Assembly (NCBI GenBank): GCA_950295325.1
Contig: OX485808.1
Location: forward strand, 22,218,527-22,282,526
Length of the DNA stretch: 64,000 bases
Direction of reading: 5' to 3'
From: Polytrichum commune
Lineage: Eukaryota > Streptophyta > Polytrichopsida > Polytrichales > Polytrichaceae
Below are positions 1-64,000 of the stretch, piece after piece (positions within the stretch are counted from its first letter, which is position 1; each line of letters starts with the position of its first letter). The notes under the pieces are model-generated. The model was given only the letters and a program-made list of their open reading frames with translations, searched no databases and had not been told where the DNA came from. A program made the position numbers and the translations under genes.

Positions 1-12
1 TCATGTTGCCAT

Positions 13-477
13 GGCCCTCATGTCCGGCCATCCTCGGCAATAGGCGCTCCTCGTTTGTGAGGAGTTGCCGCTGCCCGGCTGCCCGAGACTCTGTCTGCTG
101 CCCGACTCTGTCGGCTGCCCGACTCTGTCGGCTGCCCTCGACTTTGCCCGGCCCAAAAGTCCCTATTCCAAATTCAAATTATCAAATTTCTAATTCTACA
201 TTAATCTTTCCATGAGCTTAATTAACTAACAATTTGAAACAAGTTTAAACCCTTCAAAGTTTAGACTTTGAACTTGTTTCAAATTGTTAGTTAATTAAGC
301 TCATGGAAAGATAATAGGGACTTTTGGGCCGGGCAAAGTCGAGGGCAGCCGACAGAGTCGGGCAGCAGACAGAGTCTCGGGGGCAGCAGAGTCTCGGGCA
401 GCCGGGCAGCGGCAACTCCTCACAAACGAGGAGCGCCTAGTGCCGAGGTCCGGCCATCCGGCCATCATGAGGGCCCA
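13..477. repeat. Foldback (long inverted-repeat) element
   Basis: Two GC-rich arms, about 13-245 and 271-477, are reverse complements of each other with a very short spacer. The shared blocks include the GGCCGGGCAAAGTCGAGGGC block and the AACAATTTGAAACAAGTT block next to the loop. The left arm also has a short internal direct repeat (CCCGACTCTGTCGGCTG) and an AT-rich insertion near 168-205 that is absent from the right arm. No transposase is coded. A transcript would fold into a roughly 200-bp hairpin. It is either a non-autonomous foldback/MITE-like element or an inverted duplication. It ends about 450 bp before the tubulin start codon. Confidence 0.8.
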
Positions 478-2484
<2,007 letters not shown>

Positions 2485-3174
2485 GCGTAGCTGTTGATTT
2501 TGTGTAAAGCCAAATGGATGGAACTATGAAAGCAGTTCCGATCTGGTCGAATGTAATATGAAATACTTCTATGAGGCATTCTGTAATTGCCATCGTGCAA
2601 TTTTGTCCTGTTGTAATATGTGGTATTATTCTTATGCGTTATTGAATCTTCCCTCGCTGTGTTCTGTTTCGTTGGGCTTGATAGTGGCTCCTTCACCATG
2701 TTTCTCATTTTCTATTCAGCAAAAATCTTTTCTGACCTGTACTGGACGCTAATAAGTGAGCTTGAAAGGCTCGCAATCCCAGTGTTATTCAATTGATACC
2801 TTCAAGCTAGTTTCTAGATGGACTCAGATATTATGCTGTTGATAGTCCACGTTGACACACTTGCTTTCTCCTTCCTTTTCGAAAATGAAAATGTAACGGT
2901 CCGGAGAAATCAAATTCGTCGCCCCATAATCGCATTCTGGAGAACGTTGTGGGCCGGTAGCTGGCGCTGGTGTTTGAACCGCTAGCAAACGAAATGCGTA
3001 ATGAAGGTGAGTTTCAAATCATTCTCGTCTAACGTACCTCGCATCTCCTTATGATTGACTCTACCTTATGCTTTACAAAACTTTTCGATTTAAGGGCGTC
3101 AAAACCCTTACCATAAGCTGCAGAATGGGTTGGAGGCAAGTAGGGTATACAGTAGACGGGTCTTAAATGCTTTG
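2485..3174. other. Tubulin 3' UTR and intergenic sequence
   Basis: The first 200-270 bases are presumably the tubulin 3' UTR. They are T-rich, with AATGTAATATGAAA-like stretches near 2550-2565 that could serve plant polyadenylation, but no exact site can be named. The remainder holds no gene or repeat I can recognise. Confidence 0.4.
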
Positions 3175-3345
3175 TCCGCCTAGCCCATTTCTCTTCCCGT
3201 ATGAAATGCTCAATGACTACGAGATGGTTAGCAAATCCAAATCAAGGCCATAGCCACTTTCCTTGAAATTTTGGGACCTCGTGAATATCGCATATTTTAT
3301 CAAAAGGAAGATTTTGGTGCCCAATGAACGGTCATATACAGTGAC
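3175..3345. repeat. Dispersed repeat R, copy 1 (left part)
   Basis: This stretch is similar to 42,385-42,540 in the same orientation; the shared core is TCCAAATCAAGGCCATAGCC versus TCCAAATCAAGGTCATAGCC. The first part also matches the reverse strand of about 51,355-51,430. It directly precedes the large inverted-repeat element. Sequence that continues the 42.5-kb copy appears to resume after that element near 5,187. Confidence 0.55.
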
Positions 3346-5165
3346 TCACAAGACTGAGTCGGAGAGTTGAAGCAATAAGACTCAACCCTCTAAACATAGA
3401 CGTTGTACTATGTGGTGTATATTGTCATCAGAAATACTTTGAATCAAAAAACATGTATGCTTTGGGAGTAAATGGATACGAAAGTATTATCCAAATTCCT
3501 CAGTTATGGTCTTGTCTGCGTATGGATTCAAACATTGTGAATATCATAATTTCCCAAATGACGATCATTATAACATGTGTCAGTATGTACATTCACCATC
3601 ATAAGAAGTTGACATACATACACCATAATTGTTGAAAATGATAATAGGGATGAATATGTGAAAATGAATGGCATTTCACAGTTTTGACATAATGGAATTA
3701 AAAACATGGCACTTTATTAATCATTGCAAGCGATCTGCATATTGACATTAGGACCAATGTTGGACTAGTATTGTCTTTTGTGGATGCCATTTGGGTACCG
3801 TAGTTCTCCAGCAACTTGGGCACCTTTATGCCTAATAATTAATTAATGTGCGAAAGTAAGTTAGGCAACCCAAAAATAAAAAATAAAATCTAAAATTGAC
3901 CACATCTGAAAATCAATTTAAAATAAGTTAGACATTCATCCAAGTCATTTCTATAATTCATGGATGGTTTTCCTAATTTCATCTATGGCGGCTACAATTA
4001 ACCTAAACACTTCCCTTAACCAACATTCCTTACCCTAAAGTTTGTCTTTTACTTGTATGTCACTTGTTGAAGTTCTTTGATGCTACTTTGTTGGATTCCA
4101 CTAAATGCCCCTTGCATTATTGTGATTTTAGGCACTCTTTGAATTATTTATTTATTTTAACACTCAATGAAATTAATTTCCCATACATTTAGGCACCTTT
4201 AAAATTAATTATTTTAAGCCCAAGCTGCTATAGAGCTACGGTTTCTATAATGAGGATTTTGTACTTTTTGATGGGTATGGATATGGGTATTTGACGATAT
4301 TTTTGTTTTCAATACTATTTGGGTCTTTCATACCTAGGTAAAACACCCTGGTATCGATATGCTTTAGAATGGTATTGACTTAAATAATAAGTCGAGTATA
4401 CAAAGATTCTCTCACCTTGACATACCCACTAACTATCAATATTTGATTGGTATGACAATTTTGATAAACAAAAGTAGGTTCTTTGACACCATTATTGATG
4501 TTGACTATTGATATCATGTATTCACCTCTACTCTTGTCCAACATCAGTTAGGAGCCCTTATAGAGCAATAGTATTACCAATAAAATTTGGAAACAATGAA
4601 CATCATAAGCTAATAAACCTTTATATCACCATTTCACAAAAATGAAAATTATTCAATTGCAAATCTAATAGGATGCAACAATGGCTTAGATCACAACATG
4701 TAGGTTGCTTGCAATGATTAATAGATTTCCATGCTTTATTCCATTCAATATTTGTCAAATGCCATTCATTTTTACATATTTATCCTTATTATCATTCTTA
4801 GTAATTATGGAGTGTATGTACGTCAACATTTTACAGTGTTGATGGTGAATTGGTATACAACACATACCAATACATGTTAAAATAATTGTCATTTGGAAGG
4901 AAAAAGAAATGAAAAACATTTTACAGATTTTGATTCCATATGGACAAACAATACCATAACCGAGTCTTTTTTATATTGAACTTTGATATCCATTTACTCC
5001 CAAACCATACATGGTTTTTGGTTCAAAGTTTTTGGGATAACACTATACATCACATACTACAACTTTTATATTTAGACGGTTAAGTTTTATTGCCTCATCA
5101 TCAAGATATGGATCTTGAACTAAAATACTTTTAATTATGTCACTCAGTTGTGAATCAATATACCT
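3334..5165. mobile_element. Large element with ~430-bp inverted arms
   Basis: The arms at about 3,334-3,765 and 4,695-5,165 are diverged reverse complements: TTTGGGAGTAAATGGATA near 3,463 reappears inverted near 4,990, and ATGAATGGCATTTCAC near 3,663 reappears inverted near 4,757. The interior of about 900 bases has no transposase-like frame and contains another TIR element (3,796-4,243). Long TIRs without coding capacity fit a non-autonomous Mutator-like or foldback element. No clear target-site duplication could be read. Confidence 0.6.
3796..4243. mobile_element. MITE, TACCGTAG family, copy 1
   Basis: The left end reads TACCGTAGTTCTCCAGCAAC and the right end, on the reverse strand, reads AAACCGTAGCTCTATAGCAG. 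Both continue into CTTGGGC. Related termini are found at 9,640-10,587 and 38,967-40,026, so this is a family. It is AT-rich, non-coding, and sits inside the larger inverted-repeat element. Confidence 0.65.
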
Positions 5166-5225
5166 ACCCCCCCCCCCCACACACACAATCATGTTAACTA
5201 TTGAGTTCACAAAGGTCATCATATT

Positions 5226-5880
5226 TTGAGCACACATGCCAATTTCTTAAAATCATGCGTATTTTCTTGTATTTGTTCTTCAAGTCACCCCACATTCATG
5301 TCGCACACACCACACCATATTGGCTCAAATGGCGTCCCCACTGGAGAACATAAAGGTCAAACTCAAAACCTACTTACCTATATAAACAAGGAACACAAAA
5401 AAAATGACCTTGGACTAGCCACGGCTAGATTTACCTACGTTAAAAAATGGCTATCCAACAACGAAATCAACCACGAACTCTCAAACCACTTCACAAAAGC
5501 ACCAAGCATATTGGATGTGGAAATAACACGTACATTAAAATTCCGCTACGCTCGATATATAGGTAGTCACATGAAAATCTATTATGACCCACCACACACC
5601 CAAATCCAAATTGCACCCTATGGCCAAACAACACGATCAATACATGGCCATATGCTCTCCATATGCCCCGATAAACACATAAAAGGGCTATGCATTGCAT
5701 GTCATAACAATGCCATATACCAAATAGCACACACAAGATTCTCTACCCTATCCAATGCATACTAGGCACCTCCCAACAATAGCCAACTTCCCAACTCCCA
5801 ATCCCATCAAACACCATAAAATTCTTGGAATTCACTTACTACCATGATATATTCCCCGCCCTGCCATCCAAAAAAACAGG
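5226..5880 (+). pseudogene. Diverged LINE fragment (post-RNase H region)
   Basis: The frame 5,226-5,765 codes a peptide whose residues from about 40 to 120 resemble the segment after the RNase H of the LINE at 26.9-27.2 kb. Shared features include INHELSNHF versus IDNELSNEF, a run of K/R-rich helix before it, and KFRYARYIGSHMK versus KFRTGTYMGNARK. The copy is too diverged to belong to the same insertion. The frame is open, but the start codon is arbitrary. After 5,765 similar sequence may continue out of frame for about 100 bases. It is probably a truncated, decayed LINE 3' portion. Confidence 0.55.
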
Positions 5881-7230
5881 ATAAACATAACCCACTAATA
5901 TGATCATTACAAGACATGGGCTAGATATTCAATCCTCTTATAACCATCATAGTTGGTGTAAGAAGAGCCAACTAAAGTGATAGTGTTGATAGGAAACAGA
6001 TGAGGAGTTGCTAAGGGCTCCGTATTTTCTGGTATGGTGTGAGACTGTGAAGTAAGCCGCTGGAGACTAGTGCGTGTGCTGCCAGGAGCTGGCCTCGCAG
6101 TGACCCCGCATACACTAGATAACAGATGGTCAGGGTGCTTGAAGAGGTGATTGGATGTGTTGAGGGGTACCTGTGAATGCTTAAGTCCCAGATCTAGAGA
6201 CTCAAGCGTGTGTAAATGGTAGTTAGATCTCAAGAGAGAGTACTCTGAAAGAGCTGGGGCTATGATTGGTTGTGATTGAGATTAAAACTTCATTTTTGCT
6301 TGTAGTAATCTAAATCTGAGGTTTTTATGCAACACGGCGAGAGAGGTAGCAAACACCCAGGACTCGAGCACATTGATACTCCCGATCGTCACATTGTACT
6401 AGAATTACAGTTTTCAGCAATAGCCAGAGAGTCGCACAGAAGGCTCCTTTTCTCTTTCATTTATATCATTAATACATTTATCTTGCTTTTCAAACATAGC
6501 ATAGATGCATGTCCCCTAGATCTAGAACTAAACTCTTGTTACAAGCCCGATCCACTGGTGGGAGAACCATCGACCCAAGACAGTGGAGCGCAAGAAGGGG
6601 TCGTAGCAGAAGGCGGTGGAGGTTGCAGAAAGGGTGTCGTAGAAGAAATCCAAGGAGACTGCAAAAAAGACGACGCCCCACATCGAGACGTATGCAGAGG
6701 AGGAGTTACCTACAGCAAAATAGGCATACCTCGCACACACTACTATCAGGGAATAAAACAACATCAGAAAACCTGCGATTACACCGAATCTGGCACCGAG
6801 CTCACTGGACAACAAATCCATCACTGAATCAGAGGCAAGCGGCGTTGGATCGAAAAAGGAGCAACCTCCAGCAAACAAAAATCAGCAAGATCCTGTGCAA
6901 ATTGCGGAGAGATCCGAGACTACAGCGGAGAGTCACAAGTCGCCAAACAAAGAGATAGATTCACAGCGATCTACAGTAATCCCTACCTTCTACACCGAGA
7001 CAACGAGTGGAGCTGGAGAAGAGGCGGAGTAATCCCTAGCAAAATAGGCAGATCTCAAACACATTGTATTCGAGAAGGTGAGTAGCACCGAATCACCTGT
7101 GAGTGCACCGAACCAGAGAAAGGATAGCGGCGCCAGAGCAATCACAGCCCCGACATTGCAGATCCCACAAGCGGAAACAGACCCCGAAGCCCAAACTTAA
7201 CGGAGATGGCCGCGTCAAGACACGGGTAGA
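5881..7230. other. Unassigned region, possibly LINE 5' leader, with 320-bp repeat
   Basis: No gene is recognised with confidence. Near 6,705-6,800 and 7,028-7,115 two similar stretches (GCAAAATAGGCA followed by a CACCGAATC/GCACCGA block) lie about 320 bases apart, so part of it is a tandem duplication. On the minus strand an ORF at 6,528-6,821 codes two hydrophobic segments. On the plus strand an Arg-rich frame covers 6,509-6,958. Because LINE ORF1 begins just downstream, this may be the LINE's repeated 5' untranslated region, but that is inference. Confidence 0.3.
6528..6821 (-). CDS. Small ORF with two hydrophobic segments, doubtful
   Basis: A 97-codon minus-strand frame starting MDLLSSELG. 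Residues about 12-34 (VIAGFLMLFYSLIVV core) and 46-62 (WGVVFFAVSLDFF core) are hydrophobic enough to be membrane segments. No family is recognised. The opposite strand over the same bases codes a highly basic, Arg-rich frame, which is what a hydrophobic frame often casts, so either or both may be chance. It lies in sequence that also contains a 320-bp duplication and may be the leader of a retroelement. No splice partners are evident. Confidence 0.15.
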   Translation of the reverse strand: MDLLSSELGARFGVIAGFLMLFYSLIVVCARYAYFAVGNSSSAYVSMWGVVFFAVSLDFFYDTLSATSTAFCYDPFLRSTVLGRWFSHQWIGLVTRV

Positions 7231-7621
7231 TCACTCCATTGTCAAGTTGAACACCACGTGTGACCAAAAATAATCTTCTTTTGGTAAGTTGCACCACCAA
7301 AATGGGTCAAAATTTTATCAAATTATTTTCATGAGTAGATATACACAGTACCTATGACATAGTCAAAAGTGGTAACTAAATTTGATGATTTGTTTTTTTC
7401 ATAAAACATACCATTTCTAACTAGAATGACACAGAATTGAACTAAAACAATTACTAAAAAAAATAAAGATGACTAAAAATTTCAGAAAAGTATACAAAAG
7501 ATACTATCAATGGTTATGTATATGTAGAAAAAATATCATAAATTTTAAAATTATATATGACATGTAATATAGGGGTAGCAAACTTTGTCCGCACGTGGTG
7601 TCAACTTGACAATGAAGTGAC
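7231..7621. mobile_element. MITE with ~33-bp TIRs in the LINE leader
   Basis: The left end reads TCACTCCATTGTCAAGTTGA. The right end, on the reverse strand, reads TCACTTCATTGTCAAGTTGA, and both continue into CACCACGTG with a one-base indel. The total length is about 391 bases; the interior is AT-rich and non-coding. The sequence on its two sides (CGTCAAGACACGGG and CGTGCGTCAAGAGCCC) is GC-richer, as if the element had landed in one leader. Confidence 0.75.
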
Positions 7622-7725
7622 CTCCCCGTGCGTCAAGAGCCCCTCTCTGAGACAACAGCAACACGGAGGGAAGGGACCTGCTTCCAAAAACCCTAGCAAA
7701 GGTTTTTGGTGACGAGGAAGACATA

Positions 7726-9429
7726 ATGGAGATTGACTCGCCCACTCAAAGCCTAAAGAAACTCCTTGCAGAGAAGGTCAAAACAAATGCCCGAGCTGCA
7801 GCCAATGGGAAGAGAGCTAGAGATCGGGCCAGGACATCCCCACCCTCGAATTCCCACAAGGTGATTTCTCCCCGTAATGTGGTTCATATCACAGAGCCCA
7901 CATCAGACCCAAAACTCAAATTATGGTTAGGATTTGAAGTTATGGAAAAACTTGCAATTGAGCAAGGAATTGATGAATGGTTCAATGATGAAACCATTGC
8001 TGATAGAACCACAAGAGGCATCCCCCGTAAGGAAGCCGAGGAATTAGAGAGTGTAAGCATTTCATACCCAAGAGTGCCACAAACTTTGTACCCAAGTGAG
8101 AGAAGTGATGGATTACCGGGTCAACATCTTAACCTCACTCAACTCCCATCAGAGATAGAAATTGACCCCATCTCTTGCATGTCCTTAGACTTTCAAATTG
8201 CCATTCATTTTCAACTCCCCAACAACCCCCTATTTCATAACCATGTCAAAGAGCTTGTTAAAGAGAGGCTAAATGACATGCACATTCCATTAGGAACTAA
8301 CCTCATTGAACCTATCTCGGTCCTATGCATGAGTATCAAGAGAGGAGGGTTTAAGGGAGTTTGGGCTGGGATAGTCAAACTCCACCTCCTTCACCCCCAA
8401 ACCGATGGAGTAGCCTTACTCACGGGTCTTAGACCCTTCATTCTCCACCTTGAGCCCCACTCAAATGTTGGAAGCCTAGGCAAGGTATGTAAATCATATC
8501 ACTCCATTGCTAGGAATAACAACCTCTCCATCAAAATTTCAAATGACACTCTAGTAGGATTGACATCTCATGCTCTTTCTCTTGATATCCTTGAAAATAG
8601 CTTTAGAAGAGGTCATAACTTTGAAATTGTAGAAGTACAAAAGACCACCGCTAACAACCATGCCTACATTGTTGCTCCTACCCCCCTACAAGCTAAGAAA
8701 ATACAAACTCTCCAAGTATCTACACACCACCAAATCCTTGATGGGCAAGTGACAAAGGGCCCCTCTCTTACTATGGAGCAAAAGGCAAGGAAAGAGGCTC
8801 TTACCCTAACCTTCTACAACCTCCCCATTTTGATGAATATTGAAGACACCTCATTTGAAATTTGCAAGGTACTAGGAACCAAAAATGTGGTATCTATTTG
8901 GTTCCACAAGCAAGATGGCTTGAGACACAATGGGAGTGCCAATGTGGAATGCCTCAACCCCTTTGTGTATAGGAAGTTTGTGGGTAAAGAAGCAAAAATT
9001 GGGGCCTACCATGTGGAAATTACCCCACACCGCCGGAGCCTTGATGGAAATGACAAACCCCCCAAAGAGTTACTAATCAAATTTGGTTTTGAAGATACTA
9101 ATACGTGTTTGGTAAACACAATTGAAGCCATCCAAAACCAAACACAAGGAGAAGCAAGTGCAACAAAGGGGGACGTTCTTACCGTCATGAAAGAGGCCAT
9201 TGAGGAAGGTAACAAAAAACTCAAACTTGAACTCCACAAGGATATGAAGGAGTTAAAAGATGACATAGTAAAAGAAGCACACATCTATGCGGATGAAATA
9301 AACGAAAAACTCAAAAAACAGATGATGGACATCCAAAGCACCTTGACTTTGGCACTTACGGGAATGCAACAAATTACGGGTGTGGTTAAACCAAACCTTA
9401 TGCTAAAAGACCAACCAAATGCGGATTGA
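7726..9429 (+). CDS. LINE ORF1 protein (RNA-binding, coiled coil)
   Basis: An uninterrupted 567-residue frame starting MEIDSPTQSLKK after a short leader. I read it as the ORF1 protein of the LINE whose ORF2 lies downstream. Residues 20-45 are basic. Residues about 195-335 and 360-445 look like RRM-type folds; LTLTFYNLP near 364 could be an RNP2-like strand and GSANVECLNPFVYRKF near 408 an RNP1-like one. Residues about 470-550 are a charged heptad-like coiled coil (MKELKDDIVKEAHIYADEI). No zinc knuckle is seen. ORF1 proteins coat LINE RNA and act as chaperones. The intact frame contrasts with the heavily broken ORF2. It could instead belong to a separate, younger insertion or to a plant gene I do not recognise. 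Confidence 0.6.
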   Translation: MEIDSPTQSLKKLLAEKVKTNARAAANGKRARDRARTSPPSNSHKVISPRNVVHITEPTSDPKLKLWLGFEVMEKLAIEQGIDEWFNDETIADRTTRGIPRKEAEELESVSISYPRVPQTLYPSERSDGLPGQHLNLTQLPSEIEIDPISCMSLDFQIAIHFQLPNNPLFHNHVKELVKERLNDMHIPLGTNLIEPISVLCMSIKRGGFKGVWAGIVKLHLLHPQTDGVALLTGLRPFILHLEPHSNVGSLGKVCKSYHSIARNNNLSIKISNDTLVGLTSHALSLDILENSFRRGHNFEIVEVQKTTANNHAYIVAPTPLQAKKIQTLQVSTHHQILDGQVTKGPSLTMEQKARKEALTLTFYNLPILMNIEDTSFEICKVLGTKNVVSIWFHKQDGLRHNGSANVECLNPFVYRKFVGKEAKIGAYHVEITPHRRSLDGNDKPPKELLIKFGFEDTNTCLVNTIEAIQNQTQGEASATKGDVLTVMKEAIEEGNKKLKLELHKDMKELKDDIVKEAHIYADEINEKLKKQMMDIQSTLTLALTGMQQITGVVKPNLMLKDQPNAD

Positions 9430-9639
9430 CCACAAACCGCCAAGAAATAAAAAAAGAATTTATTGCAATACTACCATATACATATATACATATATAGATA
9501 TATACAAGAAACATATACTAGAATAAATACAAAATACAACAAAAAACTACATACCCAATACTCAAACCAAAATACAATCCCCACATACAAAACAACATAG
9601 AAAGTACTACCGTTCAACGTACAATGGTCACACAAAGCA
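9430..9639. other. Spacer between LINE ORF1 and the inserted TIR element
   Basis: AT-rich sequence with a short ATATAC-type simple repeat near 9,477-9,510, followed by A/C-rich sequence like that of the LINE beyond 10,588. It is probably the ORF1-ORF2 interval of the LINE. Confidence 0.4.
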
Positions 9640-10587
9640 TACCGTAGTTTACTAGCAGGTTCAGCAACTTGCTGCCTAATATTTAATTAAAGTTCAAAAA
9701 GTAGGTTGGACACCTAAAAATAGTATATTCATATTTTCGGTAATTTTCTCTTTTAATTTTTAAAAATTAGGCTTAAATTTATTTTTAATTTTCTATTTAA
9801 GCTTATATCTTGCACATCTCTCTTGCATTGAATAACAAGTAAGATGTGAGTAAAGAGTTGAGAATGCTCTGTGCTTTATGCAAGTAGAGTGGAGTTGTGT
9901 TCAACAATGCATATGGGATATGTAAACTTTGAGGTGAAGCACCTAGTTAGACTTCATTTTTATAACACGCATAACTTTTGCATAGAGTCTTCAAATGACA
10001 TAAAATTTGTTGGAGGTGAAATATTACTTGATTTCTAAACTTTTCTTGGACCAAGAAAATTCCAAAAAAGTTGATCTTCTATGCACAAATGAGCTCCGAA
10101 AAACTGTTATGAACGCATTTTAATTTTTTGATCTTTACACGGCTGCAATGTTTTGTCCATATCTTTTGCATAAAGACTTATTTTGACACAAAACTTGTTG
10201 GAGGTGGAAGAAGGATTGATTTCTCAACTTTTGTTAGTTGGACAAAATTCTATAAAACTTCATCTTCTATGCTCAATTGGACTCCAAACATTTGTGTACA
10301 ACACATTTGAAAAGCCTCACCTAGAGTCTTGCTATTTCTTAACCCATATTCTTTGTGGACTAATGTAAGTGAGCTTTGATTACAAAAGGAGCACCTTCTC
10401 TCCTTCAAAATTCGCATATTCTTCCACTGTAAGTAAAACTCTAATGAGAAGTAAAAATTTCTTACTTTTCGGCAATTTTGAAAAATAATTAATTTTATAT
10501 TCGGCAGAAAATGCCAATAATATTCCAAATTTTTATGTATCTATTTTTAGAATTATTTTGTGCCAAACCCGCTATTAAACTACGGTA
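9640..10587. mobile_element. TACCGTAG-family TIR element, copy 2, inserted in the LINE
   Basis: The left end reads TACCGTAGTTTACTAGCAGG. The right end, on the reverse strand, reads TACCGTAGTTTAATAGCGGG. Length is 948 bases. The interior carries a diverged tandem duplication of about 175 bases (units near 9,960-10,120 and 10,150-10,305, both with TTTGCATA, TTGTTGGAGGTG and ATCTTCTATGC). No transposase frame is seen. A/C-rich LINE sequence flanks it on both sides, which marks it as a later insertion. Confidence 0.7.
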
Positions 10588-12640
10588 CCCTCAACTCAAA
10601 ATACCTCCCACCTCATTCAAAAAACAATCTCCATACGAAATACGGTAGGTACCCAAAACACATACTCCATCCAACGAACGAATGTCATCCAAAACACATA
10701 TTTCATCCAAAACATAGTTCACACCCAAAACAAGCAACACATCCCAACTTAAAAACACTCCTACAAAATAAACTTCATCCTAAACACAACCCACATCCAA
10801 ACCCCAAACTTTGTCCCCTCTCAAAACCTAACTCCTATTCAAATCACAAAAGATACCCAAAGAGCAAAATGGCATCGGCCTACCGGCCTTACCACAAACC
10901 TAATTGCAAACACCACTTCATAAATAATTGGAAACCTAACTCAATAACAATTCAAATACCAACAAACCATGCAAAATTACACTCCGTACCCAAACAACCA
11001 AAAAACATTATACCCACCCTACCCAACATCCCTCCCATAACAAAACTTGCACTCATCAAATATCAGAAACCAAATAAGAAAAAACCAAAGATACTCAACT
11101 TATATAAATACTACCTCATTACATCAAGTATATCAAGTATGCATCAAAAACCTCGCACAATAACAACGTACATCCCTAAAGACAATACATATCCCCCCCC
11201 CCCTCACATCTAGACAATCAAGAAACATAACACACACCCTACCCAACCATAGTATAACAACTAAAACCGAACGCATAAAAAATCTAATAACACACAAAAT
11301 AAAGCCAAAAATCAACAAAACTAATACTAAATACCAACCCACAAACAAATGGAAACCTAACAAAATAACAAACCACACACACAAAGAATACACATACACA
11401 CACTCTTCACCCATACATTTAGGAAACATAAAACTACCCACACCCGTACCCATAAAACACCAAAAAATAAATAAAAATAAATCACAAACAATCAACCCAT
11501 ACCCATATCAAAACCTCAAACCCCACCCAAGACTTTGTCCCAAAGCACAACCTCACCCCCACAAAAAATACAAAATCTCACCCAAACACAAAACGGCCTC
11601 GGCCTACCGGCCTCGCCATAAAAATAATAACAAATACCACTTCACAAACAAAGGGGAACCTAATGCAATAACAAACCACACAACTAAAGACAACACACAT
11701 ACCCACCTTTTTCCCAAACAACTAGGAAACATTACACCCGCCCTACAATGTGATCACAGAATACCCCAACCCCACCCACAATACAAATCTCATCCAAGAC
11801 ATAACCCTCACCCAAAACACAATCTTCATCCAAAGAAAAAGCGTTATCCGAAATATAGAGTACACCCAAAACAGAGACTTCATCCGAAAAACAGATTGCA
11901 TCCAAGACACAAATACCATCCAAAGTATAATCCTCACTCAAAACAAGAAACCCAACCTAAATTAAAATCTCATCCACTGCATAAACTTCATCCTAATCAC
12001 AACTTGCATCCAAACCCCACACTTTGCCCCCAATCAAAACCTAACCTCCACTCAAAACACAAACCCTACCAAAAGAACAAAACGACCTCGGCCTACTAGC
12101 CTCGCCACAAAACAAACTTCATACACCACATCACAAACAAGTGGAAGCCTCACATAACCACAAACCATATACCTAAAGGCCACACACACACACACTTATT
12201 AACTAAACATAACACCCACCAAAACCACAAATCCCACCCCAAAACCCACCCCCACTCAAAATTAAACCCCCACACCAAACACAAACTTTACCCAAAAAAC
12301 AAGATGGCCTTAGTCCACCGGCCTCACCACCCAACAAATAACAAACGACACATAAAAAACAAACGCCCTAAACACAAACCCCACCCTAACCTCAAACCTC
12401 ATCTCAAACTTAACGTCCAGTTAAAATTCAACCCTCACTCAAGATACAAACCTTACCCAAAAAACAAAACGGCCTCAGCCTACCGGCCTCGCCACACAAA
12501 TAATAACTCATATCACCTCATAAACAAGTGGAAACCTAACTGAGTAACAAACCAAATACCTACAAATAATGCAAAGTCACACTTCTCACCCAAACAACTA
12601 GAAAACATCATACCTGCTATACCCAACCTCTTTACTACAG
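10588..12640 (+). repeat. A/C-rich LINE region with repeated modules (HPK-type units)
   Basis: Sequence with an approximate 18-base rhythm, variants of CATCCAAAACACAxxx. In the frame 10,560-11,213 it codes repeats such as HPKHIFHPKHSSHPK. A second landmark, GGCCTCGGCCTACCGGCCTC, recurs near 10,872, 11,595, 12,086, 12,305 (weak) and 12,471. Each is followed by a similar block (accacttcataaacaagtgg, then cccaaacaactaggaaacat), so the region is a series of higher-order units. In translation the landmark reads ASAYRPRH. Frames are broken by stops in every unit. It could be an ORF2 N-terminal repeat domain or 5' promoter monomers as in rodent L1. Confidence 0.65.
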
Positions 12641-12675
12641 CCAAATTCACAATCATAAAATATCAAAAAATAAAT

Positions 12676-13086
12676 ATGAAAAAACCAAAAACACTTCACC
12701 TCCATGGATACTACTTCATTAACAAAGTAGATCTGCTAAAATGCGGGGACATTGAACTCAACCCCGGACCAATGCCTAATATCTTACATACACATCCTGC
12801 TACACACAAAAAAAGAGCCAACTTATACTTTATTCCAAACACTATAAAACTACAACCTGAGTACCAACACATAGCAAATACATTCGCCCCCATACTAAAA
12901 TACACACACCCACTACACCCCCAGACAACCGCGACATACCCACATCTACACCAATATATCCAAATTCAAAGTCAATCACCACCAACCCATATGCTATACG
13001 CTCTTATCATTATCATTCACCCCTCAATAGACACATGCAATAATATACTAGCCCAACCCCAAAATTACCACTTTAATAACATATAG
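12676..13086 (+). pseudogene. LINE ORF2 N-terminus with 2A-like motif
   Basis: A 136-codon frame with DLLKCGDIELNPGP at 12,730-12,771. GDxExNPGP is the invariant core of 2A peptides, which make the ribosome skip the Gly-Pro bond and release two proteins. Only about 30 residues precede it in this frame, but the repeat region upstream may once have been continuous with it. Downstream residues are His/Pro/Thr-rich and unrecognised until the endonuclease begins near 13,426. 2A-like motifs close to the N-terminus of ORF2 are known from APE-type LINEs of animals. A degenerate copy of the sequence just before the motif occurs near 11,070-11,135, without the 2A core. Confidence 0.6.
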
Positions 13087-13425
13087 ACCAACACATTAAT
13101 CATTCGACTAGCTAACCTTACCAACCCCCCCAAGCGGCACATACTGACACCACACCCCTATACAATATTTATAGAAAACAATCAAGATATAATTCTCCCT
13201 AAAAACTCAATACATACAAAAATATATGAATTTATCCACAACCAAGAGACTACACCCACATCAATCACCCTGCAAAAAGAATTTCCCTTCCTTCCGAACC
13301 ACTTGATAACTGAAGCACTCAGATGTTTAGAAAACATTAACGAATACTCACATCCACCCCCACTCCTAGTTACTCCCCCACCAACCACAAGAATCAACAC
13401 CAACACCGAACATGAAACAAATATA

Positions 13426-14348
13426 ATAACATGAAACGCATCATCGCTCAATACTTCCTTACCAAAGTTACAAAGCCTAATAAACAATTCCCTAAACAAC
13501 ACAGCAATCATACATATCCAAGAAACCAAACTAATTGCAAACAAATCTACAAAATATATACAAAATCTATTCCCGGAATTCAAACTCATTTTTAACAACA
13601 CACATGCACTCACAAGGTGCATACAACAAAGAATGCCTTACACTCCCGGAAGAGGTGGCCTACTCACACTTATCCATCATAAATATGCATTCCCGGGGAA
13701 TGTCACCAAAATCCCCACACCAACAAACATCTCTCCATATCTACAAATAATAAAAATAAATAACCACCCACTAATACCTTGGTTAATCATACACATGTAT
13801 ATGCCCACGCACTTAGAAGACACATGTCTTATCCCACACCTTAAGAACGAAATCACTATACACCCCAATCACATATACACACTATGTGGTGACTTTAACA
13901 GAGATATTGCACTCAGGGGCAGACAAAATAACAACACTAACACCCCCCACAAGAAGAAGACTTCCAATGGAAAAACTTCACCACATCTCTTAACTTAGAA
14001 TATATTCAAACCAACACTAGTATCTCCAGACAAGGTGGCTACAACTACACATCAACAAGCCTAATAAATGGTTTCTACATTCACTCCCCAGACAACAACA
14101 AATTTACCTCCACTACAAACATAAACATGAATCTAAATTCAGATCACTATCCAGTCACATTACACATCCCACACAACACACTTCTAGCCAGACCCCCACC
14201 CCCTACAAACACCTCACCAACTAGAATACTGAACCCGATACCACCTGAAAACCTAGAAAAATTTAACAAAACATTCTTTGAAGAAAACTCCACTCAACTT
14301 AAAGTACTTACCACACTACTAGAAAAACCACCAACACTTAACATCTGA
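13426..14348 (+). pseudogene. LINE APE-type endonuclease domain, broken
   Basis: An exonuclease-endonuclease-phosphatase (APE-like) domain that nicks target DNA to prime reverse transcription. Motifs in order: NASSLN after an in-frame TGA at about 13,432 where Trp is expected, IHIQETKL with the metal-binding Glu near 13,522, GRGGLL near 13,644, LCGDFNRD with catalytic Asp/Asn at 13,888-13,899, and SDHYPVTLHIP near 14,139 with the Asp-His pair. The frame changes at least twice, near 13,600 and near 13,950, and there are stops, so no protein is made. It belongs with the RT downstream. Confidence 0.8.
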
Positions 14349-15049
14349 TCAATGGCAAGATGCTTGTACATCACTGGACTACATTATAAACCAAATGTCA
14401 AAAACAATTAAAAAAACCTGTTAAGCAGACCCACTACCCAACCTTACAACCAGAACATCGCAACAAGGTGGTTTTCTACCACGCAAACTAGCTAGAGAAT
14501 GGAAAAGACACCTCAACACATATCACCTCATCAGGAAAGCCATTTATATAGCACAACATGACCCACGTTGGGAAGTGCACCCCATCCTAAACGATATCCG
14601 AAACCACCAACACGTCAACATCCCGCACCCACCTGCTACAGCAGCATCTTCTGATGAATGGATTCACTCAATAGCGGCCATCGCAAAAATTGCAAATAAA
14701 GAAGCCAAAAAAATCACCACAAAATATACTAAAGACTGCATTCTAAAAGCCGTATCGAAATACCGCCAAATGTATGAAAAAACCCCAAGAAAATAAACCG
14801 AAAAGTCTTCAAAAACACTAAAACCTCACCTCTTGACTCCATCATTGATAGACAAAACAACATATTAACCAACCCTGAAAACATTGCATCAGAGATTTAC
14901 GCACAACAATCCATCAGTAACCGCCCAACAGTCCCCACATGCCACCATCAAAATACACATTCACTATACTATACATGTGGAGTCAGACAATACCCATGGC
15001 ACGACTTAGAAGGATACACAATTGACAAACGATGAGAACCCCAAATCCC
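14349..15049 (+). pseudogene. LINE linker between endonuclease and RT
   Basis: The region between the endonuclease and RT core of the LINE. A frame at 14,575-14,796 codes an Ala/Lys-rich helical segment typical of this linker. Several stops interrupt the frames. No separate function is seen. Confidence 0.5.
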
Positions 15050-17050
15050 CTTACATACATACTTTGATCAAGAAACCTACGACTTCTGTCTTAAAAACCT
15101 AAGTAATAACAAAGCCCCAGATCCAGACAAAATTTCCAACTCAATTCTAAAAAATATGCCTCCGCGCTTTCACAAATTACTTTTCTTATTCTTTAAGCAC
15201 TGCTATAACCAAAAACAAATTCCCGTATCATGGAAAACTAGCCTAACAGTTTTATTATATAAAAAATGTAACCTATCACAACTAACAAATCACAGACCTA
15301 TTGTACTAGCTAGCACCATATATAAACTTAGCACAAGTACACTAATGTCTATCCTATCAGCAGACGGAGAAAGATACCAAATACTACACGATAGCTAAGA
15401 AGGGTTCAGAGCAGAAAGAAACACCTCTAGACAAATCCAAATACTAATTGCAGCGCTTGAAGACGCAAGACTCATAAACCAAGATATATACATTCTTTAC
15501 ATTGACTTCAAATACGCCTTTGGCTCCATTGACCACGCCAGACTCTTAGCCATAATAAAAGACTTGGGTTACGCCAATGACTCAATAAATCTCATAGGAA
15601 ACATATACTCACAATCTTCAACCATATTTACTGGCGAATACTTCGGAAGAACCTTACCAATCCACATCCAAAGAGGTACAATACAAGGCGATATCCTTAG
15701 CCCATACTTATTTATCATATTTTTAGAACCCCTACTTAGATGGCTACAACAAGGAAACAATGGATATACTTTCGGTACGTCCAGAGTTAAAATTTCATCA
15801 GCAGTATATGCAGACGACCTTGCAGCAATCGCCAACAAACTAGAGACATTACAAACATAATTAAATAAACTAGACAAATTCTGCGAATGGGCAGGGATGG
15901 ACCTAGGAATACCAAAATGCGCAGTAACTGGATGCCCAAACAAATCTAAACTTAACCCCACAATCTTCAAGGCCTTAATCCAATCCACCAACATAAACTA
16001 TAAAAACCAACCTATACCAGTCCTAAACCAACACGAATCCTACACATACCTAGGAATAAATCTTGTACCATCATTCAAGTGAAAAACACAAATAAATACC
16101 ACTATAGCTAAAGTAATTAAACAATGTCAAGCCCTCGTAACATGCCCAGCTACTATGAAACAAAAAATCAACATGGTTGATACAGTCATACGCGCTGGAA
16201 TAGCATATAGTTTTTATGCAGTACCATACTCCATACCAGCCATAAAAAAACTTGACAAAAAAATCATCACACTCCATAAAACAATATGTGGAATACCCAA
16301 ATGCACATCTAATATTGCTACACAACTCCCCCACAACCTATTTGGAATTGAAGCATTTTCACTACAAAATGCCTACCTACGGTGTATTGGAGAGCAACTA
16401 CAAAACGCCCTTAACGATAAAGGCCGAATTGACAAAATTTATACCGGCCTAACGCAATTTATACTTGCCAAATACGGAGGTTCTAAAGAAATTACCCGTA
16501 TTAAATACCACCACTGTGTTAGATTACCTATCACTAAAATATTATTTCTGCTCAAGCATGAAGCCGGAGTCCACCTTAAAAGTACAATAAACAACTTCCT
16601 CCTACACCCATCCCCACTTGAAAACACGTGGATGCAAGAAGCACAAATGCTACAGGGTGTAAATCCCAACACCTCACTTAAACTATTACACAAATTGCTC
16701 ATACATAATATAACAACACTAGACCAAATTACCATGCCTAATGGCACCACACTAATGAACCTAGATGAATTCAAAATCTACCACTCCACCCCTTCCAAAC
16801 TCATCCAAAGTGCACTAGACATCGCTAATCAACTATTTTGCCAACCTCTCTGTAATCACGAATGCCCCCTACCATGCCAACGACACCATCCACCCAGATC
16901 CCTCAAAGACAAATATATACTAAGACACCACAACATTCTACCTCACCTACCGACTCCCCCCATACACCCCCCAAACCCTCCCATCCCCCCTCTACCCCCT
17001 CCCCCCAACAACATACTTAAGGACCCCCGACAATATCCCATATGTGGAAC
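15050..17050 (+). pseudogene. LINE reverse transcriptase and thumb region, broken
   Basis: Non-LTR reverse transcriptase copying LINE RNA at the nicked target. Visible blocks: NNKAPDPDKISNSILK (near 15,108), NHRPIVLASTIYKL (near 15,289), GFRAERNTSRQIQ (near 15,401), YILYIDFKYAFGSIDH with the first catalytic Asp (near 15,490), RGTIQGDILSPYLF (near 15,675) and YADD at 15,807-15,818. Stops fall at 15,396 (TAA), 15,858 (TAA) and 16,080 (TGA). A long frame at 16,155-17,087 carries the thumb and post-RT region and ends in a Pro-rich stretch. Similarity to LINE ends near 17,050, where the gypsy LTR region begins. Confidence 0.88.
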
Positions 17051-17119
17051 TAATTTTTCGATTTTTTTGAGGCCCAAGGAAAAATAAGTGTAAATAGGGG
17101 TAAAATATAACTAGTATTC

Positions 17120-18776
17120 TGTTAGGGTGTGTTAGGAGAGGGCCATAGTCTAGGAGATTTGAAGAATGGTGATTTGGAAAGACTATGGCCTGATAGGAGA
17201 AGTCACAGCCCTAAGGCCGGCCCATATAAAAGGTTGGTCAAGAAAGGAAGGAAGAGGCTGGGATAGCCCACAAGTAAAACCCTAGTCTTGTGAAGCAAAC
17301 TTTTGGTGATTAATATATGTCTTGATAAATGTGATAGACTTGAGAGTGAAGTGAGCAATTCCAGGGTGATTGTATTGGAAGAACTCTTCATTACATGCTT
17401 TGTGTGATTCCTGTGTGAGTGAAATTGTAATGCCATATAACTTTGAAGAAGAAATTGGATGACTGCAGTTGAGATGAAGTCGAATTTCTCACTGTCTATA
17501 GTCTCTGTGTTAGCGAGTCTATAGTCTGATTGATGCTTATGAAATGTCAAGTTTATGTGACTTTCAATTCTGAGAGAAGGGTGTGAATGTCTTCCCTTAT
17601 GATCTGAAGTCTTTGTGTGTGTAATTGAAAATTGGTGTATGTCTTAAGCATGCATTTGAGTAATGATCTATTATGTGATAAGTTGATGGTTATGATTGAA
17701 AAGCATTGGTGCTTCTAAGGATATGAATTCCCTGAGAGAAGGAAGGGCAATAAATTTTGATTGATCCATTGTAAGTGCATAATGTGAAATTATGCATATA
17801 ATTACTTTAAGTCTATAGACTGGAGAGGATAGATTTCCTCGTAATACTCAATTCTTTTGTGATTGTGTAGAATGATGAAATCATAAGTGGGTGAATGCAA
17901 TGATATATCTGCTTGTAGGTTGATTGTGTGTGAAACTCGACTTATGATTCAATGCCTTAATTGTGGATAATTGAGGGATTGTGAGATAATGAAGATCCTT
18001 GGTAAATTCTGACCTTCATTATCCCTTTCTTATCTTTGTGATGATAATGCTTATGGGGAGATGAACTTAATTGTATATGAACATCCAAGTTGAGTGCATT
18101 GACCATAGTCTTGACATGTTTATTTATTCCCGTGGGAATTATGCAGTCAATAGCCTTTAACCATAAACAAAAACCTTTGCTGTATATGATTCTGACCATT
18201 GCCAGGAGTGATTCCCGCGACGACGTGGCTGAACAGAGAATATGACAGAGTGGATGCGGATAGACTTGGAGGCTTTGTGATAGATTGGTATGCATTCCAG
18301 ATCATGTAATCTCGTAAATTAAAACCAAAATTTGGTAAGTGAAGACAGCACAGACCTTTCAAGTTACACTAAAAAGGGAGTAATTAACAAGAGACTATGG
18401 ATGGAACCAAAGTGTCATTGGCTTTGGTAGTCAGACTAAATGGATAACTGATGGAAGGCTATGGACTATGGCTACGCCTATGCTTGTGCACCACACGTGG
18501 TCCAAATTAAAATGAACTCACTGCCAGACAATTGCCTGGGAAATTAGAGGGAGGTGTGAGACTGTCACATTTGCATGTACTGACATGAAGTGTTTTTTAG
18601 AGTTTTTATCCCTTACCCGTACACTAATTGTGAGTCATAATCCAAAACGAAGTGATATAACCTTGTGTTTTCCCTAATAAAACTTATCTAAGACACCTAG
18701 ATGATATACAAGTCACCTTTTAAGTCTTCCCTGAGTGTTTTCCCGGGTTTTGTTCGTACCCAAAAAACTAACTACA
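17120..18776 (+). mobile_element. Ty3/gypsy 5' LTR (approximate)
   Basis: Placed between LINE sequence and the primer binding site. It would begin TGTTAGGGTGTG at 17,120 and end CTAACTACA at 18,776, a TG...CA unit of about 1.66 kb. The true left end could be up to 75 bases earlier. No 3' LTR copy exists in the window, so the boundaries rest on the LTR convention and on the adjacent primer site. No coding frame of note lies inside. Confidence 0.6.
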
Positions 18777-18779
18777 TTT

Positions 18780-18797
18780 TGGCGCCGCTGCCGGGGA
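18780..18797 (+). promoter_or_regulatory. Retrotransposon primer binding site, tRNA-Asp type
   Basis: TGGCGCCGCTGCCGGGGA lies three bases after the presumed LTR end. It complements the 3' end of plant tRNA-Asp(GUC) with one mismatch. This primer is used by Athila/Tat-type plant gypsy elements. It marks the start of the internal region. Confidence 0.85.
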
Positions 18798-18990
18798 AGG
18801 CTTCGGTCGATTTAAGTCTAGGTAGATAAGTCTGTTAGGAAAAACTGATAGGCTTGGATTTTGAATAAGGAATTTAAATTAAAATCTTTGGGTGATTCAA
18901 GAAAGTAAAGAAACAAGTTGATAGTTGTTTCTGAAACTTTTTCACAATCCTAAAGTATTAATTTGAATTCGCAGTTATATCAAAAACCAA

Positions 18991-20158
18991 ATGCCTAGAG
19001 ATACAACCACATGGCTTATTTATGGATGAACCTAAAATATGGAAATCTAGAGGTCATCGTAATTCTTTAAATTACCCTTTAAAATATACACCCTTTGGAC
19101 TTTCCGAGAGTACCTCGGGAGAGTTAAACCTTGTCGGCTTCGAGGAAGCCGTTGAGAGAATTGTCAAGCGAGTTTGTAATTGTCATCTAGAAACATCAAC
19201 TGACTCGTTATGTGAAAAGAAACAAATTGAGAGTGCCTGTCAAACGGAATCATATCCTCAAATAGTGTGTGGGACTTGCAAAGGTCTAGGACATTACTCG
19301 ACGGATTGTGAATTGAACAAGCTTAAGTCTAAAGCTAAAAGTGTGGGAAGGTGGCAATCAAAAGTGTCAACCCATACAGTTGGGACACAAACTGACGCTT
19401 TATGAGCGTGTTGCTCATAACGCTAATGTGTCAGTTTCCAAAATGTGGCCGTGGGAGCTTAACCCACAAGGGTTGAGCACCCTTGATAGTGAGTTATACA
19501 AAGGGCCACATTTGTTTACAACTTTATATCGTTTTTATAAAGCATCATTTTGGGGAGTTGGTATCCACATTGGACCAAACCACCCAATCTATCCCAAAGG
19601 ATTTGTAGCTAACTTCCTTAATTTACCTACCCACCTTCAAGAGAAAATTTTGGCAAAGATTTGGAATAATGGTGAGGGTTTTAATGAAGTCATTATTAAC
19701 AAAGGTTATCCGAGATTGAGAGTTGACTTGAGATTCTTGTTTCTCGTTTATAGCCAACACAAAACTGAAAACTTCCCGATTAACAAATTTGGTTACGGTT
19801 GTTGAAGCGGAGGGCTTTTTACTAGCACTGACGCTCGTTTTTACTATGGACCTTTTGACCCTTGCGTAAGTGTCAATATACCAGACTTTTCCGATTCTTC
19901 ACTTCAAGGCAAGAACTTTGTAAACTTTGCAAAATTGTTCTTGAATGGGAGAAGGCGGATTGTAAAACACGATCGGCAAGGTAGGACATAGGGGTTGTTT
20001 ACGTATGATCCCATGCAACCTCCATACAGGAAACCGCACATGAAAGATCACACGCACAAACACCCTCAGTAAGAAAAGCAGCCAATGACAAGGCTAGAGA
20101 GGATCGTGCACTTGCTAGGGCTTATCAGAAGAAGAAAGTTGAAAGAAGAAATAGTTGG
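18991..20158 (+). pseudogene. Gypsy gag N-terminal extension, frameshifted
   Basis: An ATG at 18,991 (MPRDTTTWLIYG) opens a frame that ends within 13 codons. Matching coding sense continues in another frame at 19,022-19,405, including a zinc knuckle CGTCKGLGHYSTDC near 19,279. It moves to a third frame at 19,341-19,805 (WGVGIHIGPNHPIYPKG) that continues beyond a stop to about 19,990, and returns near 20,045 to the frame of the main Gag. I do not recognise a function for the region between 19,400 and 19,990. It looks like an extra N-terminal domain of a long Gag, broken by indels. Confidence 0.5.
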
Positions 20159-21388
20159 TTGAGGTCTGTCATTAAGTTGCAAAAAGAACAGTCTGACACT
20201 GAACCAAAGGTAGCAAGTCGAAACCCTACAGAACATAAAAGTCAAGAGGAGACATTATCACCTCTTAAACCTCAACAACTTTATTTTGGTTCAACTTCAG
20301 ATAGTTCCCAAGTAGTGACACCTCAACACCCCTTACTTCCTTCTTATTCGACACCTCCACCCTTACCAACCCCAATAGTAATACAACCTTTTATACCACT
20401 ACCTTTACCGTTACCAGCACCCCCAGTTATAATGGCTAATATACTTGGTGCCCCAAGAATTCACAATATAGTACATATACCTTATTTCCTTGGGAGACCA
20501 GGATCAGATCCTGATACTCATGTAGCAAAGTTTGAAATTACATGCCAGGCTAATGATGTCCCGGCTGCTAAATTTCAAGAAGTATTTGTTGCGTCACTGC
20601 AAGAGGATGCCTTTGCATGGTATCAGAGACAACCCGCATTTGCTAATTGGAATGCATTGAAGAATGCATTCCTGGCTCACTTTAGGCCTTTAGGCTTTGC
20701 CACGAGTCTAAAAGAAAAATTGCGAACTATTAGAATGGGCATCAACGAGAGAGTTGATAACTATTATGGCAGGATGCAAGATATCTTGCAACGTATGGGA
20801 AATCATCAAATCCCAGATGATTTCCTTATGAGCATATTTATCGGTGGTTTATATCCGATGGAGTTGAGAACTTATGTTAAGGAAGGAGCCACCGCTACAT
20901 ATGCACAAGCTTACGCGAGAGCAAAAACTTGGGAGGAATGTAGATTGGAAAATGAATTGGTACTCTACACTGATAATACTTATTCCAATAACCCCATACC
21001 TTCACATTCGGGAATTTTTCCCATCACTGAGAATAATCAGTATTATGTCACAGATGCACCGTATGTGCGAAACCCCATTGCACAGTTGTATACACAACCG
21101 GCAGTTAACAAGGCTCCTCAACAGGATCCCACGAGTGATAAATACGATAATGCTATATGGAATCTGACAAAACAATTGTCAGAATTGTCAGTCAAGGTAG
21201 CCAATAATAGACCTAAGAGACCTCAACCCACAGAAGAGCGACATAACGTGTGGTGTCATAACTGTAAAGGTCAAGGACACCTTGCTAACGAGTGCCCTAC
21301 CCCAAAAGGGTTTAGAACCAAATGTATATTTTGTGGAGGGAATCACGCAGCCAATAATGTTGGAACCTTAAGCAACAAAAGGTTGTGA
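20159..21388 (+). pseudogene. Ty3/gypsy Gag
   Basis: The capsid/nucleocapsid polyprotein of the LTR element. After a Pro-rich stretch (near 20,330-20,440) comes a retrotransposon Gag domain: IPYFLGRPGSDPDTHVAKFE, AFAWYQRQPAFANWNALKNA, and NYYGRMQDILQRMG. A CCHC knuckle CHNCKGQGHLANEC (near 21,253) and the start of a second (CIFCGGNH, near 21,328) follow. The frame then breaks at about 21,358, apparently by one lost base, so this knuckle's last Cys is not read in frame. The reading continues in the next frame from 21,385. Confidence 0.88.
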
Positions 21389-23334
21389 ATCAGGTCGAGA
21401 GTGGTCAATCTCGTCCTTGGCAACAAGAGCGAAATGCACCAGGACCCAATGCCAGTTACAATCCTAAAAGGAATTTTAGCCGTCGTCCCGTACCCTTGAA
21501 TTTTCAGGGATGTTCCAACTGGAATACACGGAATAATTCTTCTAATTGGAACGGAACCCCCTCCTATAATCAAAATTATCAGAGGTTTGATTCAAACCCT
21601 GAGGATTCAAGGAAATATCCTGTGTGTTATAGATGTAAGGAACTAGGTCATTATGCCAACAATTGTCCAAATCCTAAGAAACCACAGGATTATGTTCTTT
21701 TGTGTGGTAACTGCAAGACGGCAGGACACCCCACAGATGAGTGTCTCCATCCTAAGAAGGATTACCCTCCCAATGAGAGAGATTGGAAGAAGGGAAAACG
21801 TGTGAGAATCCAAGATCCAGATGATGAGGAGGAAGCTGCTAGAAATGTGAACCACATTCAACATTTTTCTACCCCATCATCAAGGGAACAGAAGGTCAAC
21901 GCTGTAATAACTAGATCTAAGGCCCCACAAACACCTTATCCAATTATTGATGAAAATAGTAGCGAGCCGAGTGCTGAGGAACTACGAGATGATATACATG
22001 AAAATGATCCAAAAAACAAATTATTGGTGGAACCTAATGCGGTGCCTAGGGCTAATCTCATACCCACGGTACCGCCAAGGGTCGAACTGGTCCAGCCAGT
22101 ACCTATATCTTTTCCGCCACTTCCGACACCTCCAACACCTCCAAGACCATATACTATCTTGGAGAGGACATCACCATCAACTATCCCACAAAGTAGACTT
22201 ACGGAAGTCAAGTCCAAACCTTTACCTTATCAAACCCCGCATGTAAGGAATTTAAAGTCCAAAGCAAGTTCAAGGCAACCTCGAACAATGGAATTAGCTA
22301 AAGGACTTCAACAGTATGACATCATGAAAGACTTAGATAATCTACGTCCTCAAATTACGATGAGGCAACTATTGGCGATTGCACCTCAATGTCGTACCAC
22401 ACTTGGTTCGGCCATGATCCGCAAAAGAGCTAAAGTGGTAGAAGTTAATGACGTGACCCTTAATCAAGATCATGGCGCACCAGCAGTGGATGTAATAATT
22501 GATGGAGTCATGGTGGCTGGATTTCAGGTTGATACCGGTTCCAGTGCCAATCTTATGAGTATGGAAACAATGGAAGAATTAGGACTCACTAACATGGTTC
22601 CTACTTCTATCATTCTTAAAATGGCCGATCATACACGTACTAAGCCCTTAGGTCAATTACCACAAGTACCAGTCCAAATTGCGGGTCGGGAATACAAAAT
22701 TGATTTTGTTGTATTCCGGACCACAGATGCTATACAACCTATACCGGGAATATTGGGAAGACCGTGGTTGATCATAGCAGAAGCCAAAGAGGATTGGGGT
22801 AAAGGTACCCTAACATTAGGCAAAGGCAAGGATAAAATGGTCTTACCTTTGTTTCCTACCCGATACCAAGGAGAAACTCAGGATGAGGGAACTGAATTCA
22901 CAACTGATGGATATGAGACCGAGTCGGATGATACTCCAATTCAGGCTATTCATAATATGGGTAGACACCAGAGAGCATATAATCCAATAGGGATAGGAGA
23001 ATATTTCATCTCTATGAAGGATGATGATTATGATAATGCCATTTTGAGTTGGCAGAATTCTTGTCCAGTTAATAATGTTACCACGGTTGCTGAACCACAA
23101 CCTCAGGGTAAAACCTTATTAACACCTAACCCTAAGAAACAATCTACCCCATTAAAAGAACTTGAGAGTAAATTACCATCTTTTGAGGAAGAATGGGAGG
23201 ATGCCATGTTCTCTTATAACGCACCCATCAAGAGTTATGTGTCTAAAGATGTTTACAAAGAAATGAATTTAGGAACCAAAGAGGTTCCTAAGATCATTAA
23301 AGTACATGAGAAATTATCCAAGACTGAATGGTAG
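21385..23334 (+). pseudogene. Ty3/gypsy nucleocapsid knuckles and aspartic protease
   Basis: A 649-codon frame continuing Gag. It has two more CCHC knuckles, CYRCKELGHYANNC (near 21,628) and CGNCKTAGHPTDEC (near 21,700), an acidic and Pro-rich linker, and a retropepsin-like protease with GFQVDTGSSANLMSM (near 22,520) and ILGRPWL (near 22,750). The protease cuts the polyprotein. The frame stops at 23,334, just before the RT, with a TAG. Three or more knuckles per Gag is unusual but known in large plant gypsy elements. The frame itself is long and clean. Confidence 0.88.
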
Positions 23335-24755
23335 TATTGGTATAATTTCTTCAAAAGAAATATTAAAGTATTTGCGTGGACTTATAAAGATTTGCGAGGG
23401 GTCCCTCCTGAAGTATGTGAACACAAGATAGTACTTGAGGAAGGAACTGCCCCCGTAAGACAAAAACAATACCGCATGAATCCCAAATATTCTCTAATGG
23501 TCAAAGAAGAAATAGACAAACTTCTTGAGGCAGGATTCATATATAAAGTACCTTACAGTGAATGGGTATCCCCTATTGTCGTAGTTCCAAAAAAGAATGG
23601 AAAACTAAGGATATGCCAAGACTTTAGGAAATTAAATAGTGTCACCAGGAAAGATTATTTCCCTCTACCTTTCACTGACACTATGTTAGATGGGGTAGCC
23701 GGGTATAAACGCTACTCTTTCATGGATGGATTTTCAGGGTACAATCAAATTCAAATTTTTAAACCACATCGTTGGTATACCACTTTCACCACTGACTGGG
23801 GTACTTTTGCTTATATAGTGATGCCATTTGGATTATGTAATGCCCCAGCTACTTTTCAACGTGTCATGACCGAACCTTTCAAGACTATCTTTGTAAATTT
23901 ATGGAAATATTCTTGGATGACTTTGCAGTTTTTGGTGACGATAAGCATCATGCTGATTATCTCCAAAAATGTTTTGATAAATGTATGGAATTTGGTATTT
24001 CCATCAACGCCGCTAAGTCAGTCTTTTTAGTACCATTTGGAAGGTTAGTAGGACACATTGTATCTGAACAAGGAATAGCTACTGATCCTGATAAAATTGC
24101 AAATATTGTGTCTTTACCGATTCCTACCACTATCACTGAGGTCAAAGGATTCCTGGCACATACAGGTTATTATAGACGATTTATTTTCCGATATGCAATA
24201 ATCGCAATGCCCTTGACATAACTGCTTAAGAAAGGTGACGAGGCTCCAGTTTGGACTTCTGCATGCACTCATGCCTTTAACACACTAAAAAGAAAATTAG
24301 TGTCAGCTCCAATCCTTATACCCCCTAATTGGGACAAAGATTTTCACATATTTGTTGATGCATCCAATGTAGCAATTGGATCGGTTCTCAGTCAGAAAGA
24401 CGAAAATGGACATGACCATCCTATTTACTTTGCTAGTCGTCAGTTGGTGCAAGCTGAGCAAAATTATACTGTCACGAAACGTGAGGCTTTAGGAATGATA
24501 TTTTCAGTCCAGAAGTTCCGGCATTATTTCTTGGGGAATAAATTTGTATTCCACGTAGATCATGATGCATTGAAATATATGATTAACAAACCTTAGTTGA
24601 GTGGAAGAATCGCGAGATGGGTGTTCCTTTTGTAAGAATTCAACTTCACAGTTGAAGTTAGACCTGGCAAAAGTCATGACAATGTTGACCATCTTTCGAG
24701 ATTAAACGAGGAATCTGGATCTGAACCCATTGATGATTCATTTCCAGACGCCCAA
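23335..24755 (+). pseudogene. Ty3/gypsy reverse transcriptase and RNase H, broken
   Basis: RT blocks: PVRQKQYRMNPKY, SEWVSPIVVVPKKNGKLR, CQDFRKLNSVT, YSFMDGFSGYNQI with the first catalytic Asp, VMPFGLCNAPATFQRVM, and IFLDDFAVFGDD with the Asp pair. The last lies in another frame after a break near 23,897. RNase H follows from about 24,340: VDASNVAIGSVLSQ, YFASRQL, TVTKREALGMIFSVQKFRHY. Stops occur at 24,219 (TAA), 24,594 (TAG) and 24,633 (TAA). Most can be reached from sense codons by a C-to-T or G-to-A change. The whole is dead. Confidence 0.9.
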
Positions 24756-25387
24756 TTGTTTTACATTGATGTGATCTCTCATGAGTATGCGGAAATAATT
24801 GAATACCTACAAAGTAACAAATTTCCTATGGACTTTACTGAGAAACAAAAGAGTCGATTGATTTTTAAAGCCGTGTCTTACACCATTATTGCTGACACCT
24901 TATACAAGAAAGGGAAGGATGATGTTTTAAGACGTTGTGTCACTAGTTCAGAAATCCCTTTGATTTTAAAATAATGTCACGATAATATGGCCGGAGGTCA
25001 TTTTGCATGAGATGTCACGGCTAGAAAAATATTGCAAAGTGGTTATTGGTGGCCTACCATTTTTGCTGATTGTATGACATACACTGGACAATATGACGTT
25101 TGTCAGCGAATAGGAAAACCAACGGACTCGTCAGCAATGCCACTGACCCCAATACTCGCCTTAGCACCATTTGAAAAGTGGGGAATTGATTTTGTTGGAC
25201 CTATAAACCCTCCCAGTCATCATGGGAGATATCAGTACATTTTGGTGGCCACAGACTACGTCACTAAATGGGCGGAGGCTGAAGCTACTAGAAAAGACGA
25301 TAAACATGTCGTAGCAAAGTTTATGCGAGAAAAAATATTATCACGTTATGGGTGTCCGAAAGAATTAGTGAGTAATCGAGGGATATA
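24756..25387 (+). pseudogene. Ty3/gypsy integrase, truncated
   Basis: Covers the region before and including the integrase N-terminal zinc finger (His residues near 24,980-25,005, then DVCQRIG at 25,096) and the start of the catalytic core, WGIDFVGPI with the first Asp (near 25,180) and VATDYVTKWAEAEATRKD. The second core Asp, normally in SDRGT, is Asn here (VSNRG, near 25,370). The sequence then passes into LINE at about 25,385. The third catalytic residue, the C-terminal domain and the 3' LTR are missing. Stops are present at 24,972 and 25,008. Confidence 0.85.
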
Positions 25388-26403
25388 GAGACACGAGATA
25401 TGTCATAACTACCACAATAATCCCACTAGCACATATCTCTATTAATGAATGTAACCCAGAAAATGACATCGAAACCAACTCCGATACTATCCAAATACAA
25501 TTTGACGTCGCTCACATATACGAAGATAATGGTAGGCACCTCATCACCATCCCGAAAACCAGACTAATGTGGTTATGGAAACAATACCAATTGGCAAAAA
25601 ATACCACACATGGTCTAGAACCGCCCACCCAATCTTTCGAAACCGAAATTGTTTGGTTATATCAAAGATACAAATACCGAATTCCGAAAAATGACCCACT
25701 CAAACGTGCCCAATATACAATACCAACCCCAATATTAGATCTCCTAATAACCACATTCAATATCAACCAGTCATACTTCTCATCCCCAGTGACATGCCCC
25801 ACGCAACTCACCCAATTCTACTCGTCATTCTCACGTGACATAATATTTGGATCCTTAGGGAAAGCATTTGACCACAAATGGCAAGGAATAGGATACGCTC
25901 ACCCCCACAACGCAACAGACTTACAACAAGCCATTCACTGGGCTCGCATGGCGGCCCAAAATGATCCATATACAATCACTATACTTATATCTCCGGATAC
26001 CGACTGGTACAAAAACCCAAACCCGTACATAGGTCCATTCATGGACACACACATCATTGCCCACTTTGCAGCCGATACGATTACATATGAAGAACCCACA
26101 ATACCTCCCAAACTCAATATTATAAGAAAAAAACCGTCTACCCTACAAATATTTTGTATCCACCACCAAAACAATAACATAGGCACCTATGAACAAATGA
26201 AATTACTAAAGGACATAGCAGACAATCTCCAAATATTACAAAGCCACACCCAAATTGCACCACCCACCCCTTCAAACATCACAATGAACTCTAGTAAAAA
26301 ATGGTCTAAATCAAATTACCCAAATATACCCCCAAACAATAACATCCCCACCCCACAACTCCCAAACTACCAAACAAACCTACCACTAAAATTCCACCCC
26401 TAA
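25388..26403 (+). pseudogene. LINE ORF2 segment with PCIF1-like methyltransferase domain
   Basis: The frame is open from about 25,381 to the stop at 26,403. Residues coded at about 25,770-26,130 read as the PCIF1/CAPAM catalytic fold (PF12237 type): SYFSSPVTCP, then IIFGSLGKAFDHKW with the family's FGSLG block, GIGYAHPHN at the place of the catalytic NPPF loop, AIHWARMAAQND, and ITILISPDTDWYKN like the strand-plus-Trp block. PCIF1 makes m6Am on capped mRNA. Here the NPPF-like motif reads AHPH, so this copy, and perhaps the family, would not methylate. The segment lies immediately before an RNase H domain of the same strand and style. The family call is from memory of motifs, not a search. Confidence 0.55.
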
Positions 26404-27312
26404 TTCAGCTACTACACTGGTGGCTCCTTGATGAAACCCAAAGAAATAGCCCTTGGGGAATGGAGAAGAGAAAGAGTTGGATATGATATCTACAGTCCCA
26501 AAGGGCTAAACATCGCCAATAGATTACATAGACATCAAAACATATTACGAGCAGAAATGATTGCTATACACGAAACACTAAGCATTATCAACACACAATA
26601 TCCCAACGAACCCGCATTTATATTCACAGACAGTCTAAATGTATTATACCTATTTAACACTCAAATTAAACACCCCACACTGCATAATAGTCACCCAGAC
26701 CAAACCACACTAGCCTCCATGGTAAAAATTCTTCAAAAAATGACACAACCAATTACACTATACAAAGTTAGAGCACACGTCAACATTGACGGCAATGAAA
26801 AAGCAGACAAACTAGCAAAAGAAGGATTAAAATTAGAGCACAGAATTGCCGCCCACCCATACGAACATGCCCACGCCACCCCTTACTATTACCAAAAAGA
26901 CGTATGGGCCTCAATGGAAGACGTTCCGGACAAAGGCCCAGTTAGATTCCTAGAAAAACAAATTAAAAAATATGATAGGGAAACGAACCTAGCAATCATG
27001 GCCACACAAACCCCCAACACCCGTAAATGGATAGAAAACATAGATATAGACAACGAGTTGTCGAACGAATTCTGGACAAATCCCGCTATCACCGACAAAC
27101 AAAAATCATGCCTCATCAAATTCCGCACAGGAACCTACATGGGTAATGCGAGAAAACAAATGTTTTTTGGCCACCAAAGATTTCCCACTATCACGTGCCC
27201 CATATTCAACTCAAATGAACCAGATACATGGATACATGTAAACACCAACATATACACTCACTTAGAGTTAAAAGATATAACAAAGCAGTCGAAGAAATTA
27301 GGAAGCTCCTAA
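26404..27312 (+). pseudogene. LINE RNase H domain, first Asp lost
   Basis: RNase H1-type domain that removes the RNA strand after target-primed synthesis. It starts YYTGGSLM at 26,410; the family has TDGS, so the first catalytic Asp is Gly (GGT at 26,419). Other blocks are intact: ILRAEMIAIHETLS (Glu), AFIFTDSLNVLYL (Asp), and VRAHVNIDGNEKADKLAKEG (final Asp). The frame runs on through a basic helical region (VRFLEKQIKKYDRE) to a zinc-finger remnant CPIFNSNEPDTWIH near 27,199, in which a Cys appears replaced by Phe. It shifts frame near 27,230. Confidence 0.8.
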
Positions 27313-27860
27313 TCTCATCAGAAAAATCCCGATGCTTTACTCTCATGAATGTTGGCACCTTCAATAACAACCCCCAAGAAAACACAATCCCCAATTGGCT
27401 ACTCCCCTGCACATGTAGTACACAAAGATGTCACTGCAACGCAAGATTTAGACCTGATATCCTCTGTGTTAAAGGACTACCATATCAAAATGCCCCTCCC
27501 AGCGATGTCGACCCTAACCTTACCATACAATTCATTGAATTCACATACTGCAATGACAGATTCTCCCCATAAGCAATTGAAGCAAAAAATAACAAATACA
27601 ACCCACTAATTGCTAGCATTGCTTCCAAAGGATGGAAAATCGAACCACTTATTGTCATCACTGCTGGTGCCAGAGCGACTGCCCACATCCCATCTATGAA
27701 AGCACTAGAGACCAACTTCAAAATACCTATGGCCACCATCAAAAATACTTTCAAAAATATTAACACCATTGCAATACAATATGCTATGTCTATTCTCCTC
27801 CATAAAAGGAGAATTGAAAACCACCAACCACTCCCCCAAAATCCAGACCCCCCATAACTC
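27228..27860 (+). pseudogene. LINE C-terminal restriction-like endonuclease candidate
   Basis: After the zinc-finger remnant the reading continues in another frame: HIHSLRVKRYNKAVEEI, a Cys-rich stretch CTCSTQRCHCNA, then RFRPDILCVKG (RPD at 27,450-27,458), IQFIEFTYCNDRF (Glu at 27,537), a stop TAA at 27,570, then KNNKYNPLIASI and EPLIVITAGARA. A zinc finger followed by (R/K)PD and (D/E)xx is the arrangement of the restriction-like endonucleases of R2-type and Dualen LINEs. The gap between PD and E is longer than in R2. The helical end (ALETNFKIPMATIKN) reaches about 27,860. The nuclease role is inferred from motifs only. Confidence 0.5.
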
Positions 27861-28073
27861 AGAACTTAAAAGTTAGGGTAAGGGGCAAGGGGTATTATAT
27901 TAGGCGTAGTTTACATTACTGGTTTCTTGTATCTAAAGTGTCTACTCTCGAAAGGGGGGAGTAGATCTTCTCCTTCATACCTCTGTCCTGTGGGCTTGGG
28001 ATTGAAGGTAGATCGAACAGACACTTAATTCACGTCAGTCTCCTTCGGAGACCGAAGTTGTTATTATTATTAA
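27861..28073 (+). other. LINE 3' UTR, terminal hairpin and TTA tail
   Basis: About 200 bases after the last LINE codons end in a perfect hairpin GTCTCC-TTC-GGAGAC at 28,038-28,052, followed within ten bases by TTGTTATTATTATTAA. A 3' hairpin next to a short simple repeat is what the RT of stringent-type LINEs recognises. It fixes the 3' end of this LINE and its plus orientation. Confidence 0.65.
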
Positions 28074-28370
28074 GAAGAGCCATACATGAACACTCAACAC
28101 AAGCACGAAAACAACTCAAAATCCCACCAATTGAAATAAAGAAACTCATGAAGAAAATCCACCGAATATCCATAAAATAAATTACATACCTAATATTAAA
28201 CAAGAGAAAGCTAGACACCAAACAAGCCCATGTGGAACACCCTTGGAGGTACCCCCCACCATCAGAACGGATGGAAGTAACCTTAACTTGAAGTTTGGTA
28301 AAACACGATCAAGTTAAGGAAGAACGGGTTCCCATTCACGTCAGTGGCACAAATACACTGATGTTGCTTT
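28074..28370 (+). pseudogene. Second LINE 3' end fragment
   Basis: Translation gives STQARKQLKIPPIEIKK and MKKIHRISIK, a stop, then ILNKRKLDTKQAHVE. This parallels the last coding block of the preceding LINE (ALETNFKIPMATIKN ... ISILLHKRRIENHQPL in type). It then reaches ATTCACGTCAGTGGCAC near 28,334, matching the ATTCACGTCAGTCTCC just before the hairpin of the first LINE. It is therefore a truncated relative lying head-to-tail with it, or the resident copy into which the first one inserted. Confidence 0.55.
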
Positions 28371-29950
28371 ATATTCAAAATCATGGTGTAGAATTTACAT
28401 TTAATTTTGGTTGATGATTTAGAATGAAAGGTTTATGAATTTAGGGTATTGTAATACATGACATATCTCCTCAAATTATATATTATATATTATACACATA
28501 TATATATATATTGCTATGCAGTTTATATTGTAAGTTTACAAAGATTTTTCAAAATACTATTTAATATTATATTAAGAGCGATTTGTGGATATTGGGTCAT
28601 GGATATTATGAGAGCAAATCTTTTTTTGGCAAATAAGGAGAATGGGGTTTAAATTTCGAGACCCATGTGCCTATTTAGTGTGAAATTTTCAAATCCAAGT
28701 GCTCATAGGGCTTTGTATTCTCAACCCCCTACAGTTCGGGGTGAATCTTCAGACCCTCATGTTCATGTGATTTTTGAGATTTTTTTGCTCGGAAGTATGA
28801 ATTTTCACAAAGATCATATGCTTTTACTTTATGTATATAGGATTATTTATATAATTAAATTTCTTCATAGGATCTTTTGTCTATATGTGGAGTTGAGGGT
28901 TTATGGGATCTACATTTTTTAAACACCCTATGCCCATGAGGTTTGATTTTTGAAACCTATGATTACATTGGTTTATAGGGTATAAGGGTGGGTTTCATAG
29001 GGTCCAAACTACACGATTGTGGGTTTCATGGAGGTCTAATTTGTTTGCTATGAACCTCTTAGAGAGAACAAGGGAAATATTTGAATTGTCATAGATCCAC
29101 AATCATGAGCTACTGCCATAGCATGTAATAAAATCCACAAACTCAATTGTCATATATGGAATACAATAATTTTAACTTAGAGCTCCACCATAGCTCATTC
29201 TCCAACCCATAAGGAGAATAAGAAGATGCCTTCTTCCCTCTCCATGAGCTAAGTTCTTAGACTATAGATCATTTTCTTTTACTTTCTATTATAAGATATG
29301 CAGTATATATTTTTGAAATCTAGAGTTGTGGATTCATGGGGTCTAAATTTTATGACCTCTATGATGGTGGTTTCATGACAATTTTAGGCCTATATGATGG
29401 TGGGTCTCATGGGGTTTGAATGTTTAGACCCGTGCTTTCCACATATATCCATTTCAAAACGTGAGCGTGAAGAGGGTTGTAGGTAGCATATTGCACTTTT
29501 AGATGTTGTCGATGGGGTGTCATTGGCTAGGGCCACTTCACACACGAGCCAAAAGTTGTGACATGAAATTATGAGAGCCCAAAAGAAGTGTCAAAGGCCG
29601 TTTCAAGACACTTCCAAAAATCATGTAGAGTGGTTACGTGACCTCATTGTAGTGTGAGTCATATATCATCGGGCCCTCAACCAAATGCTATTTCAGTGAA
29701 ATTTCTATTCACGTGGGGTCATGACATATGATAAAATAGAATGTTTCAATAGTTGTGAGATTTTGGAGTGCCATGGTCTCCCAATTTTGTATTATGGCTA
29801 GTACCTTCAAGAGGTGGTTTTTGAAAATAGTCCACGTGACCATGAAATGTGATCCATTTGATGCCATGTAGGAATGCATGTAGACTTTATGTCCATCTTG
29901 CATTCACTTCCTCCGTTGGTCCCTCAAACGAAGTGTGGAGCGAACTTGGA
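28371..29950. other. Intergenic, AT-rich, with degenerate short repeats
   Basis: A TA-rich simple repeat lies near 28,480-28,512. From about 28,640 to 29,430 a loosely repeated phrase occurs many times (GTTTCATGGGGTCTAA-like, GAGACCCATG-like), suggesting a decayed minisatellite. I see no gene. The last few hundred bases presumably include the GC6 promoter. Confidence 0.4.
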
Positions 29951-30165
29951 CCGGTTTGCTTTTTCCACCAATGAGAGTGCTTGAATTGTTATGGTCACGG
30001 GCCCGCAGTCTCGTGTGTGGAGAGGCCCTTTAGACTTGTCCTGTGGACAGAGCCAACAAACATCAAGTGTCAAGAAGAAGAAGAAGAAGAAGACTCGTCA
30101 AGCTTGCTCCGTCAGCCCAGGTTCGGGACCAATTAGGGTTTTTTGTTGCAGAGGGGGAGCAAGCT

Positions 30166-30279
30166 ATGGCGTTCAAGTTGGGGTCGCTCAACCTCAACGC
30201 TGTAGCTCAGGTTCACACGATCCCTCGCTTTTACAAAATGAATGTGGTGGCCAAGGCATTGGATGTGCGGATGGCATGA
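30166..30279 (+). CDS. Upstream ORF in the GC6 leader
   Basis: A 37-codon frame starting MAFKLGSLNLNAVAQ and ending TGA at 30,277. It lies between a (GAA)n-rich leader (near 30,075) and the proposed GC6 start at 30,338. If the transcript starts before 30,166, this would be translated first and could reduce GC6 translation. It could instead be part of a different first exon of GC6, although its sequence does not resemble the golgin N-terminus. Confidence 0.35.
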   Translation: MAFKLGSLNLNAVAQVHTIPRFYKMNVVAKALDVRMA

Positions 30280-30337
30280 ATTTGTGAGGTTTCTAGGTTT
30301 GGGAGGATTGGGGTTTCTAAAATTTGACATCGAGGGG

Positions 30338-33300
30338 ATGTGGTTGCAGGGTGTGGGCGGACTTGTCTTTGGGAGCGGCAATCGATCCCCCGAGGAAGAT
30401 GACGGGTGCGTGCACTCTTTTTGGATGACTTGTTCATGTGCTTAAAGGATTTTCTTCAACTTTTTTGTAGCTTTATTGCTTATGGCAGGTAATTGAGTGT
30501 GGAAGAGGAGATATGTTTCGGATGGCATTCTTTTGAATGTATTTGTATCTTAGGAATCTGGAAGAGATGGCTCTGAATTATGATGTTAATGCTTCATGTG
30601 TTAGTTGTTTTAAGTCTACATGTGATCGCGAAACGGGCATCACAAGAATTGGAGGGAACTTGAAGAATATTTCCTCCTTTCACAGGACAATCTCCCCCAA
30701 GAGCGAGCAAGCAAGCCCCTAGCTTCCCACATGGTTGGTTGAAAATATTCGGATCACCCGGATACCCCACTATGATTGGGTGTGGACTATAGGTGGTAGG
30801 GTGAACCGGTAATCTATCAAGTACTAGGAATGTCACGCATCCAAGTGATATTCTGGCCTTAGGTGGCTTAGATTAGTAATTAACTGCAATTATGCGGAAG
30901 TGGTGGTGAAAATTGCGATGGGACTTGTGATGTCTTGCACATGTATGAGATGCTGGTTAGGGTTGTGAATTTGGGGTGGGTTTTGCGTGCGGGGCTGCTG
31001 CAGAGGGGTTGAGGAGCTTCTGGAGCGAATTAGCAATGGTAAACTTGCAGATGATCGCCGCAGTGCTATGGCTGAGCTGGAGGCTGCCGTGGCAGAAAAC
31101 CGGGCTGCAAAGCTTGCATTCGGGTCAATGGGTAAGCAATACCCTCTCTGATAGCATATTGACTCGACATGCTATATGATGTCAGGGTCTTTTTAAAGTA
31201 TCAGTGGTTTTGTGATTTATGAGGATCATGGGTATTGTTTCAGGTGAATGCTGCTTTGCTGAAGACCCTTTCTTTGTGAACAGGGTTTCCTATACTCATG
31301 GCGGTCTTCAGAGAGGATCGGGAAGACTTAGAAATGGTGGGCAGCTTCGCACCTCGGTTTCGACATCCTTGACAACTATCGCATTGTTTCATAATCCTCT
31401 GGCAGAGAACTAGTTGCGAAGGAATTGCACTCTGAAGTGAAATATTCTGAATTACATTTAGAAATCTACCAACATTTTGTGGAGTTTGGAGTTTGGTTTA
31501 TTTTGTTGACCTTTTCTGTATTTGTTGTAGAGAGCTTGTCTAAAATTGGTTATATCTCTGCAGGTGAGGGGTGCACTGGAGACACTATTGCATGCCCTAA
31601 CAACAGAGGATCCTATGCGTGAGGAACGCGGTCAAGTTCAAGCCGGCATGGTGAACTCAGAGTTGCTTGCCCGGGAGCCTGACAGTATCGCTCTTATCCT
31701 GAGTCTTTTGGTATGATCTATAAATCACCCATTGTGTATCTTGGAAGTTATTGGTTATGTTGTGGAAATCATATTAAAGTTGAGATGCGGTGGTCAATAT
31801 TTGCATACGAAAAGGTTAGCCTTTCAGAATGATTCTGTTCATAATGGCAAGGCTCATTTTCATGCAGGATGACACGGACTTTTATGTGCGGTACCATACC
31901 CTGCAGCTATTGACCGCCCTGCTCACAAACTGCCCTTCCAGGTGTTACACCAGTGAAATCTATAGAGCTGCATTACAGACTGACTTGAGACTTCCATTGG
32001 TTAATTCTGATTGATCAATTTTACGTTTTTAGAGGAGAGTGTGATTAAGGGCTAGAGAGTTGTGTATGACACTGCTGTAGTTTAGAGTTCTATGTTACAG
32101 ATGAATGGAGTTTGTGGATGAATGGTTATGGGTTGGATGTGGCAAAGGCTGCAGGATGTCATACTGTCAATACCTCAAGGCATCACCCGCATCATGGATA
32201 TGATGCAGGAGCGTGAGGTATGTTGATTTCTGTCTATGTTGAACTGAGTAGGATAGGTCTGTGCAGAGCCTATGATTGGTTGTCCCTATGATGGTAAATC
32301 AAAAAGTCTATCGTTCCAATTACCGAATCTTGTGTTGGATAAGAAGAGACATCTGAGGGACTTCTAACCACATAGACTGAGCTTCTGGATTGTTACTTAG
32401 AGCACCATCTTGTATAACCCCCCTGAACCCCACAGGCTATGGACAAAAGTTGTTCATGACTGATTGTAGTCTCAACCTTGATCCCACCACCATTCCTGAC
32501 ATATTCTTAAAACACGGAGCTCTACATTACTGATTAAATTTCAATTCAAGTCTTTGTACTGAAAGGCATCCTAGTTGTTATGTAGGGCTGTCATCCAAGG
32601 TTTCCCTTGATGTCATAGTAACTTCCTTTATGTGGTCATATATCAGCTGTGGTGTGAAAGTTATATCAGATGTCATGTACATGGAGTCAGTCCTCAGTGC
32701 ATCTTCAAGCTCCCATTTGTTGATTCTAATGCAGGTCATACGAAACGAATCGCTCATAGTGCTGGCCTATCTTACACGATCTGCAGAGGTATAGGTTTTT
32801 CCCTTCAGTTTAAGTTTTGCAAGCTCACATCATCTTTATGGAATCAGATAGGTTGCTTACAGGGGTTTAATCTCATCAACTCAACTCATCCCATTTTAAA
32901 GATTCCAGGAGGATCTGCATCCATTCTGACAACTCTATCTTGGTATGCCAAAGCAGGAAATACAGAAGATTGTTGTTTTTGAAGGTGCTTTTGATCGTAT
33001 TTTCAACATCATACGGGAAGAAGGAGGCTCTGAAGGGGGTATTATTGTACAGGTATGTCTTGTGCAAATTCTTTCAGGATAATCTTAAGTGAATGCTAGC
33101 TATGGTTGTCTGGAAACTAAAACGCCTGTGGCTTAGTGGATAGGCTCTTGGCACTTTTCCAAATGCTTGACAAGCTTTAATGTACTCATGACATACTGAT
33201 GCTACACAACTTCAGTGGGGATTGCTGGGTGCACTAGTGATTCAAAAAACATGAGGGGCTCACACTTGGGAAGGTCCGGGGTATCACATTTTGCTGAGAG

Positions 33301-36300
33301 CCAGTCAGGTGTCAAGGAACCCCTTTTCAATGGAGGTAGAATCTGGAAAATATTAAAGATGAGCAGCAAAAGCCATCTGCAGCAGAGAGGCTATGAATAA
33401 GTGAACCCATTGGCAGAAAAAGTCCACCTACAGTTGATACCCAGAATTGTTTTCTCTTGCAGATACCTGGGTAGAAGAGAGGGACCCATATTCAGTATGT
33501 CATGTAGTTTTTTGTGATACTCTATCTCTTCAAGGTCGATTGTGTATAGGTTTTTCTCTTGCTCAATGATGTGTTTGTTCTTTCTTTTAAATATTACATT
33601 TTCTTTCCTGCAGGACTGTTTGGAGCTTCTTAATAACCTCTTACGGAATAATCCCTCCAATCAGGTGTGTTAACTTCTTGTTCTGCAGTGTGTTTGATCA
33701 TGACAGCAGATTCAGTTGTATTCATGCTGGTTGAGAGCTTGGTGTGGATCAAGTTTCAAAGTGAATCACATTTACAGTGGGAAACTTTACCAGCCAGATG
33801 TGATTTAAGAGACTCCCCAAATCACTTCTAAGTGGTCATTATATTGGTGGTATGCAGATATTTCTGAGAGAAGCACTGGGATTACAGTCTGTGGCACAAC
33901 TCTTAAAGCTGCGGAAAGGAAGCGCAGATGGCTTCACAGAGCAAAAGGTGATCATTCACCAACTATGCTCTTGATATTGCATCTTGGGAGGTTGTGATGC
34001 AGTTCTCTTTGATAAAAAGCTAATTTCACTCTATATCCAAGTAGGTGAATATTATGAAGTTTAAATTTGTGGAATTGATCTTTGAGGCATCAGCATTGTC
34101 TTGGATGTGACTGAATTTCTGGTTTGTAACTATTAAATTCAGATTTTCTAAGACTACTTCATACATATAGATGATGGTGCATATGGTACATATCACTAAT
34201 AATGTGCTGGGTATGCATTTGAGGGAGACAGTCAGTGAATCTGCTCTGTGCGCTGGAGACTGTTGCACTTCTGTTGGCAGGTGGTCCTGATGCCAAGCCT
34301 GGGAAAGATGCAAACGTTGTTGCAAATCAGACTATGTTTGCTCAGGTTCTCATTTTTTCATTCTTTTTCATTTTTTTAAATGTCTCTAGTAGATCTGTTT
34401 GGGGATAACGGTGTGCACAAAAGTGTGTATTATGATTTGGTTGATATAAATGGCATGCATTGAGTCCACTTGACCAATTCAAGTTGCCAAGATGTGATTA
34501 CTATATATGGTGTGTTGAGAGCTGCATATGTGGCAGCTGGCTTGCTAGTTTTCCAGGAAGTAATACTGGATAATTGATTTTCTTAATGTTTAACACGATA
34601 AGTGTATTAACGGTTAATTAGTTTACTGAATCTTTTTCAAACTTGGAGATGGCTGCTGTATATGTCTGGGTGAAGACATGGATTCTTCAGACTACACGAT
34701 GTTATAGTCTTCTAATACATGTGGGTGGTTTGTTGACTTGTAGAATAAGCTACTGGACATTTTATTGGCACTTTCTGTGGAAGGTCGTGTTTCTGCTGTT
34801 GCCATTCGCTGTTCGGTATGGCCAATGCATCACAACCTATTAAGTTAGATTTACTTGGAAACACACATACTTTAATATTGGCCTCTTTAAATTTGTTGTC
34901 AAAACTATCTTTCAATGGTGATGTAACGTTGTTTTTTCTGAAATTGTTGCTTAGTTTTCAGAAGTCAGAAATCAGGATGTTTTTGTGTTGTAAGATATTG
35001 TCTTTATTTTTGTCAGAAAGGTGTGGCTCTTATTGAGCCTACATTCAATTTTTTAGGCACTCTATTTATTTTGGTTAGAGACCTGTGCTGAAAACTTGAG
35101 CTGTTTGTGGCAGGCTCTCCGGTGTGTGGGCGATTTAGTTGTGGGACACCCCGGAAACCAAGAACTTCTTGGCAGTAAACTTATAGGGGAAGATACTGAT
35201 GCAGAGCCAGCATTGAACTGTGTTCTACGGGCCTTATTGACCACCACCATTTTGAGCGAGTGTATAGCAGCTGAATATGTTTTCAAGTGCTTCTGTGAGG
35301 TGGCTCTCCTGATTAGTGACTTGTCTCTGCAGTTCAACCTTGGGCAGATTACTCACTGTCTCATTGGTTACTCTATTATGCTTGCTTATGTTGCTTGCTT
35401 AGTTCTGTAGATTCAGCTTTAAAGTTCCTGCCATCAAGTCTCTTAAAGTTATTGGTTTGACAGCCATACTTTAGGGTTTCCCTTTTGCTATTTGACTCAT
35501 GAACTATGTTATAGGTCCTAGTCAATATAAGGTTAAGTACCTATAATGCTACCTATTCTCACAGGAGCCTGTTGTACAATCACAGGGAAATCCAGATGGA
35601 CAGACCTTACTGGCTTCCACTATCACACCAATGCCACAATCTAATTTGGGAAGCCACAGTTGGGCAGCTGGGCACTCAAATCAGCTATCTTTTGGCAGGT
35701 CAAAATTAAACTGCAAATGTTTTGCCTTACAAGGGATATTTATTGTGTTGTTTTGTTGGTCTGAGAGTTCTTTGACAAATTGCAGTCTGTCTCTAACATA
35801 AGTGGATTGGGTTGCAGTATGCTTGTGCAGGCTCTTATCTCAAGTGATGGACACCATGATCTTGAGGTTTGTGCTTCTTCCCTGACCATGTAGTAAAGGG
35901 CGGGTCAATTGTAGGTGGTTGCATAAATTATCATCTATATATCATCATTATCATCATCGCCTTGCATCTTTTCTGTATCTTTATTCAAGCTAGTGTTCAC
36001 AAGTGAAGGGGCTAATTCCAGAATTCCACTCTCCATGTTACAGGCTAGCTGTCGAGCAGCAAGTGTGTTATCACACATTCTTAAGAACAATGTTCAGTGC
36101 AAGGAGCGGGTATGTCTCCTGGTCTTCTTCATCATTTTCCTGTCCTCTGTACTTGCTGAAGTGCCTGGGTAGCTTTTATGTACTCAATTTCCTCCATGTA
36201 CATATGTAGGCATGATGTGTGATTGAGTGATCAATTTTGAGGCAGCCACCAATTAATAGAGTAAAATATTTGATTTTCCATGACCTGTGTCGACAAGATT

Positions 36301-38248
36301 TTGTAGACGAGATCATTTGACCTTTGTCTGTGTCTTGTCAATCAGGTATTGAAAATCCAGCTTGAAATCCCGACATCATCCCTGTCTCCCCCGGAGCTGT
36401 TGATGCCTCGTTGCATGAGATATCTTGCTGCTGCTGCACCAACTACTTCAAACCAACAAAATCCCGGTTCCATATGGCTGCAGCCTGTGTTCTTACGGCT
36501 ACTCGTAACATGGGTTGTTGATTGCTCGGCTGCTGTGGCTGCATTGTTGGAGGCACCTGCTCATCTCCCCTTCTTAATTGAACTTATTGGAAGCACCGGA
36601 TCCCCCGCAAGTGTACATGTTGCAGGACTAGCGGCAGTTTTGTTGGGTGCTTGCATTGTTTTCAATGCCGAGCAAGGCTCGAAGGAGTCTTCCACTGTTG
36701 TTGACTTAATCAGCCAACGAGTGGGGCTTACAAACTATTTCTCAAAGTGGGAAGAAATGGAGAAGAGTTCCCTCTTCTTGTCTGCTGCGTCGTCATCCAG
36801 GCTTCCTAAAGCTTTGACGAGGCTGACTGCGGCAGCAGCAGCGGCTGGGGATGGAATGGTTTCCGTCCCGTTGGACCAGCAACAGCAGGTCCAAACGTTT
36901 ACGACTGGGAGCCAAGTGGAGCCTCTTGTTACAACGTTTTATGATGCAGACTTTGTCGCGTTTCTGAAACAGCTTGAGCCCATCATAAGGGACCGAGTTG
37001 TAGAAATCTTTTCGCAACCCAAGACGAGGGTCAATATTGACACAAAGGGGTTTGAGCAAAAGAAAGGGGAAAGTGATACTGAATACAGGCAGCGCCTGCG
37101 GACATTGTTGCAGACACAAGCTCAAGAGATTCAGGTTAGTTATGGTGTTTGTAATACCTTATTTTCTGAATTTCTGTTATTTGTTTTCCTGTTCCAGTGC
37201 TAGTTCTAGTTTGTGGTTTGGTGTGTTGGATTATCTATTTATCAAGAGATTCATTTAGCTGTTAGGTAAGCAGGTCATATTCAGTTGCTTACCTTAATCG
37301 ACACCGATATTTTATTGTTGTGTGGTTAGGTGTGGATCTTAGAACGGACATCCACAAGACATTTGTTTGAAAGAGATTGGACTGCGTGTTCAAAAAGTGT
37401 CAACTATTCTAAGTAGTCAACATAATTGGGGGACCCTATACAATCATTTCAGAAAAAGGAGTATAAGATACTAGTACAAGCTCTGCAAAGTTTGAGTAAA
37501 ATGGCTATTGCCACAATTCGGATTGGCTAATCATCTGGTACTAATTGCATGTTCAATATCTATCGAGAAGTGGGCCTATCAGAAGAGTATCCACCTACCT
37601 GATGGAAAATCTGCTTGGTAATCAATGGCTGTGTTGAATCTGCAGGCTCTTACAGAGAGGAACTCTGCTTTAGTAGGAGACCTCCTTACAAGCTCTAATG
37701 GGGAAGAGCCTCCAGTTGGGGATGAGAAGTCTCTGGTATCAAGTATCCGAGAAAAAAGCAAAGGTGCTGTTAATAGGGCTGAAGTGGAATCGCTCAGACA
37801 ACAACTCGAAGTTGCTCAACAATGGCTCGAGGCAGTTCGGGAGGAGAAAAGTGAACTTGAAAGTGAGTATCTCCAATACAGGCAATTAGCAGCCGAAAAG
37901 GAAAATGACTTTAAGGGCCTCTCAGATGCATATAATGCTCTGGAACAAGAAAACGTGCGTCTCGATCAAGAACTCAAAAATTTGAGGGGTGGTGGTTCAC
38001 AATCTGAGAGTGGGGTGGATTCTGGTCCTCGCTCTCATGATGAGCTTGAAGAAGCTCGGGAAGAAGGTAGGAAGGAAAGTGAAGGGGAGTTGAATGACTT
38101 GCTAGTTTGCTTAGGTCAAGAGGAAACCAAAGTTGAGCGGTTAAGTGCCCGATTGAAAGAACTTGGTGAAGATGTTGATAAACTACTCGAAGGTATTGGA
38201 GAGCCGGAGGGAGAAGTGGAAGATGATGGTGACGATGGTGAGGACTGA
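30338..38248 (+). CDS. GC6: p115/Uso1-type golgin, GC6 (MAG4)
   Basis: ER-to-Golgi vesicle tether at the cis-Golgi. Eighteen exons: 30338-30405, 31004-31131, 31284-31336, 31564-31710, 31868-31941, 32148-32217, 32735-32788, 32957-33052, 33614-33664, 33858-33947, 34232-34345, 34744-34815, 35114-35299, 35565-35698, 35818-35866, 36044-36109, 36346-37134, 37646-38248. All have GT-AG introns and sum to 2,844 bases, 947 residues. Residues 1-700 form the armadillo-like head (GVGGLVFG, VEELLERISNG, FYVRYHTLQLLTALL, DCLELLNNLLR, YFSKWEEMEKS). About 760-890 is coiled coil (DAYNALEQENVRLDQEL), then the family's NDLLVCLGQEE and an acidic tail EDDGDDGED. Similarity to Arabidopsis GC6/MAG4 is clear throughout. 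The start MWLQGVGGLVFG is my choice and replaces the MDL-type start of other plants, so exon 1 is the least certain. Confidence 0.92.
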
Positions 38249-38966
38249 TTCACTTTAATCAAAATAACGCTTCAAGCTGGTGATGCATCCAGAAGCTTGT
38301 GTTTGGCCGTGTTTGCTTGTGAATACTTTAGAGATTTACCCCCACCCAAGGGTCGTTTGTGAGGTACTTTGTGAAGAAACCGCAACAACCATTATTCTCT
38401 TGTTACCCAGAAGTTCTTGTGGTTTTGTCTATGTCATTTCTGCTTGGCCTTGCTTATTGGATGGTCATGCATGCAAGTTAAATTCTTAAAGGTGCAAAAG
38501 CCCCGACAGGCTTTTCGAATGTGTTTTTTTTTGGGGTATTTTATACCTACATGAATTGTAATTTTAGGCAATCTTGCCAACTACCTTTACATTCTATGTA
38601 TTGCACTCTTCCGATTGATTTAAATATGTAAATGTATTTGATGGAGAACCAGATTCAAAAGAATGAATGTGTATCAATGTGCTATTCTTAGTTTTTTTCC
38701 CTTTTGGACGTAGTATGTCTGGACACCATTGTCGCACAGCATTGTTTTTTTGCTTGCTTCTTGTGAGATGATGTATTACACATAGATTGAAGCTCATGTT
38801 GAGAGTTACACATTAGTTTAATACTATTTGAATTGTTTATATATTGTGGAACTCAAAACTATGTACTGTTGCTGCAGAATTATGGACACCTAAATTAAGG
38901 GCACAGTGGCACAAATCATATGTTATGTTTTCCCTCAAAAAATAGCAATGAAGTGAAGGCATCATC
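38249..38966. other. GC6 3' UTR and flank
   Basis: Downstream of the TGA at 38,246. T-rich stretches and AATTGTAATTTTAGG near 38,556 could lie in the 3' UTR. No exact poly(A) site can be named, and no other feature is seen. Confidence 0.4.
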
Positions 38967-40026
38967 TACTGCTGCAGGCTGATAGTAGGTTAGGTGGAAA
39001 ATGTTTAAAAAAATCAAGTCTAATTTTTTTTGTAAATCACTTAGTCAAATGGCCTAAATGGAAAGAAAATAGTCATAAAATGTTTAAATATTAAGAAGTT
39101 TCTCAATACTCAATCTCTCATCCTTGTTTATGGAACAAATGACTTATTTGCCTCTACCCTTTAGGCATGTTTGCAAATTCTCAAACAACCTCTATTGAAG
39201 GCTCAACCTAAACTTCAAGGTTAACCCCTAAAGGACCGTAAGGCCCCCAGGGGGCTTTTGATTGTAGAAAAGTGCAAATTGGATGAGATTGTTCCAAAGA
39301 AGTCCAAATTTGTGGGGAGAGGACCCTGGTTGTTTTTGCGAGATGGATCCAATGGTCTTTTCCGATCAGAAAATGATGAAGGATTGGATTTTTGGCGAAT
39401 TCTTTGAGTTTTCAGTTTTTAGGCCCAATCTCATTGCTTGGAGACTTCAGAGTCCCATATTTTTTTTTCCACAACTCAGAATTTGACGAAAAAAAATCCA
39501 CATGAGGGTCATAATGTTCTTTACATGTGGTAAAATTTTTAGATGTTTTGGAGCACTTCTGAGCAATCTGATTCCAGCATAAGTACGAAGTACCCCCTGC
39601 CCGAACAATTTCCATCAATCTTCTCAACAGTGGCAATTTCTCAGAAATTGTGCGATCTTGTCGATCTTTTTTTCATAAACAAGCTCTCTAAGTCTTCTTT
39701 AGTTTCAACGGTGCCGATCGTGAAAATTACCCCACACTAATAAGAAATTGAGCTTGCTACAAGAGCTAATCAAGAAAACATGACCTAAGCTAAAACACCC
39801 CCGGTCCTTTAGGGGTTAACATCGTGTACTTAGCCGCCATGAATGAATGGAAAATAAGTCATAGTACATGGATTTGTATGTAGGATATGGTATATGCCTA
39901 AATAAATAACTATATTTATATATATTTGTCTATTTTTTCATGAATGTTTATACGAACTGTTTAAGCCTTTATTTAAATTAATTTATTATTGGGCATTTTT
40001 TGCCCAACCTGCTATCAACCTACAGT
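38967..40026. mobile_element. TACCGTAG-family TIR element, copy 3
   Basis: The left end reads TACTGCTGCAGGCTGATAGT and continues AGGTTAGG. The right end, on the reverse strand, reads TACTGTAGGTTGATAGCAGG and continues TTGGGC. These resemble the termini at 3,796 and 9,640. Length is about 1,060 bases, inflated by a second element nested inside (39,225-39,815). Non-coding. Confidence 0.5.
39225..39815. mobile_element. MITE with TTAA-flanked CCCC termini (piggyBac-like signature)
   Basis: The ends are exact inverted repeats, CCCCTAAAGGACCG on the left and CGGTCCTTTAGGGG on the right, each bordered on the outside by TTAA (39,221-39,224 and 39,816-39,819). TTAA target sites with CCC... termini are the hallmark of piggyBac transposons. 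The termini are short and TTAA is self-complementary, so it could also be read as the last four bases of a longer TIR of another superfamily. The interior of about 590 bases codes nothing recognisable. Confidence 0.6.
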
Positions 40027-40630
40027 ATACATGAAGGAGTTGCACTTTTGTTTGCGATTGGGAGATGGTTCCAGCCACGAAAAAAGGGCCTTGCCCCTCC
40101 CATTTGATTGAGTTGTGTTTTACTTATCTATATTTTGCATGTATCACTATATTTGTTAATTTGAGACTTTCTCTTGTCTCAAATTAATATATGGACCACA
40201 ACAACATGGTCTAATGTTTGGGTCGTCCTACCTAAACCATCTTGATATGAGTTCTTAATTGGGTTCTTGATATGAACACCTGCTTCAAAGTATTTGCATC
40301 TTACAACATTCTCCAATATCTGTGTGATTTTATCCATGTTCTTATATTTGTAACTGTCTCAAAATGCCGAAAAAGTCCCAAATTAACGAATATAGTGATG
40401 TGGAGTTATGGCCTACCAAATGGAAAGGGAAGGTAAGTAGAAGAGTAGAAGCAGAAGCAAAGGCCAATGTATGCTCTTTATTGTGCATGTGGACATGTAA
40501 GCTCCATCGGCGCAAGCATGATGCTCATGTCTCAACTCTTACATATCGATTCAACCTCCTAGTTGGCATCCTTGTGATCACGATTGCATGTATTGATTCC
40601 TTTACACCATATCACTACACCGTTGATGGT
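40027..40630. other. Intergenic, no feature recognised
   Basis: AT-rich sequence. A 90-codon frame at 40,364-40,636 (MPKKSQINEYSDVELWPTKW) resembles nothing I know, and its end runs into the next MITE. Confidence 0.35.
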
Positions 40631-40800
40631 ATTTAGTGTCACTTACTATTCAAAATACTCAATGCTATAATTTTTAATAGAGAATCTAAGATTTTATTTT
40701 TGAATATTGTAGAACATAAATGACTTTACTTGATAAAGTTCTACATTCTTTATACAACATTATAGCATTGAGTAATTCCAAATAGCAAGTGATGCTAAAT
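40631..40800. mobile_element. 170-bp MITE
   Basis: Near-perfect TIRs of about 42 bases: ATTTAGTGTCACTTACTATT at the left and, reversed, ATTTAGCATCACTTGCTATT at the right. Both continue into ACTCAATGCTATAAT. Interior 85 bases, AT-rich. Small size, long TIRs and no coding are typical of MITEs. Confidence 0.85.
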
Positions 40801-42384
40801 GATGTACTATTTTTGAAGTTGTATGGCGAGAGGGAATTACCACATGTGAGTGTACCTCTTATTTACCCAACATAAAAAACTTCTCATGATAGTTGACATT
40901 AGAACAAATTGCAGGATAAAGCAACTACTTTTCGTGATGAGGATTTAAGCTATCACGTTGCTAACTTAACTTAACACAAGCAACATCGGGAATAGGGAGA
41001 TTGGGGAGCTTTTAGAATTGTCTTCACAAGAGCTTTATTCTCAAGAAGAGATTTACAGTATCATTAACATTCATTAATGTAAAATGATATATCCATTGTA
41101 TTGGTTTTAAAATTTGAATATATACATTTTTTGAATGATATAGTCACCAAGCCAGTGTCCGGTGTGGGCCATCACTAGTGTGCACAAATGGCAAGTCCAT
41201 TCTGTGCCACACTATGACATAAACAAGTGAGTGGAGATTCCAAGTGAATGGATTTGCCAAGACAATACTTTAATAAAGAATATCTAAGGCATTATAAGGT
41301 AGACTGTGCTTAAACCAACCATGTGGTTGGTTATAGCTATACATGGTTATGTTTATTAGTACATCAAGTATGAGATGCCTTACCATTTAGGAGTACATAC
41401 TAATAATCAAAATAAGGGTGAAAACAAAAATATAATATGAATATCCAATGTTGGGTTCAGTAAGGCTCTCCCGCCCACTATGAGGTGGTTAGGTAGTCTT
41501 AGGCCAAGCTAAAAAACTGCCTACCATGCACCTACGATTAGAAGATAACTTGTCCATCATAACCATACATTGCAACTTGTTTATTGTGACTCATGATGAG
41601 AAAATGAATAAGGAAATCCTTTTGGCTCTTAACCAAAGGTTTCTTATTGTTGTTTTTGGACAATTGGCAACCAAAACTATCCATTCACAACCAAAATGAT
41701 TCAGTTATGAATTTTTGTCCCATGAGTCACAACAGACAAGTCGCAACAAATTGCTATGATTACCACGTTTTCTCCCAGTGTACCTAGTAATGACTTAGAT
41801 AATGCTTAGTATGACAAACATGTTAAGCACGTACAAACCTATCTTAATAAATATTGGCCCCACTCCTTTGTAGAGTTGGACAACCCATGATAGTATTAAG
41901 GCACCCATGATGCAGGGATAGGAGACTGCACCCCGAGTCTCTTTAAGAAAGGGTTTTTTGTCAGCATATGTGGCATTTCTTTTGTGGACCCATATTCTTC
42001 CAACATTGAGGTTTTAGGTGAGATCTTTAAAAAATATTTAGGCAAGGTGTTATCCCATGGAAAAGGTGGCACATGACCAAGATGAGTGTTACAAACAAAC
42101 GTCCGTAAATGACAAAATGAATTGGAAATATTTTTATTCGGACATTTTTAGACATTATTCAAATAGTTTAAGCCCCATGGCTTCTCAATCCACTTTGAAG
42201 GATCAAGCCAATCAGAAAATTGACACAAAACTTTGTATCAATCTAAGAATTCAAACTCACCAAAGTGTTGGGAATAGTATGGATTTGTTGACCATTTTGT
42301 ACGAAGCATCTATTTCATATTCTAAAAGAAGTGGGTTGAGTAGGAGAAAGTAACCATTTGAGACCCTTTATTTTCTTCAACTAG
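40801..42384. other. Intergenic, no gene recognised
   Basis: AT-rich, with scattered short frames and no similarity I can place. Some stretches (41,130-41,250; 41,450-41,530) have the higher GC of decayed repeats. Confidence 0.35.
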
Positions 42385-42610
42385 CCCACTTCTACTAGGA
42401 TATGAAACATTCATTAGTACGAGATGATTGAGAATTCCAAATCAAGGTCATAGCCATTTTTGTCATGATTTCAAGAGCGCACATGAATATCTTATTCATT
42501 ATCTAACAGAAGATTTTCATGTTCATTATTTGGTCATGTAAGTCCCTCCAATTATGTTGACTATTGAACATGGAGTAATTAATATATTTTGAACACAATG
42601 TCCAACCTCT
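42385..42610. repeat. Dispersed repeat R, copy 2, apparently uninterrupted
   Basis: 42,385-42,540 matches 3,175-3,345. The next stretch (ATTATGTTGACTATTGAACA near 42,551 and ATATTTTGAACACA) matches 5,187-5,240 (ATCATGTTAACTATTGAGTT, ATATTTTGAGCACA). The two halves are about 1.85 kb apart at the first locus and adjacent here. Confidence 0.5.
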
Positions 42611-42739
42611 TTTAAACACATGTCTTTTTGGTATCCACTCTAGGAGCCACACCAAACCACATAGGTGTCCGATTTAGAGAAGTAACCAAATTAGGCACGT
42701 CTACCTTAAGGTAGATATACAGAAAATGGTGAAAATAAG

Positions 42740-42940
42740 CTGATTTGGCGAGAAAGAGTGGGTTGAAATTTGTGCAATTTTTTTAAAAGATGGAGTAGAG
42801 GAAATGATGAGGAATGCAAGTTGTTTTGTAATTTTGTTCCATGTAAATAATAAGTTACAATTTCCCAAAGAGGCAAGTAAGTCAAATCCCCTATTTGTAC
42901 ACTAGAGTCTCCCTAATCTAAGCATCAATATACCCTATTC
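42740..42940 (+). repeat. Dispersed repeat S, copy 1
   Basis: Matches the reverse strand of about 54,880-55,045: AGGAATGCAAGTTGTTT here and AAGAATGCAAGTTGTTT on the reverse strand there. The similarity continues through TACAATTT-CAAAG and CACTAGA-TCT. The two copies face each other over 12 kb. Confidence 0.55.
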
Positions 42941-43111
42941 TGCATACGAATGCACACAAAACGGTCAACTCAATGGCAGCCCAAGTAATCGCAAGTGGTG
43001 TGAAACAACACCTATTTGGCCAATTAATGCATCCTTTTCAAGCCACCACTTATACAATTAGCAATTTTGGGTCCACACAAGAATCATTCTACCCCAAGTC
43101 TAGTGCATCAG

Positions 43112-43310
43112 TACATTGCTGTGTCTAATTAGTGTGGGTTCCCATTTGAAGTTACGTGTTTCTATAGCTTTTTACCAACATTATTGTTTTTTATCATAAT
43201 CTTCAGAGTACATACTAACTACATTGAGTAAAAAATGATACTCTAAATATAATTTTATAGCAATGCATAACTCCAAATGATAACCCACACTAATTAGACA
43301 AAACAGTGTA
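43112..43310. mobile_element. 199-bp MITE, TA-bordered
   Basis: TIRs of about 40 bases share GTCTAATTAGTGTGGGTT exactly. The left end begins TACATTGCTGT and the right end (reverse strand) begins TACACTGTTTT. The outermost TA on both sides may be the target-site duplication, as for Tc1/mariner-type (Stowaway) MITEs, though the terminal motif is not the Stowaway one. Confidence 0.8.
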
Positions 43311-44204
43311 GTGGTCATTTATCGTTTTCGGTTTTTCTACCTTTGTCCTTAACCGGCGGTGCGGCTTGTGGCCTTAAGACGATATTCCTCATGTGTGTCC
43401 ATAGATGAGAATCATTACCTTCAGAACGACTTTCGTGACCGCTGATGTTATTCATCCAATCGAGGGGCCTGAGCTTCTCCTCCCGAAATGTGTTTGTCTT
43501 CCTTCCAGATTCTCCCAACAATCTTCGTACATTCTGCTGCTTCAGTGTTTAATCGATCAGATTTTCTGATGCAATATTTCCAGGTGATTACATCTTGTGG
43601 AAGCTCTCAGTTTTCATGGTATGCTGAATTTTTTTGTATACTATTGACCTAAGGTTTCAGGTTGGCATTCTATCAATCCTCTTTGAAGGGGCTAAGTTCA
43701 AAACACAGCATTGGCCCGTTTGTCTTGTTATTCAGAAGAATGAAATTCTTCGTTCCTATGCCTCAGTGGAGTTGATGTTTAGTTAAGTATTCTGGACTGC
43801 TTTTTACACTGGAAACTGCCATCAACAAGTGGACAGACACTTAATGAAGGCGTCTGCGATCCAAATTCTTCTATTAGGGTTCTAGTGATTTTTGGTTGAG
43901 CCTATCGGGGTTTGATTTTGATCTTTTTTCATCAAGTCAGAATCTCAATGACCTTATGATTTCTTTCTTTCAAATTGCAGAGAAGACCAAGGGAGACTCA
44001 AATGCGATTGCCATCAAAAGAATGTGGCCATGTGTTCGAATCCAAGATATTTCGATATGCTGAGTAAAAGGGGACTTCCTGGACCTGCCATAGTGGATTT
44101 GGTTGCTCTTCTGGAGGTTCCATGTAGAGCCTCATGCTAAAGAATTTCATCAGTGTTCTGCTCCAAGCTGCTAGTCCGTTTGCAACCTGTAAATTGCAAT
44201 TCGG
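43311..44204 (+). other. Possible 5' leader with intron of an unidentified gene
   Basis: Sequence here is less AT-rich than the flanks. A good acceptor (TTTCTTTCAAATTGCAG at 43,963-43,979) precedes a stretch leading to an ATG at 44,205. A donor could lie near 43,583 (CCAGGTGATT). This would be a leader exon, an intron and a second exon. There is no transcript evidence, and several upstream ATGs exist. Confidence 0.25.
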
Positions 44205-44312
44205 ATGGCAGGTGGACAGGAGCTAGCAGTGAAGAGCAACTCCGGACCGCAGCAAAATGGTAACAGCAGCAGCCTCACGTCCACCTTGTGGGCATGTGGT
44301 GCGGCCAGCCAG
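44205..44312 (+). CDS. Candidate first coding exon, gene unidentified
   Basis: A 36-codon frame, MAGGQELAVKSNSGPQQ, then Asn/Ser/Thr-rich, ending TLWACGAASQ. It ends in phase at a good donor (CAGGTATTT at 44,310). A possible next exon is 46,045-46,097, bordered by TTTCAG and GGTATTAG and coding ALISHLTICATQLS. No family is recognised and no third exon was found, so this may be a gene fragment or chance. The intron would contain the tandem repeat at 44,390-45,320. Confidence 0.25.
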
Positions 44313-44389
44313 GTATTTACATGACTTTCACCTAAAGCAGGACTTTCACTTTATTGTTGCGCTAGACATTGACACGATGTCTATTTATG

Positions 44390-45320
44390 TGTCTGCCTCT
44401 TCTCTATTTTTATGTTCATCATCTCACTCTGTCCTCAATTCATTGAAAACCTCAAATTCAACTAGGGTGTGGGCATGATATGCAGAGGGAGATCTCTTCT
44501 CTATTTTTATGTACATTATCTCTCTCTGTCCGTGATTCACTGAAAAATTTCAGTTTCAACTATCGTTTGGACATGATAGGCAGAGACAGTTCTCTCCTCT
44601 GTTATATGTTCATCATTCTTCTCTGTCCCCAATGTGCAGTAAACTTCCAAATTCAACTAAGGTTTTGATATCTAACTTTATTTTATTTTATTTTTATTGC
44701 ATCATCTCTCCATGTTCCCAATGCACTGTAAGACTTCCGATATAACTAGGGTTTGGACTTTATCTCTGTTTGCATGTACATCATCTCCCTGGATCCCCAA
44801 TTCAGTGTAAAATTACACTTCCAATCAGGGTTTGGGTTTCTCTCTCTGTTTTAATATGCATCATATCTCTCTGTTCCCAATTCCCTGTAAACTTCAGATT
44901 CAACTAAGGTTTAGACATGATGGGCAAATGAAGATCTCTTCCCTGTTTCTATGTCATCATTTCTCTCTGTTCCCAGCACACTGTAAAGTTTCAGATTCAA
45001 CGAGGGTTTAGACATGATGGGCAAAGGGAGATCTCTTCTCTGTTTTTATGTACGTCATCACGTTATGTCATCAGGTCCCTTAATACCTCAAACTAAACTA
45101 CGGTTTGAACATCAATTCTCTATTTTTATGTGCATCATCTCTCTCTATCCCCAAATCATTGTAAAATCTCACATTTAACTAGGGTTTGGAGATTTGTTTC
45201 AGCAAGATATTTCGGGATGCGATACTTGCTCTCTGGTTTCATGTGCATCATCTCTCTGTCCCCAATTCACTGTAAGGGTTCTGGTTCAACTTGAGGATGG
45301 ACATTTATCTCTGCAACATT
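44390..45320. repeat. Minisatellite, ~80-100-bp unit, about ten copies
   Basis: A diverged tandem array. Each unit has CTCTTCTCTATTTTTATGT, ATCATCTCTCTCTGTCCCCA, ATTCACTGTAAA and TTCAACTAGGGTTTGGACAT in this order, with variants. Units begin near 44,396, 44,495, 44,591, 44,677, 44,761, 44,842, 44,935, 45,032, 45,113 and 45,223. It is non-coding. Confidence 0.85.
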
Positions 45321-47575
45321 TGAAATTAGGATGCAAAACTTATGTGAGAATTCTATTTGGTGAAGGTGGTGGGAGCTGTGGTGTTACACAAGAGGGGGGA
45401 TGGGGGTCCATCGATGCCCCTTCGTGCCTTCTCCATTGCTACTTTGATTTTGGGTGCTGGCTTCTGTGTTGCGGGAGGTGCTCTTCATGCCAGTGGGATT
45501 CGAGAGGTGAGGTTTGTAACCTTGCTGTAAAGAAGACGGTTCTTTTCCACATTCATCTCTTACCCTACTTTGTTTCGCTGTTGGTTTCCAAAAGAATCTC
45601 CGTTCTATTCTAAACTTTGGTATGGTGAGCCAAAAAAACATGGACAATAGAGTGTTATTCAACCTCACGACCTTCTTTTCACTTTTTTCTGAAGTTCTTA
45701 TTTGCTTGTCTCCAAGATTGTCAGCTCAACTCATGTGAGAATCTCTATGAAATATAGTATCCATCTATGATGATCTGTTTTATGGTTGAGAGATGAGTGT
45801 GAGGAACTGACTAGCCCTGTTGTTGGACAGCAGGTTAATGATCTTGTGAGTTTGGGTCAAAGAATTCGCCTCGCATTTGGCAAACCTCCCCGCACCCACT
45901 CTTAATCTGCTGAATTTGATCACAACAAAAATCTTGATATGGATCCCAAATTTGTCTACACACTGCTATCGTCTGCAAATTCCAGCTATGCATGAATATG
46001 ATCAATTCATATCTGTATAGCTGTGTTCTTTGATTTGATTTCAGGCACTGATCTCCCATTTGACAATTTGTGCCACTCAATTGTCCATTATCATCAGGTA
46101 TTAGCTAACTACTGGAGAGATCTGTCCTTCTGTCAAATTGGCAAGCCATCTCATGACAGGAATCTTAGTAAGCATGTGGTAGTGGTAGTGTGCTGGTCAA
46201 AATAGCACAATGTAGCAATTCTGACCATTGTGACAAGTGACAGGGGCTCATATGCATCCAATTTGTGGACCCTCAGATACCCTCAGAGATGCCAGTTTTG
46301 ATCATATTAGGTCTGCAAACATAGGGATGTTGATTCTCTAGAAATTTGTGAAACTTGTAGAGCGAGGTTACAATGCCCTCCTTCAGAGTTTTTAATGGAA
46401 TGTAACTGTGCGGTCGGTTGCCAGGACGAGGGTGCAAGGTCACCATGAAGATGATCATGTACTTGTCAGCTGCTCTTTCAAGAGGACTTCAGCTTTTGTT
46501 GTCTTGGTAGTTAGTTTTCCTTTGTTGTAGAGCAGTTTTGCCTTTCACTGCCTAACAATAATCTCAAAGATACCTAATCTGCATGTATTGCGATACATTG
46601 CTCAATGAAAGGCATGACGTTACATAAAAGTTGCAATGCATATATACAGGTTGCTGAGGATTACACATGATGATCAGAGCTATATGTGTGCACTTCATGA
46701 CACATGAGTTAGAATGTCAACACACTGTCCTCACCTTTTTGATTGAATCAGGAATCATCTCATCTGGTTAGCAATTGCAAATTACTCAAATTTCCATTTC
46801 AAGTTTCAGAATTGAAGTTGATATGCAAAAGTTACTGGAGGTCAAACTGTGCATTTTGTTTCTCGTTAAGTGATCACATAGGCCCAGCTCCCAGTTGTGT
46901 CAACAATTGAACCAATAAATGGTATTACATTTCAGCAGACCTTCACAATCTTGGTTTCATACTCTTGGTGAACTAGATTACAATCATAACCTCAAATTGC
47001 AACCCTAAACCATTGTCTGAGCTCTGCAAGTGCTATCAGCTGAGTAAGCGATTCCTAGAACATCTATGGGAAGCAAGAAAACTACACTCCAAATATTGCC
47101 ATCAATAATTGGATCCAAAGAGTACACAGATCCCACTATTGATCCAGTATTGAAGAGCGTCCTGATTTGAGCCATGTACAGTTGCCATGGAGGTTGACAA
47201 CTGGTTGTTCATGCAAACCATGCATGGCCCAGAACATTAACCCTACCCACTTTTAGCATGTTCATACCAATTGTGCGTCCTCTTGATACTGGTGATATGC
47301 AATTTACATCAAATTCTTTTCAAGTCAGTTTATGTGGATGCAAGAACTGTAACCTTCCAAGACGAGAAGTTATCAATATCCATGACAAAAGTCACATCAC
47401 AATGTCTTATCATGTTCTACAATTTCAAAATATTGAATGTATGAGAGGTTCAAATCAGGCTCCAAGAGCATCTAGGGGTTAACCACAAGACACCCACAAA
47501 TGTGGTTGCTTGTGAGTCCAGCCAAAACCCACATCTGCCCATTGTAGTACTTTTGTTGGTAGGTAATGATGCCAA
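45321..47575. other. Intergenic or intronic, no gene confirmed
   Basis: Mixed composition with no recognisable domain in any frame. One exon-like interval at 46,045-46,097 is mentioned with the candidate exon at 44,205. An isolated 139-codon frame at 45,194-45,613 begins inside the minisatellite and is not convincing. Confidence 0.35.
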
Positions 47576-47894
47576 TGCCAATAGTCTTTGATGTCATCCA
47601 ACGGAGTGCATTGCCAACCAACATTGTCTGTTAGGTCGAAATGTCGGCAGGTATGGTTGAGCAACCTAGCATTGAGGGTTGGCCCATACCATTGACACAC
47701 CCTAATTGAGGTCACATAGCTCATTCGGGCGTAAAAAACTCTCCCCCTTCCAATGTCGTCTATGTTAGTTGTCCTTGGTGTCACCCAATAAAGTGCGATG
47801 TCAACTAACTATGTACGTTAGGTAGCATGTCAAGAAACTGGCGCTGGAGATTGGCCCACTACCATGACATCTCCCAATCTAGACTCGCAAAGCT
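47576..47894. repeat. Diverged tandem duplication
   Basis: Two units of about 140 bases (47,585-47,720 and 47,765-47,894) share CCAA-AGTGC, a CAACTAAC/CAACCAAC block, TGTTAGGT/CGTTAGGTAG, ATGTC and GATTGGCCCA/GGTTGGCCCA in order. It is non-coding. Confidence 0.5.
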
Positions 47895-48471
47895 TTGTTG
47901 GGGAGTAGATAACCACTGTCCAATGGGAGCTTGGCTACGTTCTTAGATTGGTTAGAACAAAAACAAGGAGACATGGAACATTTTAGGCCAACTTGAAGCA
48001 AGAAGTTCTAAGAATGGTTGCAATGAGACCATGGACAAGATGATAATGCTTCACTTCATCCATTTTCGATCACAGTAGGTGTTAAGAAACAAAACCAATC
48101 GATTGACGACCATGGTTAAATTTCATGCCGGGAAGCTTTCTTCAATCTCAATAAAAGCCTTCTCCATAGACATACTCCATCAGGAAGGTCAATAGTCACT
48201 ATCACAAAGCCTGGTGAACGCCACACATAAAGCACATACGTACTAATGACGCGAGGAGCCAGAGCTACCTGACTCAGGCTGACTGCGCTTGAAAAGAGGG
48301 AACCCCAAGCATGAGGGGAGAATAATTTGGAACTGAATCCCGGCCCCACTGTGCATTGGCGCATGGCTCAGTAAAGTTATGCCGTTGATATCAGCAAGGC
48401 TTGAAGACACAGTGCAGGATTAACATTTTTTCAGTTCCAATTGTGAACATGGGTCTCCTCCACTTGACTCA
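47895..48471. other. Intergenic, no feature recognised
   Basis: A minus-strand frame at 48,116-48,364 has some coding-like composition but no recognisable family. It might belong with the minus-strand ORF at 48,472-48,684, but no join is supported. Confidence 0.3.
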
Positions 48472-48684
48472 TCAGCTTCGAGCTATGAAAGCATGATCTA
48501 GAAAGATGTCGCATGTGGGTTGCTCTTGGGCATCTACTTTCAAGAAAGGTGAGATGAAATCCTTCGAGTCGTCCTCTAGGTCATCTGGAATCGGTGGTAA
48601 ATCCCTGCGGCCTAGTTTGTAAGTTACAGCAACATACTCAACCTCATCTCCAACGGGCAATCTGCTTGCAGCCATCTCCAGCAC
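48472..48684 (-). CDS. Hypothetical small ORF
   Basis: A 70-codon frame, MLEMAASRLPVGDEVEYVAV, followed by KLGRRDLPPIPDDLEDD and a Cys/His-containing end. Composition looks protein-like (balanced charge, acidic patch), unlike the frames around it. I recognise no family. A second Met at residue 4 may be the start. It may be an exon or a decayed gene fragment. Confidence 0.25.
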   Translation of the reverse strand: MLEMAASRLPVGDEVEYVAVTYKLGRRDLPPIPDDLEDDSKDFISPFLKVDAQEQPTCDIFLDHAFIARS

Positions 48685-49534
48685 CGTGCACGCCTAGACT
48701 CTAATTATCGGCCTTATAATTGCACAAGGTGTTTATGTTTATTACCTTTCATCACGTCCGGGGAAAGAGAGAGGGAATTATCGTATATGAGTGTATCTCT
48801 CATTCATCTGACCCAAAAAAGCCCGGAAATAGTATGCAGCCCGGAGGATACCAAATTGTTTTTATTGATTTGACACCGCAATCACCTTCACAGTCTCCGC
48901 ATTCGTGTAGTCCAAGTTATTTGAGATGAATCGGTGTAGAGATGAATCGGTCACAAACCTATAGGGGTTCAAGTTTTTATGGTGGATGGATGAGAGGTTT
49001 GCTCATACACGATAATTTCCTTTCTCTTCCGGAGCCATTCACGAGAAAGTATCGACACGCGCTGTTTCTGTACCCTTTAATCTATCTACAAGCCTAGCCA
49101 TCCCAAAGTCAGGTAGCTTAAGTACACCTCTCTTCAACAAAATGTTTTCACATTTACTAACTCTATCCATGATGTCTTGATCATGAAGATACTCGAGGTC
49201 ATCAACAATCTGCTCTGTGTAGCTCCTAACATGCTCATGACTAAGTCTGTATTAGGTATTGGTTTTCCTGAGAACGGGTATCAGTATATAATGGGGCCCC
49301 CATGTAGTGAGAATCCATACAACACTGAAGACTGAAGCAGCCCAAAGTGGAGACTGATGCGAGCCAGATTGGAGATGTAGTTGCAGATTGGATGGTGAAT
49401 GGGTGCTTTTCGAAATGTGCAAAAGTTAGTGGAGGTCAAAGTGAAGATTGGAGTTGGAATTAGGATTGGAGGTGGAAGTGAACATTGGAACTAGATCAGA
49501 TTTTCACAAAGATGCAAAATTTACAAGAGGCCAA
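48685..49534. other. Intergenic, no feature recognised
   Basis: No gene or repeat supported. A pair of short direct repeats (GATGAATCGGT, 48,927 and 48,941) is trivial. Confidence 0.35.
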
Positions 49535-49875
49535 TAGAGTTATCCATTAACTCAACCGGAGTTTTAGTAGGGAGTTGGTTGTTTCACATGCATAACTTTC
49601 CATGTTCGGTAAGTTTTGGGTGCATGCTTGGAGTCAATGTGGAGGTTTGTCAATGTGGACATTCCATATTGGTTCATTGGGTACCAAACTCATTTTGGCA
49701 TCTCTTGGCATGCCAAAATGAGTTTGGTACCCAATGAACCAATATAAACTGTCCTTCGTTCAAACCTCCACATTGACTCCAAGCATGCACCCAAAACTTA
49801 CCGAACATGGAAAGTTATACATGCGAAACAACCAACTCCCTACTAAATCTCCAGTTGAGTTAAAGGATAACTCTA
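49535..49875. repeat. Near-perfect 340-bp palindrome (foldback element)
   Basis: The arms at 49,535-49,704 and about 49,706-49,875 are almost exact reverse complements. Examples are GGTACCAAACTCATTTTGGC facing GCCAAAATGAGTTTGGTACC at the centre, and TAGAGTTATCC at one end facing GGATAACTCTA at the other. There is practically no loop. A transcript would form a hairpin of about 165 base pairs. The outer motif (AGTTATCCxTTAAxTC) recurs at 52,898 and 54,140. Confidence 0.9.
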
Positions 49876-50515
49876 ATGTGACAATTCTCTCTTTGTTTTC
49901 ATCCGAGACGCTCCCAATTGTGTGAATTATTGACCCTACAAAGCACACTTCTCTTTTTTAGAGTCCGTTCTTAACTACAAGTCACGCTATACACCACTCA
50001 AATATAAGTGTTCGAATAACAATAGTGACCATATGGTTAGCCCCACATACCTTGGAAGATGGTTGAGGATGAGGCTATTGCAGTGGAACATCACATTCTT
50101 CATTATGGTCTTGAGGTTGGCCACAAATCCATTGAGGATTTTTAGTCATAAGTACCATGAGAACCATTAATATTCCACCCAAAGGCGAATGCTTAGTACA
50201 TAAACAACTCTTCAAGTCCGTGTTGCAGGCCATAACATTATTAAGTAGTGTGTGTTCGTTCATGTGGGCCTTATAATCATGGAATGTCCCAACCTAATGC
50301 AAGGAGACCCAAATTAAGTTTGAATGTGCACTAGGGTGGGGCATCCAAGATTATATTCTTAGGGCCCACATGAACAAACGCACATCGCTTAATAATGTTG
50401 TGGCGGTATGTGCAACTACTTTCAACAATTATTAGTTTTGTTGCACCCAAAAAGTTGTGGCTAGTTGGCTATTGCAACCCTCCATTTCATAACATTACTA
50501 GTCTCCACCTACCAC
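49876..50515. other. Intergenic, no feature recognised
   Basis: AT-rich, no gene. One phrase (CACATGAACxAACxCACA) occurs in inverted orientation near 50,250-50,270 and 50,368-50,385, suggesting another small inverted repeat. Confidence 0.35.
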
Positions 50516-50518
50516 TTA

Positions 50519-50963
50519 GGGACGGTTTACACTATGGACCATGAAGTCGTCCCACGGCCGTCTAAGCGATGTGATTGGACGTTGAAGTCGTCCCGGGACG
50601 ACTTGGGTTTACACCAAGGAAAAAATTGCAGAGTGACCACGGAGGTTGAGGTCCACAAAATATTATTTTTTAAGCCTACTCTATCCACTGCCATGGTCCA
50701 ACGGGTTTTCCGTTGGGACAAGCAAAAGAGGTGGTCCGGGAAAAAGAGCAAGGGCCCATGTCAGAAAAATGCCATTTTAAGCCTTTTTGGTGCATGGTCA
50801 TTCTTCATGGTCCACATTCGGTTTACACCTAGTGAAGGGCCCATGAACCATGAAAACTAATATTTTAGTAACTCGGACCATGGAAGTCGTCCCATGAAGT
50901 CGTCCCACGCAAAATAGGCCTCTTACGTGGGACGACTTCATGGTCCATAGTGTAAACTGCCCC
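50519..50963. mobile_element. Tourist-like (PIF/Harbinger) MITE with TTA target duplication
   Basis: TIRs of about 38 bases: GGGACGGTTTACACTATGGA on the left and, reversed, GGGGCAGTTTACACTATGGA on the right, both continuing CCATGAAGTCGTCCCACG. The element is flanked by TTA on each side (50,516-50,518 and 50,964-50,966). A 3-base TTA duplication and a GGG... terminus are diagnostic of PIF/Harbinger-derived Tourist MITEs. The internal GTCGTCCC motif recurs several times. A 131-codon frame across it is chance. Confidence 0.88.
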
Positions 50964-50966
50964 TTA

Positions 50967-52896
50967 CTCAAGACATGAGAATAACTCGACCAAAGGCTAA
51001 AAACTAAACATGGTGTGATTTTCAAAAAGCGATGGCTTCAGTTCTAGTGCCGTGGCAAGGTCCCCTAGGAACAAAGCATTTATTTCCATATTATAACATT
51101 ATTAAGTCATATGGCTTAATTCCATTTCTATATTCACCATCTAACAAGGGTCTTTCCACCATCTTACCTTCAAGAGAAGATACTTAGATAATACGAAGAA
51201 ATTGGCACATGTATGAACAATGTGAAAAATGTGAATAATGCCGATATTTTTTAGCAAATAGTGTTGCCAACATATTTGGGGTGGGGGGCCTATATGATCA
51301 CTCAATGAGCATCATAATCTTGACTTTGATAATGAATATTTACCTAATCAGATGAGCTTCAAAAGTTATGATTTTGAATTTGCTAACCATCTCATGCTAA
51401 TAGTATGTTTCATGAATGAATTCATGTGGCTCTTGCGAGAAGTCCTCTAACAAAATCTGTGGACAACGATAAATATGGACATACATAAATAAGTAGATTC
51501 TTCAAGTGCAACGGAGTCGCACCATTACCATTAGATCTAAAAAGCCAATCGTGGAGGCTCATTATAACACCATCAATGGAGACACTCTTAAGCTTAGCAT
51601 GGATAGCATTGTAACAAACTTACAAAAATCAGGCAACCAGTCATAGATGTCTAAGCCCGTTAGAGAGAAAATTGACCTTCGTAAGGCCTCTCTGAGGTCA
51701 TTATCAAAAGGATCTTGGGGATTAATTTTTCGGCCTTCAATTGCAAGGACTTGCATAATAGGCTATGGTTACGAGGTACAACTTTGAGGCCAAGTACACC
51801 ACATACATGTCATTCTATTGGCCAAATACACCACATGTGTGGTTCCATTGGCCAAGCTTCATTCATCATACTCCCACACACATTTACCATGGAATACAAT
51901 TACACAAGGTAGTGACCTCCCACACATCCAAAAATGTACATTACGTACTCCTTGAATTAGGTGTGCGTGTCAACTTGAAAAGGGCACTTGAAGGGTCCAT
52001 TTTTGCTCTAATGGGCCTTGCAAAAAATATTCAACATTCATAGAATTAAACTTGTGTGACATTCTGTGAAAAATATCTTCATCTTATGTCAATGCTTTGA
52101 TCTCATCTTTAGTTGGCTCAGTGATATTCAAAGCTTGGTAAGACGCAATTGACAATAAAACCACCTAACACCAACACCAAACCTATATCCACCCAAATGC
52201 CATCAAGAGTTTTTGTTGCATGATTTCCTACAGGAAAAGCCTTGATATTTTGTTTTCATCCTTTGCCGGTTTTGTGATTTGATGATTTGAAATAATTCGG
52301 AGACGATGAACTTGGAGACTCATCATTTACGGGAATGGTAATTGGGATTTCAAACATTTGCAATCCAAACATGGTATACTACAATCCATGAGATCATGAG
52401 CTCTGCGCCATGACATTTAATCATTATGTATGCACAATAAGAAGTCATTTATTAATGTGTATAGAGTACATGTGTGCTAGATAGATATGGAAAATGTGAC
52501 AGGTCAATATCTGATTTTGAATGGTTGATAATATTTGTAGATGGTTGCAATGAAATGAAATTGATTTTTAGAGTCCACAAAGCTTTTAGGCTTATGAGAC
52601 TATGGCACTAAACATAAGTAGTTAGGTTTGAGAAGGAAATTAGTGTGACCCCCCATGTCACTCATTATTTCAAAAGGTGATTTGGGACACATTTGAAGTG
52701 CCATGTGGGCCAATAACAATAATCATTTGAGCTTTCCAGTGCTTTTTCATAGAATTGAAACACATGAAATCATGACTGTGGTATCACATAAAACATGGTG
52801 TACATGCATTTCCTATCCATGAGGGAAGTTTGGTGCATTATAGAACACCATGGGAACGTCATTTTTTAGTTCATATAATTATATTTTCATTCAAAT
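50967..52896. other. Intergenic, with an inverted partial copy of repeat R
   Basis: About 51,355-51,430, read on the reverse strand, matches the start of repeat R (GAGATGGTTAGCAAATTCAAA versus GAGATGGTTAGCAAATCCAAA at 3,222). No gene is supported in the rest. Confidence 0.4.
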
Positions 52897-53285
52897 TAGA
52901 GTTATCCGTAAAGTCTCTCAAAGAGGGATGAAATTGTGGGTTTCATCCTTCTTTGAGAGAACTTGCTACTAAGAGCTCATTAGCTCGTCGTGTATCAAGG
53001 CCTATTTGAAAGTTGGGTGAAACTTTTGAAAACTCTTGTCATTTAAAAAAATTGTGAGAATTGTAGGATTTATATGGTATGCGCATGGGACCCACTATCC
53101 TAAACCTGGATCAGCCTATACAAGGCTAGCATGGCCCCCACATCCTAGTAGGATATGCTAGGAAGCCGGATTTTAATAGCCTAACACCACTCTTTCTATA
53201 TGAAAATTTAAGCATTAAGAAAACTTGCGTGACGTTAGGTTAATTCTCATGAAATCTGGGGTTTAGACTAAACCCATGGTTTGGG
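52897..53285 (+). repeat. Direct repeat T, copy 1
   Basis: About 390 bases matching 54,137-54,510 in the same order: AGTTATCCGT, GCCTATTTGAAAGTTGGGTG, GGCCCCCACATCCTAGTAGG, CACCACTCTTT, GGTTAATTCTCATGAA. Near its start is a 45-base hairpin (52,915-52,959, stem CTCTCAAAGAGGGATGAAA). With its partner 1.2 kb away it could be a pair of short LTRs, but the ends are not clear TG...CA. Confidence 0.6.
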
Positions 53286-54136
53286 ACCAACTTTTTTTTC
53301 CTAGCTACTAGCCACTTTGCTATGGTGAAGTGAATTAATTTACACACACATGTTTAAAAAAAATCGGAGTTCTTGCTTGTAAGGTGCCGCCTCCAGTCTT
53401 TGTGAGTAAGAGGTGGCGCCAACTAGCTTAACATGGGTGGAGTGGAGTCGCCTAAAAATCAGGACCCGCCTTTAAGCTTCATTATTAGGTACAGCCAGTG
53501 AACTCCACTATGAGCCATGGATGGAGCCCATCTTCCCATCCAAGGGCTCATGTTGCCTACATTTAGTTGGGTGGGGTGAGTGGTGTTGCCACTTTCTCCT
53601 TCATTCTCCACCTTCATGGTCAACACCCTCTTTGCTCTCTTAGCTTGTACCTTGTAGCCTCTTTATTCATGTAGTGGCGATTAGTGGCGCCACCTTTTGG
53701 TTGTAGTGGAGTTTAAGAACTTTGGGTACCAAATTTCACGTTATGAAGTGGAACCCACAGTGGTGCTTGAAGGTGCCAACCTCCCTCCCTCGCTATTTGT
53801 ATTTGTATGTGTGACTGTAAGAGTGGTTTCTTTTAGCAATGATGTTCATTTTAGGTGTATTCTCTTATTTAAGTGGGTTGGTCCAATTTGTTTGGGTATA
53901 GAAATGCATTAGGTACTTCCAAGTGTAAAATATTTCAATTCTAATCATCTTATGTGTATGCAAACTAGTTCAATTTTGAAGGTTGACTCAACATTTTTGG
54001 CCTAAAATGTTGCTAAGTGCTTTAAACATGTGATATGTGCATGTTGATCCTCTCATACATTTGCAAACTAATTGAACTTGGAAGCCTCTAGAGGTTTAAG
54101 GGACTAGTGCAATTGTTTTTGGTGTAGCCAATTTCA
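53286..54136. other. Interval between direct repeats T
   Basis: Contains G/C-rich phrases (GGTGGCGCCAAC near 53,411, GTGGCGCCACC near 53,682) but no gene or primer site I can recognise. Confidence 0.35.
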
Positions 54137-54510
54137 ATAAAGTTATCCGTTAAGTCCCTCAAAAACTAAGGAAACGTTCTATCAACATCTCCTTGCCCCA
54201 TCGTACACTAGAGCCTATTTTGAAAGTTGGGTGCAAATTTTGAGGCCTCCTCTTCCCACCTATCAAACTTTGAGAGAATTTTTGAATCTAAAATAGGGGT
54301 TTGCACATGGCACCCACCATCCTAAATCCTGGATTGACCAATGCACAGCTAGCTTGACCCACCCATCAAAGTAGGACAAGCTAGACAACCAGTTTTTTAT
54401 AGCCCAATACCACTCTTTGTGTGCGATAATGCAAGCATCAAGAAAAACTTGAGTGACTTTGGGTTAATTCTCATGAACTCTAGGGTTGGGATTATAACTT
54501 TGGTTTCATC
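54137..54510 (+). repeat. Direct repeat T, copy 2
   Basis: Partner of 52,897-53,285, diverged to a similar degree as the other old repeats here. Shared blocks include AAGTTATCCGTTAAGTCCCT and GGTTAATTCTCATGAACTCT. Confidence 0.6.
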
Positions 54511-54879
54511 CATTTACTTTACAAATAATCCTAATACATAGCCAATTTGCCTCTAAATTTGTGGCATGTGTGGTCATTTGTAGACTGAATATAAATACAA
54601 AGCGACCACAGATTTCTTCCATGTACAATTAGAAATAAATACCCAAATTGACAAATAGGTGCATTCACCAAATACTCCCTTTGATTCATCTAAATGTAAG
54701 GTAGAAATACTATAATCCGTTAACCACCCTCTAGCCGTGCACTAAACCGCCGTCATAATGGTGAAGTGCCATTTCTAAAAGTGATCATGGCTCGGCAGTA
54801 ACTTCAATGCATGTACACTTAGTGTAGCCAATGGGAGTCAAGTGTTAATGTACTCATGAGGTAACCAATTTAGGCGATG

Positions 54880-55045
54880 TTCTATATGAAAATGCGGATT
54901 ACCATGTTCGGTGTAGGAAGAATCTAGTGAACAAGTACGGGTTTCCACTTTGAAAAATTGTAGCACTTTTTTGGTATAGGGCAAAAAAATATGAAACAAC
55001 TTGCATTCTTCATGAATCCTTCTCGTCCATCTTGGAAAATTATCT
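54880..55045 (-). repeat. Dispersed repeat S, copy 2 (inverted)
   Basis: The reverse complement of 42,740-42,940. The block GCAAGTTGTTT and the following TACAATTTTTCAAAG are the clearest. Confidence 0.55.
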
Positions 55046-55864
55046 CATGAATGTCAGACCAGATCTTCAATGCGAATCACCTTATTTGCATGGGAACCAC
55101 ATATCCCATCTATCCCCACAAAATTTGAGCCTAAAACACTTAGTTTGCATCCGAAAATTTGCGTCCTTATCTAGCCTTCTCAATTTTTCCCATTTGAACA
55201 AAAACTACATTCTCCTATTCATTGTCAATAATACTTTCCATAAACCTGATAAGTTATATTTGATGTTTTCTTGACACATACCGGCGATGAACCTGAGTCC
55301 CAGGCACTTTACTCACATGACCTTTCCATAGGAGAGTTGCATCATACAAGCCAGATTACAAAAGTATGGACACAACAAATGCTATTTGTACACTACAATA
55401 GTGCTCCTCAATCCCATGACAGTGCCTTCAATTTAAGAAACCCAGATTGGGGAAATAGCGTGGGTCTACATTCTTATCTGACCTCTTCCAACAAAAAGCA
55501 CAAGCTTCTTCTTGCCTATACACCTACTACACTTCTTCATATTTGTACAACTCTCCCTACCATGTGCTATATAAAAAGGTGAACAATAACACACCTCCAT
55601 ATTGGCTTAAGGCCCAGCTACTGATAAATATTTTCCCACTCATGCACAAAACTCTCTTCCCTATTTCGTATATGCCTACACCAATCAATATCTTGCTCTC
55701 CATCATTGATGCCCAATGCAATCTGTTGATTAGGACAGAGTGCAAGGGAAAGCCATACCTTTTAGGACATCATCCTGAACATGTAATAGTCCATTATCAT
55801 CGTCATATGAAAAACATCTCCACTCGCCCATTGTTCTGACATTTTTCTTTTAAAAAAAAATTCA
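55046..55864. other. VARICOSE 3' flank
   Basis: On the minus strand this follows the VARICOSE stop codon. The first few hundred bases below 55,865 should be its 3' UTR. No poly(A) signal is certain. Several plus-strand frames here are not protein-like. Confidence 0.35.
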
Positions 55865-58800
55865 TCACTTGCATGCCGTTAGCATAGAGTTCACGACATG
55901 GATTACGAGTCGCATCTGGTTTGCAAGCTCCCCAGGGCCTGCAATTATTGTCTGTTGCTGCAGGGTTTGGTGTAGCTGTTCCAAGAAGGCTCGAATATGA
56001 GGAGCAAGCCCAGGGTCTTTTGGGTTTAAGGCCAACACTGCCTCCTGTATCCATTTCAGTTTAGCTTTAGTGTCTGTTCCTATGTCCACTCCCAGCTGTT
56101 GCACCAAAGACAGCAACACACCCTGGCTCAGCTGTACAAGTCCTGTTTGGAACACTGCAACGGGGTCAATCTGCAAAACACACAACAGAAGAACACACTA
56201 ATACCTGTAAGAGAGGCACCGAGATAATTTTAGCACCCTTAAGCATATGCAAGGATGTTCTCTTCCTATTCTAGCTTCAAGAATAAATTTCCGAGAATTA
56301 CTCAAATACATGCATAAATGCCAAGCACAGTCAAGTGGCAAGCTGTCATCAGTCAAAACCTTATTGTTACTTATCTTTGGACAAAGCCTTCTCCCCATTT
56401 ACCACTATTCAACTTAATGACCTTGCCAAGAAACTTGCCAAGTGTATACTCTTTCAAGATGCTTATCTAGGGAGAGCACCCACTACAACATTTAAGAATG
56501 CTTTGATTGAAATAGAGTCACTCTTACCAGAAAACGACCTACAGACCCACATTTCACTGATTTTGGTAAACATTGTGGGCCACACTATTGAGTTGATTCA
56601 CACTATTATACTTGTACATTCCCAATGATAGTGTGATTTATATCTATAGACCTATGCATGATATTTACCAAACTCAGTGTAGTTAGACTTTGCTGTCTGC
56701 AACCAATGTGATATACGGATGACTGCAAAGCCTACTTGTAAAAGGTCTACTATAAATGCGTAGCTGCTTATTAGAATACAGATGTGCAACTGTAAGATGA
56801 ATGCCAGTCCTCCAAATAAAAAGCTACATTTCCTTGCAGCAAATCCACTATGACAGTCATAAAACAATGATAAACCAACCTGATCACAAAGCCAAGATAC
56901 TATTGCCACATCACCAAGAGACAGGGCCATGTTGAAAGCATCCTCATAATTGTTCTCCCTAACCAGCTTTGTTAGCTTCACTGTTGGATCTATTGTCTCC
57001 TCCACATGCTGCCGCCTCATAATCTACATAAGAACAGATTAGCATAAGATGACGATCCATACTGCTCAACACCATAAAGCCTTGCACACAACCTCAACAA
57101 AAAACTTAACTCTGCAGATCATATACAAGGGTTAGAGGCTCACCACAGTGGCACGAAGTAAGGGCTCTCTAAATGCAACATACCCTGACTGAGGATTAAT
57201 AGTTTTAAGCTTAGCTGAACTATACCTGCATGAAATATGAGATGGATAAAGCCATAACTGGCACAACTCATTCATAAAGGATGCGCATGTACTCCTTGAG
57301 CATTATATTTCAACTCTAGACACTTATTATGTTCTATAAAATTAGGTGAGAATTTATGAAATAGCACAGATGACAAGATACTCCAAGGTATACTAGTTTA
57401 TTTTAGAGAATATTCAGTACCTTCTCAAGGAATCCACTATTTCCCTGACGATTAGTAGACGATGTGCCAGCATTCTCCACTAGTGCTGCCAATCTATTGT
57501 TGGTTTCAGTCAGTTCCACCCTTAGAGTTTCTGCAAGTGTCGATGCTGACACAACTGCATCCTGCAGTCTCCACCACAACACCACATAAATGGATAGCCT
57601 AATATCACCTGCAGAGGATAATCTCTCTCAGATTTTGTTTAGTTTCTTCCTGCACAACTTGTGTCAACTACAATCTATACTCTATTCTGCTAAAACCAGA
57701 ACTTTCTCAATTAAGAAACTGCAAAAATAGGTGACCTGGATAACTATAAACATCTTCTATTCACTGCAGTAAGAATAGCTCATGTTGCATGGATGTTCTC
57801 CAGAAGCACAATAGATGTGCATGTTTGTTCAACATATAGGGCACATCTGACTCAAAAGCACCCATACAAACAAAACTCTTGAATACCTCAAACATGAATC
57901 CAGACTTGCTAGTGTGATTTGCCTTCAACCCCAAATATTGGACAAGCTTCTTGCCATGCAAGTCCTTCAAACTCAAATTAGCCACTCAGTAGTCTATTCT
58001 TACAGATTATACATACTAGGACATAACTTGTTTCTTGAACAGTAGCAAATTAGGAAACTAAATAACTCTGAAGATCAGAGATTTGGGGATAGCAACTGAA
58101 CCTGAAGCGTTGAGGCAAGAGGTGAATGCATTGAGGAGAATTGTTGCTGAGCATTCAAGGTGTGCTCTGCCATACCCCGTGTAAACATAGAGTCCACGTG
58201 CTCAAACATAGTCCGACATGAATTCTCAAATGTTGGGATGATGTAGCCCTCAAAAGAAGCACGAATTGCATCCTGAAACAACAGCCAAGAGCATTCTTAC
58301 TCCATAAAAGTATAATTGCAGTAAAAGAATTTAAGTAATGTACTCAAGACACATCAATTGTGTTTAATAAAGCACCTGTAGAGCTTGTTTACCCACAGAC
58401 TGAAATTGAGTCTGCAGTTGTCGAGAAATAGTGGTCTCCAGCTTCCCTAGTATCAACCTCTCCAGTTGAGGCAACAGTTTCTCAGCAATGCCCTTCTGCA
58501 AAAAGCATAGAATTCCCCAGCATGTGAACACGCATTGCCAGCTATATCAATATGTAAACTAAGTGAGCTAAAAACATGGCTCAGTGATTGTCCACCTAGG
58601 CACTGGGGAGCACATTGCATCACCCACAGCAGACAAAAAATCCTGTATAATGGCATCTTGAACAGGTCATGTACCTCTACATACCACATGGCTAGTAAGG
58701 ATCGCCTGAGCTCCATCCTTGGACAATAAAGGATCCAAGATTTACTAAACAAAGCAAGTTACTGTTGCAAAGAAATATGTGAACCTGGAATGTTTCATTG

Positions 58801-61800
58801 ATGACCGATGAAATCGCCTTCTGAAGAGGGGGAAGAATCGCCTGACTGACAGCTGGGATAAGAGCACTAAACTCCTTTCTAAGACCACGTTCTAATACAG
58901 CTGGCATGTCCTTATTTATGAAGTTGCTAAGTAGTGCTGTGATCTGCTGCAATCTTTCTCGCTCACTTTTCTCCCTCTTAGCATTTTCCTCAGCTAGACG
59001 TGCCCACATGGCATCAACATGGGCTTTAAGCACTTTCTCCATCCGCTGACCCATTGCCACTGATCAGACACAAGTGTAAAGTTGAGTAAAAATCCAAGTA
59101 CATTTATGACCACATGAGAACAAACACCAGATTAAACAGCCAAGAATCATGACCTGCACTCTGTCACATATCTGCATAATTGTAAGTTCATACCTTCCAG
59201 GCGCTTCCCTTCTTTGACAACTGGGACAGACACCATCACTGTCATCTGCTTTTGCAAATCACTCTGCATCATGACTAACTGCACCAACCCTCCAATAGAC
59301 CACCTCCATTAATACCACTGCTGGTACCATGAACTCTAATGTGTATGATGCAAGGACTGCAGAGGATGCTGAAGAAGTTTGAGCTAAGTCTCTAACCAGA
59401 GGTACATTAAATTTGACGCAATGCAATGTTTCCAGAGTGTCTGAACAGAAGGCACCTTCATGGAAGGTCCAAATAAATTTCAAGACCAGTAGAGAATGAC
59501 AACCATGATTGTGTGATGATGAGTACGAAAAATTTGGACACATCAGAAGTGTGGAAGATACATTTACAAGAATAAATATAGAGCCATCTTGAGCCTCAAC
59601 CTCTTGTTCAAACAAAGTAATACCACAATCCTGCAGGAAATCAACCTACCATTAAACTGAACTTCTCAAGGAGTAGAAGAGGGAAGAAGACTCAGACACA
59701 GAAACATGAATGCAGAACATAGGAAAGGAGCATTCCATAAAAATCTTACAGCTTGAATCAATGACAGAATACCTGATTGATGGAGTCTTGCATCAAAGCC
59801 ACCTGTGCAGCCAAACCTGTGTCCACGATTGGTGTACTCCAACTGGAGCTCGGTTCACCTTCTGGTATTGTTGCACCATCAACAATTGATGTGACTGGTA
59901 ATTGAACAGATGTTGGCATAGATAAAGCTGCAATTCCTCCAACACTGGTCTTGTTCTTATTCTTTCTTCCCCGAGCAGCTATGGATGCCTGATTTGAAAT
60001 GCCCAACGCTTCACCACCAATCTCGCCTAGATTTGAACTTCTCTCTCGAGATTGATCTTGTCCGTCATCAGCACTTAAATCTGTAGGTCCCTCATTGTCA
60101 GTGTGGTTGAAGTCAGATTGGCTGTAGTTAGGTAGAGAGAATATTGAGGATCCAGATATCTGGTTTGCCGAATCCAGCTCATGTGAATCAACATTTGACT
60201 CATGAAGTCTCCCAACCCCATCCGACTGCTCAGAGACCATGTCACCAGCATTCGCTGCTCCAATTGGAAAATTCACTGTCTCTAACTGTACAGCCTCAAT
60301 CTCTGTGGCATTTGGCATGTCAATTGTTCTTGAGCTATCTCCATCTAATATAGTTGAGCCTGCTTGACGAAGTCTCAAATTATCTACATCAGAATCTTTT
60401 GGGCGACCAACAAGAGACATAAGCTCTGAAGGGGTTATCAAATGGTGAGGTTGTGATTGCACATTACTTTGTAGACCTGTAGAACCTGCACTAGATGGTC
60501 CTCGTCCATCCTCATTCTCAAGTACCCTATCAACCCCAGAATCATTAGGAAAGGAAGAAGAATTGTCATCCTCAGATGCTGTTGCTTGTGCAGATCCTAT
60601 GCTTGTTTCAAAATCGTCCCATTTCCCAGATTGCTGCCTTCTTATGTTTCCAGTTGGTGAATTTTCAACTCCCTTCTCAAAGCTTCCTGAAGGATGCCGG
60701 CCCAGTGTTGTGCTCACTGCATTAATAACTTTCACCTCCCTTGAATCAACCATCTCCACAATAGATTCACCTGAACTAGAAACTTTCTCTGCACTCTGTC
60801 TTCTGTCTTCAATTTTATCAATCTGAATCTTTGTGAGATCTGTGGGCACAGCATTAAACCATTGTTCCACAACCTTCGATGGACCCTTGGATGGTACAAG
60901 TATTTTCAAGGGAGGCACTGGCAGTTGTTCCTGACCTGCATCTTGCAGATCCTCAGCTTTTGAATCTGATTTATTGGGTGGGGAAGACAAAACTTGGGTA
61001 ACTTTCTCTGTCACAGATTCAGTAACAGTGACTGACTTCTTAGGATCATCCATCAAGTTCTTAGCCAACTCTTCAGCAGTCAATTTAGTGCTTGCTATCA
61101 ACTTGGCCATTTCAGTCATCTGTGGACCACCCTCTAATAGATTTTCAAATGCAGCTGTTAGCTTTTCATAGCGTGCTGGGTCAGATATCAAATTCGGTAC
61201 AGTAGTCGTATCAGCTACTTGTGGGCTTGCCTTAGGCACCTTCTCAAGTGGGGTCTGGAACGTTGAACTGGGCACCTTCACTGCGGATTTGTCTATTGCC
61301 TGGGGAGATTGTTTTGCAGTTTTCTCAGTTGCAGGTGGCATGCATTGAGATACAAAAAGAGTGCACTGCTGGATTTCCTGAGTTTGCACACAATAGATCT
61401 GTACTGTTTCTTCCCCTCCTTCAGAAATACCTTCCTCAGCAACAGTCAAGCTCAATATTGGGTAAGGAACTGAAAACTCTGCAAGGTAATTCATTTGAGC
61501 TGCTTCTGGTCTAGAACCAAACTGCACATGAAGAACATAGATGGCATTTTTCTTTGCATTTGCAACCACAACAAGGTTGGCTCGAGGTGCCACCACCACC
61601 TGGTTAAAAAACACATTCTCTAAATCATCTCCAGCAGTAGAGCTTTGAAACTCAACTGTCTGCACACACTGCCACATGATTGTTCCAGATTTCGAAGGTT
61701 CCTCTGGAGCCCACAATTTTAGTTCCCGATTCCCCTGATTACCCTGGCAACAAGTTCACAAAAAGAGAGATGTTAGGTCTCTAACCTGTCCAATTCCAGG

Positions 61801-64000
61801 CTCATGGGCACATCACACGTGAAAGGAAAAGACAGGCTATTCATACTGATAGCAAGTTCACAATTGAGACTCCCCTAACCAATAAGAGAAATACAGTGTA
61901 CTCACCAAGCCATGTAATCTGCATTTGCTTCTAAACAACATCTAGTTTGACCACTCCACAAAGAAATATTGAGTTATCCTACAGTTAGCACAGCTTCAGA
62001 GATAATGAATAACTACAGAACAATCCAGAAATGTAGTTTTGGTACCGCAGTAAGCAATACTGAATTCTCAGGTTGACCTGGAGCTGATAAAAAAGCTACA
62101 GCACCAACCACCTCCCCCACGTGCGGAGTAAAGGCAGAAAAAGCACTTGCTTTTTTCTCCCCCCAAATTCGTACCTGTCATAACATACCATAACAAACAG
62201 GCCCCTGTAAGTATCTCCTGACATCCTTGGTTCTAATTGAAAACCCCGCATCAATACAGCTTTATCATAGTACTCACAAAACCTAACCAAAAATTAATTG
62301 GGAAATTTGAAACAGAAGAGTCCCAGAGTCAAGATGCTCAGCTACAAACAAAAGGCCAGATTTGACGTATTTTCTCTCTTTGCCCTGACAATTCAGACTC
62401 ACAAAACACATTCATGTCCATTACTATGCCTTGCTAACAACCTACATCGAATATACTTGCCATGCTTGCCTTCCAAAGAAGTGAATGACATTGCAAGGCA
62501 ACAGAAGGTTGAAAATCACAATCTAGGTCATTATTTTCATTTTTCAAACTTAAAGTGCTCGCTCTGCTCATTATCAGTATGTTGAAAACATACACAGGAT
62601 CAGACAAGCTCCTACTATGGGAGAGACACTGGCTTTAAAGTGTGCCATTTGGAAATAATGAAGAGTAAGGTGATAGAAAGAGAGACCCATCCATCCAGTG
62701 AAGCTGATGCGATATGGCTGGAAATATAGAGGGGCATTGCCAGATCAGTCACGTCTTCATCATGTTCACCAATGAGACAAACGCCTTCAAGTAAGTTATT
62801 CATATGACACATTACTGGCTTCTCTACTATGAAGCCTCCCGGGGGAGCTCCAGCATGCACTTTGTTGACATCAATCAGCAACACATACTTCCCAATAGCC
62901 ACCACCAGAATACCCTACAATAACAAGTAAGTAAATTATAATTAGCACATAATCCTGCAGGACCTTCCATGAACCAACTGTAGCTTGAGGATTGATCGAA
63001 CCACAAGGCCATATTGAAATTGACCGTGCTGGATGCAATAGTAGAATTTCTGCTGAAACCATCGGAAAGAATTGCAAACCCTTCACGTGCTAGCATGTTA
63101 GATCTCACAAAATAACCTCTCACAGGACTAACATGAGATATACTTTGCACTGATACCCCATCCCATGAATATTGTACTCAACCATTTTCAAGAAAAAAGT
63201 CAAATCAAAAAGACCCGAGCACCTGCTTATGCACATGCCAACAAATCCGAAGATGAGTTGTTTCCCAATCATCAACAAATTGGAGTGCCATTACAATGTG
63301 CTCTGTAATGAGGAGCTTGCCATCAGATCCACGAGTCTCCAATATGTCCCTCACAATAACTCGCCCATCCTTGCTTGCACTGCAAACAGAAAGGAATTTG
63401 CTACATCAGTCCAAAGAGAGATCCTCGAGAAGTCCAAACAAACAGAGCTGCTCTTGAAACAGTAGCTACTGTTGTATAGGTTCCACCCCATTCATGTCCT
63501 ATTTATAAAAAAATCACGGTCCGATAATTAAATATAAGAATACCTGTGTAACGGAAGGGAACACAAACAGAGAAAAAAATTAATGGCAACTTAGTGTACA
63601 GAAAATGCACCTGGCAAGCCGATTCACATCGTCAGCAGAGAAGGCCATATCCGTAACTCTCTGCCCCCACATCCAGTATCAGTCAACGAAGCTGTTTAGT
63701 GCGGTATCCTAGGACCACTCACAGATTGCAATGAGAGTGGCCACGAACAGGGCCGACAATATTGATTACCCCATGCTAAATGCTAACAAAATGTCACACT
63801 CATCACAGACCTGAAGAATTTCAATACGCCTAAAAAATTGATGCACATCACTTACAATTGTATGACCTCGAAGCACAGCTCGGCCTGCTGTAAGTAAGTT
63901 GAAAATGCGAATAGTGGCTTGTCGAAGGCCATAGCAGATGTATGTTCTGTTTACTGCAATTTGCTTTCCGAGTACAGGCTCAGGGTCCGATGCATAAACT
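55865..64000 (-). CDS. VCS: VARICOSE / EDC4 mRNA-decapping scaffold, N-terminus outside window
   Basis: A WD40 scaffold that brings DCP1-DCP2 to mRNA in P-bodies and promotes decapping. Thirteen minus-strand exons in transcript order: 64000-63856 (partial), 63660-63611, 63379-63223, 62914-62687, 62174-62046, 61743-59773, 59278-59194, 59059-58785, 58495-58376, 58272-58102, 57561-57421, 57023-56880, 56170-55865. They join in phase to 1,306 residues plus stop. WD40-type strands: GKQIAVNRTYICYGLR, RVTDMAFSADDVNRLAS, KDGRVIVRDI, RICWHVHKQ, DVTDLAMPLY, SASLDGW, VRIWGEKK, NRELKLWAPEEPS. A Ser-rich linker of about 550 residues follows. Then come the helical C-terminal part (MEKVLKAHVDAMWARLAEEN, HSPLASTLQ) and the conserved end IVSWLCDQ, SQGVLLSLVQQL, VIHVVNSMLTACK. 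Similarity to Arabidopsis VCS is strong. All introns are GT-AG. Confidence 0.93.

Follow-up and report, generated by a model that had tools for sequence, protein, structure and literature searches.

The window analysed here, a stretch of 64,000 nucleotides from Polytrichum commune, harbours one very large non-LTR retrotransposon as a single broken copy, and the two halves of this copy, now separated by inserted DNA, are one element. In our reading, to which we give a probability of roughly 0.8, the LINE of which this is one copy is about 12 kb long, autonomous and recently active, and would work by the mechanism proposed below. Uninterrupted copies carry, in this order, a repeat-rich leader, a 2A motif, an N-domain, an APE-type endonuclease, a reverse transcriptase (RT), a PCIF1-like domain, an RNase H, a CCHC finger and a putative R2-type RPD...E block. 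The window copy consists of the following features (positions in the window).

5960-5970, no strand: left target-site duplication AAGAAGAGCCA (exact repeat search)
5971-7650, +: presumed 5′ untranslated region with some repetitive sequence (same order as in L008 once the latter is extended by L029)
7651-9429, +: ORF1, 592-aa open frame (L008 has 97% DNA identity and the same order)
10551-12681, +: repeat-rich ORF2 leader, in several frames (dN/dS 0.53, L001 vs L005)
12682-12771, +: 2A/StopGo motif with context, ...VDLLKCGDIELNPGP (motif comparison among copies)
12772-13431, +: conserved N-domain after 2A (87% aa identity to L001; alignment A4; stop at 13084)
13411-14192, +: APE-type (EEP) endonuclease (stop at 13432, frame change near 13945)
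15030-15953, +: RT (stops at 15033, 15396 and 15858)
16083-17043, +: region after RT, thumb/linker (at least 120 genome matches)
17044-25386, +: inserted DNA with gypsy-type gag, protease and RT, splitting the LINE
25411-26175, +: PCIF1-like domain (PF12237; PDB PCIF1 6irx/6irv; alignment A2)
26380-26835, +: RNase H (PF00075; stop at 26401)
27165-27270, +: CCHC finger, degraded in the window copy (C12, C15, H25 and C30 invariant in alignment A8)
27333-27779, +: putative R2-type restriction-like nuclease motif block, RPD...EFTY...K (alignment A1; TAA at 27570)
28028-28060, +: predicted 3′-terminal RNA hairpin (alignment folding)
28061-28071, +: simple 3′ tail TTATTATTATT, (ATT)n (3′ end comparison)
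28072-28082, no strand: right target-site duplication AAGAAGAGCCA (exact repeat search)

One interrupted copy and its uninterrupted relatives

The copy spans positions 5971-28071, ORF1 included, between the two arms of a perfect 11-bp target-site duplication; this 11-mer occurs exactly twice in the window, against an expectation of 0.05 from shuffles. A previous sequence-only reading had placed the element at 10588-28073, which was too narrow. Target-site duplications were present in all four copies tested (window and L008, 11 bp; L001 and L002, 12 bp). The target of the window copy was an older L012-like ORF2, of which residues 2044-2305 are encoded to the left and residues 2316-2372 to the right; the L008 copy is likewise inserted in another LINE copy. 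No LTR pair was found for the gypsy-type insertion, and at the junction 17043/25387 the LINE lacks about 257 nt. An Rfam scan of the window at gathering thresholds gave no match.

The sequence-only reading had also supposed that the LINE resumes on the same strand after the gypsy insertion and that both halves form one element, for which one continuous ORF2 with all domains would speak. Colinear uninterrupted copies bear this out. Seven of the 15 copies fetched have all domains in one ORF. They are the near-identical L001, L002 and L003 (2625 aa), L004 (2663), L005 (2924), L012 (2372) and L017 (2919), and they represent four families or subfamilies. L001 and L002 are 99.55% identical across 11.9 kb. 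The same order recurs in diverged families, L012 and L013 having about 63% (RT) and 43% (PCIF1 region) identity to L001. The two halves gave at least 118 and at least 120 genome matches, the window itself included, and for 72 of the 120 RT-half matches listed, a match to the PCIF1 half followed on the same strand after 1.1-1.3 kb. A chance union of two LINE families across the gypsy insertion, the objection foreseen by the earlier reading and suggested by the arrangement of the window alone, is practically eliminated by the uninterrupted copies, this spacing among the matches listed, the one target-site duplication around everything and the single interrupted target sequence that continues from one flank to the other, and a two-element chimera is thus ruled out. 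Beyond this genome, no relatives were found in the viral contig and prokaryote genome contig collections scanned.

Between L001 and L005, dN/dS was 0.10 for the 2A motif, 0.07 for the EEP domain, 0.06 for the RT, 0.10 for the PCIF1 core, 0.05 for the RNase H and 0.11 for the zinc finger plus nuclease; other pairs were near synonymous saturation and were not relied on. The far less constrained leader at 10551-12681 corresponds to the repeat-rich N-terminus noticed earlier on the same strand. ORF2 overlaps ORF1 out of frame, and in L001 its first in-frame ATG lies past the ORF1 stop. ORF1 of the window shares 39% aa identity with that of L001 and 27% with that of L012, and no Pfam family was matched in ORF1 at E<=0.01. 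The first 25 nt or so of the window 5′ untranslated region are not common to L008.

The replicase core and its affinities

The N-domain matched no known family. Both Exo_endo_phos_2 and Exo_endo_phos were matched at E<=1 by 9/9 aligned relatives (Pfam; best 5.4e-10), the EEP motifs are kept in 9/9 aligned copies, and the best comparison with ExoIII structures reached E=0.0004. The RT gave an RVT_1 match (E=1.8e-15) on an open piece of the window sequence, with its motifs kept in 7/7 aligned copies. Thus, the endonuclease and the RT previously assigned to 13.4-14.2 kb and 15.05-16.1 kb were both recovered. The closest solved RTs are those of the R2 group (R2Bm, R2Tg; E=1e-29). In an unrooted RT tree of 13 rows with long branches, the RT was also nearest to R2, and three plant and one human L1 formed a 100/98 group without it. 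As long branches meet in this tree, we rely on it for the exclusion from L1 alone and draw no sister relation to R2 from it. A plant L1 origin of the RT, against which the sequence-only reading had cautioned, was therefore rejected.

The RNase H, lying between the RT and the C-terminal block, was matched by PF00075 in L001, L005, L012 and L017 and in the window itself (E=1.9e-11), in agreement with the 26.4-26.9 kb first suggested. The zinc finger also announced is the CCHC region near 27165-27270, which in the window has lost its second Cys and carries a frameshift. The K/RPD...E and CCHC motifs are conserved among aligned copies. Against the PDB, the nuclease block had no match at E<=10; when the finger region was included, the finger part alone met R2Bm, at a non-significant E=1.3. 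A putative second nuclease is supported by the conserved motifs and their place after the CCHC finger. The PD-(D/E)xK-like block proposed for 27.45-27.6 kb is thus retained as a conserved motif block with no significant profile match.

At the 3′ end, copies have simple, non-poly(A) tails of (ATT)n, (TATC)n or (CTT)n. The hairpin before the tail is predicted from a 7-row alignment that leaves out L012 and L013, which represent the most diverged families, with 3 of its 10 pairs broken in one or two rows; the alignment of 9 rows gave no structure. The 3′ ends of L012 and L013 each fold alone into a hairpin, not pair for pair the same, and those of L019 and L021 lie outside these folds.

Set against Dualen by published descriptions, the element appears best placed with the Dualen/RandI kind, as a variant from a land plant. 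A cysteine protease is reportedly named among the Dualen domains, whereas no protease family was matched here in the ORFs scanned (Pfam; ORF2 of L001, L005, L012 and L017, ORF1 frames of the window and L012). According to the available portions of the literature, the Dualen/RandI LINEs of green algae unite an APE-type and an R2-type nuclease, RT and RNase H in one element (PMC4640811, PMC3636483), a set that recurs here with a putative second nuclease, and algal RandI tails, (ATT)n and (CTATTT)n, are similarly simple and non-poly(A) (PMC3747384). The present element differs in its host, a land plant, and in having a 2A motif and a PCIF1-like domain between RT and RNase H, neither of which is mentioned for Dualen/RandI in the accessible parts of PMC3747384, PMC4640811 and PMC3636483. 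The unusual domain set and the similar tails would also suit an ordinary Dualen/RandI element, whose algal members already have the same 2A and PCIF1-like domain, never annotated, so that only the host is new. This is a serious possibility, if clearly short of probable; it counts only slightly against it that PCIF1 together with Dualen or RandI was not found among the open-licence papers listed.

With the R2 group (R2Bm, R2Tg) the element shares a CCHC finger, then an RHNK stretch (weak R2Bm alignment, E=1.3), then the RPD...E block. To our knowledge, APE nuclease, RNase H, 2A and PCIF1-like domain are all absent from R2. R2 targets rDNA, whereas the window and L008 copies sit in other LINE copies. 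Plant L1 LINEs, present in the same genome (L014-L016), have an APE nuclease and RT as here, but form a separate RT group; L014 carries zf-RVT and showed no PCIF1_WW or RNase_H at E<=0.1. The 2A-bearing L1Tc/ingi and animal LINEs are APE-only elements of trypanosomes and animals, unlike this element with its putative second nuclease. They share with it a 2A-like motif in frame with element proteins (Heras 2006, Odon 2013, as cited in the available parts of PMC4981915 and PMC12846837). Neither a plant LINE with 2A nor a PCIF1 domain in any LINE was found in the open-licence literature, among the matches listed (titles, abstract starts and term counts).

The 2A motif and the PCIF1-like domain

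The 2A-like motif noticed earlier at 12,745 is the core GDIELNPGP at 12745-12771. A motif of this kind occurs in 15/15 fetched copies and in the window, and the core (D/G/C/N)(V/I)ExNPGP with upstream context in the window and most copies. The codon pattern had 272 genome matches (146+126) vs 0+0 in reversed controls, and its His form 68 further matches (36+32) vs 0+0. For 51 of 100 listed 2A sites, a PCIF1 match lay 3.5-7 kb downstream on the same strand, and for 0/100 at the mirrored upstream distance. L012 and L018 have the His form, which is reported to be active in the part of PMC12846837 available.

The NPGP motif might be a fossil or a lineage accident, the ORF2 product being one unsplit protein. 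Indeed, L004, L005 and L006 have Lys in place of the Glu needed by 2A and do not fit the core; ORF2 is fully open in L004 and L005 despite this variant. Among the first 100 pattern matches listed, 6 also carry Lys. However, dN/dS falls to 0.10 in the motif from 0.53 before it (24 codons only), L012 and L013 have duplicated motifs, and in the window, L007 and L008 the motif stands in a DLLK..GDIExNPGP context, which resembles the FDLLKL context of F2A, a peptide that has been tested (PMC12846837, accessible part). We thus regard an unsplit product as unlikely.

The PCIF1_WW profile matched the window at 25609-25893 (E=3.3e-10), and PF12237 was matched by 10/10 aligned copies at E<=0.01; L012 scanned whole was below the Pfam cut-off (27.4 vs 31.1 bits). 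The top PDB matches were two PCIF1 sequences (6irx/6irv), both weak (E=0.0031 and 0.062). The domain has a helical plus core region homologous to the cap adenosine methyltransferase PCIF1/CAPAM, from which it differs in lacking NPPF and in lying inside a retrotransposon polyprotein. The NPPF position reads HPHN in the window, and the motif is replaced in 10/10 aligned copies by AHPH, AHPP, AHPK or AFPT. The Asn of NPPF is catalytic in PCIF1. Without NPPF, binding is therefore likelier than methylation, and "methyltransferase" refers to homology, not to activity. Thus, of the PCIF1-like, methyltransferase-like fold read at 25.8-26.1 kb, the homology (PF12237) stands and the catalytic motif is gone.

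Nevertheless, selection on the domain is purifying, as it is on the enzymes (dN/dS 0.10), and its SSP.TC and RD..FG..G motifs are invariant in 10/10 aligned copies. Such strong constraint could also point to a working N6-adenine methyltransferase with an altered active site, marking element RNA (e.g., its first nucleotide) or cDNA, but the replacement of NPPF in every aligned copy makes this quite improbable.

A host PCIF1 gene was considered as the source of the PF12237 matches and rejected for those fetched: L024, L022 and L023 (ranks 1, 9 and 11 among the best 150 of 698 candidates) are fragments of the same elements, a check that neither turned up a host gene nor excluded one. AlphaFold single-sequence models of the PCIF1-like and nuclease domains (mean pLDDT 35 and 39) were set aside.

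Proposed mechanism and significance

We propose that ORF2 would be translated as one chain, in which ribosomes would skip the Gly-Pro bond at 2A and so release the repeat-rich leader, of a few hundred residues, from a replicase of about 2300 aa. The replicase would bind the 3′-terminal hairpin of its own RNA, the APE-type nuclease would nick the target DNA, and reverse transcription would be primed there (target-primed reverse transcription, TPRT). The RNase H would strip the RNA template, and the putative R2-type nuclease or the CCHC finger may aid second-strand cleavage or target capture. As the other conserved motifs of the PCIF1-like domain are kept and NPPF is lost, the likeliest role for it is that of a non-catalytic binder, of the RNA 5′ end (cap-proximal) or of SAM, which would favour full-length, capped element RNA.

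Tentatively, and at a little under even odds, we see here a new land-plant LINE lineage that combines an RNA-end reader derived from a cap methyltransferase, a two-nuclease replicase and a natural 2A/StopGo. Such an element may inspect or alter the 5′ end of its own transcript before it integrates or while it does so. As part of the same tentative reading, it would be, as far as the open-licence literature searched shows, the first case of natural StopGo use in a plant. A PCIF1-derived domain under selection after the loss of NPPF suggests that mRNA cap biology and retrotransposition are linked, a connection on which no paper was found in the open-licence literature. Also, among plant viruses, a survey from 2026 reports no case of natural StopGo use, as far as its available part goes (PMC12846837), and hundreds of StopGo-type codon motifs occur here within a plant genome. 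Finally, the two-nuclease Dualen group has been cited as evidence that APE-type LINEs arose via replacement of the R2-type nuclease (PMC4640811, available part), and a young, multi-copy land-plant lineage would make this idea testable outside algae.

Copies of the element in the genome

The sequence-only reading had joined into one LINE the parts lying before (RT half) and after (PCIF1 half) a gypsy-type insertion at 17044-25386 of the window. This is borne out by uninterrupted copies, by the spacing of paired matches, by an 11-bp direct repeat around the whole and by colinearity with a relative. In the 408-Mb genome, the RT half gave at least 120 matches and the PCIF1 half at least 118 (lower bounds, window counted in both), and for 72 of the 120 RT-half matches listed the same strand carries a PCIF1-half match 1.1-1.3 kb further downstream. 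The same genome gave 28 NAC-domain matches, forming about 14 sets of two parts each, and four matches to SAM_LFY (LEAFY-type), a content that probably marks a land plant; the small NAC count hints at a bryophyte.

Fifteen copies with the PCIF1-like region were fetched from this genome, chosen non-randomly: L001-L008 because they had long frames or were close to the window, L012-L013 because of long frames among the RT-half matches, and L017-L021 from matches to PF12237 (PCIF1_WW). Seven of them (L001, L002, L003, L004, L005, L012, L017), the uninterrupted copies which that reading had proposed to look for, carry all domains within a single uninterrupted ORF2, 2372 to 2924 aa long: repeat-rich leader, 2A, N-domain, APE-type endonuclease, RT, PCIF1-like domain, RNase H, CCHC finger and R2-type RPD...E block. 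Stops or frameshifts break ORF2 in the remaining eight. Between 5996 and 28068 the window runs colinearly with L008 and its extension L029 (main blocks 90-97% identical), interrupted by the gypsy-type insertion and by the loss of 257 nt; across the repeat-rich stretch 11188-12438 the similarity is only piecewise (74-78%). No LTR pair was detectable in the gypsy-type insertion and the LINE resumes within its pol region, thus this is not a simple full insertion.

Insertion site and ends

The window copy (5971-28071) is flanked by the 11-bp repeat and by two parts of a target:
5285-5929, same strand as the right part: decayed L012-like ORF2, residues 2044-2305, left of the window copy
28073-28261, same strand as the left part: decayed L012-like ORF2, residues 2316-2372, right of the window copy
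Thus, the window copy represents one insertion into an older relative. Target-site duplications were present in the four copies tested, being 12-bp and perfect in L001 and L002, and 11-bp in L008 and the window. L001 and L002 share 99.55% identity across 11.9 kb. The 5' end of L001, placed from its duplication, would lie ~600 nt ahead of where L002 similarity starts; this 5' end consists of variable-number tandem repeats resembling promoter monomers (bases 1683-2002 after joining the stretch and orienting it with the element). The window also holds host genes at 36307-38248 and 59758-61755, with parts of the Uso1/p115 tether and a match to the Ge-1 decapping scaffold that is weak and below cut-off (E=0.0021).

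The 3' tails are (TATC)n in L001 and L002, and (ATT)n in L008 and the window. A predicted hairpin directly ahead of the tail is common to seven sequences (window, L007, L001, L002, L005, L017, L018), with both-sided changes at 3 of 10 pairs and 3 of 10 broken in one or two rows. Seven sequences folded singly each gave a hairpin (z-scores -1.9 to -5.0). LINEs offer precedents for reverse transcription starting specifically on the element's own RNA, and by this analogy hairpin and simple tail may point to such a start.

Domains of ORF2

The 2A motif, visible in window translations, was found in all 15 fetched copies. Its Glu position holds E, H, K (L004-L006) or Q (first of two motifs in L012); PMC12846837 describes this position as almost exclusively E and reports active H variants. 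Genome-wide, the E/K codon pattern occurs 272 times and the H pattern 68 times, versus 0 for reversed patterns. For 51 of the 100 E/K sites listed, one of the PCIF1 matches listed lies 3.5-7 kb downstream; for none does one lie upstream. Two copies carry two motifs each (L013:1432-2322, L012:2112-2637), and decayed extra duplicates of the module occur upstream in L018, L020 and L021. Also, in L001 and L002 ORF2 opens 22 nt before the end of ORF1 in another frame, its first ATG lying ~125 nt beyond that end.

The RT, RNase H and APE-type endonuclease proposed from the sequence were likewise recovered. RVT_1 (E=1.8e-15) and RNase H (E=1.9e-11) matched window ORFs, and the RT motif YADD is present in 7/7 aligned copies. 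The APE-type endonuclease, visible in window translations, matched Exo_endo_phos_2 at E<=1 in 9/9 aligned copies (best 5.4e-10; L001 1.4e-4, below the family cut-off), all with WN, QET, GDFN and SDH. The RPD...E block is also visible in the window; the C-terminus reads CxxC-x9-H-x4-C, then CxC...CxC (one Cys altered in the broken copy L007), K/RPD, EFTY and K, and its profile matches to R2 were not significant.

The PCIF1-like domain was matched by PF12237 in 10/10 aligned copies (window ORF, E=3.3e-10), and a PDB profile search placed two PCIF1 sequences on top, weakly (E=0.0031, 0.062). The element's ahPkn aligns under NPPF, the motif of this cap methyltransferase; the likeliest role of the domain is binding, without methylation. 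Between L001 and L005, dN/dS was 0.10 for the PCIF1 core and 0.10 for the 2A segment (24 codons), against 0.53 for the leader ahead of 2A and 0.38 for the linker behind the PCIF1 core, so both are probably kept by selection; the enzymes gave similar values to the PCIF1 core (0.05-0.11).

Relation to other LINEs

A 13-row RT tree, unrooted and with long branches, placed the six element rows in one group (100/100) and three plant and one human L1 in a separate one (100/98), with R2 joining the element side. Given the lack of a root and the long branches, we claim only that the RT is not L1, which answers whether it falls in plant L1. The same genome holds an ordinary L1 (L014:3282-8816), whose 1845-aa ORF2 has a long C-terminal extension behind zf-RVT.

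The element has the anatomy of an autonomous retrotransposon of target-primed reverse transcription, of the two-nuclease kind, the second nuclease being assigned by motifs. Domain order, copies, duplications, interrupted target and selection pattern are observed; the roles of the parts are inferred. In such an element, 2A would split the variable leader from the replicase, the PCIF1-like domain would most likely act by binding rather than methylating, and, through hairpin and tail, reverse transcription would begin specifically on the element's own RNA.
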